Of a DNA stretch of 64,000 nt, positions 1 to 64,000 are shown piece by piece (position 1 is the first letter of the stretch; the number at the start of each line of letters is the position of its first letter). The DNA comes from Demequina aestuarii (GTDB taxonomy: Bacteria; Actinomycetota; Actinomycetes; Actinomycetales; Demequinaceae), in the NCBI RefSeq assembly GCF_000975095.1, contig NZ_BBRD01000001.1, positions 1,755,467 to 1,819,466 of the forward strand, read 5' to 3'. Under the pieces are notes generated by a model, which searched no databases, was not told the origin of the DNA, and saw only the letters and a program-made list of their open reading frames with translations. Made by a program: the position numbers and the translations under genes.

Positions 1-671
1 TCTCGTATTACGAGTTCTACAAGGCTCTCGTGCAGGCGGGCGGTCAGTTCCTCGACGATGACGGTGCATCCGTCGCGTTCAACTCGCCCGAAGGCATCGC
101 GGCCGCACAGTGGCTCGTGGACAAGTCCGGGACGGTCATGCCTTCGCCCGAGCAAGGGGCCGGCACGCCCGACTTCGATACCGGTCTCTGGGCTGACGGC
201 AAGCTCGCGATGTGGCACAGCGGCATCTGGATGTTCGGAGCCGCAGCCGACAGTGACTTCGCATGGGACATCGCGGTCGAGCCCGGTCAGGCGCAGAACG
301 CGTCCGCGGTGTTCTCGAACGCACTCGGCGTGTCTGCGACGTCCGAGAACCAAGCCGCGGCACAGGCCTTCGCGGCCTACCTCTCGAGCTCCCCGACCAT
401 GGTCGATGTCCGCCTTGACGCCGGCTGGGAGCTGCCGCCCATCTCGGATGAATCTCAACTGGCCGCCTACTTGGACCAGCCTGAGCCGGCCAATCGGCAG
501 GCAGTCTTCGACTCCCTCGACGCGATCGCACTGCCCCCCGTGATCGGCGAGGAGCAGGCCCGCATGGAAGAGGTCATGGGCGAACAGCTGACAGAAGCCG
601 CAGCAGGCCGCATCACGGTCGAGGAAGCCCTCGACGCGGCGGCCGAAGCAGTCAACGGCCTCATCGGCTGA
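1..671 (+). CDS. ABC transporter family 1 solute-binding protein, C-terminal part
   Basis: The open frame is already running at base 3, so the N-terminus, including any lipobox, lies before the window. About 222 residues are visible. They resemble the C-terminal lobe of MalE/UgpB-type sugar-binding proteins, with an SPEGIAAAQWLVD helix, an LWADGKLAMWHSGIWMFG stretch, and an ALGVSATSENQAAAQAFAAYLSS segment near the end. The family captures oligosaccharides outside the membrane and delivers them to a two-permease importer. The next two genes encode alpha-glucosidases in the same direction with short spacing. This suggests an isomalto- or malto-oligosaccharide ligand, which is inference from context. 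Confidence 0.88.
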   Translation, partial: SYYEFYKALVQAGGQFLDDDGASVAFNSPEGIAAAQWLVDKSGTVMPSPEQGAGTPDFDTGLWADGKLAMWHSGIWMFGAAADSDFAWDIAVEPGQAQNASAVFSNALGVSATSENQAAAQAFAAYLSSSPTMVDVRLDAGWELPPISDESQLAAYLDQPEPANRQAVFDSLDAIALPPVIGEEQARMEEVMGEQLTEAAAGRITVEEALDAAAEAVNGLIG

Positions 672-761
672 TTCCGTCCATTGCAAGGGCCTGGTGGCGA
701 CGTCCAGAACTCGCCGCCACCAGGCCCGATCGACACTACCCGCCCAGAAACGAGAGTGACC

Positions 762-1865
762 ATGACCACGGCTGCCGCTGCGAGCGGAGACGCGCTCGCC
801 GACGCCTCGCTCGCCTTGATCTCATCCCTGCAACACCCCTCGGGCGCCTACCCGGCGAGCCCGACGTTCTCGGCCTACGCCGGATACTGCTGGTTCCGCG
901 ACGGCTCGTTCATCGCGGACGGCATGTCCGCCGCAGGGGACCCCAGCTCCGCCGATCGCTTCTTCGAGTGGTGCTCGAGCGTCGTGCTCGACCACCGTGA
1001 CCAGATCTCGAGAGTCGCCGCCGCCAGGGCGCTGGGGCAGCCCTTGGACGACAGCCAGATGCTGCCGACCCGGTTCCTTCTCGACGGTTCGCACGGCTCA
1101 GACGACTGGTGGGACTTCCAGCTCGACGGCTACGGCACCTGGCTGTGGGCTCTCGAAGCTCACGCGCGTCGCCACGGGCGCCTTCCTGACTCCCTCGCGG
1201 ATGCAGTCATGCTCACCGTCGACTATCTCACTGCGACATGGGACCGTCCGTGCTTCGACTGGTGGGAGGAACACACGGAGCACCGCCACGTGTCGACGCT
1301 CGGCTGTGTCGGGGCTGGCCTCGAAGCAGCCATCGCCATGGAGATCCTGGACTCGGACCGTGCGGACCGAGCGGAGGCCGTGGCGCGAGAGATCCGGATG
1401 CTGATCTCCGCGGAGGGCGTCACGTCCGGTCATCTCACCAAGTGGCTCGGTTCCAGCGCCGTGGATGCGAGCCTGCTCGCCCTCATCGCTCCGATGGGGT
1501 ACCTCCCACCAGACTCCGCGCTGACATCGCAGACCCTGACCCGGATCGAGTCTGAGCTTGCCGTGGATGGCGGGATGCACCGGTACCTGGGCGATACGTT
1601 CTTCGGCGGCGGTCAATGGCCGCTCCTCTCCTGCTTCGCAGGACTCGCGCACGCCGCAATGGGAGACCACTCCGCGGCACGTGCCTACCTTGCCTGGGCG
1701 GCCGGCACCGTGCGGGATGGCTCGTCGTTGCCCGAGCAGGTTCCTGATCACTTGCTCGCACCCGACTTCGAGCAGGAATGGATCGACCGCTGGGGGCCGG
1801 TCGCCACTCCTCTGTTGTGGTCTCACGCCATGTATCTGCGGCTTCGCTCGGAGGTGTCTCGATGA
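762..1865 (+). CDS. GH15-like exo-glucosidase (isomaltose glucohydrolase-like)
   Basis: A 367-residue (alpha/alpha)6-barrel-type protein. I chose the ATG at 762 because the preceding frame is unconserved and runs into the previous gene's trailer. The N-terminal LQHPSGAYPASPTFSAY and WFRDGSF motifs are those of the GH15 branch containing isomaltose glucohydrolase. E169/E170 in the WEE motif is the likely general acid, and E325 in SLPEQV the likely base. No signal peptide is visible, so it should act in the cytoplasm on imported oligosaccharides. It overlaps the downstream GH31 gene by ATGA, implying translational coupling. The exact substrate (isomaltose versus a longer alpha-glucan) is not settled by sequence. 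Confidence 0.82.
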   Translation: MTTAAAASGDALADASLALISSLQHPSGAYPASPTFSAYAGYCWFRDGSFIADGMSAAGDPSSADRFFEWCSSVVLDHRDQISRVAAARALGQPLDDSQMLPTRFLLDGSHGSDDWWDFQLDGYGTWLWALEAHARRHGRLPDSLADAVMLTVDYLTATWDRPCFDWWEEHTEHRHVSTLGCVGAGLEAAIAMEILDSDRADRAEAVAREIRMLISAEGVTSGHLTKWLGSSAVDASLLALIAPMGYLPPDSALTSQTLTRIESELAVDGGMHRYLGDTFFGGGQWPLLSCFAGLAHAAMGDHSAARAYLAWAAGTVRDGSSLPEQVPDHLLAPDFEQEWIDRWGPVATPLLWSHAMYLRLRSEVSR

Positions 1866-4102
1866 GCATTCGACACCGCCCGCTCGGGTCAGGCCATCCC
1901 TACACCGATGACACTGAACAGCGTTCTCCCATCCTTCCGGTTGCGGGAGAACGAGTGCGCATCGGAGCCCGCACCAGTGCCGACGTCGAGGCGGTCGACG
2001 TCGAGTGGCGCCTACGCGGAGACACGACCGGAGACGTACTGCGCACGGCGGCCGCTCCGGTCGCGCGGTCATCGCGCGGGCAGGACGTCGATGGCGGCCA
2101 CCTGGCATCGGCTCAGGCGAAGCTGGCTCGCCGTGCGGGCGGCTGGGAGGCCCACCTGGACCTCCCGACTGATGCCACCGGCATCGAGTACCGTCTGATC
2201 GCCCGATCACGCGGCGCCGAGCAACGCACCCGCCAGTTCGTGACTCCCGTGGCGCGCTGGACCCGCGTCGACGCGGACACCGTCCGCATCACGGGCTCCG
2301 GTCATCACTCGGTCACTCAGGTGAGCGCGCTCATCGCGGACGGACGAGTGCGCCGGGTGCGGTGCTCCCTGCCGCTGGCCGAGGGCGAGCACGTGGTGGG
2401 CTTCGGAGAGCGGTTCGATCGCCTCGACCACCGCGGCACCACGCTCGACTCCATGGTGTTCGAGCAGTACAAGTCGCAGGGCGCGCAGCGGCGCACCTAT
2501 ATGCCGATGCCGTTCGCGCATGTGGCGGGCGGCGTGGGCTGGGGATTCCATGTCGATACCACCAGGCGCGTGTGGTTCGACGTGGGCGACTCGACGCCGG
2601 ACCTGCTCTCCATCGAGGCGGAGACCGATGCGCTGCTGGGCGACACCGCTCTCGAGATCGCACTCTTCGACGGCAAGCCGACCACCGTGCTGCGCGCATT
2701 TCTTGATCGTGTGGGTCGCGCCGAGGAGCTCCCGTCGTGGGTGTTCCGACTGTGGGCATCCGGTAACGAGTGGAACACGCAAGCGGAGATCGAACGGCAA
2801 GTCGCGCTCCACCGAGATCACGACATCCCCATCGGCTCGGTGGTCATCGAGGCGTGGAGCGACGAGTCGTCGTTCACCGCGTTTCGCGACGCCGAATACA
2901 CGCCCCGCGAGGATGGCGGTCCCCTGACGCTCGCAGACTTCACGTTCCCGACAGAGGGTGCGTGGCCGGATCCGGTCGCCATGGTCGACACGTTGCACGC
3001 CGCAGACGTCAAGGTGCTGCTCTGGCAGATCCCGCTGATCAAGATGAGACCCCACCCGTCCGGTCAGGCAAGGCACGATGCCGACGCCGCGATTCGCGAG
3101 CGGCGCCTGATCGAGGAAGTGGCGCCCGACGGCGGCCTGCGCCCGTACCGCAACCGCGGGTGGTGGTTCCCCCTAGGACTGATGCCAGACCTGACGGATG
3201 CCGAAGCAGCACGTTGGTGGACGGAGAAGCGCAGGTACCTGGTCGAGGAGGTGGGGGTCGACGGATTCAAGACCGACGGCGGTGAACACGCGTGGGGATC
3301 GGACCTCCGCTATCTCGACGGCCGCGACGGTGGCGAAGCAAACAACACCTATCCCGTCGCGTATGCGAAGTCGTACGGCGACCTCCTGCGTTCGGCGGGA
3401 AAGGCTCCCGTGACGTTCAGCCGGGCCGGGTTCACTGGCTCGCAAGCACATGGATTGTTCTGGGCCGGCGACGAGAACTCGACCTGGGAGGCGTTCCGTT
3501 GGTCCATGGTGGCGGGGCTGTCGGCCGCAGCCAGCGGTGTCGTGTACTGGGGCTGGGACATCGCGGGCTTCTCTGGACCGGTCCCCGACCCGGAGCTCTA
3601 TGTGCGCGCCTTCGCCGCGTCCGCATTCGTGCCGATCATGCAGTACCACTCCGAGTTCAACCACCATCGGCGGCCCAGACGTGACCGCACGCCGTGGAAC
3701 ATGGCCGACCTCACGGGCGACACCGAGGTCATCGGTGAGATACGCGAGATCGTGCACCTGCGAGAGCGCCTCGTGCCGTACCTGGAGAAGCAGGCGCGTC
3801 TCACTATCGAGTCGTCGCGCCCGCTCATGCGTCCACTCTTCTTCGATTACGACGATGACCGCGTGTGGAGCCATCCGCTGCAGTGGATGCTCGGCGACGA
3901 CCTGCTCATCGCGCCCGTGCTCGCACCCGGCGCTGAGTGGGACGTATTTCTTCCCCCAGGCCTGTGGCGAGATGCGTGGACGGGCGAGAAGGTGAGCGGT
4001 GGGACCGTGATCGCAACATCGACGCCCCGCCACCGCGTACCGGTGTTCGTGCGTGATGCCGGGTGGGACGAGCTGCGCGACGTCTTCACCGCGTCCTCGT
4101 AG
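1862..4102 (+). CDS. Glycoside hydrolase family 31 (alpha-glucosidase/alpha-xylosidase type)
   Basis: A 746-residue protein starting at the ATG inside the ATGA overlap with the GH15 gene. An N-terminal beta-sandwich region precedes a TIM barrel with the GH31 signature GFKTDGGEHAWG, where D472 is the predicted nucleophile. D537 in WAGDENSTW is the predicted acid/base. The strand after it (GVVYWGWDIAGFSG) is also typical. A C-terminal beta domain ends at VPVFVRDAGW. There is no signal peptide, so it probably works in the cytoplasm with the GH15 enzyme on products of the adjacent importer. KTDGGE also occurs in alpha-xylosidase-like members, so alpha-glucosidase versus alpha-xylosidase is left open. 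A strong hairpin follows the gene. Confidence 0.85.
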   Translation: MSIRHRPLGSGHPYTDDTEQRSPILPVAGERVRIGARTSADVEAVDVEWRLRGDTTGDVLRTAAAPVARSSRGQDVDGGHLASAQAKLARRAGGWEAHLDLPTDATGIEYRLIARSRGAEQRTRQFVTPVARWTRVDADTVRITGSGHHSVTQVSALIADGRVRRVRCSLPLAEGEHVVGFGERFDRLDHRGTTLDSMVFEQYKSQGAQRRTYMPMPFAHVAGGVGWGFHVDTTRRVWFDVGDSTPDLLSIEAETDALLGDTALEIALFDGKPTTVLRAFLDRVGRAEELPSWVFRLWASGNEWNTQAEIERQVALHRDHDIPIGSVVIEAWSDESSFTAFRDAEYTPREDGGPLTLADFTFPTEGAWPDPVAMVDTLHAADVKVLLWQIPLIKMRPHPSGQARHDADAAIRERRLIEEVAPDGGLRPYRNRGWWFPLGLMPDLTDAEAARWWTEKRRYLVEEVGVDGFKTDGGEHAWGSDLRYLDGRDGGEANNTYPVAYAKSYGDLLRSAGKAPVTFSRAGFTGSQAHGLFWAGDENSTWEAFRWSMVAGLSAAASGVVYWGWDIAGFSGPVPDPELYVRAFAASAFVPIMQYHSEFNHHRRPRRDRTPWNMADLTGDTEVIGEIREIVHLRERLVPYLEKQARLTIESSRPLMRPLFFDYDDDRVWSHPLQWMLGDDLLIAPVLAPGAEWDVFLPPGLWRDAWTGEKVSGGTVIATSTPRHRVPVFVRDAGWDELRDVFTASS

Positions 4103-4119
4103 CGACCTCGCGCCGCTGT

Positions 4120-4163
4120 CGACGCACCGGGACTCCCCGTGCACTGGGAGTCTCGGTGCGTCG
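4120..4163. terminator. Bidirectional terminator hairpin between GH31 and rnhB
   Basis: CGACGCACCG (4120-4129) pairs perfectly with CGGTGCGTCG (4154-4163). An inner stem GACTCCC/GGGAGTC encloses a short loop. It lies between convergent genes and has no clear U-tract on either side. Confidence 0.8.
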
Positions 4164-4185
4164 CGGGCGACGGGAACGTGGGCGG

Positions 4186-4881
4186 CTAGGAAGGCAGTCG
4201 CCAGCTGCGGCGATGCAGCGGCGTCGGCCCGAGTGCACGGATCGCGTCGAGGTGACTCGCCGCCCCGTAGCCCTTGTTCGAGTCCCAGCCGTACTCGGGG
4301 TGGTCGCGGTGAGCAGCGGTCATGATGGCGTCCCGCTCCACCTTCGCGATGACGGAGCCCGCCGCAATCGACGCGCACAGCCCGTCGCCCTTGATCACCA
4401 TCGTGACGGGGGGAACGAGCACGGTGGCCGATGCGCTCACGGCGTCGTCGACCTGCGCCGAGTCCTCGAACAGGGTCGCCGGCGGCGGGGTGAGCCAGTC
4501 GTGCTTGCCGTCGAGCAGCACCGCGTCGACGGTGACGCCGGCATCGGCGATCGTGCTGAGCGCGCGCATGCCGGCGAGCCGGAGCGCAGCGATGATGCCG
4601 TGCTCATCGATCTCAGCGGGTCTGGCGTGGCCCACCGCTCTCGCCAGACCGAAGCCCGTCCCCGCGAAGGCGACGAGCGCATCGGCCATCGCGAGCCGCT
4701 TGGGCAAGGTGAGTTCCTTGGAGTCCGCGAGGCCCTCGGGCCACGCGTCGCATCGGGCGACCGCGCACACGCCGACGGAGACCGGGCCGGCCAGCGCTCC
4801 CCTGCCCACCTCGTCGATCCCGGCCACCACGGTGGCACCGGCGTCCCACAGCGACGCCTCGTGCGACAGCGAGACTGGCAT
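4186..4881 (-). CDS. rnhB: Ribonuclease HII
   Basis: A 231-residue enzyme that cleaves RNA in RNA-DNA hybrids and removes misincorporated ribonucleotides. Visible motifs are GIDEVGRGALAGP (first catalytic Asp-Glu pair), ADSKELT, KGDGLCASIAAGSVIAKV, and YGWDSNKGYG followed by TPLHRRSW near the C-terminus. The start at 4881 is chosen because ATG overlaps the TGA of lepB (TGATG), giving coupling. The frame opens 17 codons further upstream, but that stretch lies inside lepB and is unconserved. It is the last gene of the rplS-lepB-rnhB unit, which ends at the hairpin at 4120-4163. Confidence 0.93.
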   Translation of the reverse strand: MPVSLSHEASLWDAGATVVAGIDEVGRGALAGPVSVGVCAVARCDAWPEGLADSKELTLPKRLAMADALVAFAGTGFGLARAVGHARPAEIDEHGIIAALRLAGMRALSTIADAGVTVDAVLLDGKHDWLTPPPATLFEDSAQVDDAVSASATVLVPPVTMVIKGDGLCASIAAGSVIAKVERDAIMTAAHRDHPEYGWDSNKGYGAASHLDAIRALGPTPLHRRSWRLPS

Positions 4882-5507
4882 CAGTCCTCGACGGCGTCCG
4901 GGTTCTCGTAAGGGTTGCCGAGCGTCTGCCACTGCTGGAGCGGCCAGACGGTCACGAAGGCGGTGCCCACGATCGAGCTGATCGGCACCGAGCCGCCGCC
5001 GGGGTTGCCCTGGTGGGCGCGGGAGTCCGCGGAGTGCGGGCGGTTGTCGCCCATCATCCAGACGTAGTTGGCGGGCACGGTGGTGGAGAACTCAGTGTCG
5101 GACGGCGCGATGCCCTCGACGAGGTAGTCCTCGTCCAGCGGTTCCCCGTCGACGAGGAGGCGTCCGTCGTCGTCACAGCACTCGATGGTCTCGCCGGGGA
5201 GCCCCACGACGCGCTTGACCAGGTGCTCTCCCGCATCCTCGGGAAGCAGGCCGGTGAAGGTCAGGATGGTCTTGCCTGCGGACTCGAGCGGAGTGTCGTC
5301 AGAGTCGTCGACCGGATCGAGCCAGCCGCCCGGATCCTTGAAGACCACGATGTCGCCGCGGCGCAGGTCCAGCACGCCGGGGCGCCACTTGGTGACCAGG
5401 ATGCGGTCGTTCAGCTGGAGCGTGGGCTCCATGGAACCCGAGGGAATCCAGAACGACTGGAAGAAGAAGGTCTTGAGCACCAGCGACAGCACGAGGGCGC
5501 TGACCAC
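4881..5507 (-). CDS. lepB: Signal peptidase I (start codon uncertain)
   Basis: This is the membrane-bound Ser/Lys peptidase that removes Sec signal peptides. From the GTG at 5507 the protein has one transmembrane segment, then IPSGSMEPTL with the catalytic Ser. Next come GEHLVKRVVGLPGE with the general-base Lys, and MGDNRPHSADSR (box E). A C-terminal hydrophobic stretch follows. No ATG, GTG or TTG exists in frame upstream of 5507 before a stop at 5688. Yet the in-frame translation just upstream (RRLWGWGKELLII) looks like a genuine LepB cytoplasmic lead-in. It reaches an ATC codon at 5597-5595, one base after the rplS stop. True initiation may therefore be non-canonical. Confidence 0.88.
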   Translation of the reverse strand: MVSALVLSLVLKTFFFQSFWIPSGSMEPTLQLNDRILVTKWRPGVLDLRRGDIVVFKDPGGWLDPVDDSDDTPLESAGKTILTFTGLLPEDAGEHLVKRVVGLPGETIECCDDDGRLLVDGEPLDEDYLVEGIAPSDTEFSTTVPANYVWMMGDNRPHSADSRAHQGNPGGGSVPISSIVGTAFVTVWPLQQWQTLGNPYENPDAVED

Positions 5508-5598
5508 GATGATGAGGAGCTCTTTGCCCCACCCCCACAGACGACGACCGGCGGAGGGCTGCTGCCCTACCGCCGGTGCGCCCTCGGTGTCGCTGATG

Positions 5599-5946
5599 TC
5601 AGTTCTCGCGCTTCTCGCGGATGCGTGCGGCCTTGCCGCGACGGTCGCGCAGGTAGTACAGCTTCGCGCGGCGGACGTCGCCGCGGCTCACGAGCTCGAT
5701 GTGGTCGATCGTGGGGGTGTGCACCGGGTAGGTGCGCTCGACGCCCACGCCGAACGACACCTTGCGGACCGTGAAGGTCTCGCCGATGCCCTGGCCCTGG
5801 CGGCCGATGACGGCGCCCTGGAAGATCTGAATACGCGAGCGGGTGCCCTCGACGACCTTCACGTGCACCTTGACGGTGTCACCGGGACGGAAGTCCGGCA
5901 CGTCGTCGCGGAGCTGGCCCGCGGTGATGTGGTCAAGCTTCTGCAT
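5599..5946 (-). CDS. rplS: Large ribosomal subunit protein bL19
   Basis: A 115-residue protein, the normal length for bL19, which sits at the 30S-50S interface. Motifs include [48 protein letters not shown] and [18 protein letters not shown]. The ATG at 5946 has a GGAGAAG ribosome-binding site. The open frame extends to 6078, but the extra residues are unrelated to the family. It heads the rplS-lepB-rnhB unit and lies 168 bp downstream of trmD, with its own promoter in that gap. Confidence 0.97.
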
Positions 5947-6077
5947 GAGATTCTTCTCCTCGCACACGCCACAGGTCCTGCACGGTATCTGCCTTGCGGC
6001 ATCTGATGGTTGCTGTGCGCAGCGGATTTCGCTCGACCCCCTGTGGCAGGCAAGAGCGCCGCACGCACCGAGGAGCA

Positions 6078-6086
6078 ATTATGCCA
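6078..6086 (-). promoter_or_regulatory. Extended -10 promoter for rplS
   Basis: Read on the minus strand, the sequence is TGGCATAAT: an extended TGn element plus CATAAT. No convincing -35 is seen. The predicted leader to the rplS ATG is about 125 nt. Confidence 0.55.
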
Positions 6087-6114
6087 CAGGCAGCGCCGGG
6101 CCGCGGCGCGATTC

Positions 6115-6795
6115 CTAGGCCAGCAGATCCGGGCGTCGCTCGCGTGTGCGCTCCACCTGCTGGTCGTGTCGCCACTGTGCGATCTTCGCGTGGTGACCGC
6201 TCAGGAGCACGTCGGGCACGTCGAGACCGCGCCACGAGGCGGGCCGGGTGTAGCTGGGGTACTCGAGCAGGCCATCGGAGTGGCTCTCCTCGACGATCGA
6301 CTGCGCGTTGCCCATGAAGCCAGGGATGAGCCGCGTGACCGCCTCGATCATCGCGAAGGCCGCGACCTCTCCCCCGTTGAGCACATAGTCGCCGAGCGAC
6401 ACCTCGCTCACGCCGAATCCCGCATCGGCATAGTGCTGAGCGACGCGGGCGTCGATGCCTTCGTAGCGACCGCACGCGAACACCAGCTGACTCTCGGTGG
6501 CGAGCTCCGCGGCCTGTCCTTGGGTGAACCGCGTGCCGGCCGGGCTGGGGATCACCAGGTGCGCGCCGGGCTGGAGGACGTCATCGAGCGCCGCGCCCCA
6601 CACATCGGCCTTCATGACCATGCCGGCGCCGCCGCCGAAGGGCGCGTCGTCCACGGTCCCGTGGACGTCGTGGGTCCAGTCCCGCAGGTCGTGCACGTGC
6701 GTCTCGACGAGTGCCGCCTGGCGGGCCTTGCCCAGCAGGGACACGTCGAGCACCTGGAAGAACTCGGGGAAGATCGTCAGGACGTCGATGCGCAC
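6115..6795 (-). CDS. trmD: tRNA (guanine-37 N1)-methyltransferase
   Basis: A 226-residue SPOUT-fold enzyme that makes m1G37 in tRNAs reading CNN codons, preventing frameshifts. It opens with [12 protein letters not shown]. The deep-knot SAM site motifs [15 protein letters not shown] and [17 protein letters not shown] are present, with [12 protein letters not shown] before them. The start is GTG, two bases after the rimM stop, so rimM and trmD are probably translated from one mRNA. Length and motif order are standard. Confidence 0.97.
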
Positions 6796-6797
6796 GG

Positions 6798-7337
6798 TCA
6801 GTTCGCTCCGCGGGTCTCGCCGGTGGCCTCGGGAGTCTCGCCCGAGAGCAGCCCGTACGGCGGAGTGAGAGTGACGGTGCCGGCGTCGATGTCGACCTCA
6901 GGCACGAACTCCTCGACGAACGGCACCATCGCACGGTGTCCGTCTGGCTGCCTGATGACCAGCAGGTCCTGGGCGGGCATCGAGAGCAGGTCCACGACCT
7001 CGCCCAGCCTCTCTCCGTCGGGGCGCACCGCCGCCAGACCCACGAGTTCGTGGACGAACCACGCGTCGTCCTCGTCCGACTCCTCGGCGTCGATGACCAG
7101 TTCCACGCCGCGCACGGCATCCGCGCCTTCGCGAGTGGTGACCTCGCCGAAGCGGACGTACCACCGACCGGACTGGGTGCGCACCGACTCGACGGTGAGG
7201 GGCCCCGCGGTGGCCGGTTCCGTCTCAAGCGCCTCGCCCGGCACGAGTCGCTCCTCGGGGATGTCGGTGTGCAGCTCGACGCTGACCTCTCCCTTCAATC
7301 CGTGGGCACGGCCGATGCGCGCGACAGTCAGCTTCAT
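6798..7337 (-). CDS. rimM: Ribosome maturation factor RimM
   Basis: A 179-residue 16S processing factor that binds uS19 during 30S head assembly. It opens with the RimM signature [14 protein letters not shown], followed by the beta-barrel domain. The C-terminal PRC-barrel-like half contains HELVGLAAV and [29 protein letters not shown] -10 box ends 7 nt before the ATG and no Shine-Dalgarno is visible, so the rimM-trmD mRNA is probably leaderless. Confidence 0.96.
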
Positions 7338-7344
7338 GGCACCC

Positions 7345-7350
7345 AGGGTA
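7345..7350 (-). promoter_or_regulatory. Leaderless -10 box of rimM
   Basis: TACCCT on the minus strand, 7 nt from the ATG at 7337. This spacing would start the transcript at or next to the start codon. Confidence 0.6.
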
Positions 7351-7422
7351 CGGCCACCGCGCGCACGGCAGCGCCGCGCAGTAGCGTGGAGTCACGTTCC
7401 ATCTCGAAGGGCGGTGACGGCG

Positions 7423-7845
7423 ATGACGAAGGACAGGCAAGGGATCGGTCGCATGCCGGTGAGTGTGGCGTTCGTCGGAGTCCTGGTGCTCCTCAACGCC
7501 CTGGCGACGTTCGCTGTGGGCGCGATGTGGCTGTGGGCCGCAGGTGACGCCGACGTCCTCGGCGACGTGGACACGACGGCGGACGATGCGCAGGCCTATG
7601 GGTGGACCGCCGTCGCTCTCGGCGTGATCATCCTGCTGGTGGGAATCGGGCTGTTCCGTGGCTCGCGGTTCTCCCGGTTCCTGGTGATGGCGCTGATGGT
7701 GCTGCGGATCGGGCTCGACGTCTTCGCGATCGTCCAGATCGACGGCTACTCTCTGCCGCAGGGACTGGTGTCGATCGCCTGGTCACTGCTCATCCTGATA
7801 CTGCTGACCACCGCCCCCGCGTCGCGGTACTTCCACCAGCGCTGA
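7423..7845 (+). CDS. Small four-helix membrane protein
   Basis: I do not recognise this 140-residue protein. It has four predicted transmembrane segments, roughly residues 8-33, 55-75, 80-103 and 108-128. A short acidic loop (GDADVLGDVDTTADDA) follows the first helix. The C-terminus is SRYFHQR. The ATG at 7423 lies downstream of a GAAGG-like site. It is transcribed divergently from rimM and convergently with the rpsP unit, ending just before a strong hairpin. Nothing in the sequence points to a substrate or partner. Confidence 0.75.
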   Translation: MTKDRQGIGRMPVSVAFVGVLVLLNALATFAVGAMWLWAAGDADVLGDVDTTADDAQAYGWTAVALGVIILLVGIGLFRGSRFSRFLVMALMVLRIGLDVFAIVQIDGYSLPQGLVSIAWSLLILILLTTAPASRYFHQR

Positions 7846-7862
7846 CCCCGCCCGGCTACGCG

Positions 7863-7916
7863 AAAGGGCCCCTGCCGCACGGCTTGGATTCAAGCAGTGC
7901 CCGGCAGAGGCCCTTA
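7863..7916. terminator. Bidirectional terminator between the four-helix protein and khpA
   Basis: AAGGGCC (7864-7870) and GGCCCTT (7909-7915) close a long hairpin whose next arms, CCTGCCG/CGGCAGA, pair with one mismatch. An inner GCTTG/CAAGC stem forms the tip. It lies between convergent genes. Confidence 0.85.
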
Positions 7917-7930
7917 TCGCGGGTGTGGCG

Positions 7931-8161
7931 CTAGTCGACGTCGACGATGTTGACGCGGACGTCATCGCGGGCGATGGCGTCGATCACGGTGCGGATCGCC
8001 GTCGCGGTGCGGCCACGGCGGCCGATCACGCGCGGAAGGTCATCCGGGTTGACGACGACGTTCAGCGTGGTGCCGCGGCGACCATCGCGCTCCGTGACGG
8101 TGACATCGTCCGGGTTGCGGACGATGCTCTTGATCAGGAACTCCAGCGCGTCGACGACCAT
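7931..8161 (-). CDS. khpA: KH-domain RNA-binding protein KhpA
   Basis: A 76-residue single KH domain with the nucleic-acid contact loop VIGRRGRTATAIRTVI. Orthologues pair with KhpB (Jag) and bind many RNAs in Gram-positive bacteria. It starts 2 nt after the rpsP stop, the usual rpsP-khpA pairing. Unlike many related genomes, the unit ends here at a bidirectional terminator, and rimM-trmD has its own promoter. Confidence 0.92.
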   Translation of the reverse strand: MVVDALEFLIKSIVRNPDDVTVTERDGRRGTTLNVVVNPDDLPRVIGRRGRTATAIRTVIDAIARDDVRVNIVDVD

Positions 8162-8163
8162 CG

Positions 8164-8718
8164 CTACTTGTCCTCGGAAGCGGACTCCGGCTCAGCCGGC
8201 CCGGTGGCCTCATCGGACGCGGGCGCTGCGGCGGCAGCGTCCTCGGCGGGCGCGGCGTCGGCGACGGCCGCCTTCTCGGCCTCCGCCTTCGCAGCCTCAT
8301 CGGCCTCAGCCTTGGCGGCCGCATCGGCCTCCTGCTTCGCCTTCTCGTCAGCGGCAGCCTTCTCGGCCTTCAGCTTCTCAGCGGCATCGGCGTTGGCCTG
8401 GATCTGCTCGTCCGGCGACAGCTTGCCCGCGGGCATCTCGACGGTGCTCTTCGAGTCCTTCTCGCCCTTGAACGTGCCCCAGTCGCCCGTGAGCGTCAGC
8501 AGCTTGCGGACCTGGTCGGAGGGCTGGGCGCCCACGCCGAGCCAGTACAGCGCGCGCTCGGAGTTGATCTCGATGACCGAGGGGTTCGCGAGGGGGTGGT
8601 AGAGGCCGATCTCCTCGATCGCGCGACCGTCGCGCTTGGCGCGGCTGTCGATCACGACGACTCGGTAGAACGGGGCCTTCTTCTTGCCAAAGCGCTTGAG
8701 ACGAATCTTTGCAGCCAT
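8164..8718 (-). CDS. rpsP: Small ribosomal subunit protein bS16 with long Ala/Lys/Glu tail
   Basis: The first ~85 residues are a normal bS16 ([25 protein letters not shown] is recognisable only in part here: [16 protein letters not shown]; then [19 protein letters not shown]). The protein continues to 184 residues with an Ala/Lys/Glu/Asp-rich low-complexity tail from about residue 105, built from [14 protein letters not shown]-like units, probably a helical and then disordered extension. Shorter actinobacterial tails are known; this one is about as long as the ribosomal core. The ATG at 8718 has an AAGGAG site. The frame stays open 50 codons upstream, but that stretch is unconserved. Confidence 0.95.
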
Positions 8719-8838
8719 GATGGCTTCTCCTTGTGTATTCGGTGTGAGCCGGCGCTCGACGCCCGGGGAAAGGTGGGCAACGAGTGCTGGCAAGACGAAT
8801 AGCCGTGGCGGGTAGAGGGCCGCTACGACCAGCCCCCT

Positions 8839-8868
8839 ATTGTGCCAGATCCGTTGCCGTGCGAGCAA
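8839..8868 (-). promoter_or_regulatory. Promoter of rpsP-khpA
   Basis: On the minus strand TTGCTC (8868-8863) and CACAAT (8844-8839) are separated by 18 bp. A TGG extension precedes the -10. The leader to the rpsP ATG is about 115 nt. Confidence 0.6.
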
Positions 8869-8877
8869 CGGCGACCG

Positions 8878-9555
8878 TCAGCCCGCGGCGACTCCTGCGA
8901 TGTACGGCTGGACCACTGCCGTGACGACGCCGCCCTCGAGGCGCAGCCACACGCCGCGGTGATCGCCCGAGTCGGGTCCGTTCGTGGCCTGCGGGAAGCC
9001 CGCCGCCGTGATCGGCTCCCACTGGGTTGACGCCAGGTAGGCGTCCGCGCCGGCGGCGATGCGCAACGTGCGCTCATGGATGACGTCGTTGTTGACCACG
9101 TGGTTGGCGAGCACGCCGTGCTCGTCCTCGTCGGTCTGGGTCGCGGCATACGCCTCGAACTGCTCTGTTCCGGGACCGTAGACGCACGCGACGTCCACCG
9201 TCACCCGGAACTCGTCGTAGTCGACCACGAACGCGTACCAGTCGCCGTCCGGCAGGGTCTCCGCCTCTTCGTCCGCACATCCGGCGCCCAGGGCGCCATC
9301 CTCACCCGGCTGTCCGGACATCGCCACGAGATGCTGAAGGCCCTCAGACACGAGCGCCGAGGCTGAGTCTGCGGTGTCGTTGGCGTCTCCGGCGCCTTCG
9401 GCAGCGTCGAGCGCTGACGAGTCAGCCGCCGTCGAGACGTCTGTCTGGAGCTCCGCCTGCGCGGGCGCGCCATCCACCGCGGCGGGCTCGCATGCTGCAA
9501 GCACCAACGCGCCAGCGAGCACCCATGCCCGCCGGGGAGTGTTCATCGTTGCCAT
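8878..9555 (-). CDS. Predicted lipoprotein of unknown function
   Basis: A 225-residue exported protein that I do not recognise. The N-terminus has positive residues (PRR), a hydrophobic core (WVLAGALVLA) and a lipobox with Cys at residue 22. An Asp/Ala-rich linker follows. The mature domain contains two further Cys residues (GCADEE and VACVYG), a plausible disulfide, and a WYAFVVDYDEFRVTVDVAC strand pair. An AGGGGA site precedes the ATG at 9555. It lies immediately downstream of the ApbE/FMN-binding/reductase genes on the same strand, with a 60-bp gap. Membership of that unit is possible but not shown. Confidence 0.75.
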   Translation of the reverse strand: MATMNTPRRAWVLAGALVLAACEPAAVDGAPAQAELQTDVSTAADSSALDAAEGAGDANDTADSASALVSEGLQHLVAMSGQPGEDGALGAGCADEEAETLPDGDWYAFVVDYDEFRVTVDVACVYGPGTEQFEAYAATQTDEDEHGVLANHVVNNDVIHERTLRIAAGADAYLASTQWEPITAAGFPQATNGPDSGDHRGVWLRLEGGVVTAVVQPYIAGVAAG

Positions 9556-9615
9556 CGATTTCCCCTCGGCTCAGCCGTGTGCCCGCCAATCTAGCGCAAG
9601 ACTGAGAATGATGCA

Positions 9616-10401
9616 TCACGCCCGCCTGCGCTCCCATCCGGGGCTCGACTGCGCGTGCACCTTCCCCTCGAGGGTGCGCAGGGCCATCACGTCGACACCG
9701 TGATCGAGAGCCAGCTTCAGAGTCTTCTTCCCCCCGGCGACGATCGCGGTCGCCCAGGCATCGCACGCGATCAGGTCGGTGCCGCGCACGCTGACCTGCG
9801 CGTAGTGCGTCGCCGGCGTGCCCGTCCGGGGGTCCCAGATGTGGCCCGGTCGGTGGGCGTCGCCGGAGGTGGCGAGCGCCGATGCGCGCGCATCGAGCAC
9901 CGTCGCGCTCACCATCGGCGCGACGGACGTCTCTGCGGCGGCGGCGCGCGGATCCGCGATCCCCACGCGCCAGCCGCCGTCGGCAGGCCCACGGCCGTCG
10001 ACGACGACGTCGCCCGCGCATCCCCATAGCCACCCGGTCGCCCCGAGCAGCCCGAGCCTCCACCGCACCCGTTCCATCGCCCAGGTCTTGACGACGCCGG
10101 TCGGGTCGATCGCGCCCGCAGGACTGCGCGCGTCGAACGCTCCCGAGGTCTCGTCGCGGAACCGCTCGCACAGGTCGAGCACCTCGGCCACGGCGGGCGG
10201 CGCATCAGCCACCCCGCACTCTCCCCGCGACAGGCGCGAGATCCACGAGTCCTCTCGATAGGTGGAGAAGACCTCGTCGACCCACCGCAGGTCGGACTCG
10301 ACGTGACTCATCACCACCTCGAGCGCCTCTGGCGAGACGTCGCCCTCCGCCTCCAGGCGGAAGTCCATGGTCATCGCCGTGACCGTGCAGGAGGCGCTCA
10401 T
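9616..10401 (-). CDS. apbE: FAD:protein FMN transferase (ApbE family)
   Basis: A 261-residue ApbE-type flavin transferase that attaches FMN covalently to Thr/Ser of partner proteins using FAD and Mg2+. Motifs are VFSTYREDSWISRL, the family hallmark DPTGVVKTWAMERV, GCAGDVVVDGRG, HIWDPRTGTPA and CDAWATAIVAGG. No signal peptide or lipobox is visible at the chosen ATG, unlike many ApbE lipoproteins. Flavinylation may therefore happen in the cytoplasm. The start lies 3 nt after the stop of the FMN-binding-domain gene, which is the obvious substrate. Confidence 0.9.
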   Translation of the reverse strand: MSASCTVTAMTMDFRLEAEGDVSPEALEVVMSHVESDLRWVDEVFSTYREDSWISRLSRGECGVADAPPAVAEVLDLCERFRDETSGAFDARSPAGAIDPTGVVKTWAMERVRWRLGLLGATGWLWGCAGDVVVDGRGPADGGWRVGIADPRAAAAETSVAPMVSATVLDARASALATSGDAHRPGHIWDPRTGTPATHYAQVSVRGTDLIACDAWATAIVAGGKKTLKLALDHGVDVMALRTLEGKVHAQSSPGWERRRA

Positions 10402-10404
10402 GCG

Positions 10405-11022
10405 CTAGAGCCCGGCGTCGTCGAACGCCGCCTGCGCGGACTCCACCATCGCGGGCGACGTGTAGCTGGCGCCGGACACGTATTCGACGTCGGCGCTCTG
10501 CGCTTCGAGAATGCGCTCTTCGAGCACCGGCAGCGCCATCGCGTTGACCTGGCGCGACTCCGCCGCCTCGGTTCCCGCGACGGGGAACTCCACGTCCACG
10601 ACGACGCCGTCGACGATGTGCAGCCGCACCTGGTAGTCACCACGGATGTTCGTCACGACCGGTCCGTCGATGACGTCGCCGCACTCCTCGCCCCCACCCG
10701 CTGGGGGCGCAGGAGATGCTGACGGCACGCCGCCTTCGACGGGTGCGTCCTCGTCCTGATCGTCGTCGCTCGGATCGTCGTCTCGTTCGCGCTCCTCGAG
10801 AGAGTCGTCGGAATTGCCGCGGCCCGAGTTGGAGTCGGGATCGATGTCGCGGTCGTCGTCGGCCGCGACGCGCAGCGCCGCGCCCGTTCCGCCCTCTGCG
10901 CAGGGGTCATCGGCACCCGGCTGCGCCTGCGTCTGCTCGACCGCATCGGGCGCTGCGACCCACCCCGCCGTCAGAATGACGGCGGACGCCCCGCCCACCA
11001 TGATTGACCGAGATGCTCTCAT
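10405..11022 (-). CDS. Exported FMN-binding-domain protein
   Basis: A 205-residue protein with an N-terminal hydrophobic anchor or signal (IMVGGASAVILTAGWVAAP). A very acidic, disordered linker follows at roughly residues 50-105 (Asp/Glu runs). The C-terminal FMN-binding domain ends in VSGASYTSPAM, an ApbE-type flavinylation motif with T188 as the likely attachment site. The ATG at 11022 lies 4 nt after the stop of the membrane reductase gene. Its neighbours supply the flavin transferase and an electron donor. Its role is probably extracytoplasmic one-electron transfer to an unknown acceptor. Confidence 0.86.
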   Translation of the reverse strand: MRASRSIMVGGASAVILTAGWVAAPDAVEQTQAQPGADDPCAEGGTGAALRVAADDDRDIDPDSNSGRGNSDDSLEERERDDDPSDDDQDEDAPVEGGVPSASPAPPAGGGEECGDVIDGPVVTNIRGDYQVRLHIVDGVVVDVEFPVAGTEAAESRQVNAMALPVLEERILEAQSADVEYVSGASYTSPAMVESAQAAFDDAGL

Positions 11023-11026
11023 GCCG

Positions 11027-12382
11027 TCACCACCCGAACTCTTCGCGATGCACCGCGTCGCGGGGAACCCCCGCGGCCAGCGCATCTGCCTCAACCGCCA
11101 GCGCCCACGGTCGCGGGCCACAGATGTAGACGTCCGTGTCGCCCGGCCGGTCCACGAGTTCCCGCACCGCGGCCGGCTGTTCGAGGGTGCCCCACGTGTC
11201 GCCGCGAGCACCGAGCAGCACCTCGAGGCGTGCCCCTCGTTCCGCAGCGAGCGCCTCCACCTCGTCAAGCAGGGGCGCCTCGTCCCGTGAGCGCGCCCTG
11301 ATCACCACGGTGATGTCGTCCCCCGAGGGGGCGGCCTCGAGCATCGAGCGCACGGGCGTCACGCCGATGCCCGCCGCGACCAGCAGCAGCGACTCCCGGG
11401 TCCTCGTCGCGTGCGTGAAGACGCCCAACGGTCCTTCCGCGAGCACGCGGGTCCCGGGCTCGAGAGCTCGCACCCGTGCCGAGCCGTCCCCCGAGGCCTT
11501 CACGGTGATGCGAAGGCGGTCGCCCGGCGCTGCCGAGAGCGAGTACGGGTGCGACTGGGTGCGCAGCCCCGGCGAGAGGAACCGCCACAGGAAGAACTGA
11601 CCGGCGCTGGCGCGCAGCCGCGCGAGGTCGCGCCCGGTGAGAGTGACGGTCGTGGAACCGTCGGGACGGGCGTCGACCGACTCCACCGTCAGCCCGTGGC
11701 GCCGCAGCAGCACCAGCGGACGGATCAGCCTGAACACCACGAACGAGCCGATGGACGCGGTCCATAGGGCTGCCCAGAACCACCACGCGAGACCGCCCGA
11801 CCGGAAGGTGGATCCCTCGAGGAACTGGTGGGGCACGGCGAACGCGACACCCACGTACACCAGCATGTGCACCGCGTGCCAGCGCTCGTACGGCACTCGC
11901 AGCCGTACTGCTGCGACCGAGGTCACGAACACGATGAGGAAGGCGGCTGCGGCGATCTGCGCGAACAGCATGAACCAGCCGTAGTTCGACCACGACAGCG
12001 ACTGCTCCACGAATGAGCGCCCGTCGTAGATGCCCGTCATGCCCGTCATCAGCGCCAGGTGCACGAACAGCAGGACGATGGCGACGGGGCCGATGCGGGT
12101 GTGCCGGGCGATCGCACGGTCGTGACCGATCGCGCGCTCCACCCACGGCGCGCGTGAGGCGAGCAGCACCTGCGTCATCATCAGCACTGCGGCGACGATC
12201 CCGAGCGCACGCCCGAGGGTGTAGAACCAGTCCGTCGCGGTCTCCGCGAGCAGACCGCCGGAGGCGATCATGAGTGCGATGCCGCACGCGCACGCGAGCC
12301 AGATGGCGGCCTCGAGGCCGTCGATCCACCAGCCCCGGCGCTCGGCAGTGCGGGCGCGCGGGCCCGTCGTCATCGCTGTCAC
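11027..12382 (-). CDS. Ferric-reductase-like membrane flavoprotein (FRD + FNR domains)
   Basis: A 451-residue protein. The N-terminal half has about six transmembrane helices with candidate haem-ligand His residues in HTRIGPVAIVLLFVH and WHAVHMLVYVGVAF. The C-terminal half is a ferredoxin-NADP reductase module: HPYSLSAAPGD (FAD), LLLVAAGIGVTPVRSM (NAD(P)H), and YICGPRPW with C-terminal EEFGW. It would move electrons from cytoplasmic NAD(P)H to the outer face of the membrane. GTG at 12382 and ATG at 12373 are both plausible starts. AAGGGAG lies close to the GTG. It heads the unit reductase / FMN-binding protein / apbE. Confidence 0.88.
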   Translation of the reverse strand: MTAMTTGPRARTAERRGWWIDGLEAAIWLACACGIALMIASGGLLAETATDWFYTLGRALGIVAAVLMMTQVLLASRAPWVERAIGHDRAIARHTRIGPVAIVLLFVHLALMTGMTGIYDGRSFVEQSLSWSNYGWFMLFAQIAAAAFLIVFVTSVAAVRLRVPYERWHAVHMLVYVGVAFAVPHQFLEGSTFRSGGLAWWFWAALWTASIGSFVVFRLIRPLVLLRRHGLTVESVDARPDGSTTVTLTGRDLARLRASAGQFFLWRFLSPGLRTQSHPYSLSAAPGDRLRITVKASGDGSARVRALEPGTRVLAEGPLGVFTHATRTRESLLLVAAGIGVTPVRSMLEAAPSGDDITVVIRARSRDEAPLLDEVEALAAERGARLEVLLGARGDTWGTLEQPAAVRELVDRPGDTDVYICGPRPWALAVEADALAAGVPRDAVHREEFGW

Positions 12383-12422
12383 GTGTCTCCCTTGGGTTCG
12401 CCGTCGGTGGACGAACGTCGCC

Positions 12423-12452
12423 AGTATCCCCCGCGTTCCCGGCCTTTGTCAT
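12423..12452 (-). promoter_or_regulatory. Candidate promoter of the reductase/FMN/apbE unit
   Basis: On the minus strand ATGACA (12452-12447) and GATACT (12428-12423) are separated by 18 bp, about 40 nt upstream of the reductase start. Confidence 0.5.
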
Positions 12453-12501
12453 CGTGCTCGGCACGATCCTCAGCACACCCGCGGGTTCATCCCGGCTCAG
12501 T

Positions 12502-13584
12502 TCAGCCGACCGCCACGCCCCTCAGCACGACGTGCGCCGGATGGGCAAGCTCGGCAATGTCGGCGCGCGGGTCCCGCCGGTACACGACCAGGTCCGCGCT
12601 CGCGCCCTCAGTGAGCGAGTCCGCGCCCAGGAACGCGCGCGCACGCCAGCTCGCGGCGGCCACCGCATCGGCCGCAGGAACTCCCGCCGTGACGATCTCA
12701 GCGGCCTCGCGAGGCAGCAGTCCGTGCCCGAGGGTGCCGCCCGCATCGGTGCCGACCAGGAGCGGGACCCCCGTCTCCCAGAGCGCGCGGACCTGCTCGT
12801 AGCGACGCTCGTGCATGCCGCGCATGCGCTCGGCGTAGCGCGGGAACCTGGCATCCCCGGCGTCCGCGTACGCCGCGAACTGTTCCACCTGCAGCAGCGT
12901 GGGCACCACGGGGATCCCGGCGGCGGCCGCGACACGCATGTGCTCCTCGGTCATGCCGGTGCCGTGCTCGATGCAGTCGATGCCCGCGTCCAAGAGGGGA
13001 CCGATCGCCTCGTGCGAGAAGGCGTGGACCGTCGCGCGGGCGCCCTCCGCGTGCACGGCGGCCAACGCATCCGCCACCTGGGCGGGGCTCCACAATGGGG
13101 TGAGGTCGCCCTCCTCGCGGTCGATCCAGTCGCCGATGAGCTTGATCCAGCCGTCTCCCTTGCGAGCCTCGTCGACGGCGACCGTGGTGAGGTCCTCCGG
13201 TTCGATCTCGCGGGCGTAGTAGCGCAGGTAGCGCTTGGGACGCGCGATGAACCGTGCGGCGCGGATCAGGCGGGGCAGGTCGGCGCGCGTGTGCACGAAG
13301 GACGTGTCGAGCGGTGAGCCTGCATCCCGGATCAGCAGCGTGCCGGCGTCCCGGTCCACCGTCGCCTGCTTGGCGGCCAGGTCACGGTCGGTAGCGCCGC
13401 CGGAGTCCAGGCCCACGTGACAGTGGACGTCGACCAGCCCAGGGATCACGATGCCCGGGACCGTGGTGACCTCGCCCATGTGGCGCGGGCGCTCGTACGT
13501 GATGCGCCCGTCGATCACCCACGCCTCGCCGCGGACGTCGTCATCCCCGACGACGACCGGCCCGGTGAGGTGGAGGGCGGGCAC
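12502..13584 (-). CDS. Metal-dependent amidohydrolase (imidazolonepropionase/prolidase-like)
   Basis: A 360-residue enzyme starting at a GTG that overlaps the TAG of ffh (TAGTG). The frame continues upstream through ffh but without conservation. The TIM-barrel metal motifs are complete: VDVHCHV, a candidate carboxylated Lys in GWIKLIGDW, TVHAFSHEA, CIEHGTGM and VGTDAGGTLGHG. Such enzymes hydrolyse cyclic amides or X-Pro/X-Arg dipeptides. The substrate cannot be assigned. It is a distant relative of the amidohydrolase at 44742-46007. Its position after ffh gives no functional hint. Confidence 0.85.
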   Translation of the reverse strand: MPALHLTGPVVVGDDDVRGEAWVIDGRITYERPRHMGEVTTVPGIVIPGLVDVHCHVGLDSGGATDRDLAAKQATVDRDAGTLLIRDAGSPLDTSFVHTRADLPRLIRAARFIARPKRYLRYYAREIEPEDLTTVAVDEARKGDGWIKLIGDWIDREEGDLTPLWSPAQVADALAAVHAEGARATVHAFSHEAIGPLLDAGIDCIEHGTGMTEEHMRVAAAAGIPVVPTLLQVEQFAAYADAGDARFPRYAERMRGMHERRYEQVRALWETGVPLLVGTDAGGTLGHGLLPREAAEIVTAGVPAADAVAAASWRARAFLGADSLTEGASADLVVYRRDPRADIAELAHPAHVVLRGVAVG

Positions 13585-15173
13585 TACTTGAGGTACTTGC
13601 TCAGGTCCGCGTCGACGGAGGACGGATCGAAGTCCTCCTGCTTGCCCAGGCCGAAGGCGCTGCCTGGCGCCGCCTGCTTGGGGGTGCGGTTCTTCGCGGC
13701 CGCCTCCTGCTGGGCACGCTTGGCCGGGTTGCCCGACTTGCCCTTGACCTTGCGCTGCGGCGCCTGCTTGCCCTTCGACTTCTTGCCGCCGGGCATCCCG
13801 CCCCACGCTCCGGGACCGCCGCCCTGGCCGGGCAGCTGCGGCATGTTCCCGCCGTTGGCGTTGATCGCGCGCATCATCTGCTGCGCCTGCTCGAAGCGCT
13901 TGACCAAAGAGTTGATGTCCGCGACGGTCATGCCAGAGCCGCGCGCGATGCGCGCACGACGCGAGCCGTTGAGCAGTTTGGGGTTGTCGCGCTCGAGAGG
14001 CGTCATCGACTGGATGATCGCCTCGGTGCGCACCAGCTCGCGCTCGTCGAAGTTCTCGATCTGGTCGCGCATGGCGCCCATACCGGGGAGCATCCCCAGC
14101 ATCTTCTTCATCGAGCCCATGTTCTTGAGCTGCTGCATCTGCGACAGGAAGTCCGTGAAGGTGAAGTCCTCGCCCTTCGAGACCTTCTCCGCCATGCGGG
14201 CGGCCTCGTCCTGGTCGAAGGCCTTCTCGGCCTGCTCGATCAGCGTGAGGATGTCCCCCATGTCGAGGATGCGCCCCGCCATGCGGTCGGGGTGGAACAC
14301 CTCGAAGTCGGTGAGCTTCTCACCCGTCGACGCGAACATGATGGGGCGGCCGGTGACCTCGCGCACGGACAGCGCCGCGCCACCGCGCGTGTCGCCGTCG
14401 AGCTTGGTGAGCACCACACCGGTGAAGTCGACGCCCTGCTGGAAGGCGGTGGCAGTCGCGACGGCGTCCTGGCCGATCATCGAGTCGATGACGAACAGCA
14501 CCTCGTCTGGCTCGACCGCCTTGCGGATGTCCGCGGCCTGCTTCATGAGCTCGGCATCGACGCCCAGGCGACCGGCGGTGTCGACGATCACCACGGAGTG
14601 CTGGCGCTGCTCCGCCTCCTTGAGTCCCTTCTTGGCGACCTTGACAGGGTTGCCACGCTCGCGCTCCCCCTCGCGTGTGACGCCGGGCTCCGGAGCGAAG
14701 ACCGGCACCCCGGCGCGCTCGCCGACCACCTGAAGCTGGTTCACCGCGTTGGGTCGCTGCAGGTCCGCCGCCACCAGCAGCGGGGTGTGCCCCTGCTCCT
14801 TGAGGTGGTGAGCGAGCTTGCCCGCCAGCGTGGTCTTTCCTGCTCCCTGGAGACCCGCGAGCATGATCACGGTGGGCCCGTGCTTGGCGTGGCGCAGCGG
14901 GCGGGACTCGCCGCCGAGGATCGCGATGAGCTCCTCGTTGACGATCTTGACGACCTGTTCACCAGGGTTCAGGGCGCCGGACACCTCGACGCCGAGCGCG
15001 CGTTCGCGCACGTTGCCCGTGAAGGTCTTCACGACGGACACGGCGACGTCGGCGTCGAGCAGTGCGCGGCGGATCTCGCGGATGGTCCCGTCGATGTCCG
15101 CCTCGGTCAGCCTGCCCTTGCCCCGCAGGTTGCGGAAGGTGGAGGTCAGGCGGTCGGAGAGGTTCGCGAACAC
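13584..15173 (-). CDS. ffh: Signal recognition particle GTPase Ffh (SRP54)
   Basis: A 529-residue protein that binds signal sequences and 4.5S/SRP RNA and docks with FtsY. The N domain (FANLSDRLTSTFRNLRG) is followed by the G domain, with GLQGAGKTTLAGKLA (P-loop), DTAGRLGVD and TKLDGDTRGGAALS. The Met-rich M domain contains MGSMKKMLGMLPGMGAM. A Gly/Lys/Gln-rich tail ends the protein. Its receptor gene ftsY lies 3.6 kb away on the same strand. Confidence 0.97.
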   Translation of the reverse strand: MFANLSDRLTSTFRNLRGKGRLTEADIDGTIREIRRALLDADVAVSVVKTFTGNVRERALGVEVSGALNPGEQVVKIVNEELIAILGGESRPLRHAKHGPTVIMLAGLQGAGKTTLAGKLAHHLKEQGHTPLLVAADLQRPNAVNQLQVVGERAGVPVFAPEPGVTREGERERGNPVKVAKKGLKEAEQRQHSVVIVDTAGRLGVDAELMKQAADIRKAVEPDEVLFVIDSMIGQDAVATATAFQQGVDFTGVVLTKLDGDTRGGAALSVREVTGRPIMFASTGEKLTDFEVFHPDRMAGRILDMGDILTLIEQAEKAFDQDEAARMAEKVSKGEDFTFTDFLSQMQQLKNMGSMKKMLGMLPGMGAMRDQIENFDERELVRTEAIIQSMTPLERDNPKLLNGSRRARIARGSGMTVADINSLVKRFEQAQQMMRAINANGGNMPQLPGQGGGPGAWGGMPGGKKSKGKQAPQRKVKGKSGNPAKRAQQEAAAKNRTPKQAAPGSAFGLGKQEDFDPSSVDADLSKYLK

Positions 15174-15245
15174 AGGTGTCCCTTCGAGGAAAGCGTGGCC
15201 ACCAGCCTACCCGGCGCCTCACCGTGCGTCTGATCGCGGGCCGGT

Positions 15246-17030
15246 TCAGACGCCGCGCTCGCCAGGGCCGTCCGACTGGCCCAGCGCTCGCCGGGCGTGG
15301 GCGGTCAAGGTGTCGATGAGGCTGGCCCGCCAGGGGGTCCACGCCTTGGGCCCTGCGGCCCGCGCATCGGCCTCGGTGAGAGCCCGCAGCGTGTCCAGGA
15401 GGTCGAGCCGATGCTCCACGGCGTCCAGCAGCCGCGCGACCGTCGCAGGCGCGGTCGGGTCCTCCTTGGTCGCGAGCTCCGCGAGCGTGAGGTGTTCGCG
15501 CACCAGCAGCTCGAGATCGTGTGCGGCGGCAGGTGCCAGGTCGAGCCTGCGAGCAATGCCGGGGATCAGCGCGGCGCCATCAAGCGAGTGGTTCGTCGCT
15601 CCCGGGCGCTTGCCGATGTCGTGGAGCCACGCCGCGAGCAGCAGCACGTCGCCGTCGGCCACGTGACGACGGTGCTTGCCCGCCAGCACCACCGTCTCGA
15701 GCATGTGGCGGTCGACCGTGAACCGATGCACCGGGCTGCGCTGCGGACGGTTGCGCACCCCTTCCCATTCGGGGACCCAGCGCACGGCCTGACCGTGAAG
15801 GTCGACCGCTTCCCAGACGGCGATGAGGTGCTGGCTCGCGCGCAGGAGGTCGCGCAGGTGCACGCGGGCCTGCTCCGGCCACGGATCAGGAAGATCAGGC
15901 GTGTGCGCCAGCGCCGCCAGCAGGTGCGGCGAGAAGTTCAGTCCCGTCGTGGCGGCCGTCGAGGCGGCGCGCAGCGGCAGCAGTGCGTCGGAGACGGGCT
16001 CAGCGTGCGGGGCCAGGGCCAGCTCGCCATCGACGTCGATGAGCCCGGAGGCGACCTCGACATGGCGCGGGGCGATGCCGCGCCGGCGCGCCTTCCACGC
16101 CCGCGAGCCGATGCCGGAGCGCTCGAGCGCACTGCGCGCACCGCGCTCGGTGGTGTCGAGGGCGTAGGCGACGGTGCGGCCCGCCTCGGCGAGCGACGCC
16201 AGCAGATCATCGGGGTGATCGAAGCCCTGGAGCTCCGCCACCTCGTCAGCGATGTGCCGCCCCAGCACGTTCACGGGCCGGCCGGTCACGATCTGAATCG
16301 CGTCGCGGACGTCCTTGAGGTGGATGCCCGCCTCGTCGACAGCGCCGTGCGGTCGGTCAGTCAGCCACGTCGCGGACAGCGCGGTCAGACTCATGTGATC
16401 ACGGAGCCCACCACGCGCCTCCTTGAGATGAGGCTCGATCAGGTACGCGAGTTCGCCGTGACGCTCGGCGCGTTGACGCGACGCGGCGAGCAGTTCGGGG
16501 AGGCGCTTGCGCGCGGCGGAACGCCAGTCCTGATAGATCGCCGAGCGCGCCTGCTGAGCAAGTGCCGCGTCACCCGCGACCGGGTGCAGGTCGAGAAGGC
16601 CGGCCGCGGCGGCGAGGTCCTTCGACGCCACCTGGCGGCACTCGGTGAGCGAGCGCATCGAATAGTCGAGCTCCAGCCCGGCGTCCCAGATCGGGTACCA
16701 CAGGCGCTGCGCAAGTTCCGCGACGTCCTGCGTGGCGTGGGTGCGCCCGTCATGGATCAGCACCAGGTCGAGGTCGGACCACGGGCCCGCGTCGCCGCGG
16801 CCGATCGACCCCACTGCGCCCAGAGCCACTCCCTCAGCGAGCGGCTCGGAGTCATCCCAGTGCTCGCGCAGCCGGGTGAGCATCAGTTCGGTGATCGCCG
16901 TGCGGCGCTCCGGCCCGGTGACTCCGGCGGTGACGAGCGAATCGGCGAGGGCGGCCCGTTCACGCTTGAGGTCCCGCACCCCGTGGGGGTGCGGGACCTC
17001 AGCGTGCGGACCGTGAGAGGCAGTGCCCAT
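15246..17030 (-). CDS. glnD: PII nucleotidylyl-transferase/removing enzyme GlnD, lacking ACT domains
   Basis: A 594-residue protein in the amtB-PII-glnD order. It has the nucleotidyltransferase motif GSIGRGDAGPWSDLDLVLI, the GlnD middle region (KDVRDAIQIVTGRPVNVLGR), and an HD domain (SPVHRFTVDRHMLETV ... LAAWLHDIGK). GlnD normally continues with two C-terminal ACT domains that sense glutamine. Here the frame stops right after the HD helices, and only 72 bp separates it from ffh, so nothing remains of them. The ATG at 17030 has AAGGA five nt upstream; an earlier ATG at 17042 does not. Glutamine sensing must be missing or supplied elsewhere. Confidence 0.9.
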   Translation of the reverse strand: MGTASHGPHAEVPHPHGVRDLKRERAALADSLVTAGVTGPERRTAITELMLTRLREHWDDSEPLAEGVALGAVGSIGRGDAGPWSDLDLVLIHDGRTHATQDVAELAQRLWYPIWDAGLELDYSMRSLTECRQVASKDLAAAAGLLDLHPVAGDAALAQQARSAIYQDWRSAARKRLPELLAASRQRAERHGELAYLIEPHLKEARGGLRDHMSLTALSATWLTDRPHGAVDEAGIHLKDVRDAIQIVTGRPVNVLGRHIADEVAELQGFDHPDDLLASLAEAGRTVAYALDTTERGARSALERSGIGSRAWKARRRGIAPRHVEVASGLIDVDGELALAPHAEPVSDALLPLRAASTAATTGLNFSPHLLAALAHTPDLPDPWPEQARVHLRDLLRASQHLIAVWEAVDLHGQAVRWVPEWEGVRNRPQRSPVHRFTVDRHMLETVVLAGKHRRHVADGDVLLLAAWLHDIGKRPGATNHSLDGAALIPGIARRLDLAPAAAHDLELLVREHLTLAELATKEDPTAPATVARLLDAVEHRLDLLDTLRALTEADARAAGPKAWTPWRASLIDTLTAHARRALGQSDGPGERGV

Positions 17031-17061
17031 CGGGTCCTTCATTGAGAGTGAACGGAACCGA

Positions 17062-18641
<1,580 letters not shown>

Positions 18642-18702
18642 TCTGCTTCTCCTTTGTTTTCCCGCCCGTTCGGCGAGTCAGGAGTCACCCTCCCGCAGTT
18701 GT

Positions 18703-18740
18703 GTTGCCTCTGAACCTCCGCCGTGTTTCCGTACGGTTAC
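18703..18740 (-). promoter_or_regulatory. GlnR box upstream of amtB
   Basis: On the minus strand GTAAC (18740-18736), N6, GAAAC (18729-18725) matches the actinobacterial GlnR half-site pair exactly. With the same 6-bp spacing it continues as GAGGT and then GCAAC, a degenerate second pair. The position fits nitrogen-starvation activation of amtB-PII-glnD. Confidence 0.75.
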
Positions 18741-18794
18741 ATCAGCCGCGCTGCGGTAAAAGGTGTGTTGCGGGTGAGGAGGAGCGGGAACCTC

Positions 18795-19946
18795 TCAGGA
18801 ACCGAGGAGTCCGTCGACGAACTGCACGACGTCGAAGGGCGCGAGATCGTCGGCGCCCTCGCCGAGGCCGATGAGCTTGACGGGCACACCCAGTTCACGC
18901 TGCACCGCGACCACGATGCCGCCCTTCGCCGTGCCGTCCAGCTTGGTCAGCACGATGCCCGTGACCTGCGCGACCTCGGCGAAGACGCGGGCCTGGGCCA
19001 GGCCGTTCTGACCGGTGGTCGCGTCGAGCACCAGCAGCACCTCGACGGGCGCCTTGACCTTGGTCACCACCCGCACGAGCTTGCCGAGCTCATCCATGAG
19101 CCCCGCCTTGTTCTGGAGGCGCCCCGCGGTGTCGACGAGCAGCACATCGGCGCCGTCCGTGCGGGCACGGTCCGCTCCCTCGAACGCCACGGACGCGGGG
19201 TCGGCTCCCTCGCGGTCCGACCTGACGACGGGCACGCCCACCCGGGCTCCCCACGTCTCGAGCTGGTCGGCGGCCGCGGCGCGGAACGTGTCCGCGGCGG
19301 CCAGCACGACGGAGCGCCCCTCGGCCACGAGCATGCGGGCGATCTTGCCGACGGTGGTCGTCTTGCCGACGCCGTTGACTCCCACCACCACGATGGGCTC
19401 GAACTCGCTCGCGCCCGGCGCCGCCAGACGCAGCGAGCGGTCGAGAGCGGGGTCGATCGTCTCGATCAGGACGGCGCGCAGCATCGCGCGCGGGTCGCCG
19501 TCCGGCTCGGCGCGCAGGCGCGACCGGAGGCCCGCGAGGATGTCGTCGGTCGCGGAGGCGCCCACGTCAGCGAGAAGGAGCGTCTCCTCGAGCTCGTCCC
19601 AGTCGTCCTGAGACAGGCTGCTGCGCGAGAAGATCGCGAGCAGGCTTGCGCCCAGACCGCCGCCGATGCGCGCCCGCAGGCGCGCCAGGCGCGAGTCCGG
19701 GGACTCGGGGGCCTCGGTGGTGTCAGAAGGCGCAGTGGTGTCAGAAGGCGCAGTGGTGACGGAGGCCTCGGCCGGGGTCTCCCGCGCCGGCGCATCGGCC
19801 GGGCCGGAGGGCGCATCGCCCCGAGGAGTCGGCGCATCGCGCTTGCGACGACCGCCCACATAGGCGCCGACGCCACCGAGCACCGCCACAGCGGCGACGG
19901 CGATGACGACGAGGTCAGCAGAACCGGGGATCCATGAGACGTCCAT
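18795..19946 (-). CDS. ftsY: Signal recognition particle receptor FtsY
   Basis: A 383-residue SRP receptor GTPase. The N-terminus has a membrane segment (ADLVVIAVAAVAVLGGVGAYV) and then a basic and Pro/Thr/Ala-rich linker. The NG domain follows, with GVNGVGKTTTVGKIA, AADTFRAAAADQL, LLVDTAGRLQNK and TKLDGTAKGGI. The linker contains an 18-bp tandem duplication (see the repeat at 19717). It is followed on the same strand by a short membrane-protein gene at the upstream side. Confidence 0.96.
   Translation of the reverse strand: MDVSWIPGSADLVVIAVAAVAVLGGVGAYVGGRRKRDAPTPRGDAPSGPADAPARETPAEASVTTAPSDTTAPSDTTEAPESPDSRLARLRARIGGGLGASLLAIFSRSSLSQDDWDELEETLLLADVGASATDDILAGLRSRLRAEPDGDPRAMLRAVLIETIDPALDRSLRLAAPGASEFEPIVVVGVNGVGKTTTVGKIARMLVAEGRSVVLAAADTFRAAAADQLETWGARVGVPVVRSDREGADPASVAFEGADRARTDGADVLLVDTAGRLQNKAGLMDELGKLVRVVTKVKAPVEVLLVLDATTGQNGLAQARVFAEVAQVTGIVLTKLDGTAKGGIVVAVQRELGVPVKLIGLGEGADDLAPFDVVQFVDGLLGS
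19717..19758. repeat. 18-bp in-frame tandem repeat in the ftsY linker
   Basis: Two identical copies (19717-19734 and 19735-19752) plus 6 bases of a third encode a repeated TTAPSD unit in the FtsY linker. It is a likely slippage site without effect on frame. Confidence 0.85.
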
Positions 19947-19970
19947 GGCGTCAGTCTGTCAGGTGCGCGG

Positions 19971-20339
19971 CTACTGGCGTGCGAGGCCCAGTTCGCCGCT
20001 GCGCGGCGTGCTCTCGACGGCGTCGTCGGGACGGGCGAGGGCCGATGCGCGCTCGGCGACGACGCGCGAGGCCTTGGTCCCAGCGTCGGCGACCCAGGTC
20101 GCGGCGCGGGCGCCCGGCGCGGGCCGGTCGGGTGTCGAGTCGACGTGCGCGACGAGTTCCCAGTCGCCCGCCTCGCGAGGCGCATCCTCGAGGATGTCGC
20201 CAAGGCTCTGGCGCGACCGCAGGCCGAACACGAGACGCGCGAGGTGACGGCCGCGGCCTTCAGCCATCATCGCTGCCAGCATCAAGGCGGTGGCGAGCAC
20301 CATGGCGAACGACAGCGGGCCGATCATGGACGAGAGCAT
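19971..20339 (-). CDS. Short single-pass membrane protein
   Basis: I do not recognise this 122-residue protein. The ATG at 20339 is chosen for its AAGGAG site five nt upstream. A transmembrane helix spans about residues 3-25 (MIGPLSFAMVLATALMLAAM). A basic patch follows (GRGRHLARLVFGLRSRQ), then a polar Ala-rich cytoplasmic tail. It lies 24 bp upstream of ftsY on the same strand, so the two may be co-transcribed. Confidence 0.65.
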   Translation of the reverse strand: MLSSMIGPLSFAMVLATALMLAAMMAEGRGRHLARLVFGLRSRQSLGDILEDAPREAGDWELVAHVDSTPDRPAPGARAATWVADAGTKASRVVAERASALARPDDAVESTPRSGELGLARQ

Positions 20340-20459
20340 CACGTCTCCTTCTTGGAACATTTCGGACAGAGTGTGACCCGCCATCGAACTCAGATTCAAC
20401 TCAGATTCACTCAGGAGGGCGCGCCCGGCAGCGTCTCAGGCGGCCAGGGATCAAGCGGC

Positions 20460-20465
20460 TACCCT
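20460..20465 (+). promoter_or_regulatory. Leaderless -10 box of the three-repeat exported protein
   Basis: TACCCT, 6 nt before the ATG at 20472; no Shine-Dalgarno is visible. Confidence 0.5.
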
Positions 20466-20471
20466 CCCAGC

Positions 20472-21767
20472 ATGGACAACGCGTGGCATGGCCGGAAGGT
20501 TGCCCTCTGGGCGGCAGGAGCAGTGGTCGCTGCGGGCACGGTGATCGCGGCGCTGGTGACGCTGGGCGGCTCCTCCGAGACGGTCGAGCCCACCATGGGC
20601 CCCACCGAGGCGAGTGACGGCTGCGCTGGCGTCGAGGGACAGTCTATCGACCTCGACATCCAGGTGGTGCAGCCCGAGCCGCGCACCTGCTTCGAGCTCG
20701 ACGCCGCGGCGTCGGTGACCATCGGCGCCGCAGCGCTCGAGCCGACGGACACGATCGAGCTCACGGTCTACGACAAGGCCGGGACGGAGCTGGCCACGGC
20801 GGCGAGCGCGCCGGACTGGGACCCCGAGATCACCGTCGACCTCGAGCCCGGCACGTACGTGATCGAGGTCGCGGGAATCGCCATGGGAGAGGAACCTCCG
20901 TTCCTTCTCTACACCGCGACCTTTGCGCCGCAGCCAGGGACCTCAGCCGCACCCGACGACGGCATCGACACCGCCGAGGTGCCGTCGACCGAGGCATGCG
21001 GCGCTGAGGTGCCGCTGCTGGCGGACGACGCGCCCGTGCCCGTCGCGGCGGACCCCGTCGGAACCGAGGCGACGCTCGACCCGAGCGCGCCGGGCGACGT
21101 GCACTACGCCTGCGTCGTGGTCGAGGAGCCGGTGTTCGCCAAGGTGGGTCTCTCGTCGGAGGATCCCGAGGACGTCGACTCCCCCGACCTCACCATGGCC
21201 GTCTACCTCACGAGCAGCGACGGCGACGCGACGCTCGTGCGCACAGCGGACGATGCGATCGGATTCGATCCCGAGACGAGCCTCGAGCTGGACCCTGGCA
21301 CGTACATGATCGCCGCGAGCGCGTGGCTCGGCGGCGCCACGGGCGCTGTCGAGTTCTACTACGACGACGATGCGGATCTGTTCCGCCGGGGCCAGGCGAC
21401 CAGCATGCACGCCGACGTCACGCCGGACGTCTGTGGGGACGGCGCCTCGGTCGCGCCGGGCGACACCCTCACGGTCGAGGGCGAACGCACCTACGTGTGC
21501 CTCGACAACGACCGGGCGCAGCGGCTGACGCTCCAGGCCGCGACCGTGACGGACCAGGACCTGGTGCTCGAGGTGCTGGGCTTCGACGAGGCGCCGTACC
21601 GGCTCGCATGGGCCGACGGCAACCCGTACTCCGACGTGCTCGCGGACTTCGACCCGCTGCTCGATCAGACGGTGCCGGAAGGCCAGTGGATCATCGCGGT
21701 GACGACGTACTTCACCGGGATCGCAGCGGACTACGACCTGCGCATCGTCGCCGGCGGGGGCGCGTAG
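20472..21767 (+). CDS. Exported protein with three tandem Cys-containing beta domains
   Basis: A 431-residue protein. The N-terminal helix (KVALWAAGAVVAAGTVIAALV) is a signal anchor. The rest is three internal repeats of about 105-130 residues. Each starts near a Cys, carries a second Cys (RTCFEL, HYACVVV, TYVCLDN), and ends in LEPGTYVIEVAG / LDPGTYMIAASAW / VPEGQWIIAVTTY. This resembles bacterial pre-peptidase C-terminal (PPC-like) beta sandwiches, but no peptidase is attached. The protein is strongly acidic. The function is unknown; adhesion or ligand binding at the surface is a guess. It converges on smc. Confidence 0.75.
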   Translation: MDNAWHGRKVALWAAGAVVAAGTVIAALVTLGGSSETVEPTMGPTEASDGCAGVEGQSIDLDIQVVQPEPRTCFELDAAASVTIGAAALEPTDTIELTVYDKAGTELATAASAPDWDPEITVDLEPGTYVIEVAGIAMGEEPPFLLYTATFAPQPGTSAAPDDGIDTAEVPSTEACGAEVPLLADDAPVPVAADPVGTEATLDPSAPGDVHYACVVVEEPVFAKVGLSSEDPEDVDSPDLTMAVYLTSSDGDATLVRTADDAIGFDPETSLELDPGTYMIAASAWLGGATGAVEFYYDDDADLFRRGQATSMHADVTPDVCGDGASVAPGDTLTVEGERTYVCLDNDRAQRLTLQAATVTDQDLVLEVLGFDEAPYRLAWADGNPYSDVLADFDPLLDQTVPEGQWIIAVTTYFTGIAADYDLRIVAGGGA

Positions 21768-21798
21768 CTCAACGGTGCCGGGGACGGACAGCGCAGGG

Positions 21799-24700
21799 TC
21801 AGGCGACGTCCTCGTCGGTGAGCCGCTGGCTGATGACCGTCGTGACGCCGTCGCCGCGCATGGTGACGCCGTAGAGCGCATCGGCGATCTCCATGGTGCG
21901 CTTCTGGTGCGTGATCACGATCAGCTGCGAGTCGTCCTTGAGCTCGGTGAAGATCTCCAGGAGCCGGCCCAGGTTCGCGTCGTCAAGAGCCGCCTCGACC
22001 TCGTCCATCACGTAGAACGGGCTGGGGCGAGCCTTGAAGATCGCGACGAGCAGCGCCACGGCCGTGAGCGAGCGCTCGCCGCCGGACAGCAGCGACAGGC
22101 GCTTGACCTTCTTGCCCGCCGGTCGAGCCTCGACCTCGATGCCGGTCTCCAGCATGTTCGACGGGTCGGTGAGCACGAGCTTGCCCTCGCCGCCGGGGAA
22201 CAGCCGCGGGAAGATGATGTCGAACTGGGCTTGAGTGTCCTCGAATGCGTCGACGAAGATCCGCTCGACCCGCTCGTCGATCTCGCGCACGATCTCCATG
22301 AGATCCTCACGCGACTTCTTGATGTCGCTCAACTGGTCCTGCAGGAACTTGTGACGCTCCTCGAGAGCCGCGAACTCCTCGAGGGCCAGCGGGTTGACCT
22401 GTCCCAGCTGCTTCATCGCGCGCTCGGCGGTGCGCAGGCGCTTCTCTTGAGCGTCGCGCACGTAGGGCTGAGCGCGCGGCTCGTCGTCGTCGCCATCCCC
22501 ATCCTCGGAATGCACAGGCACCGGCAGATGCGGGCCGTACTCCTCCACGAGTTTGGCGGGGTCCATGCCGAGCTCGTCGACGGCGCGCTGCTCGAGCTGC
22601 TCGAGCCGCACCTTCACCTGCGCGCGAGCGAGCTCGTCGCGGTGGGACTCGTCGGTCAGGCGGCGCAGCTCGTCGGCCAGCCCCTCGACCTCCCGGCGCA
22701 CCTCGGACAGGTCGGAGGTGCGCTCGGAGCGAGCGGCCTCCGCGGCCGCCCTGGCGTCATCGGCCTGAGCGACGGCGATGTCGATCGCGGCGAGCGCGTC
22801 GACGGTCCCGGCGATCACCTCACGCGCGGCAAGGGCCTGGCGCTCGCGGCGCTGGGCGGCCTCCTCGGCGCGGGCGCGGGCGTCGCGCTCAGCGACGGCC
22901 GCGCGCTCGAGGCTCTCGGCACGTGCGGCGAGCGCACGTGCCCGCTCCTCCGACGTGCGCAGCGACAGCCGCGCCTCCGTCTCCCTGGCGCGGGCGGCCA
23001 CCGCCGCCTGCGCGTCCTCGTCGCGGCGCGTCTGGGCCTCGGCCGTGTCGACCTCGGTCTGCTCGGGCTCTGCCTGCGCGGCGGCCAGCCGTTCGGCGAG
23101 GCTCGCAAGCTCCGCGGACTGCTCGGCCATGCGCTCCTGGGCGGCGGCGATCTGAGTGTCGAGCCGTTCGCCGTCAGCGCGGGCCGCCCGCGCGGACGCG
23201 TTCAGGTGCCCCAGCTGCTCAGCGACGGCAGCCATGCGCGCGTCGGAGTCGTTGAGCCGTTCGAGCGTGACTTCGTGGCGGGTGCGCGCCTGCGACTCGC
23301 GCTCCTCCGCGCCGCGGATCTCGAAGGTGGTGCTCTCCACCACCACCGACGCCGCGTCACGCTTGTGCTTGGCCTCGTCGAGAGCGGCCTGCATGTGCAG
23401 CACACTCGGGGCGTCGCCCGCACCACCGGAGGCGTTCTTGACGCCCAGCAGATCCCCGCGGCGCGTGACGGCGACGACGTCGCGATGCTCGGAGACGAGC
23501 GCGCGCGCTGCGGCGAGGTCGTCCACCACGGCGACTCCGGACAGGTGCGCGCGCACGGTGTCGACGATGCCGGCGGGTCCAGACACCAGTGCGGACGCCC
23601 ACGCGGCGCCGCCGAGCAGCGCCACGTCCGGGTTGTCGACGCTGGCGCTCGGGTCCGCCACCAGGAACCGCGCGCGACCCGCATCCTCGTCACGCAGCCA
23701 GCGGATCGCATCGACGGCATCCTCGACCGAGTCCACGGCGAGCGCGTCGGCCAGGGGGCCGAGCGCCGCTGCGATCGCGTCCTCCGCGTCCGCGCTGACC
23801 TCGAGGTGCGCAGCCACGGTCCCACGCACCGACCGGGACCCCGACGCGAGCAGCGCGCCTGCGCCATCCTTGCGCGCCAGTGACAGCTCGAGAGCCTCGA
23901 CCTTCGCGGCCCACGTGTCGCGCTCACGCATCGACGTGTTGAGTCGATCCTTGAGGTCGGCAAGCGCGGCCTTGGCCTCGTCCCACTCCTCGGTCGCGGC
24001 CTCGTGAGCGTCGTCGAGGTCCTCTTCGCCCTGCTCGACGGACGCCACCTGCGTCTCGAGGTGCTGGAACTCCGTGGTCGCCTCGTGTGCACGCTTCTGG
24101 GCGTCCGCGAGCGACTCGCGCAGGCGTCCGATCTCGGCCTCTGCCGCCTCGACGCGTGAACGGCGCGCCGAGACGTCGCCGGCGAGGCGCGCGACGCCCT
24201 CCCGACGGTCGGCCACGGATCGCAGCAGGTTGGCGAGATGCCGCTCGGACTCCTCCGCCACCTGCTCCGCGTCGCGCCGGCCCGCCTCGGCCTGCTCGAG
24301 CGCGGTGGCGGCAGCGGTCACCTCCGCATCGAGTTCGGCGGCGGCGGCGCGGGCGCGATCCAGCTGCTCGTCGAGGTCGACGAGGTCGCGCGGTGGCGCC
24401 TCCTGCGTCGCGTTTCCGAGCATCCGCAGCCGCTCCTCCGCGAGCGACGAGAGGTTGCGCAGCCTCTCACGGATGGCGCTCAGCCGGTAGTACGTGTCGT
24501 TCGCCTTGGTCAGCGCGGGCGTGGCCTCGGCCGATGCGCGCTCGAGGTCGGCGAGCCTCGACCGGGCGTCGCCGAGCGCCTTGTCGACCTCCGCGCGCCT
24601 CTCCAGCAGCGCGGACTCGTCGGCCCGCTCCTGCGAGAAGCGCGCCTCGAGCTGTGCGATGTCGTCGGCCAGCAGCCGTGCGCGGGCATCGCGCACGTCC

Positions 24701-25359
24701 ACCTGGATGCGCTGCGCCTGGCGCGCGACGTCCGCCTGGCGACCCAACGGACCCAGCTGCCGGCGCAGCTCGGCGGTCAGGTCCGTGACGCGGGTGAGGT
24801 TCGCCTGCATCGCATCGAGCTTGCGCAGCGCCTTGTCCTTGCGCTTGCGGTGCTTGAGGATGCCTGCGGCCTCCTCGATGAAGTGACGACGCTCCTCCGG
24901 GGTCGCACGCAGCACGGCATCGAGCTGGCCCTGGCCCACGATGACGTGCATCTCGCGCCCGAGGCCCGAGTCGCTGAGGAGGTCCTGAATGTCGAGCAGC
25001 CGGCACGGCGAGCCGTTGATCTGATACTCCGAGCCGCCGGTGCGGAACAGTGTGCGCGTGATCGTGACCTCGGTGTACTCGATCGGCAGCGCGCCGTCCG
25101 TGTTGTCGATGGTCAGCGACACCTCGGCGCGGCCCAGCGGTGCCCGTCCGGAGGTGCCCGCGAAGATGACGTCGTCCATCTTGCCGCCGCGCAGCGTCTT
25201 CGCACCCTGCTCGCCCATGACCCAGGCGAGGGCGTCCACCACATTGGACTTTCCCGAGCCGTTCGGGCCCACGACGCAGGTGACTCCGGGCTCGAACTCC
25301 AGAGTGGTCGCCGACGCGAACGACTTGAAGCCGCGGAGCGTCAGCGTCTTGAGATGCAC
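21799..25359 (-). CDS. smc: Chromosome segregation SMC ATPase
   Basis: A 1186-residue condensin subunit. Walker A is GPNGSGKSNVVDAL near the N-terminus. Long coiled coils flank a hinge around residues 490-640. The C-terminal head has the signature LLSGGERSLTAVALL and Walker B YVMDEVEAALDDANL. Length is typical. The start is GTG at 25359, 7 nt after a TAGACT -10 box, so the mRNA is probably leaderless. ScpA and ScpB are not in this window. Confidence 0.97.
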   Translation of the reverse strand: MHLKTLTLRGFKSFASATTLEFEPGVTCVVGPNGSGKSNVVDALAWVMGEQGAKTLRGGKMDDVIFAGTSGRAPLGRAEVSLTIDNTDGALPIEYTEVTITRTLFRTGGSEYQINGSPCRLLDIQDLLSDSGLGREMHVIVGQGQLDAVLRATPEERRHFIEEAAGILKHRKRKDKALRKLDAMQANLTRVTDLTAELRRQLGPLGRQADVARQAQRIQVDVRDARARLLADDIAQLEARFSQERADESALLERRAEVDKALGDARSRLADLERASAEATPALTKANDTYYRLSAIRERLRNLSSLAEERLRMLGNATQEAPPRDLVDLDEQLDRARAAAAELDAEVTAAATALEQAEAGRRDAEQVAEESERHLANLLRSVADRREGVARLAGDVSARRSRVEAAEAEIGRLRESLADAQKRAHEATTEFQHLETQVASVEQGEEDLDDAHEAATEEWDEAKAALADLKDRLNTSMRERDTWAAKVEALELSLARKDGAGALLASGSRSVRGTVAAHLEVSADAEDAIAAALGPLADALAVDSVEDAVDAIRWLRDEDAGRARFLVADPSASVDNPDVALLGGAAWASALVSGPAGIVDTVRAHLSGVAVVDDLAAARALVSEHRDVVAVTRRGDLLGVKNASGGAGDAPSVLHMQAALDEAKHKRDAASVVVESTTFEIRGAEERESQARTRHEVTLERLNDSDARMAAVAEQLGHLNASARAARADGERLDTQIAAAQERMAEQSAELASLAERLAAAQAEPEQTEVDTAEAQTRRDEDAQAAVAARARETEARLSLRTSEERARALAARAESLERAAVAERDARARAEEAAQRRERQALAAREVIAGTVDALAAIDIAVAQADDARAAAEAARSERTSDLSEVRREVEGLADELRRLTDESHRDELARAQVKVRLEQLEQRAVDELGMDPAKLVEEYGPHLPVPVHSEDGDGDDDEPRAQPYVRDAQEKRLRTAERAMKQLGQVNPLALEEFAALEERHKFLQDQLSDIKKSREDLMEIVREIDERVERIFVDAFEDTQAQFDIIFPRLFPGGEGKLVLTDPSNMLETGIEVEARPAGKKVKRLSLLSGGERSLTAVALLVAIFKARPSPFYVMDEVEAALDDANLGRLLEIFTELKDDSQLIVITHQKRTMEIADALYGVTMRGDGVTTVISQRLTDEDVA

Positions 25360-25366
25360 GTGGGTG

Positions 25367-25372
25367 AGTCTA
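25367..25372 (-). promoter_or_regulatory. Leaderless -10 box of smc
   Basis: TAGACT on the minus strand, 7 nt from the GTG start. Confidence 0.6.
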
Positions 25373-25416
25373 GAGGTTCAGCGCGCACAGGCGGGCGGGC
25401 CGCGCCCGCATCGCCC

Positions 25417-25842
25417 CTAGCGCTGGAAGGCGGGGAACCAGATGGCGATCTCCCGCGAGGCGGACTCCTCGGAGTCCGAGCCGTGCACGAGGTTCTGCAG
25501 CACCTTCGTGGGCCACTGTCGTCCGAGGTCGCCGCGGATCGTGCCCGGGGTGGCACTCGTGGGGTCCGTCGCGCCGGCCAGGGAGCGGAAGCCCTCGATC
25601 ACGCGGTCGCCCTCGGCGACGATCGCCAGGGTCGGGCCGGAGAGCATGAACTCGACCAGCGGCTCGTAGAAGGGCTTGCCCACGTGCTCGGCGTAGTGCT
25701 CGGCGAGCAGCTCGGGGGTCGCGGTGCGCAGCTCGACCGCCACGGGCACGTACCCCTTGGCCTCGACGCGCCGCAGGATCTCTCCCGACAGTCCGCGCTT
25801 GACGCCGTCGGGCTTCACAAGGATGAGCGTTGTCTCGGTCAT
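25417..25842 (-). CDS. ndk: Nucleoside diphosphate kinase
   Basis: A 141-residue kinase exchanging gamma-phosphates among NTPs and NDPs. It opens TLILVKPDGVKRGL. The catalytic His is H120 in NLVHGSDSEESASREI, with ATPGTIRGDLG before it. The ATG at 25842 is used; 12 further upstream codons are open but unconserved. A TAGGCT -10 box lies 7 nt upstream. In related genomes ndk is often near folC and ileS, as here. Confidence 0.97.
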   Translation of the reverse strand: MTETTLILVKPDGVKRGLSGEILRRVEAKGYVPVAVELRTATPELLAEHYAEHVGKPFYEPLVEFMLSGPTLAIVAEGDRVIEGFRSLAGATDPTSATPGTIRGDLGRQWPTKVLQNLVHGSDSEESASREIAIWFPAFQR

Positions 25843-25849
25843 GGCGACG

Positions 25850-25855
25850 AGCCTA
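25850..25855 (-). promoter_or_regulatory. Leaderless -10 box of ndk
   Basis: TAGGCT on the minus strand, 7 nt from the ATG at 25842. Confidence 0.55.
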
Positions 25856-25901
25856 ACCGCACTTGCCTGATCGCTCATGCGGGCTCTGGGATGATGTCCG
25901 C

Positions 25902-26411
25902 GTGATCACACTCGCGAACTTCGATACGCACCCCGACTTCCCCGTGCAGGGAATCCTCTTCTACGACATCAGCCCCATCCTCGCGGACCCCGCCCTGTTC
26001 CGGGAGGCGTGCGACGCCCTCACCCCCGAGACCGGATCGGTGGACATCGTCGTGGGGGTCGACGCCCGCGGCTTCATCTTCGCCCCCGTGGTCGCCCAGA
26101 CGCTCGGCGTGGGCATGTCGATGGTGCGCAAGAAGGGCAAGATGCCAGGCGACCTGCTCGAGTCCGATGCGACGATCGAGTACGGGGCGTCGGAGCTGGT
26201 GCTCAGCCCCGCGGGGCTCGACGGCAAGCGCGTGCTCGTGGTCGACGACGTGCTGGCGACCGGCGGCACCGCGAGCGCCGTCGGCGAGATGCTCGCCCGC
26301 GCGGGTGCAGTGAGCGTGCGCTACGCGTTCCTGCTGGAGCTCGGCGGTCTCCCGGGCCGCAAGGTGCTCGCGGACTTCGAGGTGACGTCCGTGGTCGAGG
26401 TGCCGGCGTAG
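25902..26411 (+). CDS. apt: Adenine phosphoribosyltransferase
   Basis: A 169-residue purine-salvage enzyme making AMP from adenine and PRPP. The N-terminus has FPVQGILFYDISPIL; GVDARGFIFAP and the PRPP loop VLVVDDVLATGGTASA follow. I place the start at GTG 25902, which aligns with the family. A GATGAT -10-like box lies 6 nt upstream; the earlier ATG at 25863 adds 13 unconserved residues and overlaps the ndk promoter. It is transcribed divergently from ndk. Confidence 0.93.
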   Translation: MITLANFDTHPDFPVQGILFYDISPILADPALFREACDALTPETGSVDIVVGVDARGFIFAPVVAQTLGVGMSMVRKKGKMPGDLLESDATIEYGASELVLSPAGLDGKRVLVVDDVLATGGTASAVGEMLARAGAVSVRYAFLLELGGLPGRKVLADFEVTSVVEVPA

Positions 26412-26430
26412 GCGACGCTTCCGCCTCAGG

Positions 26431-26462
26431 ACACTGTGCCAGCGACACACTGTGCCAGCGAC
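26431..26462. repeat. 16-bp perfect tandem duplication after apt
   Basis: ACACTGTGCCAGCGAC occurs twice head to tail (26431-26446, 26447-26462). GGACAC (26429-26434) and GTGTCC (26464-26469) frame the repeats as an inverted repeat, so a hairpin is possible. The rest of the 26412-26660 gap holds no gene that I can support. Confidence 0.75.
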
Positions 26463-26609
26463 CGTGTCCGCGTGTTCTGCCACCACATCATGCCGTCGTC
26501 GGGACGACGCTCGTCACGGAGCGTGAGGCCCTGGGCTCGCCCCGGGGAACACTCGCTGGCCCCGGCCCACCACCACGGGGGCGATGACCGCCCGGACCTC
26601 GTCGATGAG

Positions 26610-26629
26610 CCCCGGTCGTGCGGCCGGGG
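26610..26629. terminator. GC hairpin between apt and the 26661 membrane protein
   Basis: CCCCGG (26610-26615) and CCGGGG (26624-26629) form a short stem between convergent genes; no U-tract. Confidence 0.35.
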
Positions 26630-26660
26630 TCCGTCTCCCCACCGTCGGGAGTGCGGAGGC

Positions 26661-27152
26661 TCAGTCCTGGGCGGGGGCCTCGCGCGGCGGCTTGTACCCC
26701 GGCGCCCACCGCGCGCCGAGCAGCACGAGTGCGATGATCACCAGCGCGGCCATGATCACCTGGAACGCGATGAACCCGGCGTTGGGGTCGACGGGGACGG
26801 CGTCGAGGCTGCGGATGTAGCCGGCGTGAGTGGCGACGGAGGTGACGAGCGCCCCGCCCGGCAGGATGATCAGCAGCACCAGGAACCACACCGGGAGCTG
26901 CGTGACGTCGGGGTGCGCACGCAGGTACGCCCCCCAGTGGTCGAGAGCCCAGAAGGCACACAGGTTCACCATCGCGAGGCCCACGAACATCGTGAGGTAG
27001 ACACGGACCGGGATGACTGCCTCGGTGCCGTCATGCGTGGCGGCGAAGTTCACCAGCGAGGTGCGCTCGAGTGCGTAGATCAGCATGGTGAGACCGATCA
27101 CACCGAGGACGATCGCGATCGTCACACGGCGCACGAGCGACGGGGACCTCAC
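26661..27152 (-). CDS. Membrane protein of unknown function downstream of the DUF4233 gene
   Basis: A 163-residue protein with four predicted helices, near residues 8-27, 48-68, 86-108 and 125-147. The loop after helix 1 reads ERTSLVNFAATHDGTE. The family is not recognised. The start is GTG, overlapping the TGA of the upstream gene (GTGA), so it is translated with the folC unit: folC, DUF4233 protein, this gene. No catalytic motif is visible. Confidence 0.72.
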   Translation of the reverse strand: MRSPSLVRRVTIAIVLGVIGLTMLIYALERTSLVNFAATHDGTEAVIPVRVYLTMFVGLAMVNLCAFWALDHWGAYLRAHPDVTQLPVWFLVLLIILPGGALVTSVATHAGYIRSLDAVPVDPNAGFIAFQVIMAALVIIALVLLGARWAPGYKPPREAPAQD

Positions 27153-27640
27153 GCGGGGCCCTCCCCCGGGACGGCCGCGGCGTCTCGATCTGCTCGGGCG
27201 GCCGCCTCGTCACGCTCCTTGCGCTCGCGGTCGATGCGAGAGCCGAGCCGCAGCCCCAGAATCCAGAGCCCGAGGAACACCGCGCCGATGACGGCGATCG
27301 CGGGCACGAGCAGCCCGCCCAGCAGCATGGGAACCTGCAGGATCCAGCCGAGCATCCGCCCCCAGCGCTTCTTCTGCTGTCCCGCCGCATAGCCGAGGAG
27401 GACCATGAGCGCGATTCCGCCGGCGGCGACCACACCCGCCGGAGCGTCGAGAAGCCCGTGGTGCGCGAAGCTCCACGCCACGAGAGTCGCGAACAGCGCG
27501 ACGAAGGCCTGCAGCGCGAGCACCGCCTGCGTGAAGACAAGGGTGGCGGGCCGCTGTGGTCGCGGCCGAGGCGCGGCGTCGGTCGACTCGTCCCGCGACT
27601 GGCTCGTCGGGCCCTGCGAAGACATCGGCTCAGAGGTCAT
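27149..27640 (-). CDS. DUF4233-type membrane protein next to folC
   Basis: A 163-residue protein. A polar N-terminal tail of about 30 residues precedes four predicted helices (including TLVFTQAVLALQAFVALFAT cut from the first), and the C-terminus is charged (RERKERDEAAARADRD). Actinobacteria commonly encode a DUF4233 protein directly after folC, which supports the call. ATG and the folC stop overlap as ATGA. The biochemical role is unknown. Confidence 0.78.
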   Translation of the reverse strand: MTSEPMSSQGPTSQSRDESTDAAPRPRPQRPATLVFTQAVLALQAFVALFATLVAWSFAHHGLLDAPAGVVAAGGIALMVLLGYAAGQQKKRWGRMLGWILQVPMLLGGLLVPAIAVIGAVFLGLWILGLRLGSRIDRERKERDEAAARADRDAAAVPGEGPA

Positions 27641-29043
27641 CGCGCCTGACCCACGCCTTTGCGCTTGTCGGCGCCCATGAGCATGCGCGCCTCGGAGACC
27701 ACCGTGACGGAACCCGTCACGAGGACCCCGGCCCCCATGTCGTGCACGCGTTCGGCGGTCTGAACGGCGCGGTCGATCGCATCGGGCAGATCCCTCGCGA
27801 CCTGCACGCGGTCGTCGCCGAACACGCCGCGCGCCACCTCGGCGAGCTCCTCCGCCGGGATCGCGCGGGGCGAGGACGAGGCGGTGATCACCACGTGGTC
27901 CAGCAGTTGGTCGAGACCGCCCAGGATTCCCTCCGGGGCCTTGTCCTCGAGGATTCCCACCACGCCCACGATCGACTCGAAGGCGAACGACTCCTCGACG
28001 GCGCCCACCAGCGCATCGATGCCCGCCGGGTTGTGCGCGACGTCGACGAGGACCATCGGTGAGGTGCGGACCACCTCGAGACGGCCCGGCGACGTCACGG
28101 CGCCGAACCCCGCCTCGACGGTCTGGCCGTCCAAGGACTGCAGCGGGCCGCCGTCTGCCAACAGCGCCTCCGTGGCCGCGAGCGCGAGCAGCGCGTTGTG
28201 CGCCTGGTGCTCGCCGTACAGCGGGACGAACAGGTCGGCATAGGTCGCGGCGGGCGTCCGCAGCGTCACGAGCTGGCCGCCCACGCCGGGCTGGCGTTCG
28301 ACGACCTCGATCGCGTCGCCCTCCCAGAGACCCGTGGCTCCGCGCTCGTCGATGGCCTGGAGCAGGACAGGGATGACCGCATCGGTCTGCTCGGCGATCA
28401 CGGCCGTGGCGCCATCCTTGATGATCCCGGCCTTCTCCCCCGCGATGCCCGCGAGGTCCTCGCCGAGCCACTGCGCGTGGTCCATGCTCACCGGCGCCAC
28501 CACGGCGACCTGACCGTCGGCGACGTTGGTCGCGTCCCAGACGCCGCCCATGCCGACCTCGACGACGGCGACCTCCACCGGGGCATCGGCGAATGCGGCG
28601 TACGCCAGCACCACCAGCACCTCGAAGAAGCTCAGTCGCGGGCCGCCGCGCTCGAGGGAGCGCGCGTCGACCATGTGAACGATGGGGGCGACGTCCTGCC
28701 ACAGCCGGATGAACTCGTCCTGCGTGATGGGCTCGCCGTCGATCTGAATGCGCTCGCGCACGGTGCTGAGGTGCGGAGAGGTGAACAGTCCGGTGCGGAG
28801 TCCGTGCTCACGCACCAAGGATTCGACCATGCGCGCGGTGCTGGTCTTGCCGTTGGTGCCGGTGATGTGCACCACCTTGAAGACCGACTGAGGGGAGCCG
28901 AGCAGGTCGCACGCCTCCCGCACGCGGTCGAGAGTGGGCTCGAAGGCGTGCTCCGGGTTGCGAGTGAGAATGTGGCTGTAGATCTCGCGCTCGGCCTCGT
29001 CAGGAGTGAGGCCGCCGAGCGTGAGGTCGGTGGGGTCAGACAT
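27637..29043 (-). CDS. folC: Dihydrofolate synthase / folylpolyglutamate synthase
   Basis: A 468-residue Mur-ligase-type enzyme adding glutamate to dihydropteroate and folates. Motifs are VHITGTNGKTSTARMV (ATP loop), LFTSPHLSTVRERIQI, VEVGMGGVWDATN, DHAQWLGEDLAGIAGEKAGI, and VDVAHNPAGIDAL. It is first of a three-gene overlapping unit with two membrane proteins. In many actinobacteria folC follows ileS directly. Here 18 kb of catabolic genes separates them. Confidence 0.96.
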   Translation of the reverse strand: MSDPTDLTLGGLTPDEAEREIYSHILTRNPEHAFEPTLDRVREACDLLGSPQSVFKVVHITGTNGKTSTARMVESLVREHGLRTGLFTSPHLSTVRERIQIDGEPITQDEFIRLWQDVAPIVHMVDARSLERGGPRLSFFEVLVVLAYAAFADAPVEVAVVEVGMGGVWDATNVADGQVAVVAPVSMDHAQWLGEDLAGIAGEKAGIIKDGATAVIAEQTDAVIPVLLQAIDERGATGLWEGDAIEVVERQPGVGGQLVTLRTPAATYADLFVPLYGEHQAHNALLALAATEALLADGGPLQSLDGQTVEAGFGAVTSPGRLEVVRTSPMVLVDVAHNPAGIDALVGAVEESFAFESIVGVVGILEDKAPEGILGGLDQLLDHVVITASSSPRAIPAEELAEVARGVFGDDRVQVARDLPDAIDRAVQTAERVHDMGAGVLVTGSVTVVSEARMLMGADKRKGVGQAR

Positions 29044-29132
29044 GCGGCAAGTCTCCCATGACGACCGCTCGATGTCCGTCCGTCCCGCGGACGGTGCGTG
29101 TCAGGGATGCCCCTGGGGGTGCCGAGCACGCC

Positions 29133-29192
29133 ACATTGTCGCCATGACCGCCTGCGGGCGGCTGCTGCGCCCTGGAGAGCGGTGCGGCCCAC
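29133..29192. repeat. Intergenic repeat copy A at the folC edge of the island
   Basis: This 60-bp stretch aligns without gaps to 46717-46776 at the other edge, about 40 of 60 positions identical. The best blocks are TTGTCGCC, TGACC and TGGAGAGC. It lies in the folC/allophanate-hydrolase divergent gap. Confidence 0.5.
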
Positions 29193-29213
29193 CCCCGCCC
29201 CATGCCCGTCGCC

Positions 29214-29245
29214 ATGTATCCACAAGTATGGGTATCGGATACAAT
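29214..29245 (+). promoter_or_regulatory. Operator pair and -10 box of the allophanate hydrolase gene
   Basis: Boxes ATGTATCCAC (29214-29223) and TCGGATACAA (29235-29244, inverted) have centres exactly 21 bp apart. TACAAT (29240-29245) is the likely -10 and overlaps the second box, so a bound GntR-type regulator would block RNA polymerase. Confidence 0.7.
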
Positions 29246-29279
29246 AATGACGGCCTTGCTTCCTGCAGAGAGACGGACC

Positions 29280-31028
29280 ATGCCCCTCACGCCCCGCACC
29301 CCGTCACCCGTGTCCCGCGCCCAGGAGGCGCTCCGCGCCATGGAGAGGCACGCCGCAATCCCCGTGTGGATCGAGCGCAGGAGCGACGAGCACATCCTCG
29401 AGGACGCGCGACGCGTGGAGGAGCGGCTCGAGTCGGGAGAGGACCTGCCCCTCGCGGGAGCCACGGTGGCAGTCAAGGCGAACATCGACGTCGCCGGCCT
29501 TCGCACGAGCGCCGCCCACCCCGAGTACGGTGACGCAGCGGCCGCGGACGCCCCCGCCGTGGCTCGCCTGAGAGATGCCGGTGCGATCATCCTCGGCTCG
29601 GCGAACATGGACCAGTTCGCCACCGGGCTCGTGGGCACTCGCAGCCCTTACGGAGCGCTGGAGAGCGTCACGCATCCGGGGCGGGTCGCGGGCGGGTCCT
29701 CGTCCGGATCTGCGGTCGCCGTGGCGTCGGGCATCGCTGACATCGCCCTCGGAACGGACACGGCCGGCTCCGGCCGTGTCCCGGCCTCCTTCAACGGCAT
29801 CGTCGGAGTGAAGGCGAGCCGCGGGCTGGTGCCCGCCGCGGGCGTGGTCCCCGCCTCCCGCTCGTACGACTGCGTGACGGTCTTCGCGCGCGACCTCGGC
29901 CTCGCGACCACTGCCCTCTCCGTCATCATCGGCCCTCACGACGCGGACCCCCTGAGCAGGTCGTGGCCCGCAGACATGCCACTGGCCGCACCCGCACGCC
30001 CGCGAGTGGGCATCCCGGTCCCTGCACAGCTGGCGACCCTCGACGAGGAGCGACGCTCGCGCTTCGCCGCATGCGCCGAGGCCCTTCGCGCTCGGGGCGC
30101 CGACGTCACCGAAGTCTCGATCGCCGACCTCCTGGACGCCGCACGTCTGCTCTACGAAGGCGCCCTGGTCGCCGAGCGTGCGGCAGCCTATGGCGACTTC
30201 CTGCCGGCGCACCCCGAGGGTGCGGACCCGACGGTCGCACGCATCGCACAGGCCGCCGGGCGCTTCGACGCGGTCTCGCTGGTCCGCGACGTCGAACAGC
30301 TCGACCGCTACCGCGCCGCCGCGCGGACCCTCCTCGCCGACTTGGATGCGCTGCTGGTGCCCACCGCCCCCCGGCACCCCACGCTGGACGACGTGGCCGG
30401 CGACCCGATCGGCGTGAACGCCCAGGTGGGCACGTACACGAACTTCCTGAACCTGCTGGACCTGTGCGGCGTCGCGGTGCCGGTGGCGGACACATCGACG
30501 GGCGGCTTCGGCGTCACCGTGGTCGCTCCGGCCTTTCACGACCAGGTCGCGCTCGACATCGCCGCCGACGTCGTCGGCGACCCCCGCCCCACCCTGCGAC
30601 ACGGCCACGAGCACGATGTGGTGGTGTTCGGGGCGCATATGAGCGGACTGCCCCTCAATACGCAGCTCACCGAGCGTGGCGCGAGGTTCGTCGGCCGCGT
30701 CACGACCGCACCGCGCTATCGGATGGTCGACCTGCCCGGCCCGATCGACCGCCCCGGAGTGGCACCCGCCACTGATGGCCCTGGCCACGCGATCAGTGGC
30801 GAGCGATGGTCGCTGTCCCCCGCTGCTCTGGCCAGCCTGGTGAGCGTGCTCACCGAGCCGATGGCGGTGGGCCCGGTGGTGCTCGAGGACGGCTCGACCG
30901 TCACGGGATTCCTGTGCTCCCGGATGGAGGGGCCGGACATCAGCGCCGTCGGCGACTGGCGGGCGCATCGTGCGAGTGGCGACGCGCCCAGGGAGAGCCT
31001 TGAGGCTCGCGAGCCTCGGACCCTATAA
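29280..31028 (+). CDS. atzF: Allophanate hydrolase (amidase + C-terminal AHS domain)
   Basis: A 582-residue enzyme that cleaves allophanate to two ammonia and two CO2. The N-terminal amidase-signature domain has K66 (VAVKANID), cis-Ser in GGSSSGSA (about 140-142) and nucleophile S164 in GTDTAGSGR. The C-terminal domain (VVVFGAHMSGLPLNTQL ... YRMVDLPG) is the one found in AtzF/urea amidolyase, which sets it apart from generic amidases. I use ATG 29280; ATG 29247 lies too close to the -10 box at 29240-29245. It completes the urea carboxylase pathway with the gene at 35271-38873. Confidence 0.88.
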   Translation: MPLTPRTPSPVSRAQEALRAMERHAAIPVWIERRSDEHILEDARRVEERLESGEDLPLAGATVAVKANIDVAGLRTSAAHPEYGDAAAADAPAVARLRDAGAIILGSANMDQFATGLVGTRSPYGALESVTHPGRVAGGSSSGSAVAVASGIADIALGTDTAGSGRVPASFNGIVGVKASRGLVPAAGVVPASRSYDCVTVFARDLGLATTALSVIIGPHDADPLSRSWPADMPLAAPARPRVGIPVPAQLATLDEERRSRFAACAEALRARGADVTEVSIADLLDAARLLYEGALVAERAAAYGDFLPAHPEGADPTVARIAQAAGRFDAVSLVRDVEQLDRYRAAARTLLADLDALLVPTAPRHPTLDDVAGDPIGVNAQVGTYTNFLNLLDLCGVAVPVADTSTGGFGVTVVAPAFHDQVALDIAADVVGDPRPTLRHGHEHDVVVFGAHMSGLPLNTQLTERGARFVGRVTTAPRYRMVDLPGPIDRPGVAPATDGPGHAISGERWSLSPAALASLVSVLTEPMAVGPVVLEDGSTVTGFLCSRMEGPDISAVGDWRAHRASGDAPRESLEAREPRTL

Positions 31029-31046
31029 TGAGGAGATTGTATCCAC
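31024..31046 (+). promoter_or_regulatory. Promoter and operator of the gntR gene
   Basis: TATAAT (31024-31029) overlaps the stop of the hydrolase gene. Box TTGTATCCAC (31037-31046) lies just downstream, at the expected start of transcription. A weak second box (TCGGACCCTA, 31016-31025) sits exactly 21 bp upstream. This suggests autoregulation. Confidence 0.65.
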
Positions 31047-31121
31047 CCTGCTAGGGGCGGTCATGACCCCACTCACGGGCGTCACGGTCGCCGCAATCTG
31101 CCTCAGACAAGGATTCGCGCC

Positions 31122-31832
31122 ATGTCGCCCACTCCCTCCTCGACCGCGCTCGTCGATGAGCTCGCGGACCGCATCCGCGAGATGATCCTGTCCGGAGAGG
31201 TGCCGGTGGGACGCCCACTGCGCCAGGCGGACCTCGCGGAGCAGTTCGGGATCAGCCGCACTCCCGTGCGCGAGGCGCTGCGCCAGCTGCACTCGACCGG
31301 CCTCATCGAGCTCCACCCCCACCGGGGCGCCATCGTGCGCGTGCCGGTGCCGTGGGAGGTGCGCGAGACGTACGAGGTTCGCGCCGAGCTCGAGGCCCTC
31401 GCCGCCCGCCGCGCCGCCACCCGGCTGTCGAGCGAGACGATCTCTCGCATGCGGGAGGCCAACGATGCGCTCTACGCGCTCACGATGTCGATGGCCGACG
31501 CGCCCGATTCTGCGGGTGCCGCGCCCTCGGGCGGGGTCGCGAATGAGTACGCGCTGCACCCGGCGATCCACGAGGCCGCGGAGAACGCGCGCCTCACGCG
31601 GATGCTCCACGACATCAACCTCTCCTACCCCAGGAACGTGCCCGCCGTGCTGCTGGTTGAGAACGTGCGCCACCGCGAGGAGAACCACCACGATCACGTC
31701 GACATCATCGACGCCTTGGCGGAGGGCGACGGCGACCGAGCGGCCACGCTCATGCGCGCGCACGTGCTGAAGACGGGCGACCAGGTCGCTCGCTGGTACG
31801 AGCGTCATTCCGACACGACCGTACGCGGCTGA
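31122..31832 (+). CDS. GntR-family (FCD/FadR subfamily) transcriptional regulator
   Basis: A 236-residue regulator. The N-terminal winged helix contains LADRIREMILSGEVPVG and QFGISRTPVREALRQL. The C-terminal helical FCD domain has candidate metal ligands in LHPAIHEAAEN, ENHHDHVDIIDAL and MRAHV. Such proteins usually release DNA on binding a carboxylate or pathway intermediate. The start has AAGGA 8 nt upstream. Boxes of one type occur upstream of this gene and of four other transcription units of the island, so it is the likely local regulator. The inducer is unknown. Confidence 0.9.
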   Translation: MSPTPSSTALVDELADRIREMILSGEVPVGRPLRQADLAEQFGISRTPVREALRQLHSTGLIELHPHRGAIVRVPVPWEVRETYEVRAELEALAARRAATRLSSETISRMREANDALYALTMSMADAPDSAGAAPSGGVANEYALHPAIHEAAENARLTRMLHDINLSYPRNVPAVLLVENVRHREENHHDHVDIIDALAEGDGDRAATLMRAHVLKTGDQVARWYERHSDTTVRG

Positions 31833-31888
31833 CCGGACCGACGGCGGGGCTCGACCCACGCACAGTCCTGTCGTGCGCGCCTACCTCT

Positions 31889-31919
31889 TTGTATACAATA
31901 AATAGATGAACGTATCCAC
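31889..31919 (+). promoter_or_regulatory. Operator pair and -10 box of the MFS transporter gene
   Basis: The perfect palindrome TTGTATACAA (31889-31898) and ACGTATCCAC (31910-31919) have centres 21 bp apart. TACAAT (31894-31899) is the likely -10 and overlaps the first box. Confidence 0.7.
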
Positions 31920-31937
31920 CGCTCGAGTGCTCCGCCC

Positions 31938-33188
31938 ATGACGAGCGCCGCCAGACACGGCCCCTCGGCCCGCGGCATCCGCTCGGTGGGCTTCTGGCTC
32001 ATCGTGGTGGCCGCATCGGCCAACTACTCCGTCAACGCTGCCGCCGCGCCCCTGCTCACGCGAGGAACCCTCGAGGTGCTCGGCCAGGACGCCGCCGCCG
32101 CCGGTGGCCTGGTCGCCATCACGGGCATCACTGCGATCGTCGCCATGGCCGCCGCGGGAGTCGCCGCCGATCGAGTGGGACCGAAGACCGTCGCCGTGGC
32201 GGCATCCGTGCTCGCCATCGCGGGCGTCGGGCTGCTGATCGTCAGCTTCACGGTGCCCTCGATCGCCGTGAGCCGGCTCGCGTACGGCGCGGGAAACGCG
32301 GGCGTCACCATCGCCACCACCTCGTGGGTCGCCCTCTCGACCCCTCACCACCAACGGGGACGCGCGCTCGGGTACTACGGCATCAGCGTGTGGGTGGGCC
32401 TTGCCGCGGGCCCGCTCCTGGCAGAGAACCTCTACGCGTGGGCGGGCAACAGCGCCGCGTGGGCCGGGATGGCGATCCTGCAGGTGATGGCGCTCGGCAT
32501 CGCGGCACTGGTGGCGTCCACGCCCACCGTCCACCCGGCCGATGCGCGCAAGGAGTCCGGGCCGGCCTCGCCGGAGAGCCTCACGGCGGCAGCGCTCAGG
32601 CGCTCCCTCGCTCGCGCGGTCTGGGTTCCTGCAGTGATCAGCCTCGCTGCGTGGGGGGCGCAGGGACTGCTGACCGCGTTCCTGGTGCTCCACCTCCAGG
32701 CCCAGGGCATGCCCGCCTCCGGAGTGGGCGGCGCCGCCACCATCTTCGTGGTCTTCGCCGCGAGCGTCGTCGTCGCGCGCATCGCGCTCGGAGCAGCAAC
32801 GGACCGCATCGCGGTCACGTCCACGGCGCGCGCCTCGCTCGCGGTGGTCGCCGCGGGCCTGTCCGTGATCGCCTTCGCGCCGACCTTCTGGTGGGCCGCC
32901 GCGGGCGCAGCTGTGCTCGGGGTGGGGTACGCGCCCCTGTACCCCACCCTCACCCTGATGGCGACGGCTCCGCTGCCGCCCGCACGCCAGTCCACGGCCA
33001 TCGGCTTCTTCTCCGCGGCGACGGCGCTCGGGATGGCGGTGGGCCCCGCTCTCGGCGGCCTGTCGATCACGGCGACCAGCTCGACCGTGGCCTTCGTGGG
33101 CGCCGCGGTGGTGCAGCTCGCGGTGATCCCCGTGGTGAGGTTCTCCGCGCCAGCACGCGAAACGGCCCCCCAGGCCACACGGGCCTGA
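31938..33188 (+). CDS. Major facilitator superfamily transporter of the island
   Basis: A 416-residue, 12-helix protein. The A-motif-like loop after helix 2 is GVAADRVGPKTVAVAA; a long central loop (about residues 195-225) separates the halves. The second half contains VGYAPLYPTLTLMAT and ATALGMAVGPALGGL. The start is ATG 31938, just downstream of the operator pair. It presumably imports the pathway substrate or exports an intermediate. Substrate and direction are not inferable from sequence. It converges on the creatininase-family gene with a hairpin between. Confidence 0.82.
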   Translation: MTSAARHGPSARGIRSVGFWLIVVAASANYSVNAAAAPLLTRGTLEVLGQDAAAAGGLVAITGITAIVAMAAAGVAADRVGPKTVAVAASVLAIAGVGLLIVSFTVPSIAVSRLAYGAGNAGVTIATTSWVALSTPHHQRGRALGYYGISVWVGLAAGPLLAENLYAWAGNSAAWAGMAILQVMALGIAALVASTPTVHPADARKESGPASPESLTAAALRRSLARAVWVPAVISLAAWGAQGLLTAFLVLHLQAQGMPASGVGGAATIFVVFAASVVVARIALGAATDRIAVTSTARASLAVVAAGLSVIAFAPTFWWAAAGAAVLGVGYAPLYPTLTLMATAPLPPARQSTAIGFFSAATALGMAVGPALGGLSITATSSTVAFVGAAVVQLAVIPVVRFSAPARETAPQATRA

Positions 33189-33217
33189 GGGGCCGACGCT
33201 CCGTCGGTTGTCAGGCC
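33182..33217. terminator. Bidirectional hairpin between the MFS and creatininase-family genes
   Basis: GGCCTGA (33182-33188) pairs with TCAGGCC (33211-33217), and inside it CCGACG (33193-33198) pairs with CGTCGG (33202-33207). Both flanking stop codons are within or next to the stem. Confidence 0.7.
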
Positions 33218-34023
33218 TAGCGGGTGGGCTCCGGCTGAGGCTCGCGAATGGCGGCCGCAAGGGCCCGCGCGGTCCGGACCACGCAGCGCTCGAACTCGTC
33301 GCGGCCGTGCTCAGCGGACGCCTGCTCGACGTCCCGGCCCCACACGCCCGAATCGCTGACCTGGTCCATGCGGTAGTCCCAGAACGAATCCACATCGAGG
33401 TGCGACGTGGCCCGCGACATGTCCACGAGCTCCGGGCGCAGGTGAAGCATCACCGACGTCTCGAAGAAGTTCGCGTGCATCAGGCCGCGGCCGTACTGCA
33501 CGTGACCGTCGACCTCGGGGCCCGGGTACATCGACACGTAGCCGATGGAGCGTGCACGAACGTCGTCGTAGCGCGTGCGGAGCTTCTCGAGTGACACATC
33601 GAGCGCGCCGATGTTCCACATGTGTCCGGACATGAAGATGAACTGACGCACTCCCGAGCGGTACAGCGAGTCCGTGAGGTCCTCCATGATGGCGATGAGG
33701 GTCTCGGGCCGGAGCGTCAGCGTGCCCGCGAAGTCGCCGTGAGAGGCGGACACGCCCACCGACACCGGCGGGATCGTGGGGATGCCGGTGACTGCGGACA
33801 CCGCCTCCGCGACCGCCATGTCGATCTCGGTGTCGACGTTCATGGGCAGGTGAGGCCCGTGCTGCTCGATCGCGCCGATGGGGATGATCACCGCGCGGTG
33901 GTGCTCCACGAGCGCAGGGATCTGTGGCCAGGACATTTCTTCCCAGCGCACGGGCACGCCCGGTCCACCGAGTTCGGCGGCGAGGTCGCGGATGTCGAGA
34001 GAGTCGGGTGAAGCATCAGTCAT
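33217..34023 (-). CDS. Creatininase-family amide hydrolase with altered active-site motifs
   Basis: A 268-residue protein of the creatininase/MftE/ArfB family, which hydrolyses small or cyclic amides with two metals. The first metal site is intact: E53, H55 and D64 in IEQHGPHLPMNVDTEI. The usual NGHGGN or NGHYEN motif is SGHMWN (H134 kept, W136 where creatininase has a metal-ligand Glu). The later HAGExET motif is HANFFETS. Activity is plausible but the substrate pocket is unusual. It is last in the carboxylase/amidohydrolase/deaminase/creatininase unit, with ATGACTGA overlap to the deaminase gene. Confidence 0.82.
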   Translation of the reverse strand: MTDASPDSLDIRDLAAELGGPGVPVRWEEMSWPQIPALVEHHRAVIIPIGAIEQHGPHLPMNVDTEIDMAVAEAVSAVTGIPTIPPVSVGVSASHGDFAGTLTLRPETLIAIMEDLTDSLYRSGVRQFIFMSGHMWNIGALDVSLEKLRTRYDDVRARSIGYVSMYPGPEVDGHVQYGRGLMHANFFETSVMLHLRPELVDMSRATSHLDVDSFWDYRMDQVSDSGVWGRDVEQASAEHGRDEFERCVVRTARALAAAIREPQPEPTR

Positions 34024-34516
34024 GGGGGTTCTCCTGGGCAGGCGTCGCGGAGGATGGTGCTGCGAGGCGGCCCGGTCGTGGGTGGTGGAAAGGAAGCAGC
34101 CGCGCGGGGGTCACGGCTTCGGGAGTGTCGCCGTGTCCGACCCACACCCGCGCATCGGGGCAGTGGTCGACCAGCAGCTCGGCGCACACGCCGCACGGCT
34201 CGATCAGGTAGTCCGTGCCGTCGGCGCGCCGCAGGACGGCGACGATCGCGGTGACAGGCTCTCCGGGGAACGCGGCGCCCGCCGCCGACAGGGCTCCGGA
34301 CTCGGCGCACACCGAGGCTCGGCCCTGCGACGCCTCGAGGTGCAGCCCGGTGACGATCGCGCCGGACTCCACTCGGACGGCGGCCGCGACGTCGTGGCGG
34401 CCGGCCACGTAGGCGCGCTCCAGCACGCTCCGCGCGGCCCCGAGCAGTTCGCGGTCGCCCGCATCGGCCATCGCGGCGAGCGTCGCATCGGCCGTGGGCC
34501 GTGGGGCGGGCGTCAC
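34016..34516 (-). CDS. Cytidine-deaminase-like zinc enzyme
   Basis: A 166-residue protein with the cytidine/blasticidin-deaminase fold signature. C70 and catalytic E72 lie in VCAESGAL; C108 and C111 lie in PCGVCAE. These are the three Cys ligands and proton shuttle of the small tetrameric class. The start is GTG 34516, overlapping the upstream stop (GTGA). Classical Cdd is about 130 residues; this one has an extra Pro/Ala-rich C-terminal tail. Its operon context argues for deamination of a pathway intermediate containing C=NH or C-NH2 rather than nucleoside salvage (inference). Confidence 0.82.
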   Translation of the reverse strand: MTPAPRPTADATLAAMADAGDRELLGAARSVLERAYVAGRHDVAAAVRVESGAIVTGLHLEASQGRASVCAESGALSAAGAAFPGEPVTAIVAVLRRADGTDYLIEPCGVCAELLVDHCPDARVWVGHGDTPEAVTPARLLPFHHPRPGRLAAPSSATPAQENPHD

Positions 34517-35274
34517 GCCCACCCCATGATGCGGGCCATGTTGCCGCCCTCGATGAGGGCGCGATCGGCGTCGTCCGGCACAGCCTTCGCGATCTTCATG
34601 CGCTCGAGGTCGAAGTCGCTTCCCGGCCACTCGGAGCCGAACAGGATCTTCTCGGGCCCCACGCGCGCGTACGCACGCTTGACGTCGGCCATGAGGGTGG
34701 CGGAGGTCTCGAGGTAGATGTTGTCCCGGCGCTCGGCCACGATGATGGCCTCGGGGACATTCCACACCGCACCCATGTGAGCGATGATCGTCGGCACGGT
34801 CGGGTGGTCCTTGGCGATCTCCTCGATCGCGAGCGGCGCGCAGAACGCATCGTCGAGAGCGTTGATCAGCACCGGGATGCCCAGCTCGGCACACGCCTCG
34901 AAGACCGGGTCCAGGAGCCCATGGTCGGCCACGTGATAGCCGTGCATGCTGGGGTGAAGTTTGAGTCCCACCAGGCCATCGTCCACGAACCGGCGGATCT
35001 GATCCACCGCATCGTCGTGCTGGGGCATGACCTGGCCGAAACCGAACAGGCGATCCGGGTGCTTGGCGACCAGCTCGACAAGGAACTCGTTCTCGATGCG
35101 CTGCGCGAGCGAGCACACCATCGCCTTGTCGACGCCGGCGGCGTCCATGCGGGTGATGATGCGGTTCGAGTCGAACGGCGTGTACGGCGGCGGCGCCTGT
35201 CCGGGACGCGCTCCCGTCAAGTAGTCGCTCCGGCCCCGCACGTCCTGGGTCGTGTTGTAGGCGTCGATGATCAT
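34513..35274 (-). CDS. Amidohydrolase-2-type TIM-barrel hydrolase
   Basis: A 253-residue protein. The barrel pattern is clear: LVGLKLHPSMHGY, LGIPVLINALDD, PTIIAHMGAVWN, NIYLETSA, KILFGSEWPGSDF. The usual N-terminal metal motif HxH is replaced by DAYNTT, and the His normally found in the strand ending INALDD is absent. The metal site is thus reduced or rearranged. Start: ATG 35274, inside an ATGA overlap with the carboxylase stop, with GAAGGAGA upstream. Hydrolase or decarboxylase activity is possible; the substrate is unknown. Confidence 0.8.
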   Translation of the reverse strand: MIIDAYNTTQDVRGRSDYLTGARPGQAPPPYTPFDSNRIITRMDAAGVDKAMVCSLAQRIENEFLVELVAKHPDRLFGFGQVMPQHDDAVDQIRRFVDDGLVGLKLHPSMHGYHVADHGLLDPVFEACAELGIPVLINALDDAFCAPLAIEEIAKDHPTVPTIIAHMGAVWNVPEAIIVAERRDNIYLETSATLMADVKRAYARVGPEKILFGSEWPGSDFDLERMKIAKAVPDDADRALIEGGNMARIMGWA

Positions 35275-38200
35275 GCGTTCTCCTTCGATGGTGCGGACGG
35301 GCGGACCACGGCGATGGCCTGGCCCGCTGAGACGACCTGTCCGGGACGGACAAGGATGTCGATGACGTGTGAGTGGGCCCGAGGGGCGACGGGAAGCTCC
35401 ATCTTCATGGCCTCGAGAACGACGATGCGCCCGGAGGAGTCGACCTCGTCGCCCGCCTGAGCCGACACGCGCCACACGCTGCCGGCCATGGGGGCCTCGA
35501 CGATCTCGCATCCGGGCGGGACCTGGACGTCCGCCGTCACGGCGACCGGCGCATCGGCCGCCGCCTCCTGGACGTCGAACTCGCCGGCGGCCTCCCACTG
35601 CGCGCGCTCGGTCGCGAACGCCTGGGCCTGGCGGGCACGGAACTCCGCGATCGAGCCGGCCTCCTGGGCGAGGAACGCCTGGTGCTCCGCCAGCGAGAAG
35701 CGGCCCTCGGTGATGTCCACGTCCATGCGGCCCGCGACGAACTCGCGGCGCAGGTGCTCGAGCTCGTCCGCGGGCACGTCGACGAACCGCACCCGGTCGA
35801 AGAACCGCAGCAGCCACGGCTTGCCCGCCTCGAAGCTCGGACGGCCCTCGCGCAGTCCCGCCCAGATGGGCAGAGTGCGCCCGACGAGCTGATATCCGCC
35901 CGGGCTGTCCATCCCATAGATGCACATGTATGAGCCGCCGATCCCGACGGTGCCCTCGGCGGTCCAGGTGCGGGCGGGGTTGTACTTGGTGGTGACCAGC
36001 CGGTGCCGGGGGTCCACCGGGGTCGCGGCGGGCGCGCCAAGGTAGACGTCGCCGAGCCCCAGCACCAGGTACTCGGCGTCGAAGACGATGCGACGCACGT
36101 CCTCAACGGTGTCGAGACCGTTGATGCGACGCATGAACTCGAGGTTGGACGGATTCCACGGCGCGTCGTCGCGCACCAGGTCCTGATAGCGGTCGATGGC
36201 CTCGGCCACGACCGGGTCATCCCAGGACATCGGCAGCACCACCTCGCGGCTGGGCGCGGTCAGGTCTGCACCGTCCGGCAGCTCGCCTTCGAGCTCCGCG
36301 AGCAGGCCGTGGAGGCTGCGCACCGACAGCTGATCGGCGTCCACGTGGAAGTGCAGCGAGCGGATGCCAGGGGTCATGTCGAGGAGCCCCGGGGGTCGGT
36401 GCCGCTCGACCGCCTCCATGAGGGCGTGGACACGCATGCGCAGCGCGAGGTCCAGCTCCATCGGCCCGTACTCGAGCAGCAGGTTGTCATCTCCCCCGCG
36501 CCGGTAGACCACCTCGGGCGCATCGGCCGATGCGGGGGTGCGGGCGAGGACGCCGTGGTCGTCGTCGCGACGCGTCACCGATGGCTCGAAGGGTGCGGCG
36601 GCCCTCCGGGCCTCGCGCACCTGCGGGAGGGTGGGTTCGTCGACGGGGGCGAGTCGCACGGTGTCGCCTGGGCGCAGCTGGCCGAGCTTCCAGCGATCGG
36701 CCGAGACCACGGTGAACGGACACGCGAAACCGCCCAGAGACGGCCCGTCGGGACCGAGGATCGAGGGAGTGTCGCCCGTGAAGTTGATGGCGCCCACCGA
36801 GTACGGGTTGTCGTGGAGATTCGAGGGATGCAGTCCCGCCTCGCCACCGTCCGGCCGGGCCCAGGCGGGCTGAGGGCCGGTGAGCCTCACTCCGGTGCGC
36901 GCCGCGTGCACGTGCACGGTCCAGGTCGCCTCGTACAGGGCCGCGATCGACTCAGGAGTGAAGTACTCCGGCGCAGGCTGAGGGCCCTCCGCGACGTGAA
37001 GCACCCATTCCGAGTCGATCGCGGGACGATCATGCGGGGTCGGGACGAGGGAGGCCGCCTCACGGGCGGCCCCGGGGTGCAGCACATCCCCCGCGCGCAG
37101 TTCCCGGCCACCGTGACCGCCGAAGCCGCCGGGAACGAACGTCGAGGTGCTCCCCAGGTACTCCGCGGCGTCGAAACCGCCGCGCGTCGCCACATACGTG
37201 CGGGCGCCCGATGCGGGGGTCGCGATCTCCAGCGACTGGCCCGCCTCGATCGACACCGGCTCCCACATGGGGACGGAGCGACCACCGACCCTGACCTCGG
37301 CGGCCGCGCCGGTGACGGCGACCACGGTGTCGTAGGAGAACTCCAGGACGGGGCCGAGCATGGTGGCCTCGAGCGCCGTGGTGCCTTCGGGATTGCCCAC
37401 GATGCGATTGGCCCAGCGGAACGACACGTCGTCGAACGGGCCCGACGGGGGCACGCCCACCTGCCAGTGGCCGATGCGACCGGGCCAGTCCTGAAGGGTG
37501 GTCGACATGCCCGCTCTGGCGACGCGGATGCGCTGCGGAATCAGGTCGACGGTGCCGAGGAGCCCGGTCGAGACGTCTCCGGACCACACGCGGGGTTCCT
37601 CGATGGCGGCTTTGAGCAGCGGGATGTTGGTCTCGATCCCACGGATGACCGTGCCCGCGAGCGCCTCCCGCATGAGGTCGAGCGCGCCGTCGCGAGTGGG
37701 CGCCGTGACGATGATCTTGGCGAGCAGGCTGTCGTAATGGGCGGTGACGACGTCGCCGCGCTCCACCCCCGACTCGACGCGGATGCCGGGCCCGTCCGGG
37801 AGGACCACCTCCGTGAGCACTCCTGCGCTGGGGCGATGGTCGACGAAGGGATCCTCGGCGCACAGCCGGACCTCGATCGAATGACCCGTGACGCTGTGGT
37901 CGTCGAGCAGCGGTGCACCAGCGGCGAGTCCGAGCATCGTGCCGACGAGGTCGACGCCTGTCACCTCCTCGGTGACGGCGTGCTCGACCTGGAGGCGGGT
38001 GTTCGCCTCCAGGAAATACACGTCGTCGCCCGCGACCAGGAACTCCACGGTGCCGACGGATCGATAGTCGACCGCGGCCGCGACGGCGCGCGCGTGGTCG
38101 TGGAGTCGCGTGCGCAGGTCGCGGCTGAGTCCTGGCGCGGGCGCCTCCTCGACGACCTTCTGGTGGCGGCGCTGCAGACTGCAGTCACGGTCTCCGAGCA

Positions 38201-38873
38201 CCGATACCGTGCCGGCGCCATCGCCCACGATCTGCACCTCGACGTGGCGCGGATCGTCGATGAGCTTCTCGACGAACACGTCCCCGCTGGCGAAATGGCG
38301 ACGAGCGAGAGCGCCCACGGCCTCGAAGGCTGCCTCGAGAGAGGCGACATCATCACAGCGCTCGACGCCCACGCCTCCCCCGCCGCCGACGGCCTTGAGC
38401 ATCACGGGAAGGCCGATGCGCTGCGCCTGCGCGACCGCCTCCGCGGCGGATCCCACGATGCCGCTGCCGGGCACGCACGGCACTCCCGCCCTGTCGGCGA
38501 CCTCCCGGGCCTGCGCCTTGGAGCCGAAGAGGCGGATCTGCTCGGGGGTGGGGCCGATGAAGGCAAGCCCCGCCGCCTCGACCGCCACTGCGAAGTCCGC
38601 GTTCTCGGACAGGAAGCCGTACCCGGGGTGGACCGCATCGGCGCCCGTGGCGAGTGCGATCGCGACGATCTCGTCGGCCGCCAGATACCCCTGACCACTC
38701 TCCGACAGCGCGATCGCCTGATCCGCCTCGCGGACGTGCGCGGCCGCTGAGTCGACGGCGGTGTAGATGCCGACCGACCGCAATCCCGCCGCGCGGGTGC
38801 CACGGATCAGCCGGCGAGCGATCTCTCCGCGGTTCGCGATGAGGACTGTCGAGAGCGATCGTGTCTGTGCCAC
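35271..38873 (-). CDS. uca: Urea carboxylase-type biotin enzyme (BC + KipA/KipI-like + BCCP)
   Basis: A 1200-residue protein with the full urea carboxylase architecture. Biotin carboxylase spans about 1-445 (ANRGEIARRLIRGTRAAGL; DAVHPGYGFLSEN; DRDCSLQRRHQKVVEEAPAP). The AHS2/KipA-like part spans about 448-770 (ARAGMSTTLQDWPGR; GVPPSGPFDDVSF). The AHS1/KipI-like part spans about 790-1030 (PGIRSLHFHVD; GYQLVGRTLPIW). The biotinyl domain carries K1157 in LEAMKMELP. It should carboxylate urea to allophanate with ATP and bicarbonate. Guanidine carboxylase shares this architecture, but no carboxyguanidine deiminase (cgdAB) gene is present. First gene of a four-gene overlapping operon under twin operators. 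Confidence 0.88.
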   Translation of the reverse strand: MAQTRSLSTVLIANRGEIARRLIRGTRAAGLRSVGIYTAVDSAAAHVREADQAIALSESGQGYLAADEIVAIALATGADAVHPGYGFLSENADFAVAVEAAGLAFIGPTPEQIRLFGSKAQAREVADRAGVPCVPGSGIVGSAAEAVAQAQRIGLPVMLKAVGGGGGVGVERCDDVASLEAAFEAVGALARRHFASGDVFVEKLIDDPRHVEVQIVGDGAGTVSVLGDRDCSLQRRHQKVVEEAPAPGLSRDLRTRLHDHARAVAAAVDYRSVGTVEFLVAGDDVYFLEANTRLQVEHAVTEEVTGVDLVGTMLGLAAGAPLLDDHSVTGHSIEVRLCAEDPFVDHRPSAGVLTEVVLPDGPGIRVESGVERGDVVTAHYDSLLAKIIVTAPTRDGALDLMREALAGTVIRGIETNIPLLKAAIEEPRVWSGDVSTGLLGTVDLIPQRIRVARAGMSTTLQDWPGRIGHWQVGVPPSGPFDDVSFRWANRIVGNPEGTTALEATMLGPVLEFSYDTVVAVTGAAAEVRVGGRSVPMWEPVSIEAGQSLEIATPASGARTYVATRGGFDAAEYLGSTSTFVPGGFGGHGGRELRAGDVLHPGAAREAASLVPTPHDRPAIDSEWVLHVAEGPQPAPEYFTPESIAALYEATWTVHVHAARTGVRLTGPQPAWARPDGGEAGLHPSNLHDNPYSVGAINFTGDTPSILGPDGPSLGGFACPFTVVSADRWKLGQLRPGDTVRLAPVDEPTLPQVREARRAAAPFEPSVTRRDDDHGVLARTPASADAPEVVYRRGGDDNLLLEYGPMELDLALRMRVHALMEAVERHRPPGLLDMTPGIRSLHFHVDADQLSVRSLHGLLAELEGELPDGADLTAPSREVVLPMSWDDPVVAEAIDRYQDLVRDDAPWNPSNLEFMRRINGLDTVEDVRRIVFDAEYLVLGLGDVYLGAPAATPVDPRHRLVTTKYNPARTWTAEGTVGIGGSYMCIYGMDSPGGYQLVGRTLPIWAGLREGRPSFEAGKPWLLRFFDRVRFVDVPADELEHLRREFVAGRMDVDITEGRFSLAEHQAFLAQEAGSIAEFRARQAQAFATERAQWEAAGEFDVQEAAADAPVAVTADVQVPPGCEIVEAPMAGSVWRVSAQAGDEVDSSGRIVVLEAMKMELPVAPRAHSHVIDILVRPGQVVSAGQAIAVVRPSAPSKENA
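36519..36534. repeat. Full palindrome of the over-represented 10-mer
   Basis: CGCATCGGCCGATGCG is a perfect 16-bp palindrome inside the carboxylase gene. It is two overlapping copies of the motif CGCATCGGCC/GGCCGATGCG, which occurs about 30 more times in the window (see findings). Confidence 0.85.
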
Positions 38874-38937
38874 AGCTGGGACCCTTCGTCGGCTGGAGTG
38901 GAGGCCGCCGCTGAGCGCGAGTGCAACTCGAGCGGTT

Positions 38938-38968
38938 TTGTATCCAATCTAGCGCACGATGTATCCGC
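38938..38968 (-). promoter_or_regulatory. Operator pair and -10 box of the urea carboxylase operon
   Basis: Boxes TTGTATCCAA (38938-38947) and ATGTATCCGC (38959-38968) have centres 21 bp apart. On the minus strand TAGATT (38951-38946) is the likely -10, wedged between them. The leader to the ATG at 38873 is about 65 nt. Confidence 0.7.
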
Positions 38969-39289
38969 GTTGAGACATTGGGGTTTCGCTCGCGTAAATT
39001 TGTCGCGGGCAGCGGCGCCTGCGACACCTCAGGGGGGCCACTGCCACGGCACCGACGTGCCTGCTGGCGAGGGCCGGAGCCGCGCCGACCGCACCCGGGC
39101 GCTGGCGGCTCGCCCGCTGGCTCGCACGGGCACACCACCTCCGAGGCCGACCGCCCCTCCGGCCACTCCGGGCGCCCGTCCAGTCTTCTCGGGCGCGCGC
39201 GGGCGGGCGCGAGGCCGCGCGCCGCGCGCTCCGGTCGCCCCGGGGGTGGGGGCGAGGAATTTACATGGTCGTAACATCAGTGTTCCGAC

Positions 39290-39341
39290 TCGGATACATA
39301 GATCGATAGATTGGATACACGTCGACGAGAGTTGTATCAAT
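39290..39341 (+). promoter_or_regulatory. Triple operator and -10 box of the importer operon
   Basis: Three boxes, TCGGATACAT (39290-39299), TTGGATACAC (39311-39320) and TTGTATCAAT (39332-39341), have centres at 21-bp steps. TAGATT (39307-39312) is the likely -10, with the same distance to its upstream box as in the divergent carboxylase promoter. Confidence 0.72.
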
Positions 39342-39486
39342 TCTCGTGACGTGGCGGGCTCTCCTCCTCGGGAGCCCGGTACACGGCGGGACGCCCGTCG
39401 TCGACCATCCCCCCGGTCGGCGACGTGGCGGACCGCTCACGGCATCGCCGCCACCGACGTCCCCCCACCATCACACTGGAGCATTC

Positions 39487-41067
39487 ATGCCTAGGACACT
39501 CATCGCCACCGCTGCGGTCGCAGTGGCTGCGAGCCTCACGCTCGCCGCCTGCTCGACTGCAGGAGACTCCGACACCGCAGACTCCCCCACCGCCGGCGCA
39601 CCGGGCGCCTCCGGGACCATCAACACGGTCCTCTGGTACGCACCCTCGAACTTCAACCCCGCGACGTCGGCGTCATCGCCGGACTACACGGCCGCGGCAC
39701 TGGGCTTCGACACCCTCGTCGCGAAGGGCGAGGACGGGTTCGTCCCCGGGCTGGCATCGTCGTGGGAAGCCGCTGATGCGAGCACCTACACCTTCACGAT
39801 CCGCGACGGCGCGATGTGTGCGGACGGCACCGAGATCACGCCGCAGGTGGTGGCGGACTCCTTCGAATACCTCGCGAGCGCCGAGGACTCGGGCGCGCAG
39901 AACTGGTCGAGCCTCGCGTTCGGCCAGGGCGAGCCCACGTTCACGGCGGACGACGAGGCCGGCACGCTCGCCATCTCGTTGTCCGAGCCGTACTCGCAGC
40001 TCATCGGCGGGCTCGCTCTCGACGGCACCGGCATCATCTGCCCCGCGGGGCTCGCCGACCTTGACGGCCTCGCCGCCGGCACCGTGGACGGTGCCTTCTC
40101 GGGTCCCTATACGATCTCCGACTACAGCGCCGGCGTCTCCGTCTCCTACGCCCTGCGTGAGGACTACGACGCGTGGCCCGAGTGGACCTCCGTCGAAGGC
40201 GAGCCCGCACAGACCATCAACATCACGGTCGAGACGGACGCCAACACCTCGGCGAACCTGCTGACGTCTGGCGGGCTCGATGTGGCCCGCTTCTACGACA
40301 GCAACGCGACTCGCTTCACCGAATCGGAGGACTTCTCCTACGTGACGGATGACGCCACGGGCAACGTGCTGCTGTTCAACGAGGACCCGTCCTCGGTGTT
40401 TGCCGACAACCAGGGCCTGCGCACCGCGGCCGCCCAGGCCGTCTCCGCCGAGGCCTTCAACAACGCCGCTCACGATGGGCTCGGCGGGCTGATGACCTCC
40501 GTCACGACCTCCTCCTACCAGTGTGTGTCCACCGACGAGTCATTGCTGCAGGCGTACGAACCGGAGGCCGCAGCAGAGGTGCTCGAGGGGCAGACCATCC
40601 GCATGCTGGCCATGACCAACTGGGACACCGCGGTGGACTACGTGGTCGAGGCCCTCTCCGCCGCCGGGGCCGACGTCCAGCTCACGCTGCTCGACCCCTC
40701 GGAGTGGTCGGCGCAGCTGCGCTCGGAGCCCACCACGTGGGACCTGACCATCCGTGCATCGGCCAACACGTCCGGACTGGTCCACCAGTCGATCCTCGGA
40801 GCGCTCGGGCCCTCGTTCGCTGACGGCGGCGTGAACTACACCAGCTCGGACAACCCCGAGGGCGTCGCGCTCCTCGACGCTGCGATGGCCAGCAACGACC
40901 CCGACGAGCAGTGCGCCAACCTTCTCGCGGCCCAGGAGAGCATCCTGGAGCGCGTCGATGTCCACCCGCTCGCGACGAGCACGCACTACATCGTCGCCCG
41001 TGATGGCATCAACAGCTACACGCTCTCCGGCTACTGGGACATCAGCGCCCTGCGCCTCGCGTCCTAA
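39487..41067 (+). CDS. ABC importer family 5 solute-binding lipoprotein
   Basis: A 526-residue peptide/opine/nickel-type (SBP_bac_5) binding lipoprotein. Signal peptide with lipobox LAAC gives Cys at residue 21. The mature part shows the family's LVAKGEDGFVPGLASSWE and YTFTIRDGAMCADGTEITPQVVADSFEY motifs. GGAG lies before the ATG at 39487. It is first of the six-gene importer and hydrolase operon under the triple operator. Family members bind peptides and also many small nitrogenous or heterocyclic ligands, which would fit the surrounding hydrolases; the ligand itself is unknown. Confidence 0.88.
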   Translation: MPRTLIATAAVAVAASLTLAACSTAGDSDTADSPTAGAPGASGTINTVLWYAPSNFNPATSASSPDYTAAALGFDTLVAKGEDGFVPGLASSWEAADASTYTFTIRDGAMCADGTEITPQVVADSFEYLASAEDSGAQNWSSLAFGQGEPTFTADDEAGTLAISLSEPYSQLIGGLALDGTGIICPAGLADLDGLAAGTVDGAFSGPYTISDYSAGVSVSYALREDYDAWPEWTSVEGEPAQTINITVETDANTSANLLTSGGLDVARFYDSNATRFTESEDFSYVTDDATGNVLLFNEDPSSVFADNQGLRTAAAQAVSAEAFNNAAHDGLGGLMTSVTTSSYQCVSTDESLLQAYEPEAAAEVLEGQTIRMLAMTNWDTAVDYVVEALSAAGADVQLTLLDPSEWSAQLRSEPTTWDLTIRASANTSGLVHQSILGALGPSFADGGVNYTSSDNPEGVALLDAAMASNDPDEQCANLLAAQESILERVDVHPLATSTHYIVARDGINSYTLSGYWDISALRLAS

Positions 41068-41117
41068 CCCACCAGACCTGCACCGCCCACGTCCGCTCTC
41101 CAAAGGAGTTATCGTCC

Positions 41118-42191
41118 ATGAGCCTCCCCTCCCCTCACGACGAGCCTCCGAGCGACGCGGGCGGTGCAGTGGGCGCCGCCCACGCGCCCGCCACCCCCGA
41201 CAACGGCGGCCACCGCGCGGGCTCGAACGCCGCCGCATGGCGCAGCTTCCTCACCCGGCGCGGCCTCGGTCTGATCGTCAACATCCTGCTGCTGGTGCTC
41301 GCGACGTTCTTCATCGTCCAGCTCATCCCGGGAGACCCCGCCACCGCCATCGCCGGCGAGAACGCCACGCTCGAGCAGGTCGAGCAGGTTCGCACCGAGC
41401 TGGGACTGGATCGCCCGATGTGGGACCAGCTCACCTCGTACATCGGCGGTGTCGCCCAAGGCGACTTCGGCGACTCGTTCCGCTACGGGCTCCCGGCGTT
41501 GGAGCTGGTCCTCACCGCAGCGCCGTACACCCTTGCCATCGCCGGCGTCGCAGTGTCGCTCGTGCTCGTCGTCGGCGTGACCCTCGGCATGGCCGTCGGC
41601 ATCGCCACGCGCGGCGACCGCAATGCCTGGCTCGACCGCTCGTTCACCGCAGTGATGAGCGTCATGCAATCGATTCCCCCCTACCTGCAGGCGACCATGC
41701 TGGTGCTGATCTTCGCGGTGTGGCTGGCCGTGCTGCCGCCCGCCTACTCCCTGGCCTACGGCACCGTGGAGTCGGCTCTCCTGCCCATCGCCGCACTCTC
41801 CTTCGGAGGCATCGCCTCCGTGTCTCGCATCGTCCGGCGAGAGACAGCCGTCACGCAGGAGATGGACTACATGCGCACGGCGCGCGGGTGGCGACTGCCC
41901 GCGCTGCGCAGGTTCGCCAAGCACCTGGTGCCCAACCTCCTGACGACCACGCTGACGCTGTCCGGCATCATCCTCACGTCCATGCTCGGCTCGGCCATCA
42001 TCGTCGAGACCGTCTTCGCCTGGCCCGGTCTGGGGACCACCGTGATCCAGGCCATCGCGATCGACAAGGACTACCCCGTGATCCAGGCCGCGGTGTTCTT
42101 CATCGGAGCGATCTCGATCTTCATCACCTTCGTCATCGACGTGATCCTGGGCATCATCGACCCGCGCACCTTGGGAGGTCAGCATGACTGA
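41118..42191 (+). CDS. DppB/OppB-type ABC permease
   Basis: A 357-residue permease with six predicted helices. An unusually long, Ala/Pro-rich N-terminal tail of about 45 residues precedes the first helix (LGLIVNILLLVLATFFIVQLI). Family motifs are LIPGDPATAIAGENAT, LGLDRPMWDQL and the EAA-like coupling loop DYMRTARGWRLPALRRFAKHL (shown in part: YMRTARGWRLPALRRF). An AAGGAG site precedes the ATG. It overlaps the next gene by 8 bp (ATGACTGA). Confidence 0.9.
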   Translation: MSLPSPHDEPPSDAGGAVGAAHAPATPDNGGHRAGSNAAAWRSFLTRRGLGLIVNILLLVLATFFIVQLIPGDPATAIAGENATLEQVEQVRTELGLDRPMWDQLTSYIGGVAQGDFGDSFRYGLPALELVLTAAPYTLAIAGVAVSLVLVVGVTLGMAVGIATRGDRNAWLDRSFTAVMSVMQSIPPYLQATMLVLIFAVWLAVLPPAYSLAYGTVESALLPIAALSFGGIASVSRIVRRETAVTQEMDYMRTARGWRLPALRRFAKHLVPNLLTTTLTLSGIILTSMLGSAIIVETVFAWPGLGTTVIQAIAIDKDYPVIQAAVFFIGAISIFITFVIDVILGIIDPRTLGGQHD

Positions 42192-43953
42192 CGCCGTCCG
42201 CCTGCCGTCCGACCCCGCCGAGGCACCCGCGCCGTCGATCGCCCGCAAGCGCGGATTCGTGTGGAACGGCACCCTCATCACCGGTCTCGCGATGTTTGCC
42301 GTCGTGATCGTGGTGGCTGTCGCCGCGCCGATGTTCCTCGGGGAGCAGGCCACCGCGCTCAGCGACCAGCCCAACGCCGGCCGCGGCGCGGAACACGCCC
42401 TCGGCACCGACTCCCTCGGCCGCGACATGCTCGCCCGCACGCTCGTCGCGACCCAGCTGACCGTGGGGATGGCACTCGCCGCGACCGCACTCGCGGCCGT
42501 CGCCGGCATCGCGATCGGCGTCGGCGTGTGGCTCGCACCGCGGCGCATTCGCGAGCTCGGTCTGCGTGGCATCGAGTTCGCCGTGTCCTACCCCACGTTG
42601 CTGGTGGCGATCATGGTCGCCGCGATCCTGGGCAAGGGCGCCATCACCGCCGTGTTCGCGATCGCCGTGGCGAACACCGCTGGCTTCGCGCGCCTCACCT
42701 CGAACCTCGCCGCGGGCCTGTCCAGCCGCGACTTCGTCACCACCGCGCGGCTCATGGGAGTGCCTCCGCACCGCCTCGCGATGCGCCACATCCTGCCCAA
42801 CATGTCAGAGCCCATGCTGATTCTCGTCGCCCAGGCCTTCGCGGGCGCGCTCGTCGAGATCTCCGGGCTGTCCTTCGTGGGACTCGGTTCGCAGAACCCC
42901 TCCTTCGACTTCGGCACGCTGCTGGACGACGCACTCGGCAAGCTCGGCACCAACCCCATCCTCGTCGTCGGACCCGCTGCCGCACTGGTGTTCACGTCCC
43001 TTGCCGCACTGCTCATCGGCGACGGCCTCGCCGCCGCCGCGAACCCTCGCTCGGCAGGCACCCGGTCCAAGCTGCTGCGGCTCACCCCCAGTGCGGCCGA
43101 TGCGGCGGCCGGGTCCAGCGTCGAGGCACCGGAGGCTCCCGAGGGCCTCGTCGTCGATGCACGGCGCCTCACCATCAGCCACGCCGCGAGCGGTCGCGAG
43201 CTGGTCAAGGACGTGTCCTTCACCATCCGTCGCGGCGAGATCCTCGGCATCGTCGGAGAGTCCGGGTCGGGCAAGTCCCTCACCGCCTCGACCGTTGCCC
43301 GCCTGGTGCCCGAGGGACTGGAGGCCCGAGCCGCATCGCTCGACGTCGCCGGAACCGACATGCTGGGACGCGTCTCCCCCACGGAGCTGGCTCAGCGCAT
43401 CGGCTTGGTCTACCAGGATCCGGGAACGTCGCTGAACCCCGCGTTGACGCTCGGCTCTCAGTTCTCAGACGTGCTCACGTCACGGCTGGGGCACTCGCGC
43501 AAGGAGGCTCGTGCGCGCATCGTCGCGGGCTTCCGTTCCGTGCTGCTGCCGGATCCCGAGTCGCGGTTGGGCCAGCACCCGCACGAGCTGTCAGGCGGGA
43601 TGAAGCAGCGGGCCATGATCGCCTCAGCCATGAGCACGGCGCCGGAGCTGATCATCGCCGACGAGCCCACGACCGCCCTCGACGTCACCGTGCAGCGTGA
43701 GGTGCTGTCGATCATCAAGCGGATGAACGTGGAGCACGGCACCTCGGTGCTGTTCATCTCTCACGACCTGGGCGTGGTCCGCAGCCTGTGCGACAGAGTG
43801 CTGGTGATGCGCGAAGGGCAGATCGTCGAACGCATCGACTCCACAGACCAGCTCACCGTCGACACCGTCGACCACCCGTACACGAAGCAGCTGCTGGCAG
43901 CGACACCCGTCGTCACTGTCGACGCCCTCGACGCCCCGGAGGGACGGTCATGA
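42184..43953 (+). CDS. Fused DppC-type permease and DppD-type ATPase
   Basis: A 589-residue protein joining two normally separate importer subunits. Residues 1-290 are the DppC permease: LGTDSLGRDMLARTL near the N-terminus, coupling loop TTARLMGVPPHRLAMRHILP, and LSFVGLGSQNPSFDFG. Residues about 320-585 are an ABC ATPase: Walker A GESGSGKSLT, Q-loop VYQDPGTSLNP, signature LSGGMKQRAMIA, Walker B LIIADEPTTALD. The linker is about 30 residues and Ala/Pro-rich. The reading frame is continuous, so this is a genuine fusion. ATGA overlap follows to the second ATPase gene. Confidence 0.9.
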   Translation: MTDAVRLPSDPAEAPAPSIARKRGFVWNGTLITGLAMFAVVIVVAVAAPMFLGEQATALSDQPNAGRGAEHALGTDSLGRDMLARTLVATQLTVGMALAATALAAVAGIAIGVGVWLAPRRIRELGLRGIEFAVSYPTLLVAIMVAAILGKGAITAVFAIAVANTAGFARLTSNLAAGLSSRDFVTTARLMGVPPHRLAMRHILPNMSEPMLILVAQAFAGALVEISGLSFVGLGSQNPSFDFGTLLDDALGKLGTNPILVVGPAAALVFTSLAALLIGDGLAAAANPRSAGTRSKLLRLTPSAADAAAGSSVEAPEAPEGLVVDARRLTISHAASGRELVKDVSFTIRRGEILGIVGESGSGKSLTASTVARLVPEGLEARAASLDVAGTDMLGRVSPTELAQRIGLVYQDPGTSLNPALTLGSQFSDVLTSRLGHSRKEARARIVAGFRSVLLPDPESRLGQHPHELSGGMKQRAMIASAMSTAPELIIADEPTTALDVTVQREVLSIIKRMNVEHGTSVLFISHDLGVVRSLCDRVLVMREGQIVERIDSTDQLTVDTVDHPYTKQLLAATPVVTVDALDAPEGRS

Positions 43954-44720
43954 GCGACACCTTGATCAACATCGCGGACCTGAATGTCTCGTTCGGCGAC
44001 GCGCACATCCTGCGGGACGTCGATCTCCGGCTCGAGCGCGGCCGCACCGTGGGCATCGTGGGCGAGTCCGGCTCGGGCAAGTCCACCCTCGCCAAGGCGA
44101 TGGTCGGAACCGTCAAGCCCTCGTCGGGGGAACTGTGGGTCGCGGGCCTCGACGTGCGCTCTGCCACTCGCCGCGAGCTCGCCCGCTACCGGCGCTCCGT
44201 GCAGATGATCCCGCAGGATCCCTTCTCGTCGCTGTCTCCGCGGCAGACCGTCGGCCAGACTCTCGCAGAGGCGGTCGATCCACGGCGGGCGCGAGTCGCT
44301 CACCACACGGACCTCATCGCGCACTGGCTGGAACGAGTGGGCCTCGACGCGGACATGATCCACCGCTACCCCCACGAATTCTCCGGCGGCCAGCGTCAGC
44401 GCATCGCGCTCGCGCGCGGCCTCATCGTGGAGCCCGAGCTGGTGATCGCGGACGAGATCACGTCCGCGCTCGACGTCTCCGTGCAGTCCCAGATCCTGGA
44501 CCTGCTCGACGAGATCCGCCAGTCCCTGGGGCTCACCATGGCGTTCATCTCTCACAACCTCGCGGTGGTGCAGCGCGTGAGCGACGACGTGATGGTGCTG
44601 TATCAGGGCCAGGTGGTGGAGGCGGGACCCGTCGCACAGATCTATTCGGACCCGCAACACTGGTACACGCGCCGACTGCTCGCCGCCGACCCCGGCTCGC
44701 CGACATTCTCGATCGGCTAG
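43950..44720 (+). CDS. DppF-type ABC ATPase
   Basis: A 256-residue ATPase, second nucleotide-binding subunit of the importer. Walker A is GESGSGKSTLAKAMVG, Q-loop MIPQDPFSSLSPRQTVG, signature FSGGQRQRIALARGL, Walker B LVIADEITSALD, and switch His in FISHNLAVVQRVSD. The C-terminus has the Opp-type DPQHWYTRRLLAADP segment. The ATG at 43950 overlaps the upstream stop (ATGA). Together with the fused protein it supplies the two ATPase copies required. Confidence 0.92.
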   Translation: MSDTLINIADLNVSFGDAHILRDVDLRLERGRTVGIVGESGSGKSTLAKAMVGTVKPSSGELWVAGLDVRSATRRELARYRRSVQMIPQDPFSSLSPRQTVGQTLAEAVDPRRARVAHHTDLIAHWLERVGLDADMIHRYPHEFSGGQRQRIALARGLIVEPELVIADEITSALDVSVQSQILDLLDEIRQSLGLTMAFISHNLAVVQRVSDDVMVLYQGQVVEAGPVAQIYSDPQHWYTRRLLAADPGSPTFSIG

Positions 44721-44741
44721 CACCCCGACATCAGGAGCCTC

Positions 44742-46007
44742 ATGACCCCCGCCCGCCTGCCCGCCGTCCCCACCTCGGAGGGCACCGTCCGCATCGCCGG
44801 CGCCACGGTGATCGATGGCACCGGCGCGGAGCCGCTCGCCCGCGCGCAGGTGACGGTGAAGGACGGCGTGATCGTCGAGGTGGCGCCCGAGAGCCAAGCC
44901 GCGTCTCGCGCGGATGTCACCATCGACGGTGCCGGGCTCACGGTCATGCCTGGCTTCGTCGACGCGCACGTGCACCTCACCATGGCCAACGGCAGCCGTG
45001 CGGAGGCCGAACGCCTCAAGTTCGCAGAAGAGCGCGCCTTCGACACCGCGGAGTCCATGCGGCTCACTCTCGAGGCGGGAGTCACCACCGCTCGCGACCT
45101 CTCGGGACTCACACCCGGGTACCGCACTGCGGTGGCGCGCGGCCAGATCGTGGGACCGAGGCTTCACCTCGCGATCGCGATGCTGTCCCCCACCGGGGGC
45201 CACGCGGACCCGGTGCACGCCAACGGCAGCCACGCGCATTGGGTCGACCATGCCGAGGTGCCAGGGTGGGCGGTCACCGACACCGACGCTCAAGTGATCG
45301 AGGCCGTGCGACGCGTGCTGCGCACCGGCGCGGATGTCATCAAGGTGTGCACCACCGGCGGCATCTCGACACCGCTGGACTCGCCCGATGACTTAGGAAT
45401 CACCCGCGAGCAGGTGGCGCTGATCGTGCGGGAGACGGCCCGTCGACAGGGGCAGCCCGTGACCGCACACGCGCAAGGTGCCGAGGGCATCGCCGCTGCC
45501 GTCGAGGGCGGCGCTCGCAGCATCGAGCACGGGTACGGCATCACCGACGCGACTCTCGCCGAGATGCTCGCCCGCGGCACCGTGCTGGTCCCCACCCTCT
45601 CGACGCTGATGCGGTCACCGGACCCTGCGACGGCACCGTCATCCGTGGTCGAGAAGAAGCGCGCGTGGCAGCGCCGGGGCGCAGAAGCGGCGAGCCGCGC
45701 GGTCGCGGCCGGCGTCACGATGGCGCTCGGCACCGATGCGGGCATCCACCCTCACGGGCGCAACCTCGAGGAGCTGGCGCACCTCGTGGGCGCCGGGATG
45801 ACGCCGCTGGAGGCCATCCGGGCGGGCACCGTGAATGGTGCCGCGCTGCTCGGGCTCGACGACAGCATCGGCTCCATCGAGGTCGGCAAGCAGGCGGACC
45901 TGGTGCTCACTGCCACGGATCCACTCGCGGCGATCGAGGCGCTGGCCGAGCCCGATGCCATCGCGATGGTGATGCAGGCGGGACGCGTGGTGAAGGACAT
46001 CCGCTAG
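44742..46007 (+). CDS. Metal-dependent amidohydrolase of the island
   Basis: A 421-residue imidazolonepropionase/prolidase-like amidohydrolase. The metal centre is complete: VDAHVHL (H76, H78), a candidate carboxylated Lys in GADVIKVCTTGG, VTAHAQG, SIEHGYG and LGTDAGIHPHG. AGGAG precedes the ATG. Located in the importer operon, it is a good candidate for ring opening or amide cleavage of the imported compound. Enzymes of this group also act as X-Pro dipeptidases, so the reaction is not fixed. It is related in fold to the protein at 12502-13584. Confidence 0.87.
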   Translation: MTPARLPAVPTSEGTVRIAGATVIDGTGAEPLARAQVTVKDGVIVEVAPESQAASRADVTIDGAGLTVMPGFVDAHVHLTMANGSRAEAERLKFAEERAFDTAESMRLTLEAGVTTARDLSGLTPGYRTAVARGQIVGPRLHLAIAMLSPTGGHADPVHANGSHAHWVDHAEVPGWAVTDTDAQVIEAVRRVLRTGADVIKVCTTGGISTPLDSPDDLGITREQVALIVRETARRQGQPVTAHAQGAEGIAAAVEGGARSIEHGYGITDATLAEMLARGTVLVPTLSTLMRSPDPATAPSSVVEKKRAWQRRGAEAASRAVAAGVTMALGTDAGIHPHGRNLEELAHLVGAGMTPLEAIRAGTVNGAALLGLDDSIGSIEVGKQADLVLTATDPLAAIEALAEPDAIAMVMQAGRVVKDIR

Positions 46008-46029
46008 CGCCACGCCGCCGCTCCAGCCC

Positions 46030-46035
46030 TAGACT
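46030..46035 (+). promoter_or_regulatory. Leaderless -10 box of the cyclase-family gene
   Basis: TAGACT, 6 nt before the ATG at 46042; no Shine-Dalgarno. It may give the last gene of the operon its own transcript. Confidence 0.5.
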
Positions 46036-46041
46036 CGCGCC

Positions 46042-46695
46042 ATGCCCACGCGCCTCGTCGACCTCTCCCACCCGATCGCCGATGGGGCCGTGACGACGCC
46101 GGGCCACCCCGCCGCCCGCATCGGCTGGTGGAGGGATCACGCGGCGACGAGATCGCTGTACGAGGACGGGACCTCATTCGCCTTCTCTCACCTCGACATC
46201 ATCGGCGGCACCGGCACCTACATGGATGCACCCTTGCACCGGTTCCCCGGCGAGGGCGATGTGCTCTCGATCGATCTGGCCCGCGTCACCAACGTTCCGG
46301 GCATCGTCGTGGACGGCTCCGGCGCCATCGGACCTGACGCCTTCGAGGGCCTCGACCTGGCTGGCCGCGCGGTGCTCGTGCGCACCGGGTGGTCCGCCCG
46401 GTTCGGCCAGGCGGACTACGCGGGCGGGCACCCGCACCTGACCGCAGACGCAGGAGCACTGCTCGCCGCATCTGGCTGCGCCGTGGTGGGCATCGACTCG
46501 CCCAACGTCGACGGCACCGCGACGGGAGCGCGGCCGGTCCACACTGCGCTCCTTGAAGCGGGCATCCCGATCGTGGAGCACCTCACGCGCTTGGACGCTC
46601 TTCCCCAGGATGGCTTCAGCTTCACCGCGCTGCCGTTGCCCTTCGTGGGGCTCGCCACGTCGCCGGTACGCGCGGTCGCGGCCGTTCCTGCCTGA
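46042..46695 (+). CDS. Cyclase-family (kynurenine formamidase-like) hydrolase
   Basis: A 217-residue protein of the family that includes kynurenine formamidase and isatin hydrolase. It opens RLVDLSHPIADG, as expected. The metal motif, usually HxGTHxDxPxH, reads GTGTYMDAPLHRF (residues 56-68): Asp62 and His66 remain, while two His positions are Gly and Tyr. A GTY variant occurs in some family branches. The C-terminal half (FSFTALPLPFVGLATSPVRAVA) is typical. It probably hydrolyses a cyclic or N-formyl amide in the pathway. Confidence 0.82.
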   Translation: MPTRLVDLSHPIADGAVTTPGHPAARIGWWRDHAATRSLYEDGTSFAFSHLDIIGGTGTYMDAPLHRFPGEGDVLSIDLARVTNVPGIVVDGSGAIGPDAFEGLDLAGRAVLVRTGWSARFGQADYAGGHPHLTADAGALLAASGCAVVGIDSPNVDGTATGARPVHTALLEAGIPIVEHLTRLDALPQDGFSFTALPLPFVGLATSPVRAVAAVPA

Positions 46696-46716
46696 CACCG
46701 CACGGCGTCCGCCCCC

Positions 46717-46776
46717 ACGTTGTCGCCGTGACCACTTCCGCGCGTCGCATGCGCGGTGGAGAGCAACCCTGACCAC
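46717..46776. repeat. Intergenic repeat copy B at the ileS edge of the island
   Basis: Ungapped match to 29133-29192 (about 40/60 identical), same orientation. It lies just after the last island gene and before the AbiEi/DUF559 gene. Confidence 0.5.
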
Positions 46777-46841
46777 GCCGCTGTCCACAGATCCGTCGCC
46801 GTCACGTCGCGCACGACCGCACCGGCGGCTATCCATGACCC

Positions 46842-47741
46842 ATGCGCTCCCCGTCTGGCTCCCTGACCGCGTGGTTCGAACGCAGTGCGGCTGCGTTGCC
46901 CCGCGCCGAAGTCGAGAGGCGCTGGTCCCGGACGGCGCTGCGCGGGGCCGTGAGATCCGGCCGGGTCGAGCGGATGCTCCCAGGGGTGTACGCCGCCAGC
47001 CTCCACGCTCACGCGGTGCAGACCCGGGCATCCGCAATCCACGCCTGGACAAAAGGTCGAGGAGTGATCATCGGCAGCGCCGCCGTGCACTTCTACGGTC
47101 TGGTCGCACCGCCGGCCACGCTGAAGGTCACGGCTGCTCCCGGCCGGCCTCAGCCCACGTGCCCTTGGGTGCAGGTGGCGAGACTCTCGGTCGAGATTCC
47201 GGCCGTCGGACTCGGTGCCGGGTGCCGCGTCGCGACTCCGGCGTACGCGGTCGTCACGGCGTTCGGTGAACTCGACCCGCAGGCGGGCGCGGATCTGGTG
47301 TACGCGGCGGCACGACGCGGGCTCGTCGACGCGCACACCCTTGGTGCCGCGGCGGGCGCCTTGCCTCGCGTGCGGGGTCGGCGACGACTCCAGTCGCTCA
47401 CCGCCGCGATTGCCGCGGGATCCGAGAGCGCCCTCGAGACCGTGGGGCTGCGCACGGTCTTCCACACCCGGGAGTTCTCCGACCTCATCCGGCAGCACTG
47501 GGTCAGCGTCGCGGGCCAGAACTTCCGACTCGACATGTTCCACGCTGCCACGCTGACGGCGATCGAATTGGACGGCGGCACCCACGCCGACCCCGAGCAG
47601 CGCCAGCGTGACATCGCGAGGGACGCGATGCTGGCCACCCGCGGGATCATCACCCTGCGCTTCTCGTGGCGACAGATCATGCGGGACCCGGAGGGATGCC
47701 GGCGCCTGGCGCTCGAGGTGCTGCGGTCCCGCGGGGCATGA
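46842..47741 (+). CDS. AbiEi-like N-terminus fused to a DUF559/Vsr-like nuclease domain
   Basis: A 299-residue protein. The N-terminal third is a winged-helix AbiEi-antitoxin-like part (RTALRGAVRSGRVERMLPGVYAA; GVIIGSAAVHFYGL). The C-terminal part (residues about 215-295) has the restriction-endonuclease-like core RLDMFHAATLTAIELDGG with the following HADPEQRQRD and RGIITLRFSW, typical of DUF559 proteins. This fusion is common in actinobacteria, often as an orphan. No AbiEii nucleotidyltransferase toxin is adjacent. A defence or repair role is inferred only from the fold. Confidence 0.78.
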   Translation: MRSPSGSLTAWFERSAAALPRAEVERRWSRTALRGAVRSGRVERMLPGVYAASLHAHAVQTRASAIHAWTKGRGVIIGSAAVHFYGLVAPPATLKVTAAPGRPQPTCPWVQVARLSVEIPAVGLGAGCRVATPAYAVVTAFGELDPQAGADLVYAAARRGLVDAHTLGAAAGALPRVRGRRRLQSLTAAIAAGSESALETVGLRTVFHTREFSDLIRQHWVSVAGQNFRLDMFHAATLTAIELDGGTHADPEQRQRDIARDAMLATRGIITLRFSWRQIMRDPEGCRRLALEVLRSRGA

Positions 47742-47830
47742 GGACGATCCAGGGTGCCCCGCGAGCCCTCGTGTGGGCCGGGCGACTATCTGCCGCGTAC
47801 GCGTGGTGGTGGGGCAGCAGCCGGGTGAGG

Positions 47831-50800
47831 CTAGGCCTTCTCCACCGCCACGTCGAGCTCCGTGCCCGCGATGACCTCGATCCGGTCCTCGCCGGTCGCC
47901 GGGTCCTGGGCCAAGGTCTCGCGAGCGATGAGCCCGCTCCATGCCTCCACGGCGCCCCACTGGTCGACGGGCACCCGCAGCGTCAGGCGGATGCGATCAG
48001 AGACGTTCAGCCCCTCCGCCTTGCGTCGATCCTGGACAGTGCGGATCACGTCGCGCGCGTAGCCCTCGGCCTCGAGATCGGGCGTGAGCGCCGTCTCGAG
48101 CAGCACGAACCCGCCGGCGGGCAGCACCGCGGCCGCCTCATCCGAGCCAGCACCTGCGTCACCGCCACCGATCACCGTCGCGAGCTCGTACTCGCCCTCG
48201 ACCAGCGCGACACCGCCGGACACGACGTCGCCCGACGACGACAGCGTCCAGTCGCCCGTCTTCGAGCCCTTGATCGCCGCCTGCACTTCCTTGCCGATGC
48301 GCGGGCCGGCCGCGCGGGCATTCACCGTCAGCGTCTGCTCGACCGGGTGCACTGCGGTGAACGCGTCGATGCCCTGGACGTGCACGGCCTTGACGTTGAG
48401 CTCGGCCGCGACCAGACCGGAGTACGGCTCGAACGCCGCGACATCGGAGACCGCGACGTGCAGCGCCGCGAGCGGCTGGCGCACCCGGATCTGCTCCTTC
48501 TTGCGCAGCGCGTGGGCCGTCGACACCACCTCTCGCACCTGATCCATCACCTCGCCGAGAGACGAGTCGCGCCACGCGTCGGGCGCCACCGGGTAGTCGG
48601 TGAGGTGCACGGATCGCCCACTCGTGAGCCCGCGCCAGATCTCCTCGGTCAGCAGCGGCAGCAGGGGCGCCGCCACCCCTGTGATCGTCACGAGCACCGT
48701 GTACAGCGTGTCGAAGGCCTGGGGGTCCTCGGCCCAGAACCGGTCGCGCTGCGTGCGCACGTACCAGTTGGTGAGCAGGTCCATCGAGGCGGTCAGCGAG
48801 GCCGATGCGCCCGGCACGTCGTACGCGTCCAGCTGAGCGGTCATCGCGTCGACGAGCTCGGCGGTCTTGGCCAGCACGTACCGGTCCATCACGGGCAGCG
48901 AGGCGACGTCCGCGTCGGCCACGAGCGAAGCCTGATAGCCCGCTCCCCCGTTCGCGGCGCCCGCGTAGAGCTGGAAGAAGTAGTACGAGCTCCACAGCGG
49001 CAGCATCACCTCGCGCACGCCCTCGCGAATGCCCTCCTCGGTCACCACCAGGTTGCCGCCGCGCAGAATCGGCGAGGCCATGAGGAACCAGCGCATCGCG
49101 TCGGAGCCGTCACGGTGGAACACCTCATTGACGTCCGGGTAGTTGCGCAGGCTCTTGCTCATCTTGCGGCCGTCGGAGCCCAGCACGATGCCATGCGAGA
49201 TGCACGTGGTGAACGCAGGTCGGTCGAACAGTGCGGTGGCCAGAACGTGCATCACGTAGAACCAGCCGCGCGTCTGACCGATGTACTCGACGATGAAGTC
49301 CGCCGGGTGATGGCCGTCGAACCACTCGCGGTTGTCGAAGGGGTAGTGGACCTGCGCGAACGGCATGGAGCCGGAGTCGAACCACACGTCGAACACGTCC
49401 GGGATGCGGCGCATGGTCGACTGGCCGGTCGGGTCGTCCGGGTTGGGCCGCGTGAGGTCGTCGATGTACGGGCGGTGCAGGTCGGGCTCGCCGTCCTCGT
49501 TCAGCGGCAGGCGCCCAAAGTCGCGCTCGATGTCCTTGAGCGACCCGTACACGTCGGTGCGCGGGTACGCAGGGTCGTCGCTCACCCATACCGGGATGGG
49601 CGTGCCGAAGTACCGGTTGCGCGAGATCGACCAGTCGCGGGCGCCCTCGAGCCACTTCCCGAACTGGCCCTCCTTGATGTGGTCCGGCACCCAGCGGATG
49701 TCCTCGTTGAGTTCGACCATGCGGTCGCGGAACTCGCTCACGCGCACGAACCACGAGGAGATCGCGCGGTAGATCAGCGGGTTGCGGCAGCGCCAGCAGT
49801 GCGGGTACGAGTGGTCGTACGTCTCGTGACGCAGCACGATCCCTGCGTCCTTGAGGTCGCGGATGATCGGAGCGTTGGCCTCGAACACCTGCTGTCCCAC
49901 ATAGTCAGGCACCTCACTGGTGAAGCGGCCCTTCGCGTCCACTGGGATCACGGTCTCGATGCCGGCCTCGCCGCAGACCGCGGCGTCGTCCTCTCCGAAG
50001 GCCGGGGCGAGGTGCACCAGACCGGTGCCGTCCTCGGTGGTCACGAAGTCCGCGACCAGGATCTGGTGCGCGTTCTCTCGGCCCGTGAAGTAGTCGAACG
50101 GCGGCTGATACGTCAGTCCGGCCAGCTCGGCGCCGGTCACCGTCGCGACGACGGTCGCGTCCTCGCCCAGCTCGCGCACGTACGCGCCCAGGCGGGCCGA
50201 TGCGAGCACGACCTTGCGTCCCGCGAAGTCGCCTTCGACGGGCGAGACCACGGAGTACTCGACCTCGGGGCCGACGGCGACGGCGAGGTTGGACGGGAGC
50301 GTCCACGGGGTCGTGGTCCACACGACGGCCGATGCGCCCGCGAGCGCGGCCTTGAGATCGTCACCGAGCGCGGTGGCGGCGACGGCAGCGGGGTCGAGCG
50401 GCAGCAGCACCGTCAGCGCGGGGTCCTGACGCATCTGGTAGACGTCGTCATCCATCCGCAGCTCGTGGTTGCTCAGCGGCGTCTCGTCGCGCCAGCAGTA
50501 CGGCAGCACGCGGTAGCCCTCATACGCGAGGCCCTTCTCATGCAGCGACGTGAACGCCCACAGCACGGACTCCATGTAGGTGACGTCGAGAGTCTTGTAA
50601 TCGTGTTCGAAGTCGACCCACCGGGCCTGGCGGGTGACGTACTCCTGCCACTCGTCGGTGTACTTCAGCACCGACTCGCGGCACACCTTGTTGAAGGCGG
50701 CGATGCCCATCTCGTCGATCTGGGCCTTGTCCGTGATGCCGAGCACGCGCTCGGCCTCGAGTTCGGCGGGCAGCCCGTGCGTGTCCCAGCCGAAACGGCG

Positions 50801-51058
50801 CTCGACCTTCTTGCCCCGCATGGTCTCGAAGCGAGGCACCACATCCTTGGCGTAGCCGGTCAGCAGGTGCCCGTAGTGCGGCAGTCCGTTGGCGAACGGC
50901 GGGCCGTCGTAGAACACGAACTCCTCGGCGTCGGACCGGTGGTCGATCGACGCCTGGAACGTGCCGTCGGACTTCCAGTACGCGAGCACGTCCTCCTCGA
51001 TGGAGGGGAAGTTCGGCGAGGCGGGCACCTCGGAGGAGGGCCTGTGCTGGGGGTACAT
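47831..51058 (-). CDS. ileS: Isoleucyl-tRNA synthetase
   Basis: A 1075-residue class I synthetase of the long type. The HIGH-like motif is [13 protein letters not shown], and the KMSKS motif is [18 protein letters not shown]. The editing domain contains [32 protein letters not shown] and the anticodon-binding helices follow. The ATG at 51058 has AAGGA upstream; the frame is open further upstream into the T-box leader without conservation. Expression should rise when uncharged tRNA-Ile accumulates, via the leader at 51059-51306. Confidence 0.96.
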
Positions 51059-51306
51059 GCGGTTCCTTCGGTGGTCCTGGACTGGCGACTGCTGCCACGA
51101 GGACGCTCCCAGGTCCCGACCGCATCGGCCGCGATCCCGCTCGCGCGGTACCACCTCGTTTGCCCCGCTCCCCCGCTGTCGCGGGCGGCGCGTGACCGCT
51201 CATGTCCCCGAGGAGACTCGCTGTGACGGGCTGCCCGTGCGGTTCTACTGGGACGTGACGCCCGTTCTTCCGCAAGCTCGCCGGTGATGGCCGGGTCGTC
51301 GCTGGT
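51059..51306 (-). promoter_or_regulatory. T-box leader of ileS
   Basis: On the minus strand the conserved T-box AACGAGGTGGTACCGCG occupies 51160-51144. An ATC specifier codon (51288-51286) lies in the stem-I loop context GGCCATCACCGG, matching isoleucine. The leader runs about 248 nt into the start codon without an obvious intrinsic terminator. This fits the translational (Shine-Dalgarno sequestering) T-boxes of actinobacterial ileS genes. Confidence 0.9.
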
Positions 51307-51312
51307 GCGACC

Positions 51313-51340
51313 AGTATAGGCGGCGCCGCCGATGCGTGAA
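51313..51340 (-). promoter_or_regulatory. Promoter of the ileS T-box transcript
   Basis: On the minus strand TTCACG (51340-51335), 16 bp, then TATACT (51318-51313). Transcription would start near 51306, at the 5' end of the T-box. Confidence 0.6.
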
Positions 51341-51682
51341 CTCGGCGCCCTGACCGTCACTCAGCGCCGGGAATCGGTGAGCGTCGGCACGCAGTGACTG
51401 CTGGGACGCGGGAGGGAGTCGAGGGGGCGTCGCGAACTCGACAAGAGAGTTGACCTGGGCGCGTCCGCGCGCGCCGAGGCGTCCTCCGAACCATTCCGGT
51501 GGGGCCGCGCGAACGCCGCGAGATCGGCCGTCTCACACCCACTCCTGTGGGAACATTGGAGGGTCCGCGCCCGTTGGCTGAACGAGGGGCCGTGGACCTG
51601 TGCCGCATGCGTCAGTCGCATCGCATACCCCGCCTCGTACCAGCCCCTTTCTCTCACCCACGATTCACAAAGGCCGCCCGCG
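51341..51682. other. Gap between the ileS promoter and the MFS gene
   Basis: 342 bp without a supported gene. A TTGACC hexamer near 51450 could be a -35 for the MFS gene, but no matching -10 is evident. The stretch upstream of 51683 has a short open frame from 51608 that I do not consider real. Confidence 0.4.
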
Positions 51683-53521
51683 TTGTCCCACTCCACCAGC
51701 ACCATTGAGCTCGACCTGGGCGACGGCGACGCGGCCGAGCCTCTTGCGGACACACAAGAGCTTCCTGTCGGGTCGCTGCCTGGCTTCGACCCCTCGCACT
51801 ACGAGTCGGAGCCGGCCACGCTCGCCATCCCCATCGCGGGTGGCACCACCGCCACAATGGTGCTCGACGAGCCCGACCCCGGCTACCGCTCGCAAGACGC
51901 CCTCTCCCTCTCGCCACGGCAAGCACGGCTCGGTCTCATGACGCTCGCCGTGGGCGCATTTGCCGTCGGCGCCAACGAGGCCTCGGTGGTCGCCATGAGC
52001 ACCACGATCGCGTCCGGGCTGGGCGTGCCCGTCTCATCGATCGGTCTGCTCGCGACGGCGTTCGCGCTCACCGTCGTGGTCGCGACCCTGCCGCTGACGA
52101 TGGTCACCAAGCGCGTGAGCCGGAGGGTTGCGCTGAGTGGCACGTTCGGAGTGTGGACCGCCGGAGTGGTGGTGGTCGCGACCGCCGACGGCCTGGCCAT
52201 GTTCGCGACCGGACGCGTGATCTCCGCCACCGCCCATGCACTGTTCTGGGCGGTGGTCGCGCCGGCCGCGGCGAGCCTGTTCGCTCCGCATCTGCGTGCC
52301 CGGACGGTGACGACCATCATGCTGGGCTCGGCGGCCGCCGGCGTGCTCGGTACGCCCCTCGTCACCGCGCTCGGCACGTCCGTCGCATGGCAGGCGCCCT
52401 ACTGGGGTCTCGCCGTGCTGGGCCTCGGGCTGGCCGCCGCCCTCGCAGTGGTGCTTCCCTCGTCCCGCTCGGCCACCGCGCAGCCCAGCACCGTCGGCGA
52501 CCTGCCGTCATGGACCGCTTTCGCGCGCGTGCTCGCGGTCACGCTCGTCGCCACCACCGCGATGTCGCTGACCTGGACCTATGTGGTGCCGCTGCTCACC
52601 GAGGAGGTCGGCATGCCCGCCTCTTCGCTGCCGCTGCTCTTCGGCCTGGGCGGCGCCGTCGCGGTGGCCGCCACGCTCGGCATCTCGGGGCACCTGTCGC
52701 GGCGACCCGTCCACACGGTCGCGCTCGCCATCGGCTCTCTCGCGATCGCGTGGTGCCTGCTGGCGCTCGGCCAGACCTGGTCCGCCGTGGCCTTCCAGGT
52801 GGTCCAGGCCGCGTCGTGGGCCGTGGTGGTCGCCGCGCTGCTCAACTGGGCCATGCGACACACGCCGTGGCGCACCGAGATGGGCGCCGGCGCATACACC
52901 GTGGTGTTCAACATGGGAGCAGCACTCGGACCGGTCCTCGGCGGCGTGGTCGTGGCGACCTGGGGCGCGCGATGGCTCCCGCTCGTGTCCCTGGGGCTGA
53001 CGCTCGTCGCCGCCGGCATCATCGCGACCGTCGACAGCCGCACCATCCGCCGCCTGAGCGTGCCGCGTCAGGTGCGCGCCGCCCTCGCCGCGCAGGCAGC
53101 GCTCAACGAACGCCGCCGCGAATGGTGGTGGCGCCAGCAGCTCAACCACCACCAGCCACGCGCCTACTCCGACTTCGCCGCACGGCGCCCGCGGTCGTCC
53201 CGCATCAAGACGGGCGGCAGGCCCGGCACCAAGCCCCGCACGCGCAAGTCGGACGCCCCGCGCAAGAATCCCGCCGCCGCGAGTGGCGCGGCCGTGAAGA
53301 AGGTGGTCAAGGGCACGGCGGCCACGGGTGCCGCGGTCAAGGGCGCTGTCGTGAAGGGAGCCGGCGGCAAGGGCGCACCCCGCAAGGACACGGACGGCCC
53401 GGCTGAGACGCCCCGACGGCGCGATCCCCAGCAGCCACGACAGAAGCGCGCGCCGCGTGCGGAGCCCGGCCGGTCGCGACCGTCGGACCCGCCGCACCAG
53501 GATCGCGGGCCCGAGGCCTGA
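51683..53521 (+). CDS. MFS transporter with acidic N-tail and long basic C-tail
   Basis: A 612-residue protein; a usual MFS is about 400. The N-terminal 80 residues are acidic and soluble. Twelve helices follow, with VTKRVSRRVALSGTFGVWTAG in the helix 2-3 loop region (sugar-efflux/AraJ-like). The last ~160 residues are strongly basic: an aromatic/Arg patch (RRREWWWRQQLNHH), then Ala/Lys repeats (AAVKKVVKGTAATGAAVKG) and a Pro/Arg end resembling histone-like tails. The start is TTG 51683, with AAAGG 8 nt upstream; no better start precedes the acidic tail. The tail may bind nucleic acid or anionic lipid (inference). Confidence 0.8.
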   Translation: MSHSTSTIELDLGDGDAAEPLADTQELPVGSLPGFDPSHYESEPATLAIPIAGGTTATMVLDEPDPGYRSQDALSLSPRQARLGLMTLAVGAFAVGANEASVVAMSTTIASGLGVPVSSIGLLATAFALTVVVATLPLTMVTKRVSRRVALSGTFGVWTAGVVVVATADGLAMFATGRVISATAHALFWAVVAPAAASLFAPHLRARTVTTIMLGSAAAGVLGTPLVTALGTSVAWQAPYWGLAVLGLGLAAALAVVLPSSRSATAQPSTVGDLPSWTAFARVLAVTLVATTAMSLTWTYVVPLLTEEVGMPASSLPLLFGLGGAVAVAATLGISGHLSRRPVHTVALAIGSLAIAWCLLALGQTWSAVAFQVVQAASWAVVVAALLNWAMRHTPWRTEMGAGAYTVVFNMGAALGPVLGGVVVATWGARWLPLVSLGLTLVAAGIIATVDSRTIRRLSVPRQVRAALAAQAALNERRREWWWRQQLNHHQPRAYSDFAARRPRSSRIKTGGRPGTKPRTRKSDAPRKNPAAASGAAVKKVVKGTAATGAAVKGAVVKGAGGKGAPRKDTDGPAETPRRRDPQQPRQKRAPRAEPGRSRPSDPPHQDRGPEA

Positions 53522-53550
53522 CACGCCCTGCGGGCGCCGATCCGGCCGCT

Positions 53551-53556
53551 TAGGCT
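53551..53556 (+). promoter_or_regulatory. Leaderless -10 box of the GSDH-like lipoprotein gene
   Basis: TAGGCT, 6 nt before the ATG at 53563. Confidence 0.5.
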
Positions 53557-53562
53557 GGCGAT

Positions 53563-54834
53563 ATGTCCCGGCAGCCTCGCAGCCCCCAGACGTCACGACC
53601 CTCGGCACGCCCAGGCCACGCGGTGGCGCGCGCGGGCGCCGTCACCGCCGCCGCGGTGCTCGCGCTGACCGCGTGCTCGGCGGACTCCACGCCAAGCACT
53701 GCGGCGCCCTCCCTCGATGATGTGCCGGGCGTGACCGCCGGCAGCGCCTCACCGGCACCGTCCCCCCAGCCGCCGTCGGTGTCGCGCGAGGTCGCGGAGA
53801 TGGTGCTCGTGTCACGGGAAGAGGTCGCCACGGGGCTCACCGCACCGTGGGCCATGGCGCTCGAGCCAGGCGGATCGATCCTGGTCACCGAGCGAGACTC
53901 GGGTCGCGTGCTGCGCGTGGGCCCCGACGGCACGCGGACCCCGCTCACCGGACCGGGTGCGCAGGCGCTCGCCGAGACGGACGCCACCGGAGAGGCCGGC
54001 CTGCTGGGGATCGCGCTGCTGCCGTCCGACCCGTCCGTGCTGTATGCCTACCTGACGCGCGCGGACGGCAATGCGGTGGTGAGCATGACGCTCGACGGAG
54101 ATGAGCTGAGCGCTCCGGCCGACGTCGTCGCCAGCATCCCCAAGGCGTCGAATCACGACGGCGGGCGCATCGCGTTCGGTCCCGACCGCCACCTGTACAT
54201 CGCCACCGGAGACGCAGCGCGACCGGACCTCGCCCAGGACCGCGGCACGCTGCATGGCACGATCCTGCGGGTCGTCGCCGACGGCCCTGGGGGCGAACAG
54301 GACGGTGCGCCCGCTCCCGGCAATCCCTTCGATGACCTCGTGTGGAGCTACGGACACCGCAACGTGCAGGGCCTGGGGTGGGCCCCGGACGGCACGATGT
54401 TCGCCTCAGAATTCGGCCAAGCCGACGCGGACGAGCTGAACATCATCGTGGCCGGAGCCAACTACGGCTGGCCCGTGGTCGAGGGCCTGATCGGCTCCCC
54501 GGACGGCACCGCTCTCGGCGAGACGGTCGACGGCCTGACATATCCCGTTGCCGAATGGCGCCCCACCGCGGCGGCCTCCCCCAGTGGCATCGCGGTCACC
54601 GCTGAGGGCGTCTACGTCGCGGCGCTGCGGGGCGAGGCCATCTATCGCATCCCGTTCACCGCCGAGGGCGTGGGCGAGCCCCAGGTGCTGGTGGACGACC
54701 TGGGGCGCGTGCGGGCCGTGATGATCGGCCCCGACGGCGCGCTCTACGCGCTGACGAACAACACTGACGGTCGGGGAGAGCCCCGCGACGGCGACGACCG
54801 CATCGTCCGGCTGGCGCTCGAACCGGCCGATTGA
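53563..54834 (+). CDS. Glucose/sorbosone dehydrogenase-like PQQ beta-propeller lipoprotein
   Basis: A 423-residue exported protein. A long basic n-region and hydrophobic stretch lead to lipobox LTAC (Cys38). A Ser/Pro-rich linker follows. The beta-propeller has GLTAPWAMALEPGG, GLLGIALLPSDP, the family signature SNHDGGRIAFGPD, LYIATGD, and YGHRNVQGLGWAPDG. Homologues oxidise aldose sugars with PQQ and calcium. Many actinobacterial members have no proven activity, so sugar oxidation is probable but unproven. A hairpin separates it from the convergent regulator gene. Confidence 0.85.
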   Translation: MSRQPRSPQTSRPSARPGHAVARAGAVTAAAVLALTACSADSTPSTAAPSLDDVPGVTAGSASPAPSPQPPSVSREVAEMVLVSREEVATGLTAPWAMALEPGGSILVTERDSGRVLRVGPDGTRTPLTGPGAQALAETDATGEAGLLGIALLPSDPSVLYAYLTRADGNAVVSMTLDGDELSAPADVVASIPKASNHDGGRIAFGPDRHLYIATGDAARPDLAQDRGTLHGTILRVVADGPGGEQDGAPAPGNPFDDLVWSYGHRNVQGLGWAPDGTMFASEFGQADADELNIIVAGANYGWPVVEGLIGSPDGTALGETVDGLTYPVAEWRPTAAASPSGIAVTAEGVYVAALRGEAIYRIPFTAEGVGEPQVLVDDLGRVRAVMIGPDGALYALTNNTDGRGEPRDGDDRIVRLALEPAD

Positions 54835-54842
54835 GCCACTCT

Positions 54843-54864
54843 CCGCGCGCACGGGCGCGCGCGG
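54843..54864. terminator. GC hairpin between convergent genes
   Basis: CCGCGCGC (54843-54850) pairs with GCGCGCGG (54857-54864), 8 bp after the lipoprotein stop and just before the regulator stop. Confidence 0.55.
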
Positions 54865-54868
54865 CGGG

Positions 54869-55429
54869 CTAGTCCTCCCCGTTCGGGCAGACGTCGGGCG
54901 GACCGACCTCGGGCATCACGGCCGCCTGAATGCTGTGCAGGTGCGACTGAGGGCCACGGGGCTTGGCGTGATATCGGTCGATCAGCGCGAGCAGCTCTTC
55001 GCCCAGGTCCGCGCGCTCCTCATCGGTGAGCCACAGCGCCGCGTGGCGGACGGTGAGGCTCGCCTGCGACCAGTCGTCGCCCGCCTGTGCGAGATAGCGG
55101 CTGGAGCTCGAGACCATCAGGTCGGCGAGCGTCTGGACCGCCGCGAGCGCCTCTTCCGGGCTCGACGACTCGACGTCCTCTGCGGTCAACGGCACGTTCT
55201 CAGCGGCGAGTCGGTAGGTACGCTCCATGGCGCCGCCACGACGTTCCTCGCTCACCACCTCCACGATCCCGGCCGAGGCCAGCTGCGCGATGGCGCGATA
55301 CAGCGAGGCCTGAGGCACCTCCGGCATCAACTCGTGGATGTGGCGCGTGGTGAGCTGCTGTGCGGACAGCGCGATGACGATCCGCATCCGCACGGGATGC
55401 AGCAGGAGTCGTGCCCGCTCAGTCGCCAT
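54869..55429 (-). CDS. Winged-helix transcriptional regulator
   Basis: A 186-residue regulator with an N-terminal ArsR/PadR-like winged helix: LLLHPVRMRIVIALSAQQLTT, then EVPQASLYRAIAQLASAGIVEVV and the wing EERRGGAMERTYRL. The C-terminal helical half is acidic and may dimerise or bind ligand. I place the start at ATG 55429, because a TACGAT -10 lies 6 nt upstream. CTCAC (55431-55435) and GTGAG (55442-55446) form an inverted repeat over that promoter, a candidate autoregulatory operator. The target genes are unknown; the SDR gene upstream on the same strand is a candidate. Confidence 0.8.
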   Translation of the reverse strand: MATERARLLLHPVRMRIVIALSAQQLTTRHIHELMPEVPQASLYRAIAQLASAGIVEVVSEERRGGAMERTYRLAAENVPLTAEDVESSSPEEALAAVQTLADLMVSSSSRYLAQAGDDWSQASLTVRHAALWLTDEERADLGEELLALIDRYHAKPRGPQSHLHSIQAAVMPEVGPPDVCPNGED

Positions 55430-55430
55430 T

Positions 55431-55446
55431 CTCACATCGTAGTGAG
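55431..55446 (-). promoter_or_regulatory. Leaderless promoter and candidate operator of the regulator gene
   Basis: TACGAT (55441-55436 on the minus strand) ends 6 nt before the ATG. CTCAC-N6-GTGAG spans it. Confidence 0.5.
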
Positions 55447-55477
55447 CAGGACGTCGTTGTCGCCCGCTGACAAGGCA

Positions 55478-56233
55478 CTAAGGCGTGTTCGAGGGCCGCC
55501 GTACCGTTTTAGCGGCTCCTGCCTGCTCCCGCGGGCGGATCACCAGCTGGTCGATGTTGACGTGGTGGGGGCGCGTCACGGCCCACGTGATCGCATCGGC
55601 GATGTCGTGAGCAGTCAGTGGCTCGATGCCCTCGTACACGGCGTCCGCGGCGCGGTCGTCGCCGGCGAAGCGGTTGAGAGAGAACTCCTCGGTACGCACC
55701 ATGCCGGGCGCGATCTCGATGACGCGCACCCCGGTGCCGGTGAGCTCGAGCCGGAGCGTCCGGGTCATCGCGACCGCCGCGTGCTTGGCCGCGACGTAGC
55801 CCGCACCTTGCTCGTACGGCTCGTGGCCCGCGGTCGAGGTCACGACCACGACGTCGCCACGGCCCGAAGCGGTGAGCGCCGGCAGCAGGGCCTGCGTGAC
55901 GCGGACGGTGCCCACCACGTTGAGCTCGTACTGCGCGCTCCACGCCTCGAGGCTCGACTCGGCCACGGTGTCCCAGCCGATCGCACCACCGGCGTTGTTC
56001 ACCAGCACGTGCACGGGACCGTCCACCTCGCGCGCGAGCCGGTCCACATCGTCCTGCGAGGTGATGTCGGCCTGGATGACGGCGCAGCCGGTCTGTGCGG
56101 CGAGTTCGTCGAGGCGGTCGCGGCGGCGCGCCACGGCGGTGACGCGCATGGCGTGGTCGCGCGTGAGCGAACGGACGGTCTCGTATCCAATGCCGGACGA
56201 TGCGCCGGTGACGACGGCGTGCAAGTGTTCCAT
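55478..56233 (-). CDS. Short-chain dehydrogenase/reductase
   Basis: A 251-residue SDR with the NAD(P) motif TGASSGIG (residues 9-16), the NNAGG motif (LVNNAGGAIGW), Ser in VVVTSTAG and catalytic Y146/K150 in YVAAKHAA. RRR after strand 2 (VARRRDRL) suggests NADPH preference. The ATG at 56233 follows a TAGCCT -10 by 7 nt, giving a leaderless transcript. The substrate cannot be assigned. It closely precedes the winged-helix regulator on the same strand. Confidence 0.88.
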   Translation of the reverse strand: MEHLHAVVTGASSGIGYETVRSLTRDHAMRVTAVARRRDRLDELAAQTGCAVIQADITSQDDVDRLAREVDGPVHVLVNNAGGAIGWDTVAESSLEAWSAQYELNVVGTVRVTQALLPALTASGRGDVVVVTSTAGHEPYEQGAGYVAAKHAAVAMTRTLRLELTGTGVRVIEIAPGMVRTEEFSLNRFAGDDRAADAVYEGIEPLTAHDIADAITWAVTRPHHVNIDQLVIRPREQAGAAKTVRRPSNTP

Positions 56234-56240
56234 GGGCACG

Positions 56241-56246
56241 AGGCTA
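56241..56246 (-). promoter_or_regulatory. Leaderless -10 box of the SDR gene
   Basis: TAGCCT on the minus strand, 7 nt from the ATG at 56233. Confidence 0.55.
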
Positions 56247-56298
56247 GGTCATGCGCGCGGGGTGGGGGTAGACGGCCGGGGTCCAGAGGAACCGCAGC

Positions 56299-56338
56299 GG
56301 CCGGGGCGAGCCTCCTCCAAGGAAGGCCCACCCCGGCC
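56299..56338. terminator. Hairpin in the 56247-56562 gap
   Basis: GGCCGGGG (56299-56306) pairs with CCCCGGCC (56331-56338) around an inner GCCTCC/GGAAGGC stem. It could terminate the methyltransferase transcript. The remaining ~220 bp of this gap hold no gene that I can support. Confidence 0.5.
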
Positions 56339-56562
56339 CTGACGACGTCCAGGCGCCATCAACCCGGCACGGCGTGGCCGTCCATGCGTCTCGCGCGAGC
56401 GCTCCCCCCGAAGGCACAGCGCGTGCACGGTGACCACGCGAGCCCATCCCCCCATGAGCCTGGCCCGAATGCTAGCGCTATCGGAACGATTCGTACAGAC
56501 CCCCACCCGGGTCGCCGCACGGACGAGCGGCGGCGCGGCCGGCGACTCGACCAGAGGCGCGA

Positions 56563-57033
56563 CTAGAGGGAGACGACGAGCCGACCCACGCCGGGAAAGA
56601 ACTTTCCGGTGCGCGACGAATACTCCGCATAGCCCTCGTACTCGGCCAGCAGGAAGCGCTCCTCGACGCGGGTCTTGTACTCCAGGAACATGGCGAGCAG
56701 CACCACCGCGACGTAGCACCACCACGTGCCCGAGCCGACGGCGACTCCCAGGCAGATCACCACCAGCGCCGTGTACATGGGGTGCCGCGCATACCGGTAG
56801 AGACCTCGCGCGACGAGTCCCTGGTGATTGGGCACCGGCGACGGCGTGAGCGCCCGGCCCAGGTCCTTCGCGGACCAGATGACGCCCACGGAACCGAGGA
56901 TCACCAGCGCGAGCCCGGCCCCCAGGGACCGCCACAGCAGCGGGCCAGGGAGCAGCGCCGTCACCGCGACCGCGGCGAAGAGCAGTCCCTGCACCGCGAC
57001 CAGGCCCCAGCGTCCGTCCTTGAGTGCACTCAT
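56563..57033 (-). CDS. Isoprenylcysteine methyltransferase-like membrane protein
   Basis: A 156-residue ICMT/PEMT-type membrane methyltransferase with three to four helices. The SAM-binding C-terminal motifs are GLYRYARHPMYTALVV and EERFLLAEYEGYAEYSSRTG followed by FFPGVG (family end). The methyl acceptor in bacteria is generally unknown; small lipids or thiols are candidates. The ATG at 57033 lies 6 nt after a TAGCGT -10 box. Confidence 0.85.
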   Translation of the reverse strand: MSALKDGRWGLVAVQGLLFAAVAVTALLPGPLLWRSLGAGLALVILGSVGVIWSAKDLGRALTPSPVPNHQGLVARGLYRYARHPMYTALVVICLGVAVGSGTWWCYVAVVLLAMFLEYKTRVEERFLLAEYEGYAEYSSRTGKFFPGVGRLVVSL

Positions 57034-57039
57034 GCGCCC

Positions 57040-57045
57040 ACGCTA
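57040..57045 (-). promoter_or_regulatory. Leaderless -10 box of the methyltransferase gene
   Basis: TAGCGT on the minus strand, 6 nt from the ATG. Confidence 0.55.
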
Positions 57046-57083
57046 CGTCACCGGCAGGCGTGAGCACCGCGGGCGGAGACGCG

Positions 57084-58169
57084 CTAGGGAACGGGCCGAT
57101 GCTCGTCGATCCACGCGTCCACGCGCTCCCACCAGTCGTACAGCCAGTCGGCACGCGCCTCGTGACCCTCGGGGATCTCCTCCGGCGCGGCAGTCCAGCC
57201 CTGGAGGACGATGCGCTTGTCGACGGGCAGCTCGCGCCACACATCTCTGGCGGTCGACAGCGCCTCGAGGCCGGTGTGCGCGACGACGACCACGGCCGCC
57301 TCGGGCCGCGCCTCGAGAGCCGCGAGCACTCCCCCGGCGTGGGGCGGCATCACGTGCGGCATCGCCTCCGCGCGGTCCGCCAGCTCCCCGTGACCCGCGG
57401 CGCGCAGTTCCGCGATCCTGCGCTCTCGGCGCTGGGGAGTCGCGTTCGCCCCTTCGGGGAAGATCAGCAGCGCGTCCTCGCCCTCGAGCCCGGCCGCGAG
57501 TTCGCCGATGGACGCCGACCCTCCCGGCGCACCGGGCCTGCGGTGGCGCTCCGGCGTGACGAACCGGGTGGGCAGCCGGTTGAGCAGCACATCCACTGCG
57601 GGGTCCCACTGCAGCGTGTCCTTGAGCACGATGGCGGGCTCGCGTGAGAACTGGTTGATGAGCGCCTCGACGATGATGAACGAGTCCCCTGGCCCCGCAT
57701 GGCGGGACACCACGATGAGTGGCCGCCCCGTCGCCAGCGCGTCGAAGTTCGCGTCGCTGAACTCGATCTCGAGGCGCAGCACCCGGCGCGCCGCCCAGAA
57801 CAGGGAGCCGAGCATGAGACCGGCGATGCGATAGTGCTCACGCTCGAACCACGGGGTGCGCAGCTTCCAGCCGAACCCCGAGATCACCCACAGTCCGAAC
57901 ATCCACACCAGGGCGGTCGCGTCCCACAGCAGGTACAGGCCCGCCATGAAGATCACCCGCAGCACGCGCACCCGGCCCGGCAGCGCCCACGCCACCGCCC
58001 CGGCCACCACCACGCCGATCCAGACCAGCAGCGGCAGCCATACGAACGCCGCGAGCACGATCAGCGGGGCGATGACCACGCGTCTCACCCACACCGGCGG
58101 CAGCCGCCAGAAGACGCTGCGCCGGGGCGCCCTCGCGGGCTTGGGTGCCCGCGCATCGGCCGTCGTCAC
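57084..58169 (-). CDS. PlsC-like 1-acylglycerol-phosphate acyltransferase
   Basis: A 361-residue membrane protein. Two N-terminal helices (VVIAPLIVLAAFVWLPLLV and the next) precede the acyltransferase domain. The catalytic HX4D motif is SRHAGPGDSF (about residues 153-162). The phosphate-binding motif is FPEGAN. It probably acylates lysophosphatidate or a related lysophospholipid. The ATG overlaps the stop of the patatin gene (ATGA), linking acyl addition and removal in one unit. Confidence 0.85.
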   Translation of the reverse strand: MTTADARAPKPARAPRRSVFWRLPPVWVRRVVIAPLIVLAAFVWLPLLVWIGVVVAGAVAWALPGRVRVLRVIFMAGLYLLWDATALVWMFGLWVISGFGWKLRTPWFEREHYRIAGLMLGSLFWAARRVLRLEIEFSDANFDALATGRPLIVVSRHAGPGDSFIIVEALINQFSREPAIVLKDTLQWDPAVDVLLNRLPTRFVTPERHRRPGAPGGSASIGELAAGLEGEDALLIFPEGANATPQRRERRIAELRAAGHGELADRAEAMPHVMPPHAGGVLAALEARPEAAVVVVAHTGLEALSTARDVWRELPVDKRIVLQGWTAAPEEIPEGHEARADWLYDWWERVDAWIDEHRPVP

Positions 58170-58996
58170 CGTCCGCGCCGGTGGTAGTCGAGGTACAGGC
58201 GCGACGCGTCGTAGGCCGCCTGCATGCGGGCGTGCGTGCGGTCCAGGCGGCGGTAGGCGTTCAGCCTCTCATCGCCGGGCTGCCGGCCGCCGTACGGGAG
58301 CACGTGCACCGTGACGTGCTCCGGGACCTGATCCAGGTCCCGTGCGAAGCGGTGACGGCGCGAGATCTCGAATGCGACGCGACCCACCTCCGACGGACGT
58401 GTGGGCACTCCGAGCGGCTCCTCGATGCGGCCCACCTGGAGCACGTAGACCTCGTCGGCGCCACGAGCGATCGCCTCGCCCAGCGGAATCGAGTTGACGA
58501 CGCCGCCGTCGATGTAGTGCTCGTCGCCGATGCGAGTCGGCGGCAGCGCGGCCGGCACCGAGGCGCTGGCGAGCACCGCCTGAATCACCGGTCCGGAGTC
58601 GAACCACTGCTCAGAGGCCCGCTCGATGCTGGCGGCGCACACCGCGAGCGGCACCGGCAGGTCCTCGAACAGCGCGTCCGTGCCCAGAATCGACTCGAGC
58701 AGCAGGCGCAGCGGCTCGGGATCGTTGAGATGGGTCTTCGATTGCGCGAGCCGGCGCAACTGGCGCGGCCACGACTCCCCATAGACGGCCGATGCGGTGG
58801 GCGAGGCCCACGCGTGCTCGAGCACCTCCACGACGGCGGGGGTGGGGTCCGCGGCCACGGCCGCTCCGTTGATGGCGCCGATGCTGGTGCCGACGACGAG
58901 GTCGGGCGTCACTCCCGCGTCGAACAGGGCACGCAGCATGCCGACCTCGACGGCGCCGCGCACGCCCCCGCCGCCCAGCACGTAGCCCACGGTCAT
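58166..58996 (-). CDS. Patatin-like phospholipase
   Basis: A 276-residue esterase. The oxyanion loop is GGGGVRG, the nucleophile S38 sits in GTSIG, and the catalytic Asp is D163 in IDGGVVN. This is the complete Ser-Asp dyad of the family. The ATG at 58996 lies 7 nt after TAGCCT; the frame opens further upstream without conservation. It precedes the PlsC-like gene with a 4-bp overlap, suggesting joint membrane-lipid remodelling. Confidence 0.9.
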   Translation of the reverse strand: MTVGYVLGGGGVRGAVEVGMLRALFDAGVTPDLVVGTSIGAINGAAVAADPTPAVVEVLEHAWASPTASAVYGESWPRQLRRLAQSKTHLNDPEPLRLLLESILGTDALFEDLPVPLAVCAASIERASEQWFDSGPVIQAVLASASVPAALPPTRIGDEHYIDGGVVNSIPLGEAIARGADEVYVLQVGRIEEPLGVPTRPSEVGRVAFEISRRHRFARDLDQVPEHVTVHVLPYGGRQPGDERLNAYRRLDRTHARMQAAYDASRLYLDYHRRGR

Positions 58997-59003
58997 GCGC
59001 CTC

Positions 59004-59009
59004 AGGCTA
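59004..59009 (-). promoter_or_regulatory. Leaderless -10 box of the patatin/PlsC unit
   Basis: TAGCCT on the minus strand, 7 nt from the ATG at 58996. Confidence 0.55.
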
Positions 59010-59103
59010 GCGCCCGCATCGGCCGCCGTGCCGGGTGACGCCCGGTGCCCTCCGTCGGGAAGCTCGCGTTCGGCACGGAGGGTGGTGTGCCGTGGCACGC
59101 GAC

Positions 59104-59130
59104 CCAACTGTCATCGCATCGCCTCCGAAC
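59104..59130 (+). promoter_or_regulatory. Candidate SigK-type promoter of dipZ
   Basis: CCAACT (59104-59109), 15 bp, CCGAAC (59125-59130). It resembles the SigK pattern CCATCC / CCGAAT and the better copy at 61181-61207. The dipZ ATG is 7 nt after the -10, so the transcript would be leaderless. Confidence 0.5.
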
Positions 59131-59137
59131 ACCTGTC

Positions 59138-60841
59138 ATGCTCCTCCTCACCGTCGTCGGCCTCGTGTCCGGCATCATCACCGCCGTCAGCCCGTGCGTG
59201 CTGCCGGTTCTGCCCGCGATCCTCACCAGCTCGATCCAGGACGGCGCCGCCTCGCGGCGGCGGCCCCTCGTGGTGGTCGCCGGCCTCGTCACGAGCTTCG
59301 CGGTGTTCACGCTGCTGGGCGGACTGCTGCTGTCCTCGCTCGGACTGCCGCAGGATGTGCTCCGATGGGCAGGCATCGTGGTGCTCGCTCTCGTGGGACT
59401 GGGGCTCGCGATCCCGCCGCTCGGCGAGGTGCTGCAGCGACCCTTCGAGCGCATCGGCCCTCCCCAGCTCAAGCGCGACGGCAACGGTTTCGTCATGGGC
59501 CTCGCGCTGGGGCTGGTGTTCGTCCCGTGCGCCGGGCCCATTCTCGCGTCGATCACCGTGCTCGCCGCCACCAACGGCTACAGCTGGGGGCTCGTCGCAC
59601 TGACGCTCAGCTTCTCCGTGGGCATCGCCGTGCCGCTGCTCGCCTTCGGACTCGCCGGGCAGGCGATGGGCGGGCGCATCCGGGCCGTGCGCGAGCACCT
59701 AAAGGCGATCCGCATCGGCTCTGGCGTGGTGCTGCTCCTCACCGCACTCGTGGTGGCGACCAACGTCGCCGAGCCGCTGCAGCGCTGGGTGCCCGGCGTG
59801 CTCGCAAGCGCTCAAGAGGCCATCGAGGACAACGACGCGGTGCGGGGAGAGCTCGACGGCCTCGCCGGTCGCGAAGAAGCGTCTCCGGCCGTCGGCGATG
59901 CGCTCACCTTCGATGAATGCGAAGAGGGCCCGCCCGATGAACTGCAGAACTGCGGCCCCGCCCGAGGCCTGGTGGGCATTCAGGAGTGGCTGAACACCGA
60001 GGAGGGCCAGTCCCTCGATATCGACGCGCTCACCAGCGACGGCGGAGTGGTGCTGATCGACTTCTGGACCTACTCGTGCATCAACTGCCAGCGCACCTTC
60101 CCGTTCCTCACGGCGTGGGACGAGCGCTACCGCGATGACGGACTCACCATCATCGGCGTGCACTCGCCCGAGTTCGCCTTCGAGCGGGAGGTCGACAACG
60201 TGGCCGATGCGGCGGAGCGCTACGGCATCGACTACCCCATCGCGATCGACAACGGGTTCGAGACGTGGCGAGAGTGGGACCAGCGATTCTGGCCGGCTCA
60301 CTACCTGATCGACTCCGACGGAGTGGTGCGTCAGGTCCACTACGGCGAGGGCCGCTACGCCGAGACAGAAGAACTGATTCAACGACTGCTCGACACCGCA
60401 CCGATCCCGGCGGTGGACGCGAACCCCGGCCGTCACACGGTGGGCCGCACTCCGGAGACGTACCTGGGGTACGGGCGCCTCTCGTACGCGGACAATGCGG
60501 GCCAGGTGCGCGAGGACGAGGCCGCCGTGTTCGGCCACGACGCGTTCCCCCAGCCCGATCACTTCGCATACCTCGGCGAGTGGACGGTGACCGAGGAGCA
60601 TGCGCTCTCGGGCGCCGGAGCACGCATGATGCTGAACTTCTACGCGGCGGACGTGCACCTGGTGATGGCGGGCGAGGGCGAGGTGCGCGTGACCCTGCTC
60701 GACGACGAGGACTACCAGCGCGTGGTCCAGGTGGACGGCGTGTCCGATCTCTACGACCTGTACGAAGGCGCGCCCCTCGACGACGTGATGATCCTGGAGT
60801 TCTCGCCGGGCATCGAGGCCTACGCCTTCACCTTTGGGTAA
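59138..60841 (+). CDS. dipZ: DipZ-like CcdA/thioredoxin fusion
   Basis: A 567-residue protein. An N-terminal CcdA domain has about six helices and redox Cys in AVSPCVLPVLPA (C20) and FVPCAGP. An extracytoplasmic thioredoxin-like domain carries WTYSCINC (C314, C317). The C-terminal beta domain, about residues 425-567, starts near NPGRHTVGRTPETYLGYG and resembles the carbohydrate-binding-like end of mycobacterial DipZ. It passes reducing power from cytoplasmic thioredoxin to exported proteins. The start is ATG 59138. In mycobacteria dipZ belongs to the SigK regulon, and sigK-rskA lie 0.7 kb downstream here. Confidence 0.9.
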   Translation: MLLLTVVGLVSGIITAVSPCVLPVLPAILTSSIQDGAASRRRPLVVVAGLVTSFAVFTLLGGLLLSSLGLPQDVLRWAGIVVLALVGLGLAIPPLGEVLQRPFERIGPPQLKRDGNGFVMGLALGLVFVPCAGPILASITVLAATNGYSWGLVALTLSFSVGIAVPLLAFGLAGQAMGGRIRAVREHLKAIRIGSGVVLLLTALVVATNVAEPLQRWVPGVLASAQEAIEDNDAVRGELDGLAGREEASPAVGDALTFDECEEGPPDELQNCGPARGLVGIQEWLNTEEGQSLDIDALTSDGGVVLIDFWTYSCINCQRTFPFLTAWDERYRDDGLTIIGVHSPEFAFEREVDNVADAAERYGIDYPIAIDNGFETWREWDQRFWPAHYLIDSDGVVRQVHYGEGRYAETEELIQRLLDTAPIPAVDANPGRHTVGRTPETYLGYGRLSYADNAGQVREDEAAVFGHDAFPQPDHFAYLGEWTVTEEHALSGAGARMMLNFYAADVHLVMAGEGEVRVTLLDDEDYQRVVQVDGVSDLYDLYEGAPLDDVMILEFSPGIEAYAFTFG

Positions 60842-60957
60842 AGGGCCTTGACGAAAGTTTTGCCTGGTTCGAGGTGCAGAACCGGACAATTCGGGCGCTA
60901 ATGGAAGGGGCGGGTCAGAGCGGCCCGTTCCGTCATGAGCCCAAGGAGGCATCCGCA

Positions 60958-61101
60958 ATGGATCTTCGCAAGGCAGCAGTCCCCGTCGCGATCCTGTTCA
61001 GCGGGGCGCTTCTCGCCGGCTGCGGCGACACCGCCGGCGACGACGAGATGGACAGCACCACCGACCCCGTCATGGAAGACACCATGGCGCCCACGCCCTG
61101 A
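60958..61101 (+). CDS. 47-residue mini-lipoprotein A
   Basis: A very short lipoprotein: signal helix VPVAILFSGALLAGC with lipobox LAGC, then a 25-residue acidic, Met/Thr-rich mature tail (DDEMDSTTDPVMEDTMAPTP). AAGGAGG lies 7 nt before the ATG. A strong terminator follows. It is a paralogue of the gene at 61255 (same ILFS...LLAGCGD core and shared E-T-M-A-P). In mycobacteria this position is held by MPT70/MPT83-type proteins. The function is unknown; metal or methionine-redox roles are speculative. Confidence 0.75.
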   Translation: MDLRKAAVPVAILFSGALLAGCGDTAGDDEMDSTTDPVMEDTMAPTP

Positions 61102-61121
61102 CGGGCACCCCTTCACTCCCA

Positions 61122-61150
61122 GGGCGGTCGACTGAGCGGGTCGACCGCCC
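61122..61150 (+). terminator. Intrinsic terminator after mini-lipoprotein A
   Basis: GGGCGGTCGAC (61122-61132) pairs perfectly with GTCGACCGCCC (61140-61150), followed by TTCTT. Confidence 0.85.
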
Positions 61151-61180
61151 TTCTTCATGCCCGATGTTCGCCGCGCGGTC

Positions 61181-61207
61181 CCATCCGTCGACCGCTCGGC
61201 GCCGAAC
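61181..61207 (+). promoter_or_regulatory. Candidate SigK-type promoter of mini-lipoprotein B
   Basis: CCATCC (61181-61186), 15 bp, CCGAAC (61202-61207). The -35 is identical to the mycobacterial SigK -35 and the -10 differs from CCGAAT in one base. Confidence 0.55.
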
Positions 61208-61254
61208 CACTGGTGCCGGGCCACTCGGGCCAGGCAGACTCAGGGAGGACCACC

Positions 61255-61461
61255 ATGCCCACGCTTCGCACCCTGGCCATTCCGGCCGCGATTCTGTTCT
61301 CGGCCACCCTTCTCGCCGGCTGCGGCGACGACGCCGAGCCCGCCACCGACCCCTCTGACGAGATGATGGAGGAGACGATGGCTCCCGCCGACGACTCGAT
61401 GGAGGACGACTCCATGGAAGAGGACAGCATGGAGGACGACTCGATGGAGGACGAGGGCTGA
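61255..61461 (+). CDS. 68-residue Met/acid-repeat mini-lipoprotein B
   Basis: A signal helix (IPAAILFSATLLAGC, lipobox LAGC) is followed by a 47-residue mature tail made almost only of Asp, Glu, Met and Ser. It includes four SME(D/E)D repeats. The ATG at 61255 is chosen for its GGGAGG site. It has its own SigK-like promoter and precedes sigK by 75 bp. Such Met/carboxylate repeats could bind a soft metal such as copper or act as a sacrificial oxidant sink at the membrane. Both ideas are inference from composition. Confidence 0.78.
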   Translation: MPTLRTLAIPAAILFSATLLAGCGDDAEPATDPSDEMMEETMAPADDSMEDDSMEEDSMEDDSMEDEG

Positions 61462-61536
61462 TCCACACCCGATCCACCCCCACGTGAGCCCTCGACAGCT
61501 CCGCCACCGATGACCCCGAACGACGAGGAGGACCGC

Positions 61537-62151
61537 ATGAGCGCCGAACGCCATCTGCGCGCGGTTCCCGACGCGCCCTCCGATGGGGCATCTGCTCCTG
61601 CTCCGGACGTCACCTCCTTGCTCGAACGCACCGCTCTTGGCGATGCTGAGGCGTACGAACGCCTCTACGACGCGGTCGCGGGCTCGGTGTTCGGCCTCGC
61701 GGTGCGCGTCGTTCGCGACCGCGACATGGCCGAGGACATCGCGCAGGAGGCGCTGGTCGAGGTGTGGCACCGGGCCTCACGGTTCGACCGCTCGATGGGG
61801 TCCGCACGCTCGTGGATCCTCACCATCACCCACCGCCGCGCCGTGGACCGCGTGCGCTCCGAGCAGGCGCACTCGACGCGCATGCGGGCCCACGGCGTGC
61901 GGGAAGAAATCGACTCGGCCGAGCAGGATGCCGTGGTGAACGTCATGTACCGCGAGTGGGAGTCCGCTCGCGTGCGGGCGGGAATGGACTCGCTCACGGA
62001 GCGCCAGCGCGAGGCTCTCGAACTCACTTACTTCAAGGGCTTCACGCAGCGAGAGGCGGCGGACGCCCTGGGGGTGCCGCTCGGCACCGCGAAAGCACGC
62101 ATTCGTGACGGACTCATCAAGCTGCGCGACGCGTTGGGGGGCGAGCGATGA
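61537..62151 (+). CDS. sigK: ECF sigma factor SigK
   Basis: A 204-residue ECF sigma factor. Region 2 contains YERLYDAVAGSVFGLAVRVV, DMAEDIAQEALVEVWHRA and SARSWILTITHRRAVDRVR. Region 4 contains LTERQREALELTYFKGFTQREAADALGVPLGTAK. It is SigK-like by sequence and by pairing with an RskA-type anti-sigma gene (ATGA overlap) and dipZ nearby. GAGGAGG precedes the ATG at 61537. An in-frame ATG at 61510 lacks such a site. Confidence 0.9.
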   Translation: MSAERHLRAVPDAPSDGASAPAPDVTSLLERTALGDAEAYERLYDAVAGSVFGLAVRVVRDRDMAEDIAQEALVEVWHRASRFDRSMGSARSWILTITHRRAVDRVRSEQAHSTRMRAHGVREEIDSAEQDAVVNVMYREWESARVRAGMDSLTERQREALELTYFKGFTQREAADALGVPLGTAKARIRDGLIKLRDALGGER

Positions 62152-62939
62152 ACGTCGATCCGCACTCCCTGGTGGGCGCCTACGCCGTCGATGCGCTCGA
62201 CGCACCCGAGCGTGCGCTCATCGAGAGCCACCTCGACGAGTGCGCGGAGTGCCGCGAGGAGCTCGCGTCGTTCGCGGCAGTGGCGACCGCGATCGCGGAT
62301 GCGCATGCGACCGCTCCGCCGACCTCCCTGCGGTCGCGCGTGATGGCGGCCGTGGGCGGCACCGCCCAGCTCACGCCGGCCGATGCGCAGGCGGACTCGC
62401 GCGCCGAGGCCCGCTCAGGGATGCTCGCTGCCGACCACACGCCTGTGGCAGACGCCAGGGCGGAGAGCGCCCCGCGCGGCCGCGCGCGACGATGGATGCC
62501 CGCACTGCTGGGCGCCGCCGCATCGGCCGTCGCGGTCGCCATCGTGGCCGTCGGCGCGCTCGACCTCGGCGGCGGAGACGACGCCTCGCAGATCGCGCTC
62601 GAGAAGGACGTGATGATGGTGACCTCGGCGCCAGACGCGCAGTCCATGGACCTCGACCTGGGCAACGGGCACGTCGTGGCGAGCGAGCGCATGGACGGCA
62701 TGGCGCTGATGGGCGCCGCGGCGCCGATGCCCAGCGACGGCATGGAGTACCAGGTGTGGCTCGTGATGGACGACGGCACGGCGATGCCCGGCCCCACGTT
62801 CATGCCACAGGACGACGGCGAATACATGGCCGTGGTCCACATGGACCTGGGCGACGTGGCGGCGGTGTGCATCACCGAGGAGCCGGCGGGCGGCTCGACC
62901 CACCCCACCACGGAGCCGATGCATACCGTCGAGCTCTAG
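62148..62939 (+). CDS. rskA: RskA-type membrane anti-sigma factor
   Basis: A 263-residue anti-sigma factor. The cytoplasmic domain has the zinc anti-sigma motif HxxxCxxC (H28, C32, C35). A linker of about 70 residues leads to one transmembrane helix (WMPALLGAAASAVAVAIVAV). The outer domain carries the RskA core YQVWLVMDDGTAMPGPTFMP. That outer domain is unusually rich in Met, like the adjacent mini-lipoproteins. It would hold SigK until regulated proteolysis releases it. ATGA overlap with sigK secures stoichiometry. Confidence 0.9.
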   Translation: MNVDPHSLVGAYAVDALDAPERALIESHLDECAECREELASFAAVATAIADAHATAPPTSLRSRVMAAVGGTAQLTPADAQADSRAEARSGMLAADHTPVADARAESAPRGRARRWMPALLGAAASAVAVAIVAVGALDLGGGDDASQIALEKDVMMVTSAPDAQSMDLDLGNGHVVASERMDGMALMGAAAPMPSDGMEYQVWLVMDDGTAMPGPTFMPQDDGEYMAVVHMDLGDVAAVCITEEPAGGSTHPTTEPMHTVEL

Positions 62940-62946
62940 GCCGAGC

Positions 62947-64000
62947 TCACCCCTTCCAGGCGGCGAGGTCGTCCAGGGCCCGCTGATACTCGGGACTGTA
63001 GCCATAGCTCGAGTGGGTGAGCACGTGCTCCACTCCGCGTGGGGGTGTGTGCGACGCCTGCCGACTCGCAGAGCCGAGAGCGAGAATCGAGTGCCCCAGC
63101 GGGTCCGTCTCCCGGAAGAGGTGGATCCACCGTCCCGGCGCGGCGTCGTCGAGCGCGCGCAGCCTGGCGTCGTCGAACAGGTGCGGGAACAGCCGCTGGT
63201 AGTGGGCGGAGAGCAGCGTGCCGTAGCTGAGGAATCGCAGCGCGCTCGCGTGCGCGGGGTCGTCGGCGAGCAGGCGCCGCATCGCGGGGAAGCCCAGCAC
63301 CGCGCCCTGGCTGTGGCAGCTGAGGACGATGCAGTGGCTCGGATGATCGGTGCGCAGGTCGGTCAGGCGCCGTTCGAGCGCCGGGATGGCGGTCTCCGAG
63401 TACGGCGGCGGCGCCCAGGGATGATGCAGCCGGGGCCAGAAGTTGGTGAGGTCCCACAGCACGCCGACGCCCCGGCGCGACTCCCGGTTGCCCGAGGCGG
63501 AGAGCACGAACCACAGCACCGAGACCGCGGGGATGAACAGCGCGACCGTCACCGCCACGAGAGTGAAGCCGGACGCCGCCACCCAGGGGTCGCCGAGTCC
63601 GGTCGCGGCGATCACCTCCGAGTCCAGCGGCGACGAGCCGCCGAGCACGGTCTGCGATGCGTTGCTCTCGGAATCCAGGCCGTCCACCGGGGCCCCCTGC
63701 CCCGCCCTGTCCACCCGCGCCCACGACAGCACGTCGAACCCCGCGCGCTGCAGCAGCCATCCGAGGGACCCGACCCCCGCCACGGTGACGGCCGCCACCA
63801 TCAGCGCTGCGCGCCTGCCGCGGCACGCGCGCACCACCAGGTACGCGACGAACAGCCAGCCTGCGGCACCGATCACCAGGCGCGGCTCCGTCACGAGGCG
63901 GCCGACCGTCTGCGCCCATTGCCCGCCAGGAAGGCTGACGCGGAGGAGTTCGCCCACGACGAGCACACCCGCCGCGATCAGCATCCCGAGCCCCGCACGC
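62947..64000 (-). CDS. Membrane-anchored serine-hydrolase-like protein, N-terminus outside window
   Basis: The frame remains open to the window edge. An ATG at 63984 exists, but the codons before it (RAGLG) read as a continuing hydrophobic segment. About 350 residues are visible. Three to four membrane helices lie in the first 180 residues. A soluble alpha/beta-hydrolase-like domain follows, with the nucleophile-elbow-like SCHSQGAVLGF. A Trp/Pro-rich patch (FWPRLHHPWAPPPYSE) precedes it. A catalytic His may be in DPLGHSILAL. I do not recognise the family. It converges on rskA with only 7 bp between stop codons. Confidence 0.7.
   Translation of the reverse strand, partial: RAGLGMLIAAGVLVVGELLRVSLPGGQWAQTVGRLVTEPRLVIGAAGWLFVAYLVVRACRGRRAALMVAAVTVAGVGSLGWLLQRAGFDVLSWARVDRAGQGAPVDGLDSESNASQTVLGGSSPLDSEVIAATGLGDPWVAASGFTLVAVTVALFIPAVSVLWFVLSASGNRESRRGVGVLWDLTNFWPRLHHPWAPPPYSETAIPALERRLTDLRTDHPSHCIVLSCHSQGAVLGFPAMRRLLADDPAHASALRFLSYGTLLSAHYQRLFPHLFDDARLRALDDAAPGRWIHLFRETDPLGHSILALGSASRQASHTPPRGVEHVLTHSSYGYSPEYQRALDDLAAWKG

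Follow-up and report, generated by a model that had tools for sequence, protein, structure and literature searches.

Operator boxes spaced 21 bp apart define a candidate FCD-GntR regulon for urea and allophanate use in Demequina aestuarii and three further genera

Results

Genes and operator boxes of the island

We analyzed a 64-kb stretch (hereafter the window; GC 0.70) of the 2.79-Mb Demequina aestuarii genome. It contains an island comprising an allophanate hydrolase gene, a gene for an FCD-GntR transcription factor, an MFS transporter gene, a urea carboxylase gene run on the minus strand, and an importer gene run on the plus strand (Table 1). The allophanate hydrolase gene probably starts at 29280, downstream of its operator boxes, rather than at 29202, the start of the longest open reading frame. 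The amidohydrolase encoded at 34513-35274 is the best conserved enzyme of the regulon; its relatives, present in 11 other genomes, are 80-90% identical, which exceeds the values of its neighbors, and no curated function model reached its cut-off for this protein.

Table 1. Genes, candidate operators, and promoter elements of the island in the window
Feature	Position	Strand	Basis or remark
Operator pair before allophanate hydrolase gene	29216..29242 (boxes 29216-29221, 29237-29242)		Partner at 21 bp in 3/3 Demequina orthologues
Allophanate hydrolase	29280..31028	+	TIGR02713, 579 bits (cut-off 511)
Single operator box before gntR, proposed autoregulation	31039..31044	+	Single in 4/4 Demequina islands
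FCD-GntR transcription factor, proposed repressor	31122..31832	+	PF00392, 65.1 bits (cut-off 27); PF07729, 72.2 bits (cut-off 24.3)
Operator pair before MFS gene	31891..31917 (boxes 31891-31896, 31912-31917)		Box positions, 21-bp pair, Demequina orthologues
MFS transporter	31938..33188	+	PF07690
Creatininase-family hydrolase	33217..34023	-	PF02633, 211 bits; TIGR04448, 126 vs 235 (below creatininase equivalog cut-off)
Cytidine-deaminase-like protein	34016..34516	-	PF00383
Amidohydrolase (Amidohydro_2)	34513..35274	-	PF04909
Urea carboxylase	35271..38873	-	TIGR02712, 1566 bits (cut-off 1304)
Operator pair of urea carboxylase promoter	38940..38966 (boxes 38940-38945, 38961-38966)		Box positions, 21-bp pair, Demequina orthologues
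Likely -10 element TAGATT, urea carboxylase promoter	38946..38951	-	By eye
GlnR-type box TTTAC-N6-GAAAC	38983..38998	-	16 bp upstream of first urea carboxylase operator
GlnR-type box TTTAC-N6-GTAAC	39260..39275	+	16 bp upstream of first importer operator
Three operators of importer promoter	39292..39339 (box starts 39292, 39313, 39334)		Successive 21-bp steps
Likely -10 element TAGATT, importer promoter	39307..39312	+	By eye; TAGATT in 4/4 Demequina
Peptide-type ABC importer (binding protein, two permease domains, two ATPase domains)	39487..44720	+	
Second amidohydrolase, Xaa-Pro dipeptidase/imidazolonepropionase-like	44742..46007	+	Below equivalog cut-offs; follows importer genes

Ten operator boxes were found in the window, and their 6-mer starts match the box centers given by an earlier sequence-only reading of this DNA. 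That reading had claimed that every neighboring pair at five promoters is 21 bp apart, whichever way the box points. The spacing was observed at four of the five promoters, the importer promoter carrying three boxes, but not at the gntR promoter, where a single box lies. The weak gntR partner proposed at 31020.5 scores 0.6 compared with 10.7-21.7 for the ten boxes, and a 21-bp partner is likewise absent from the three Demequina orthologous gntR promoters; the island therefore has four paired or triple promoters and one single-box promoter. Because the box is a palindrome with the core GKATMC (best matches TTGKATMCAA), its direction means little. The third importer box reads GTATCA in the window and GGATGC in the three orthologues, and the -10-like hexamer of the urea carboxylase promoter is TAGATT in three and TAAATT in one of the four Demequina promoters. 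A lone strong-scoring box at 56181-56188 (site 56183) lies within a short-chain-dehydrogenase-like reading frame (55478-56239) and was taken as a chance match.

Spacing of the boxes

The exact hexamer GTATCC alone was not enriched, with 11 occurrences in the window compared with 9.2 expected. We thus rejected single-box enrichment as evidence and relied on the phasing of the boxes and their place. GKATMC pairs at 21 bp occur four times in the window, where pairs at any other distance between 7 and 60 bp are absent. In 300 dinucleotide shuffles, the mean number of pairs at 21 bp was 0.04 and the maximum was 2, and within the 7-60 bp range no single spacing ever exceeded two pairs. The whole genome holds the exact 21-bp pair at six places, four of them in the island, and one-mismatch palindromes number 25 in the genome (5 in the island) against 9 in the reversed control. 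On the question of whether the boxes are equally frequent elsewhere in the genome, which the sequence-only reading had raised against itself, single boxes do occur elsewhere, whereas phased pairs cluster in the island.

The preference for 21 bp was also evident outside the window. In stretches picked by gene, with our own window excluded, 24 of the 31 GKATMC pairs spaced 7-60 bp apart were at 21 bp; seven other spacings appeared once each and none recurred. In nine islands, a set that takes in our own island and stretches fetched for holding pairs, the corresponding count was 37 of 47. When GGATCC pairs spaced 9-39 bp apart were counted genome-wide in seven genomes, 42 of 297 were at 21 bp, compared with 8.5 per other spacing. 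We used this spacing spectrum instead of a reversed-pattern control (62 forward matches and 1 reversed over eight genomes), which was too lenient because the reversed hexamer may simply be rare. A looser pair pattern, GKATVC, was rejected because its background was too high, with matches in 43 of 44 genomes of the genus. The number of exact pairs per genome does not separate carriers of the regulator from others, since the counts overlap among 99 relatives: the carriers have 6, 3, 3, and 3, and genomes without a regulator orthologue have up to 6 (G060), with 5 in both G044 and G089. The median GC of the spacers was 0.33 (50 pairs, 12 genomes), compared with 0.70 for the window.

Orthologous islands in Demequina

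The regulator is 62-63% identical in 3 of 43 other Demequina genomes (G008, G010, and G023). Their islands are syntenic with that of D. aestuarii, all twelve genes tested are present, and boxes stand at all five promoters of each, whereas the sequence-only reading had named an absence of boxes from orthologous islands as a refutation. We performed a held-out test in which a matrix was built from the boxes of the window only, the strongest site per promoter served as the anchor, and a second site was sought 8-45 bp away. The results revealed that the distance to the best second site was exactly 21 bp at all 12 two-box promoters of the three islands (those of the allophanate hydrolase, MFS, urea carboxylase, and importer genes) and at none of the three gntR promoters. 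Of these 12 partners, five scored weakly (4.9 to 9.7), and without the anchor they would be difficult to detect. The single box at the Demequina gntR promoters indicates that pairing is not obligatory. A weak third box, resembling that of the importer promoter, was also seen in G010 and G008, 21 bp further downstream in their urea carboxylase promoters (L037 18483 and L039 18579; score 6.7).

GlnR-type boxes beside the operators

All eight urea carboxylase and importer promoters of the four Demequina islands carry a GlnR-type box upstream of the first operator, at a distance of exactly 16 bp; this gap places the -10-like TAGATT (TAAATT in one) 31 bp after the GlnR-type box. Published GlnR boxes are given as gTnAc-n6-GaAAc and t/gTAAC-n6-Gc/aAAC in the available text of PMC10704036; all eight Demequina boxes resemble them, with TTTAC as the first half and GAAAC or GTAAC as the second. 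The pattern KTNACN6GWAAC, which was chosen after our own sequence had been seen, has 19 matches in the genome, including the two at these promoters, compared with 5 for its reversed control. The genome encodes a GlnR: the L123 product matched PDB 8hih with E=2.7e-84 and 4o1h, which is named GlnR, with 1.8e-25. In other genera, the gap from the box to the pair downstream of it is 17-18 bp at three g30 promoters, 45-46 bp in three g42 genomes, and 5 bp in one g30 case. GlnR-type boxes lie near only 15 of the 50 pairs.

The regulon in other genera

We searched 396 genomes drawn evenly from the order for relatives of the amidohydrolase 34513-35274 (E<=1e-50) and of the regulator (E<=1e-40). Both were found in the same 12 genomes, namely four Demequina, five of genus g42, two of g30, and one of g50. 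In the eight genomes of the three non-Demequina genera, the FCD-GntR is 53-62% identical, and the gntR match is preceded in 8 of 8 by an exact 21-bp pair, at a distance of 101-170 bp as obtained by subtraction. In each of the eight, the gene run with the amidohydrolase is likewise preceded by a pair, the placement coming from predicted genes for five stretches and from position for the remaining three (g42 in each case). Regulator, amidohydrolase, and phased sites thus travel together in four genera, in agreement with the earlier proposal of one regulon under one FCD-GntR. The proposal that the island holds only one regulator gene agrees with the finding that the sole match of the regulator in its own genome at E<=1e-3 is itself.

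The gene order of the other genera differs from that of the Demequina island, and in the five g42 genomes the amidohydrolase run is on a different contig from gntR or 0.8 Mb distant. Each of two diverged second gntR copies (L177, L178; G107, G146) is preceded by a 21-bp pair of its own, located 29 bp upstream. Gene starts predicted with a simple codon-score finder lay within 400 bp of 32 of 34 pairs in 17 fetched stretches, several of which had been chosen for their pairs; one pair lies inside a predicted gene.

A deaminase-like gene is present in all 12 carriers, and a creatininase-like gene in 10, being missing from the G237 and G339 stretches. We considered whether the urea branch was an addition of Demequina, and the flanks in G107, G211, G237, and G339 ruled this out. 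In G107 (L190 1482-4893), a pair precedes a TIGR03425 gene, for a urea amidolyase associated protein (275 bits, cut-off 206), behind which an allophanate hydrolase gene (45%) lies on the same strand. In G211, an allophanate hydrolase gene (47%) lies about 1.6 kb beyond a pair. G237 and G339 have both a urea carboxylase and an allophanate hydrolase gene (49-56%) a few kb outside the island, and the stretch with these genes contains no exact pair. Urea carboxylase was not found in the searched stretches of G107 and G211 or in the 20 kb searched of the 21.7-kb G125 contig.

Several kinds of genes adjoin pairs in the other genera (L167, L168, L185, L186, L188, and L190). They encode PTE-family, RidA-like, cupin, and arylformamidase-like proteins, as well as ectoine-hydrolase-like, EgtE-like, Rieske, and aldehyde dehydrogenase proteins, with several of these annotations falling below equivalog cut-offs.

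Discussion

The boxes of the island belong to a real and sharply delimited regulon with a wider reach than the sequence-only reading recognized; that reading missed both the GlnR-type boxes and the extension beyond Demequina. The protein family is ordinary. The regulator has the GntR winged helix at the N-terminus and the FCD domain at the C-terminus that mark the FCD subfamily, and, as expected of this subfamily, its palindromic candidate operators lie near the promoter core (50 pairs, 12 genomes). What is unusual is the rigid operator spacing and the pairing with GlnR-type boxes.

The palindromes beside a -10-like hexamer, the conserved FCD-GntR, and the box at its own promoter suggest a repressor that is relieved by a substrate. 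We consider it highly probable that a dimeric repressor of this type acts through dimers paired at 21 bp, with additional activation by GlnR at two operons; the binding, repression, cooperativity, inducer, and dual control we infer, and the sites are linked to the regulator by co-occurrence and place. The protein encoded at 31122-31832 would form a dimer that binds the palindromic core and is released by substrate. At most target promoters two dimers, and at the importer promoter three, would sit 21 bp apart on one face of the DNA, beside and around the -10 element, and would thereby block RNA polymerase. The box before gntR would provide autoregulation. GlnR, which can repress as well as activate according to the available text of PMC10704036, would bind just upstream at the urea carboxylase and importer operons and activate them under nitrogen limitation. 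With GlnR and GntR control combined, these two operons would answer both to nitrogen shortage and to the inducer of the pathway itself, a pathway that would end in the use of urea or allophanate.

Contact between adjacent dimers is the most likely reason for the fixed spacing. The strongest competing explanation, which we regard as a genuine but less favored possibility, is that two GntR dimers bind independently and that 21 bp is a matter of promoter geometry, one box lying in the spacer or at -35 and the next after the -10 element. Many pairs, judged by eye, do flank a TAGAWT-like hexamer, and the protein does not have the N-terminal extension through which NanR cooperates. However, also by eye, the phase of the -10-like hexamer at the MFS promoter (clear in three of four genomes) differs from that at the urea carboxylase and importer promoters, and the 21 bp stays constant, so that dimer contact appears to explain the spacing better than promoter geometry does. 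Several pairs, moreover, are common to divergent genes, and the third importer box holds the 21 bp further downstream.

Other assignments of role fare worse than a repressor acting through paired dimers. GntR could be an activator, its upstream boxes aiding polymerase; this is improbable, as the boxes abut the -10-like hexamer and the FCD regulators NanR and AlkR are described as repressors in the available texts (PMC8012715, PMC12042122). A shade less probable again is that another regulator reads the boxes and gntR is merely one more target. In its favor, a TetR-like N-terminus was noticed by eye nearby in G237 and G339; against this, all 12 genomes combine the FCD-GntR with the sites and carry a site ahead of the gene, and the palindrome is of the kind that FCD-GntR dimers bind, as far as PMC12042122 describes it. 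That the phased boxes are a product of chance, an idea to which the unenriched hexamer might lend itself, is hardly conceivable in view of the shuffles and the held-out tests.

The proposed repressor may be compared with Escherichia coli NanR, a GntR/FCD protein whose dimers use a 32-residue N-terminal extension for cooperative binding to GGTATA repeats, a mechanism described as unique among reported GntR mechanisms (PMC8012715, available text). As in that description of NanR, several GntR dimers per promoter and a multi-operon catabolic regulon are predicted here, and repression weakened by an effector, described for NanR, is proposed for the Demequina FCD-GntR. Unlike NanR, with its three GGTATA repeats, the Demequina sites do not have such repeats as their core; the core consists of GKATMC palindromes 21 bp apart. 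The GntR domain of the window protein begins at residue 11, with about ten residues before it, and a long NanR-like extension is thus absent from this protein, the aligned relatives being cut to the matched stretch. Contact between dimers would therefore need a route other than the NanR extension. Our literature search for FCD/GntR regulators with a tandem, cooperative, or 21-bp arrangement yielded NanR only, and a search with the operator letters gave no GntR title among the matches listed.

Caulobacter VanR has ATTGGATCCAAT operators, whose core is TTGGATCCAA, a point of resemblance to the Demequina boxes. Like the VanR-group repressors, the Demequina regulator would have a palindromic operator at the -10 element and catabolic targets. 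For AlkR, an FCD repressor of the VanR group, protection of one main palindrome and two further weak sites is reported, and the available text describes no fixed two-turn pair such as that of the Demequina boxes (PMC12042122).

Nitrogen control of these enzymes has precedents in systems whose regulator AmtR is of the TetR type; unlike in those systems, the pathway-specific regulator in Demequina is an FCD-GntR. In mycobacteria and other Actinobacteria, the urea carboxylase and allophanate hydrolase genes have been linked with AmtR, GlnR, and nitrogen limitation (PMC4222082, PMC4617892, PMC10704036, available texts). The GlnR-type boxes in Demequina would put the same urea-using enzymes under nitrogen control.

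It is an evenly balanced question whether this is an undescribed actinobacterial regulon that turns a nitrogenous substrate into urea or allophanate, in which an FCD-GntR without a NanR-like extension binds as cooperative dimer pairs at an invariant 21 bp and, with an upstream GlnR box at key operons, forms a fixed two-input promoter that has been reused at different genes in four genera. The regulon offers some fifty candidate paired operators with one spacing, which are suited to testing cooperation of an FCD-GntR without the NanR extension. Regulation alone marks the amidohydrolase, deaminase-like, creatininase-like, PTE-family, and RidA-like genes as likely members of a single pathway, and the combination of a GlnR-type box with a putative repressor pair at fixed distances makes a compact natural promoter.

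We also surveyed more distant GntR relatives (the best 80 of 172; D. flava excepted, about 27-36% identical over long stretches and more over short ones). Near these, tblastn gave only ABC-transporter matches and partial urea-carboxylase matches. An exact 21-bp pair was present at 1 of 79 distant GntR loci, L109, in a Hyphomicrobiales assembly, where a GTATAC pair (7358-7384) lies approximately 0.24 kb before a 30% identical GntR; it may represent chance or a wider habit.
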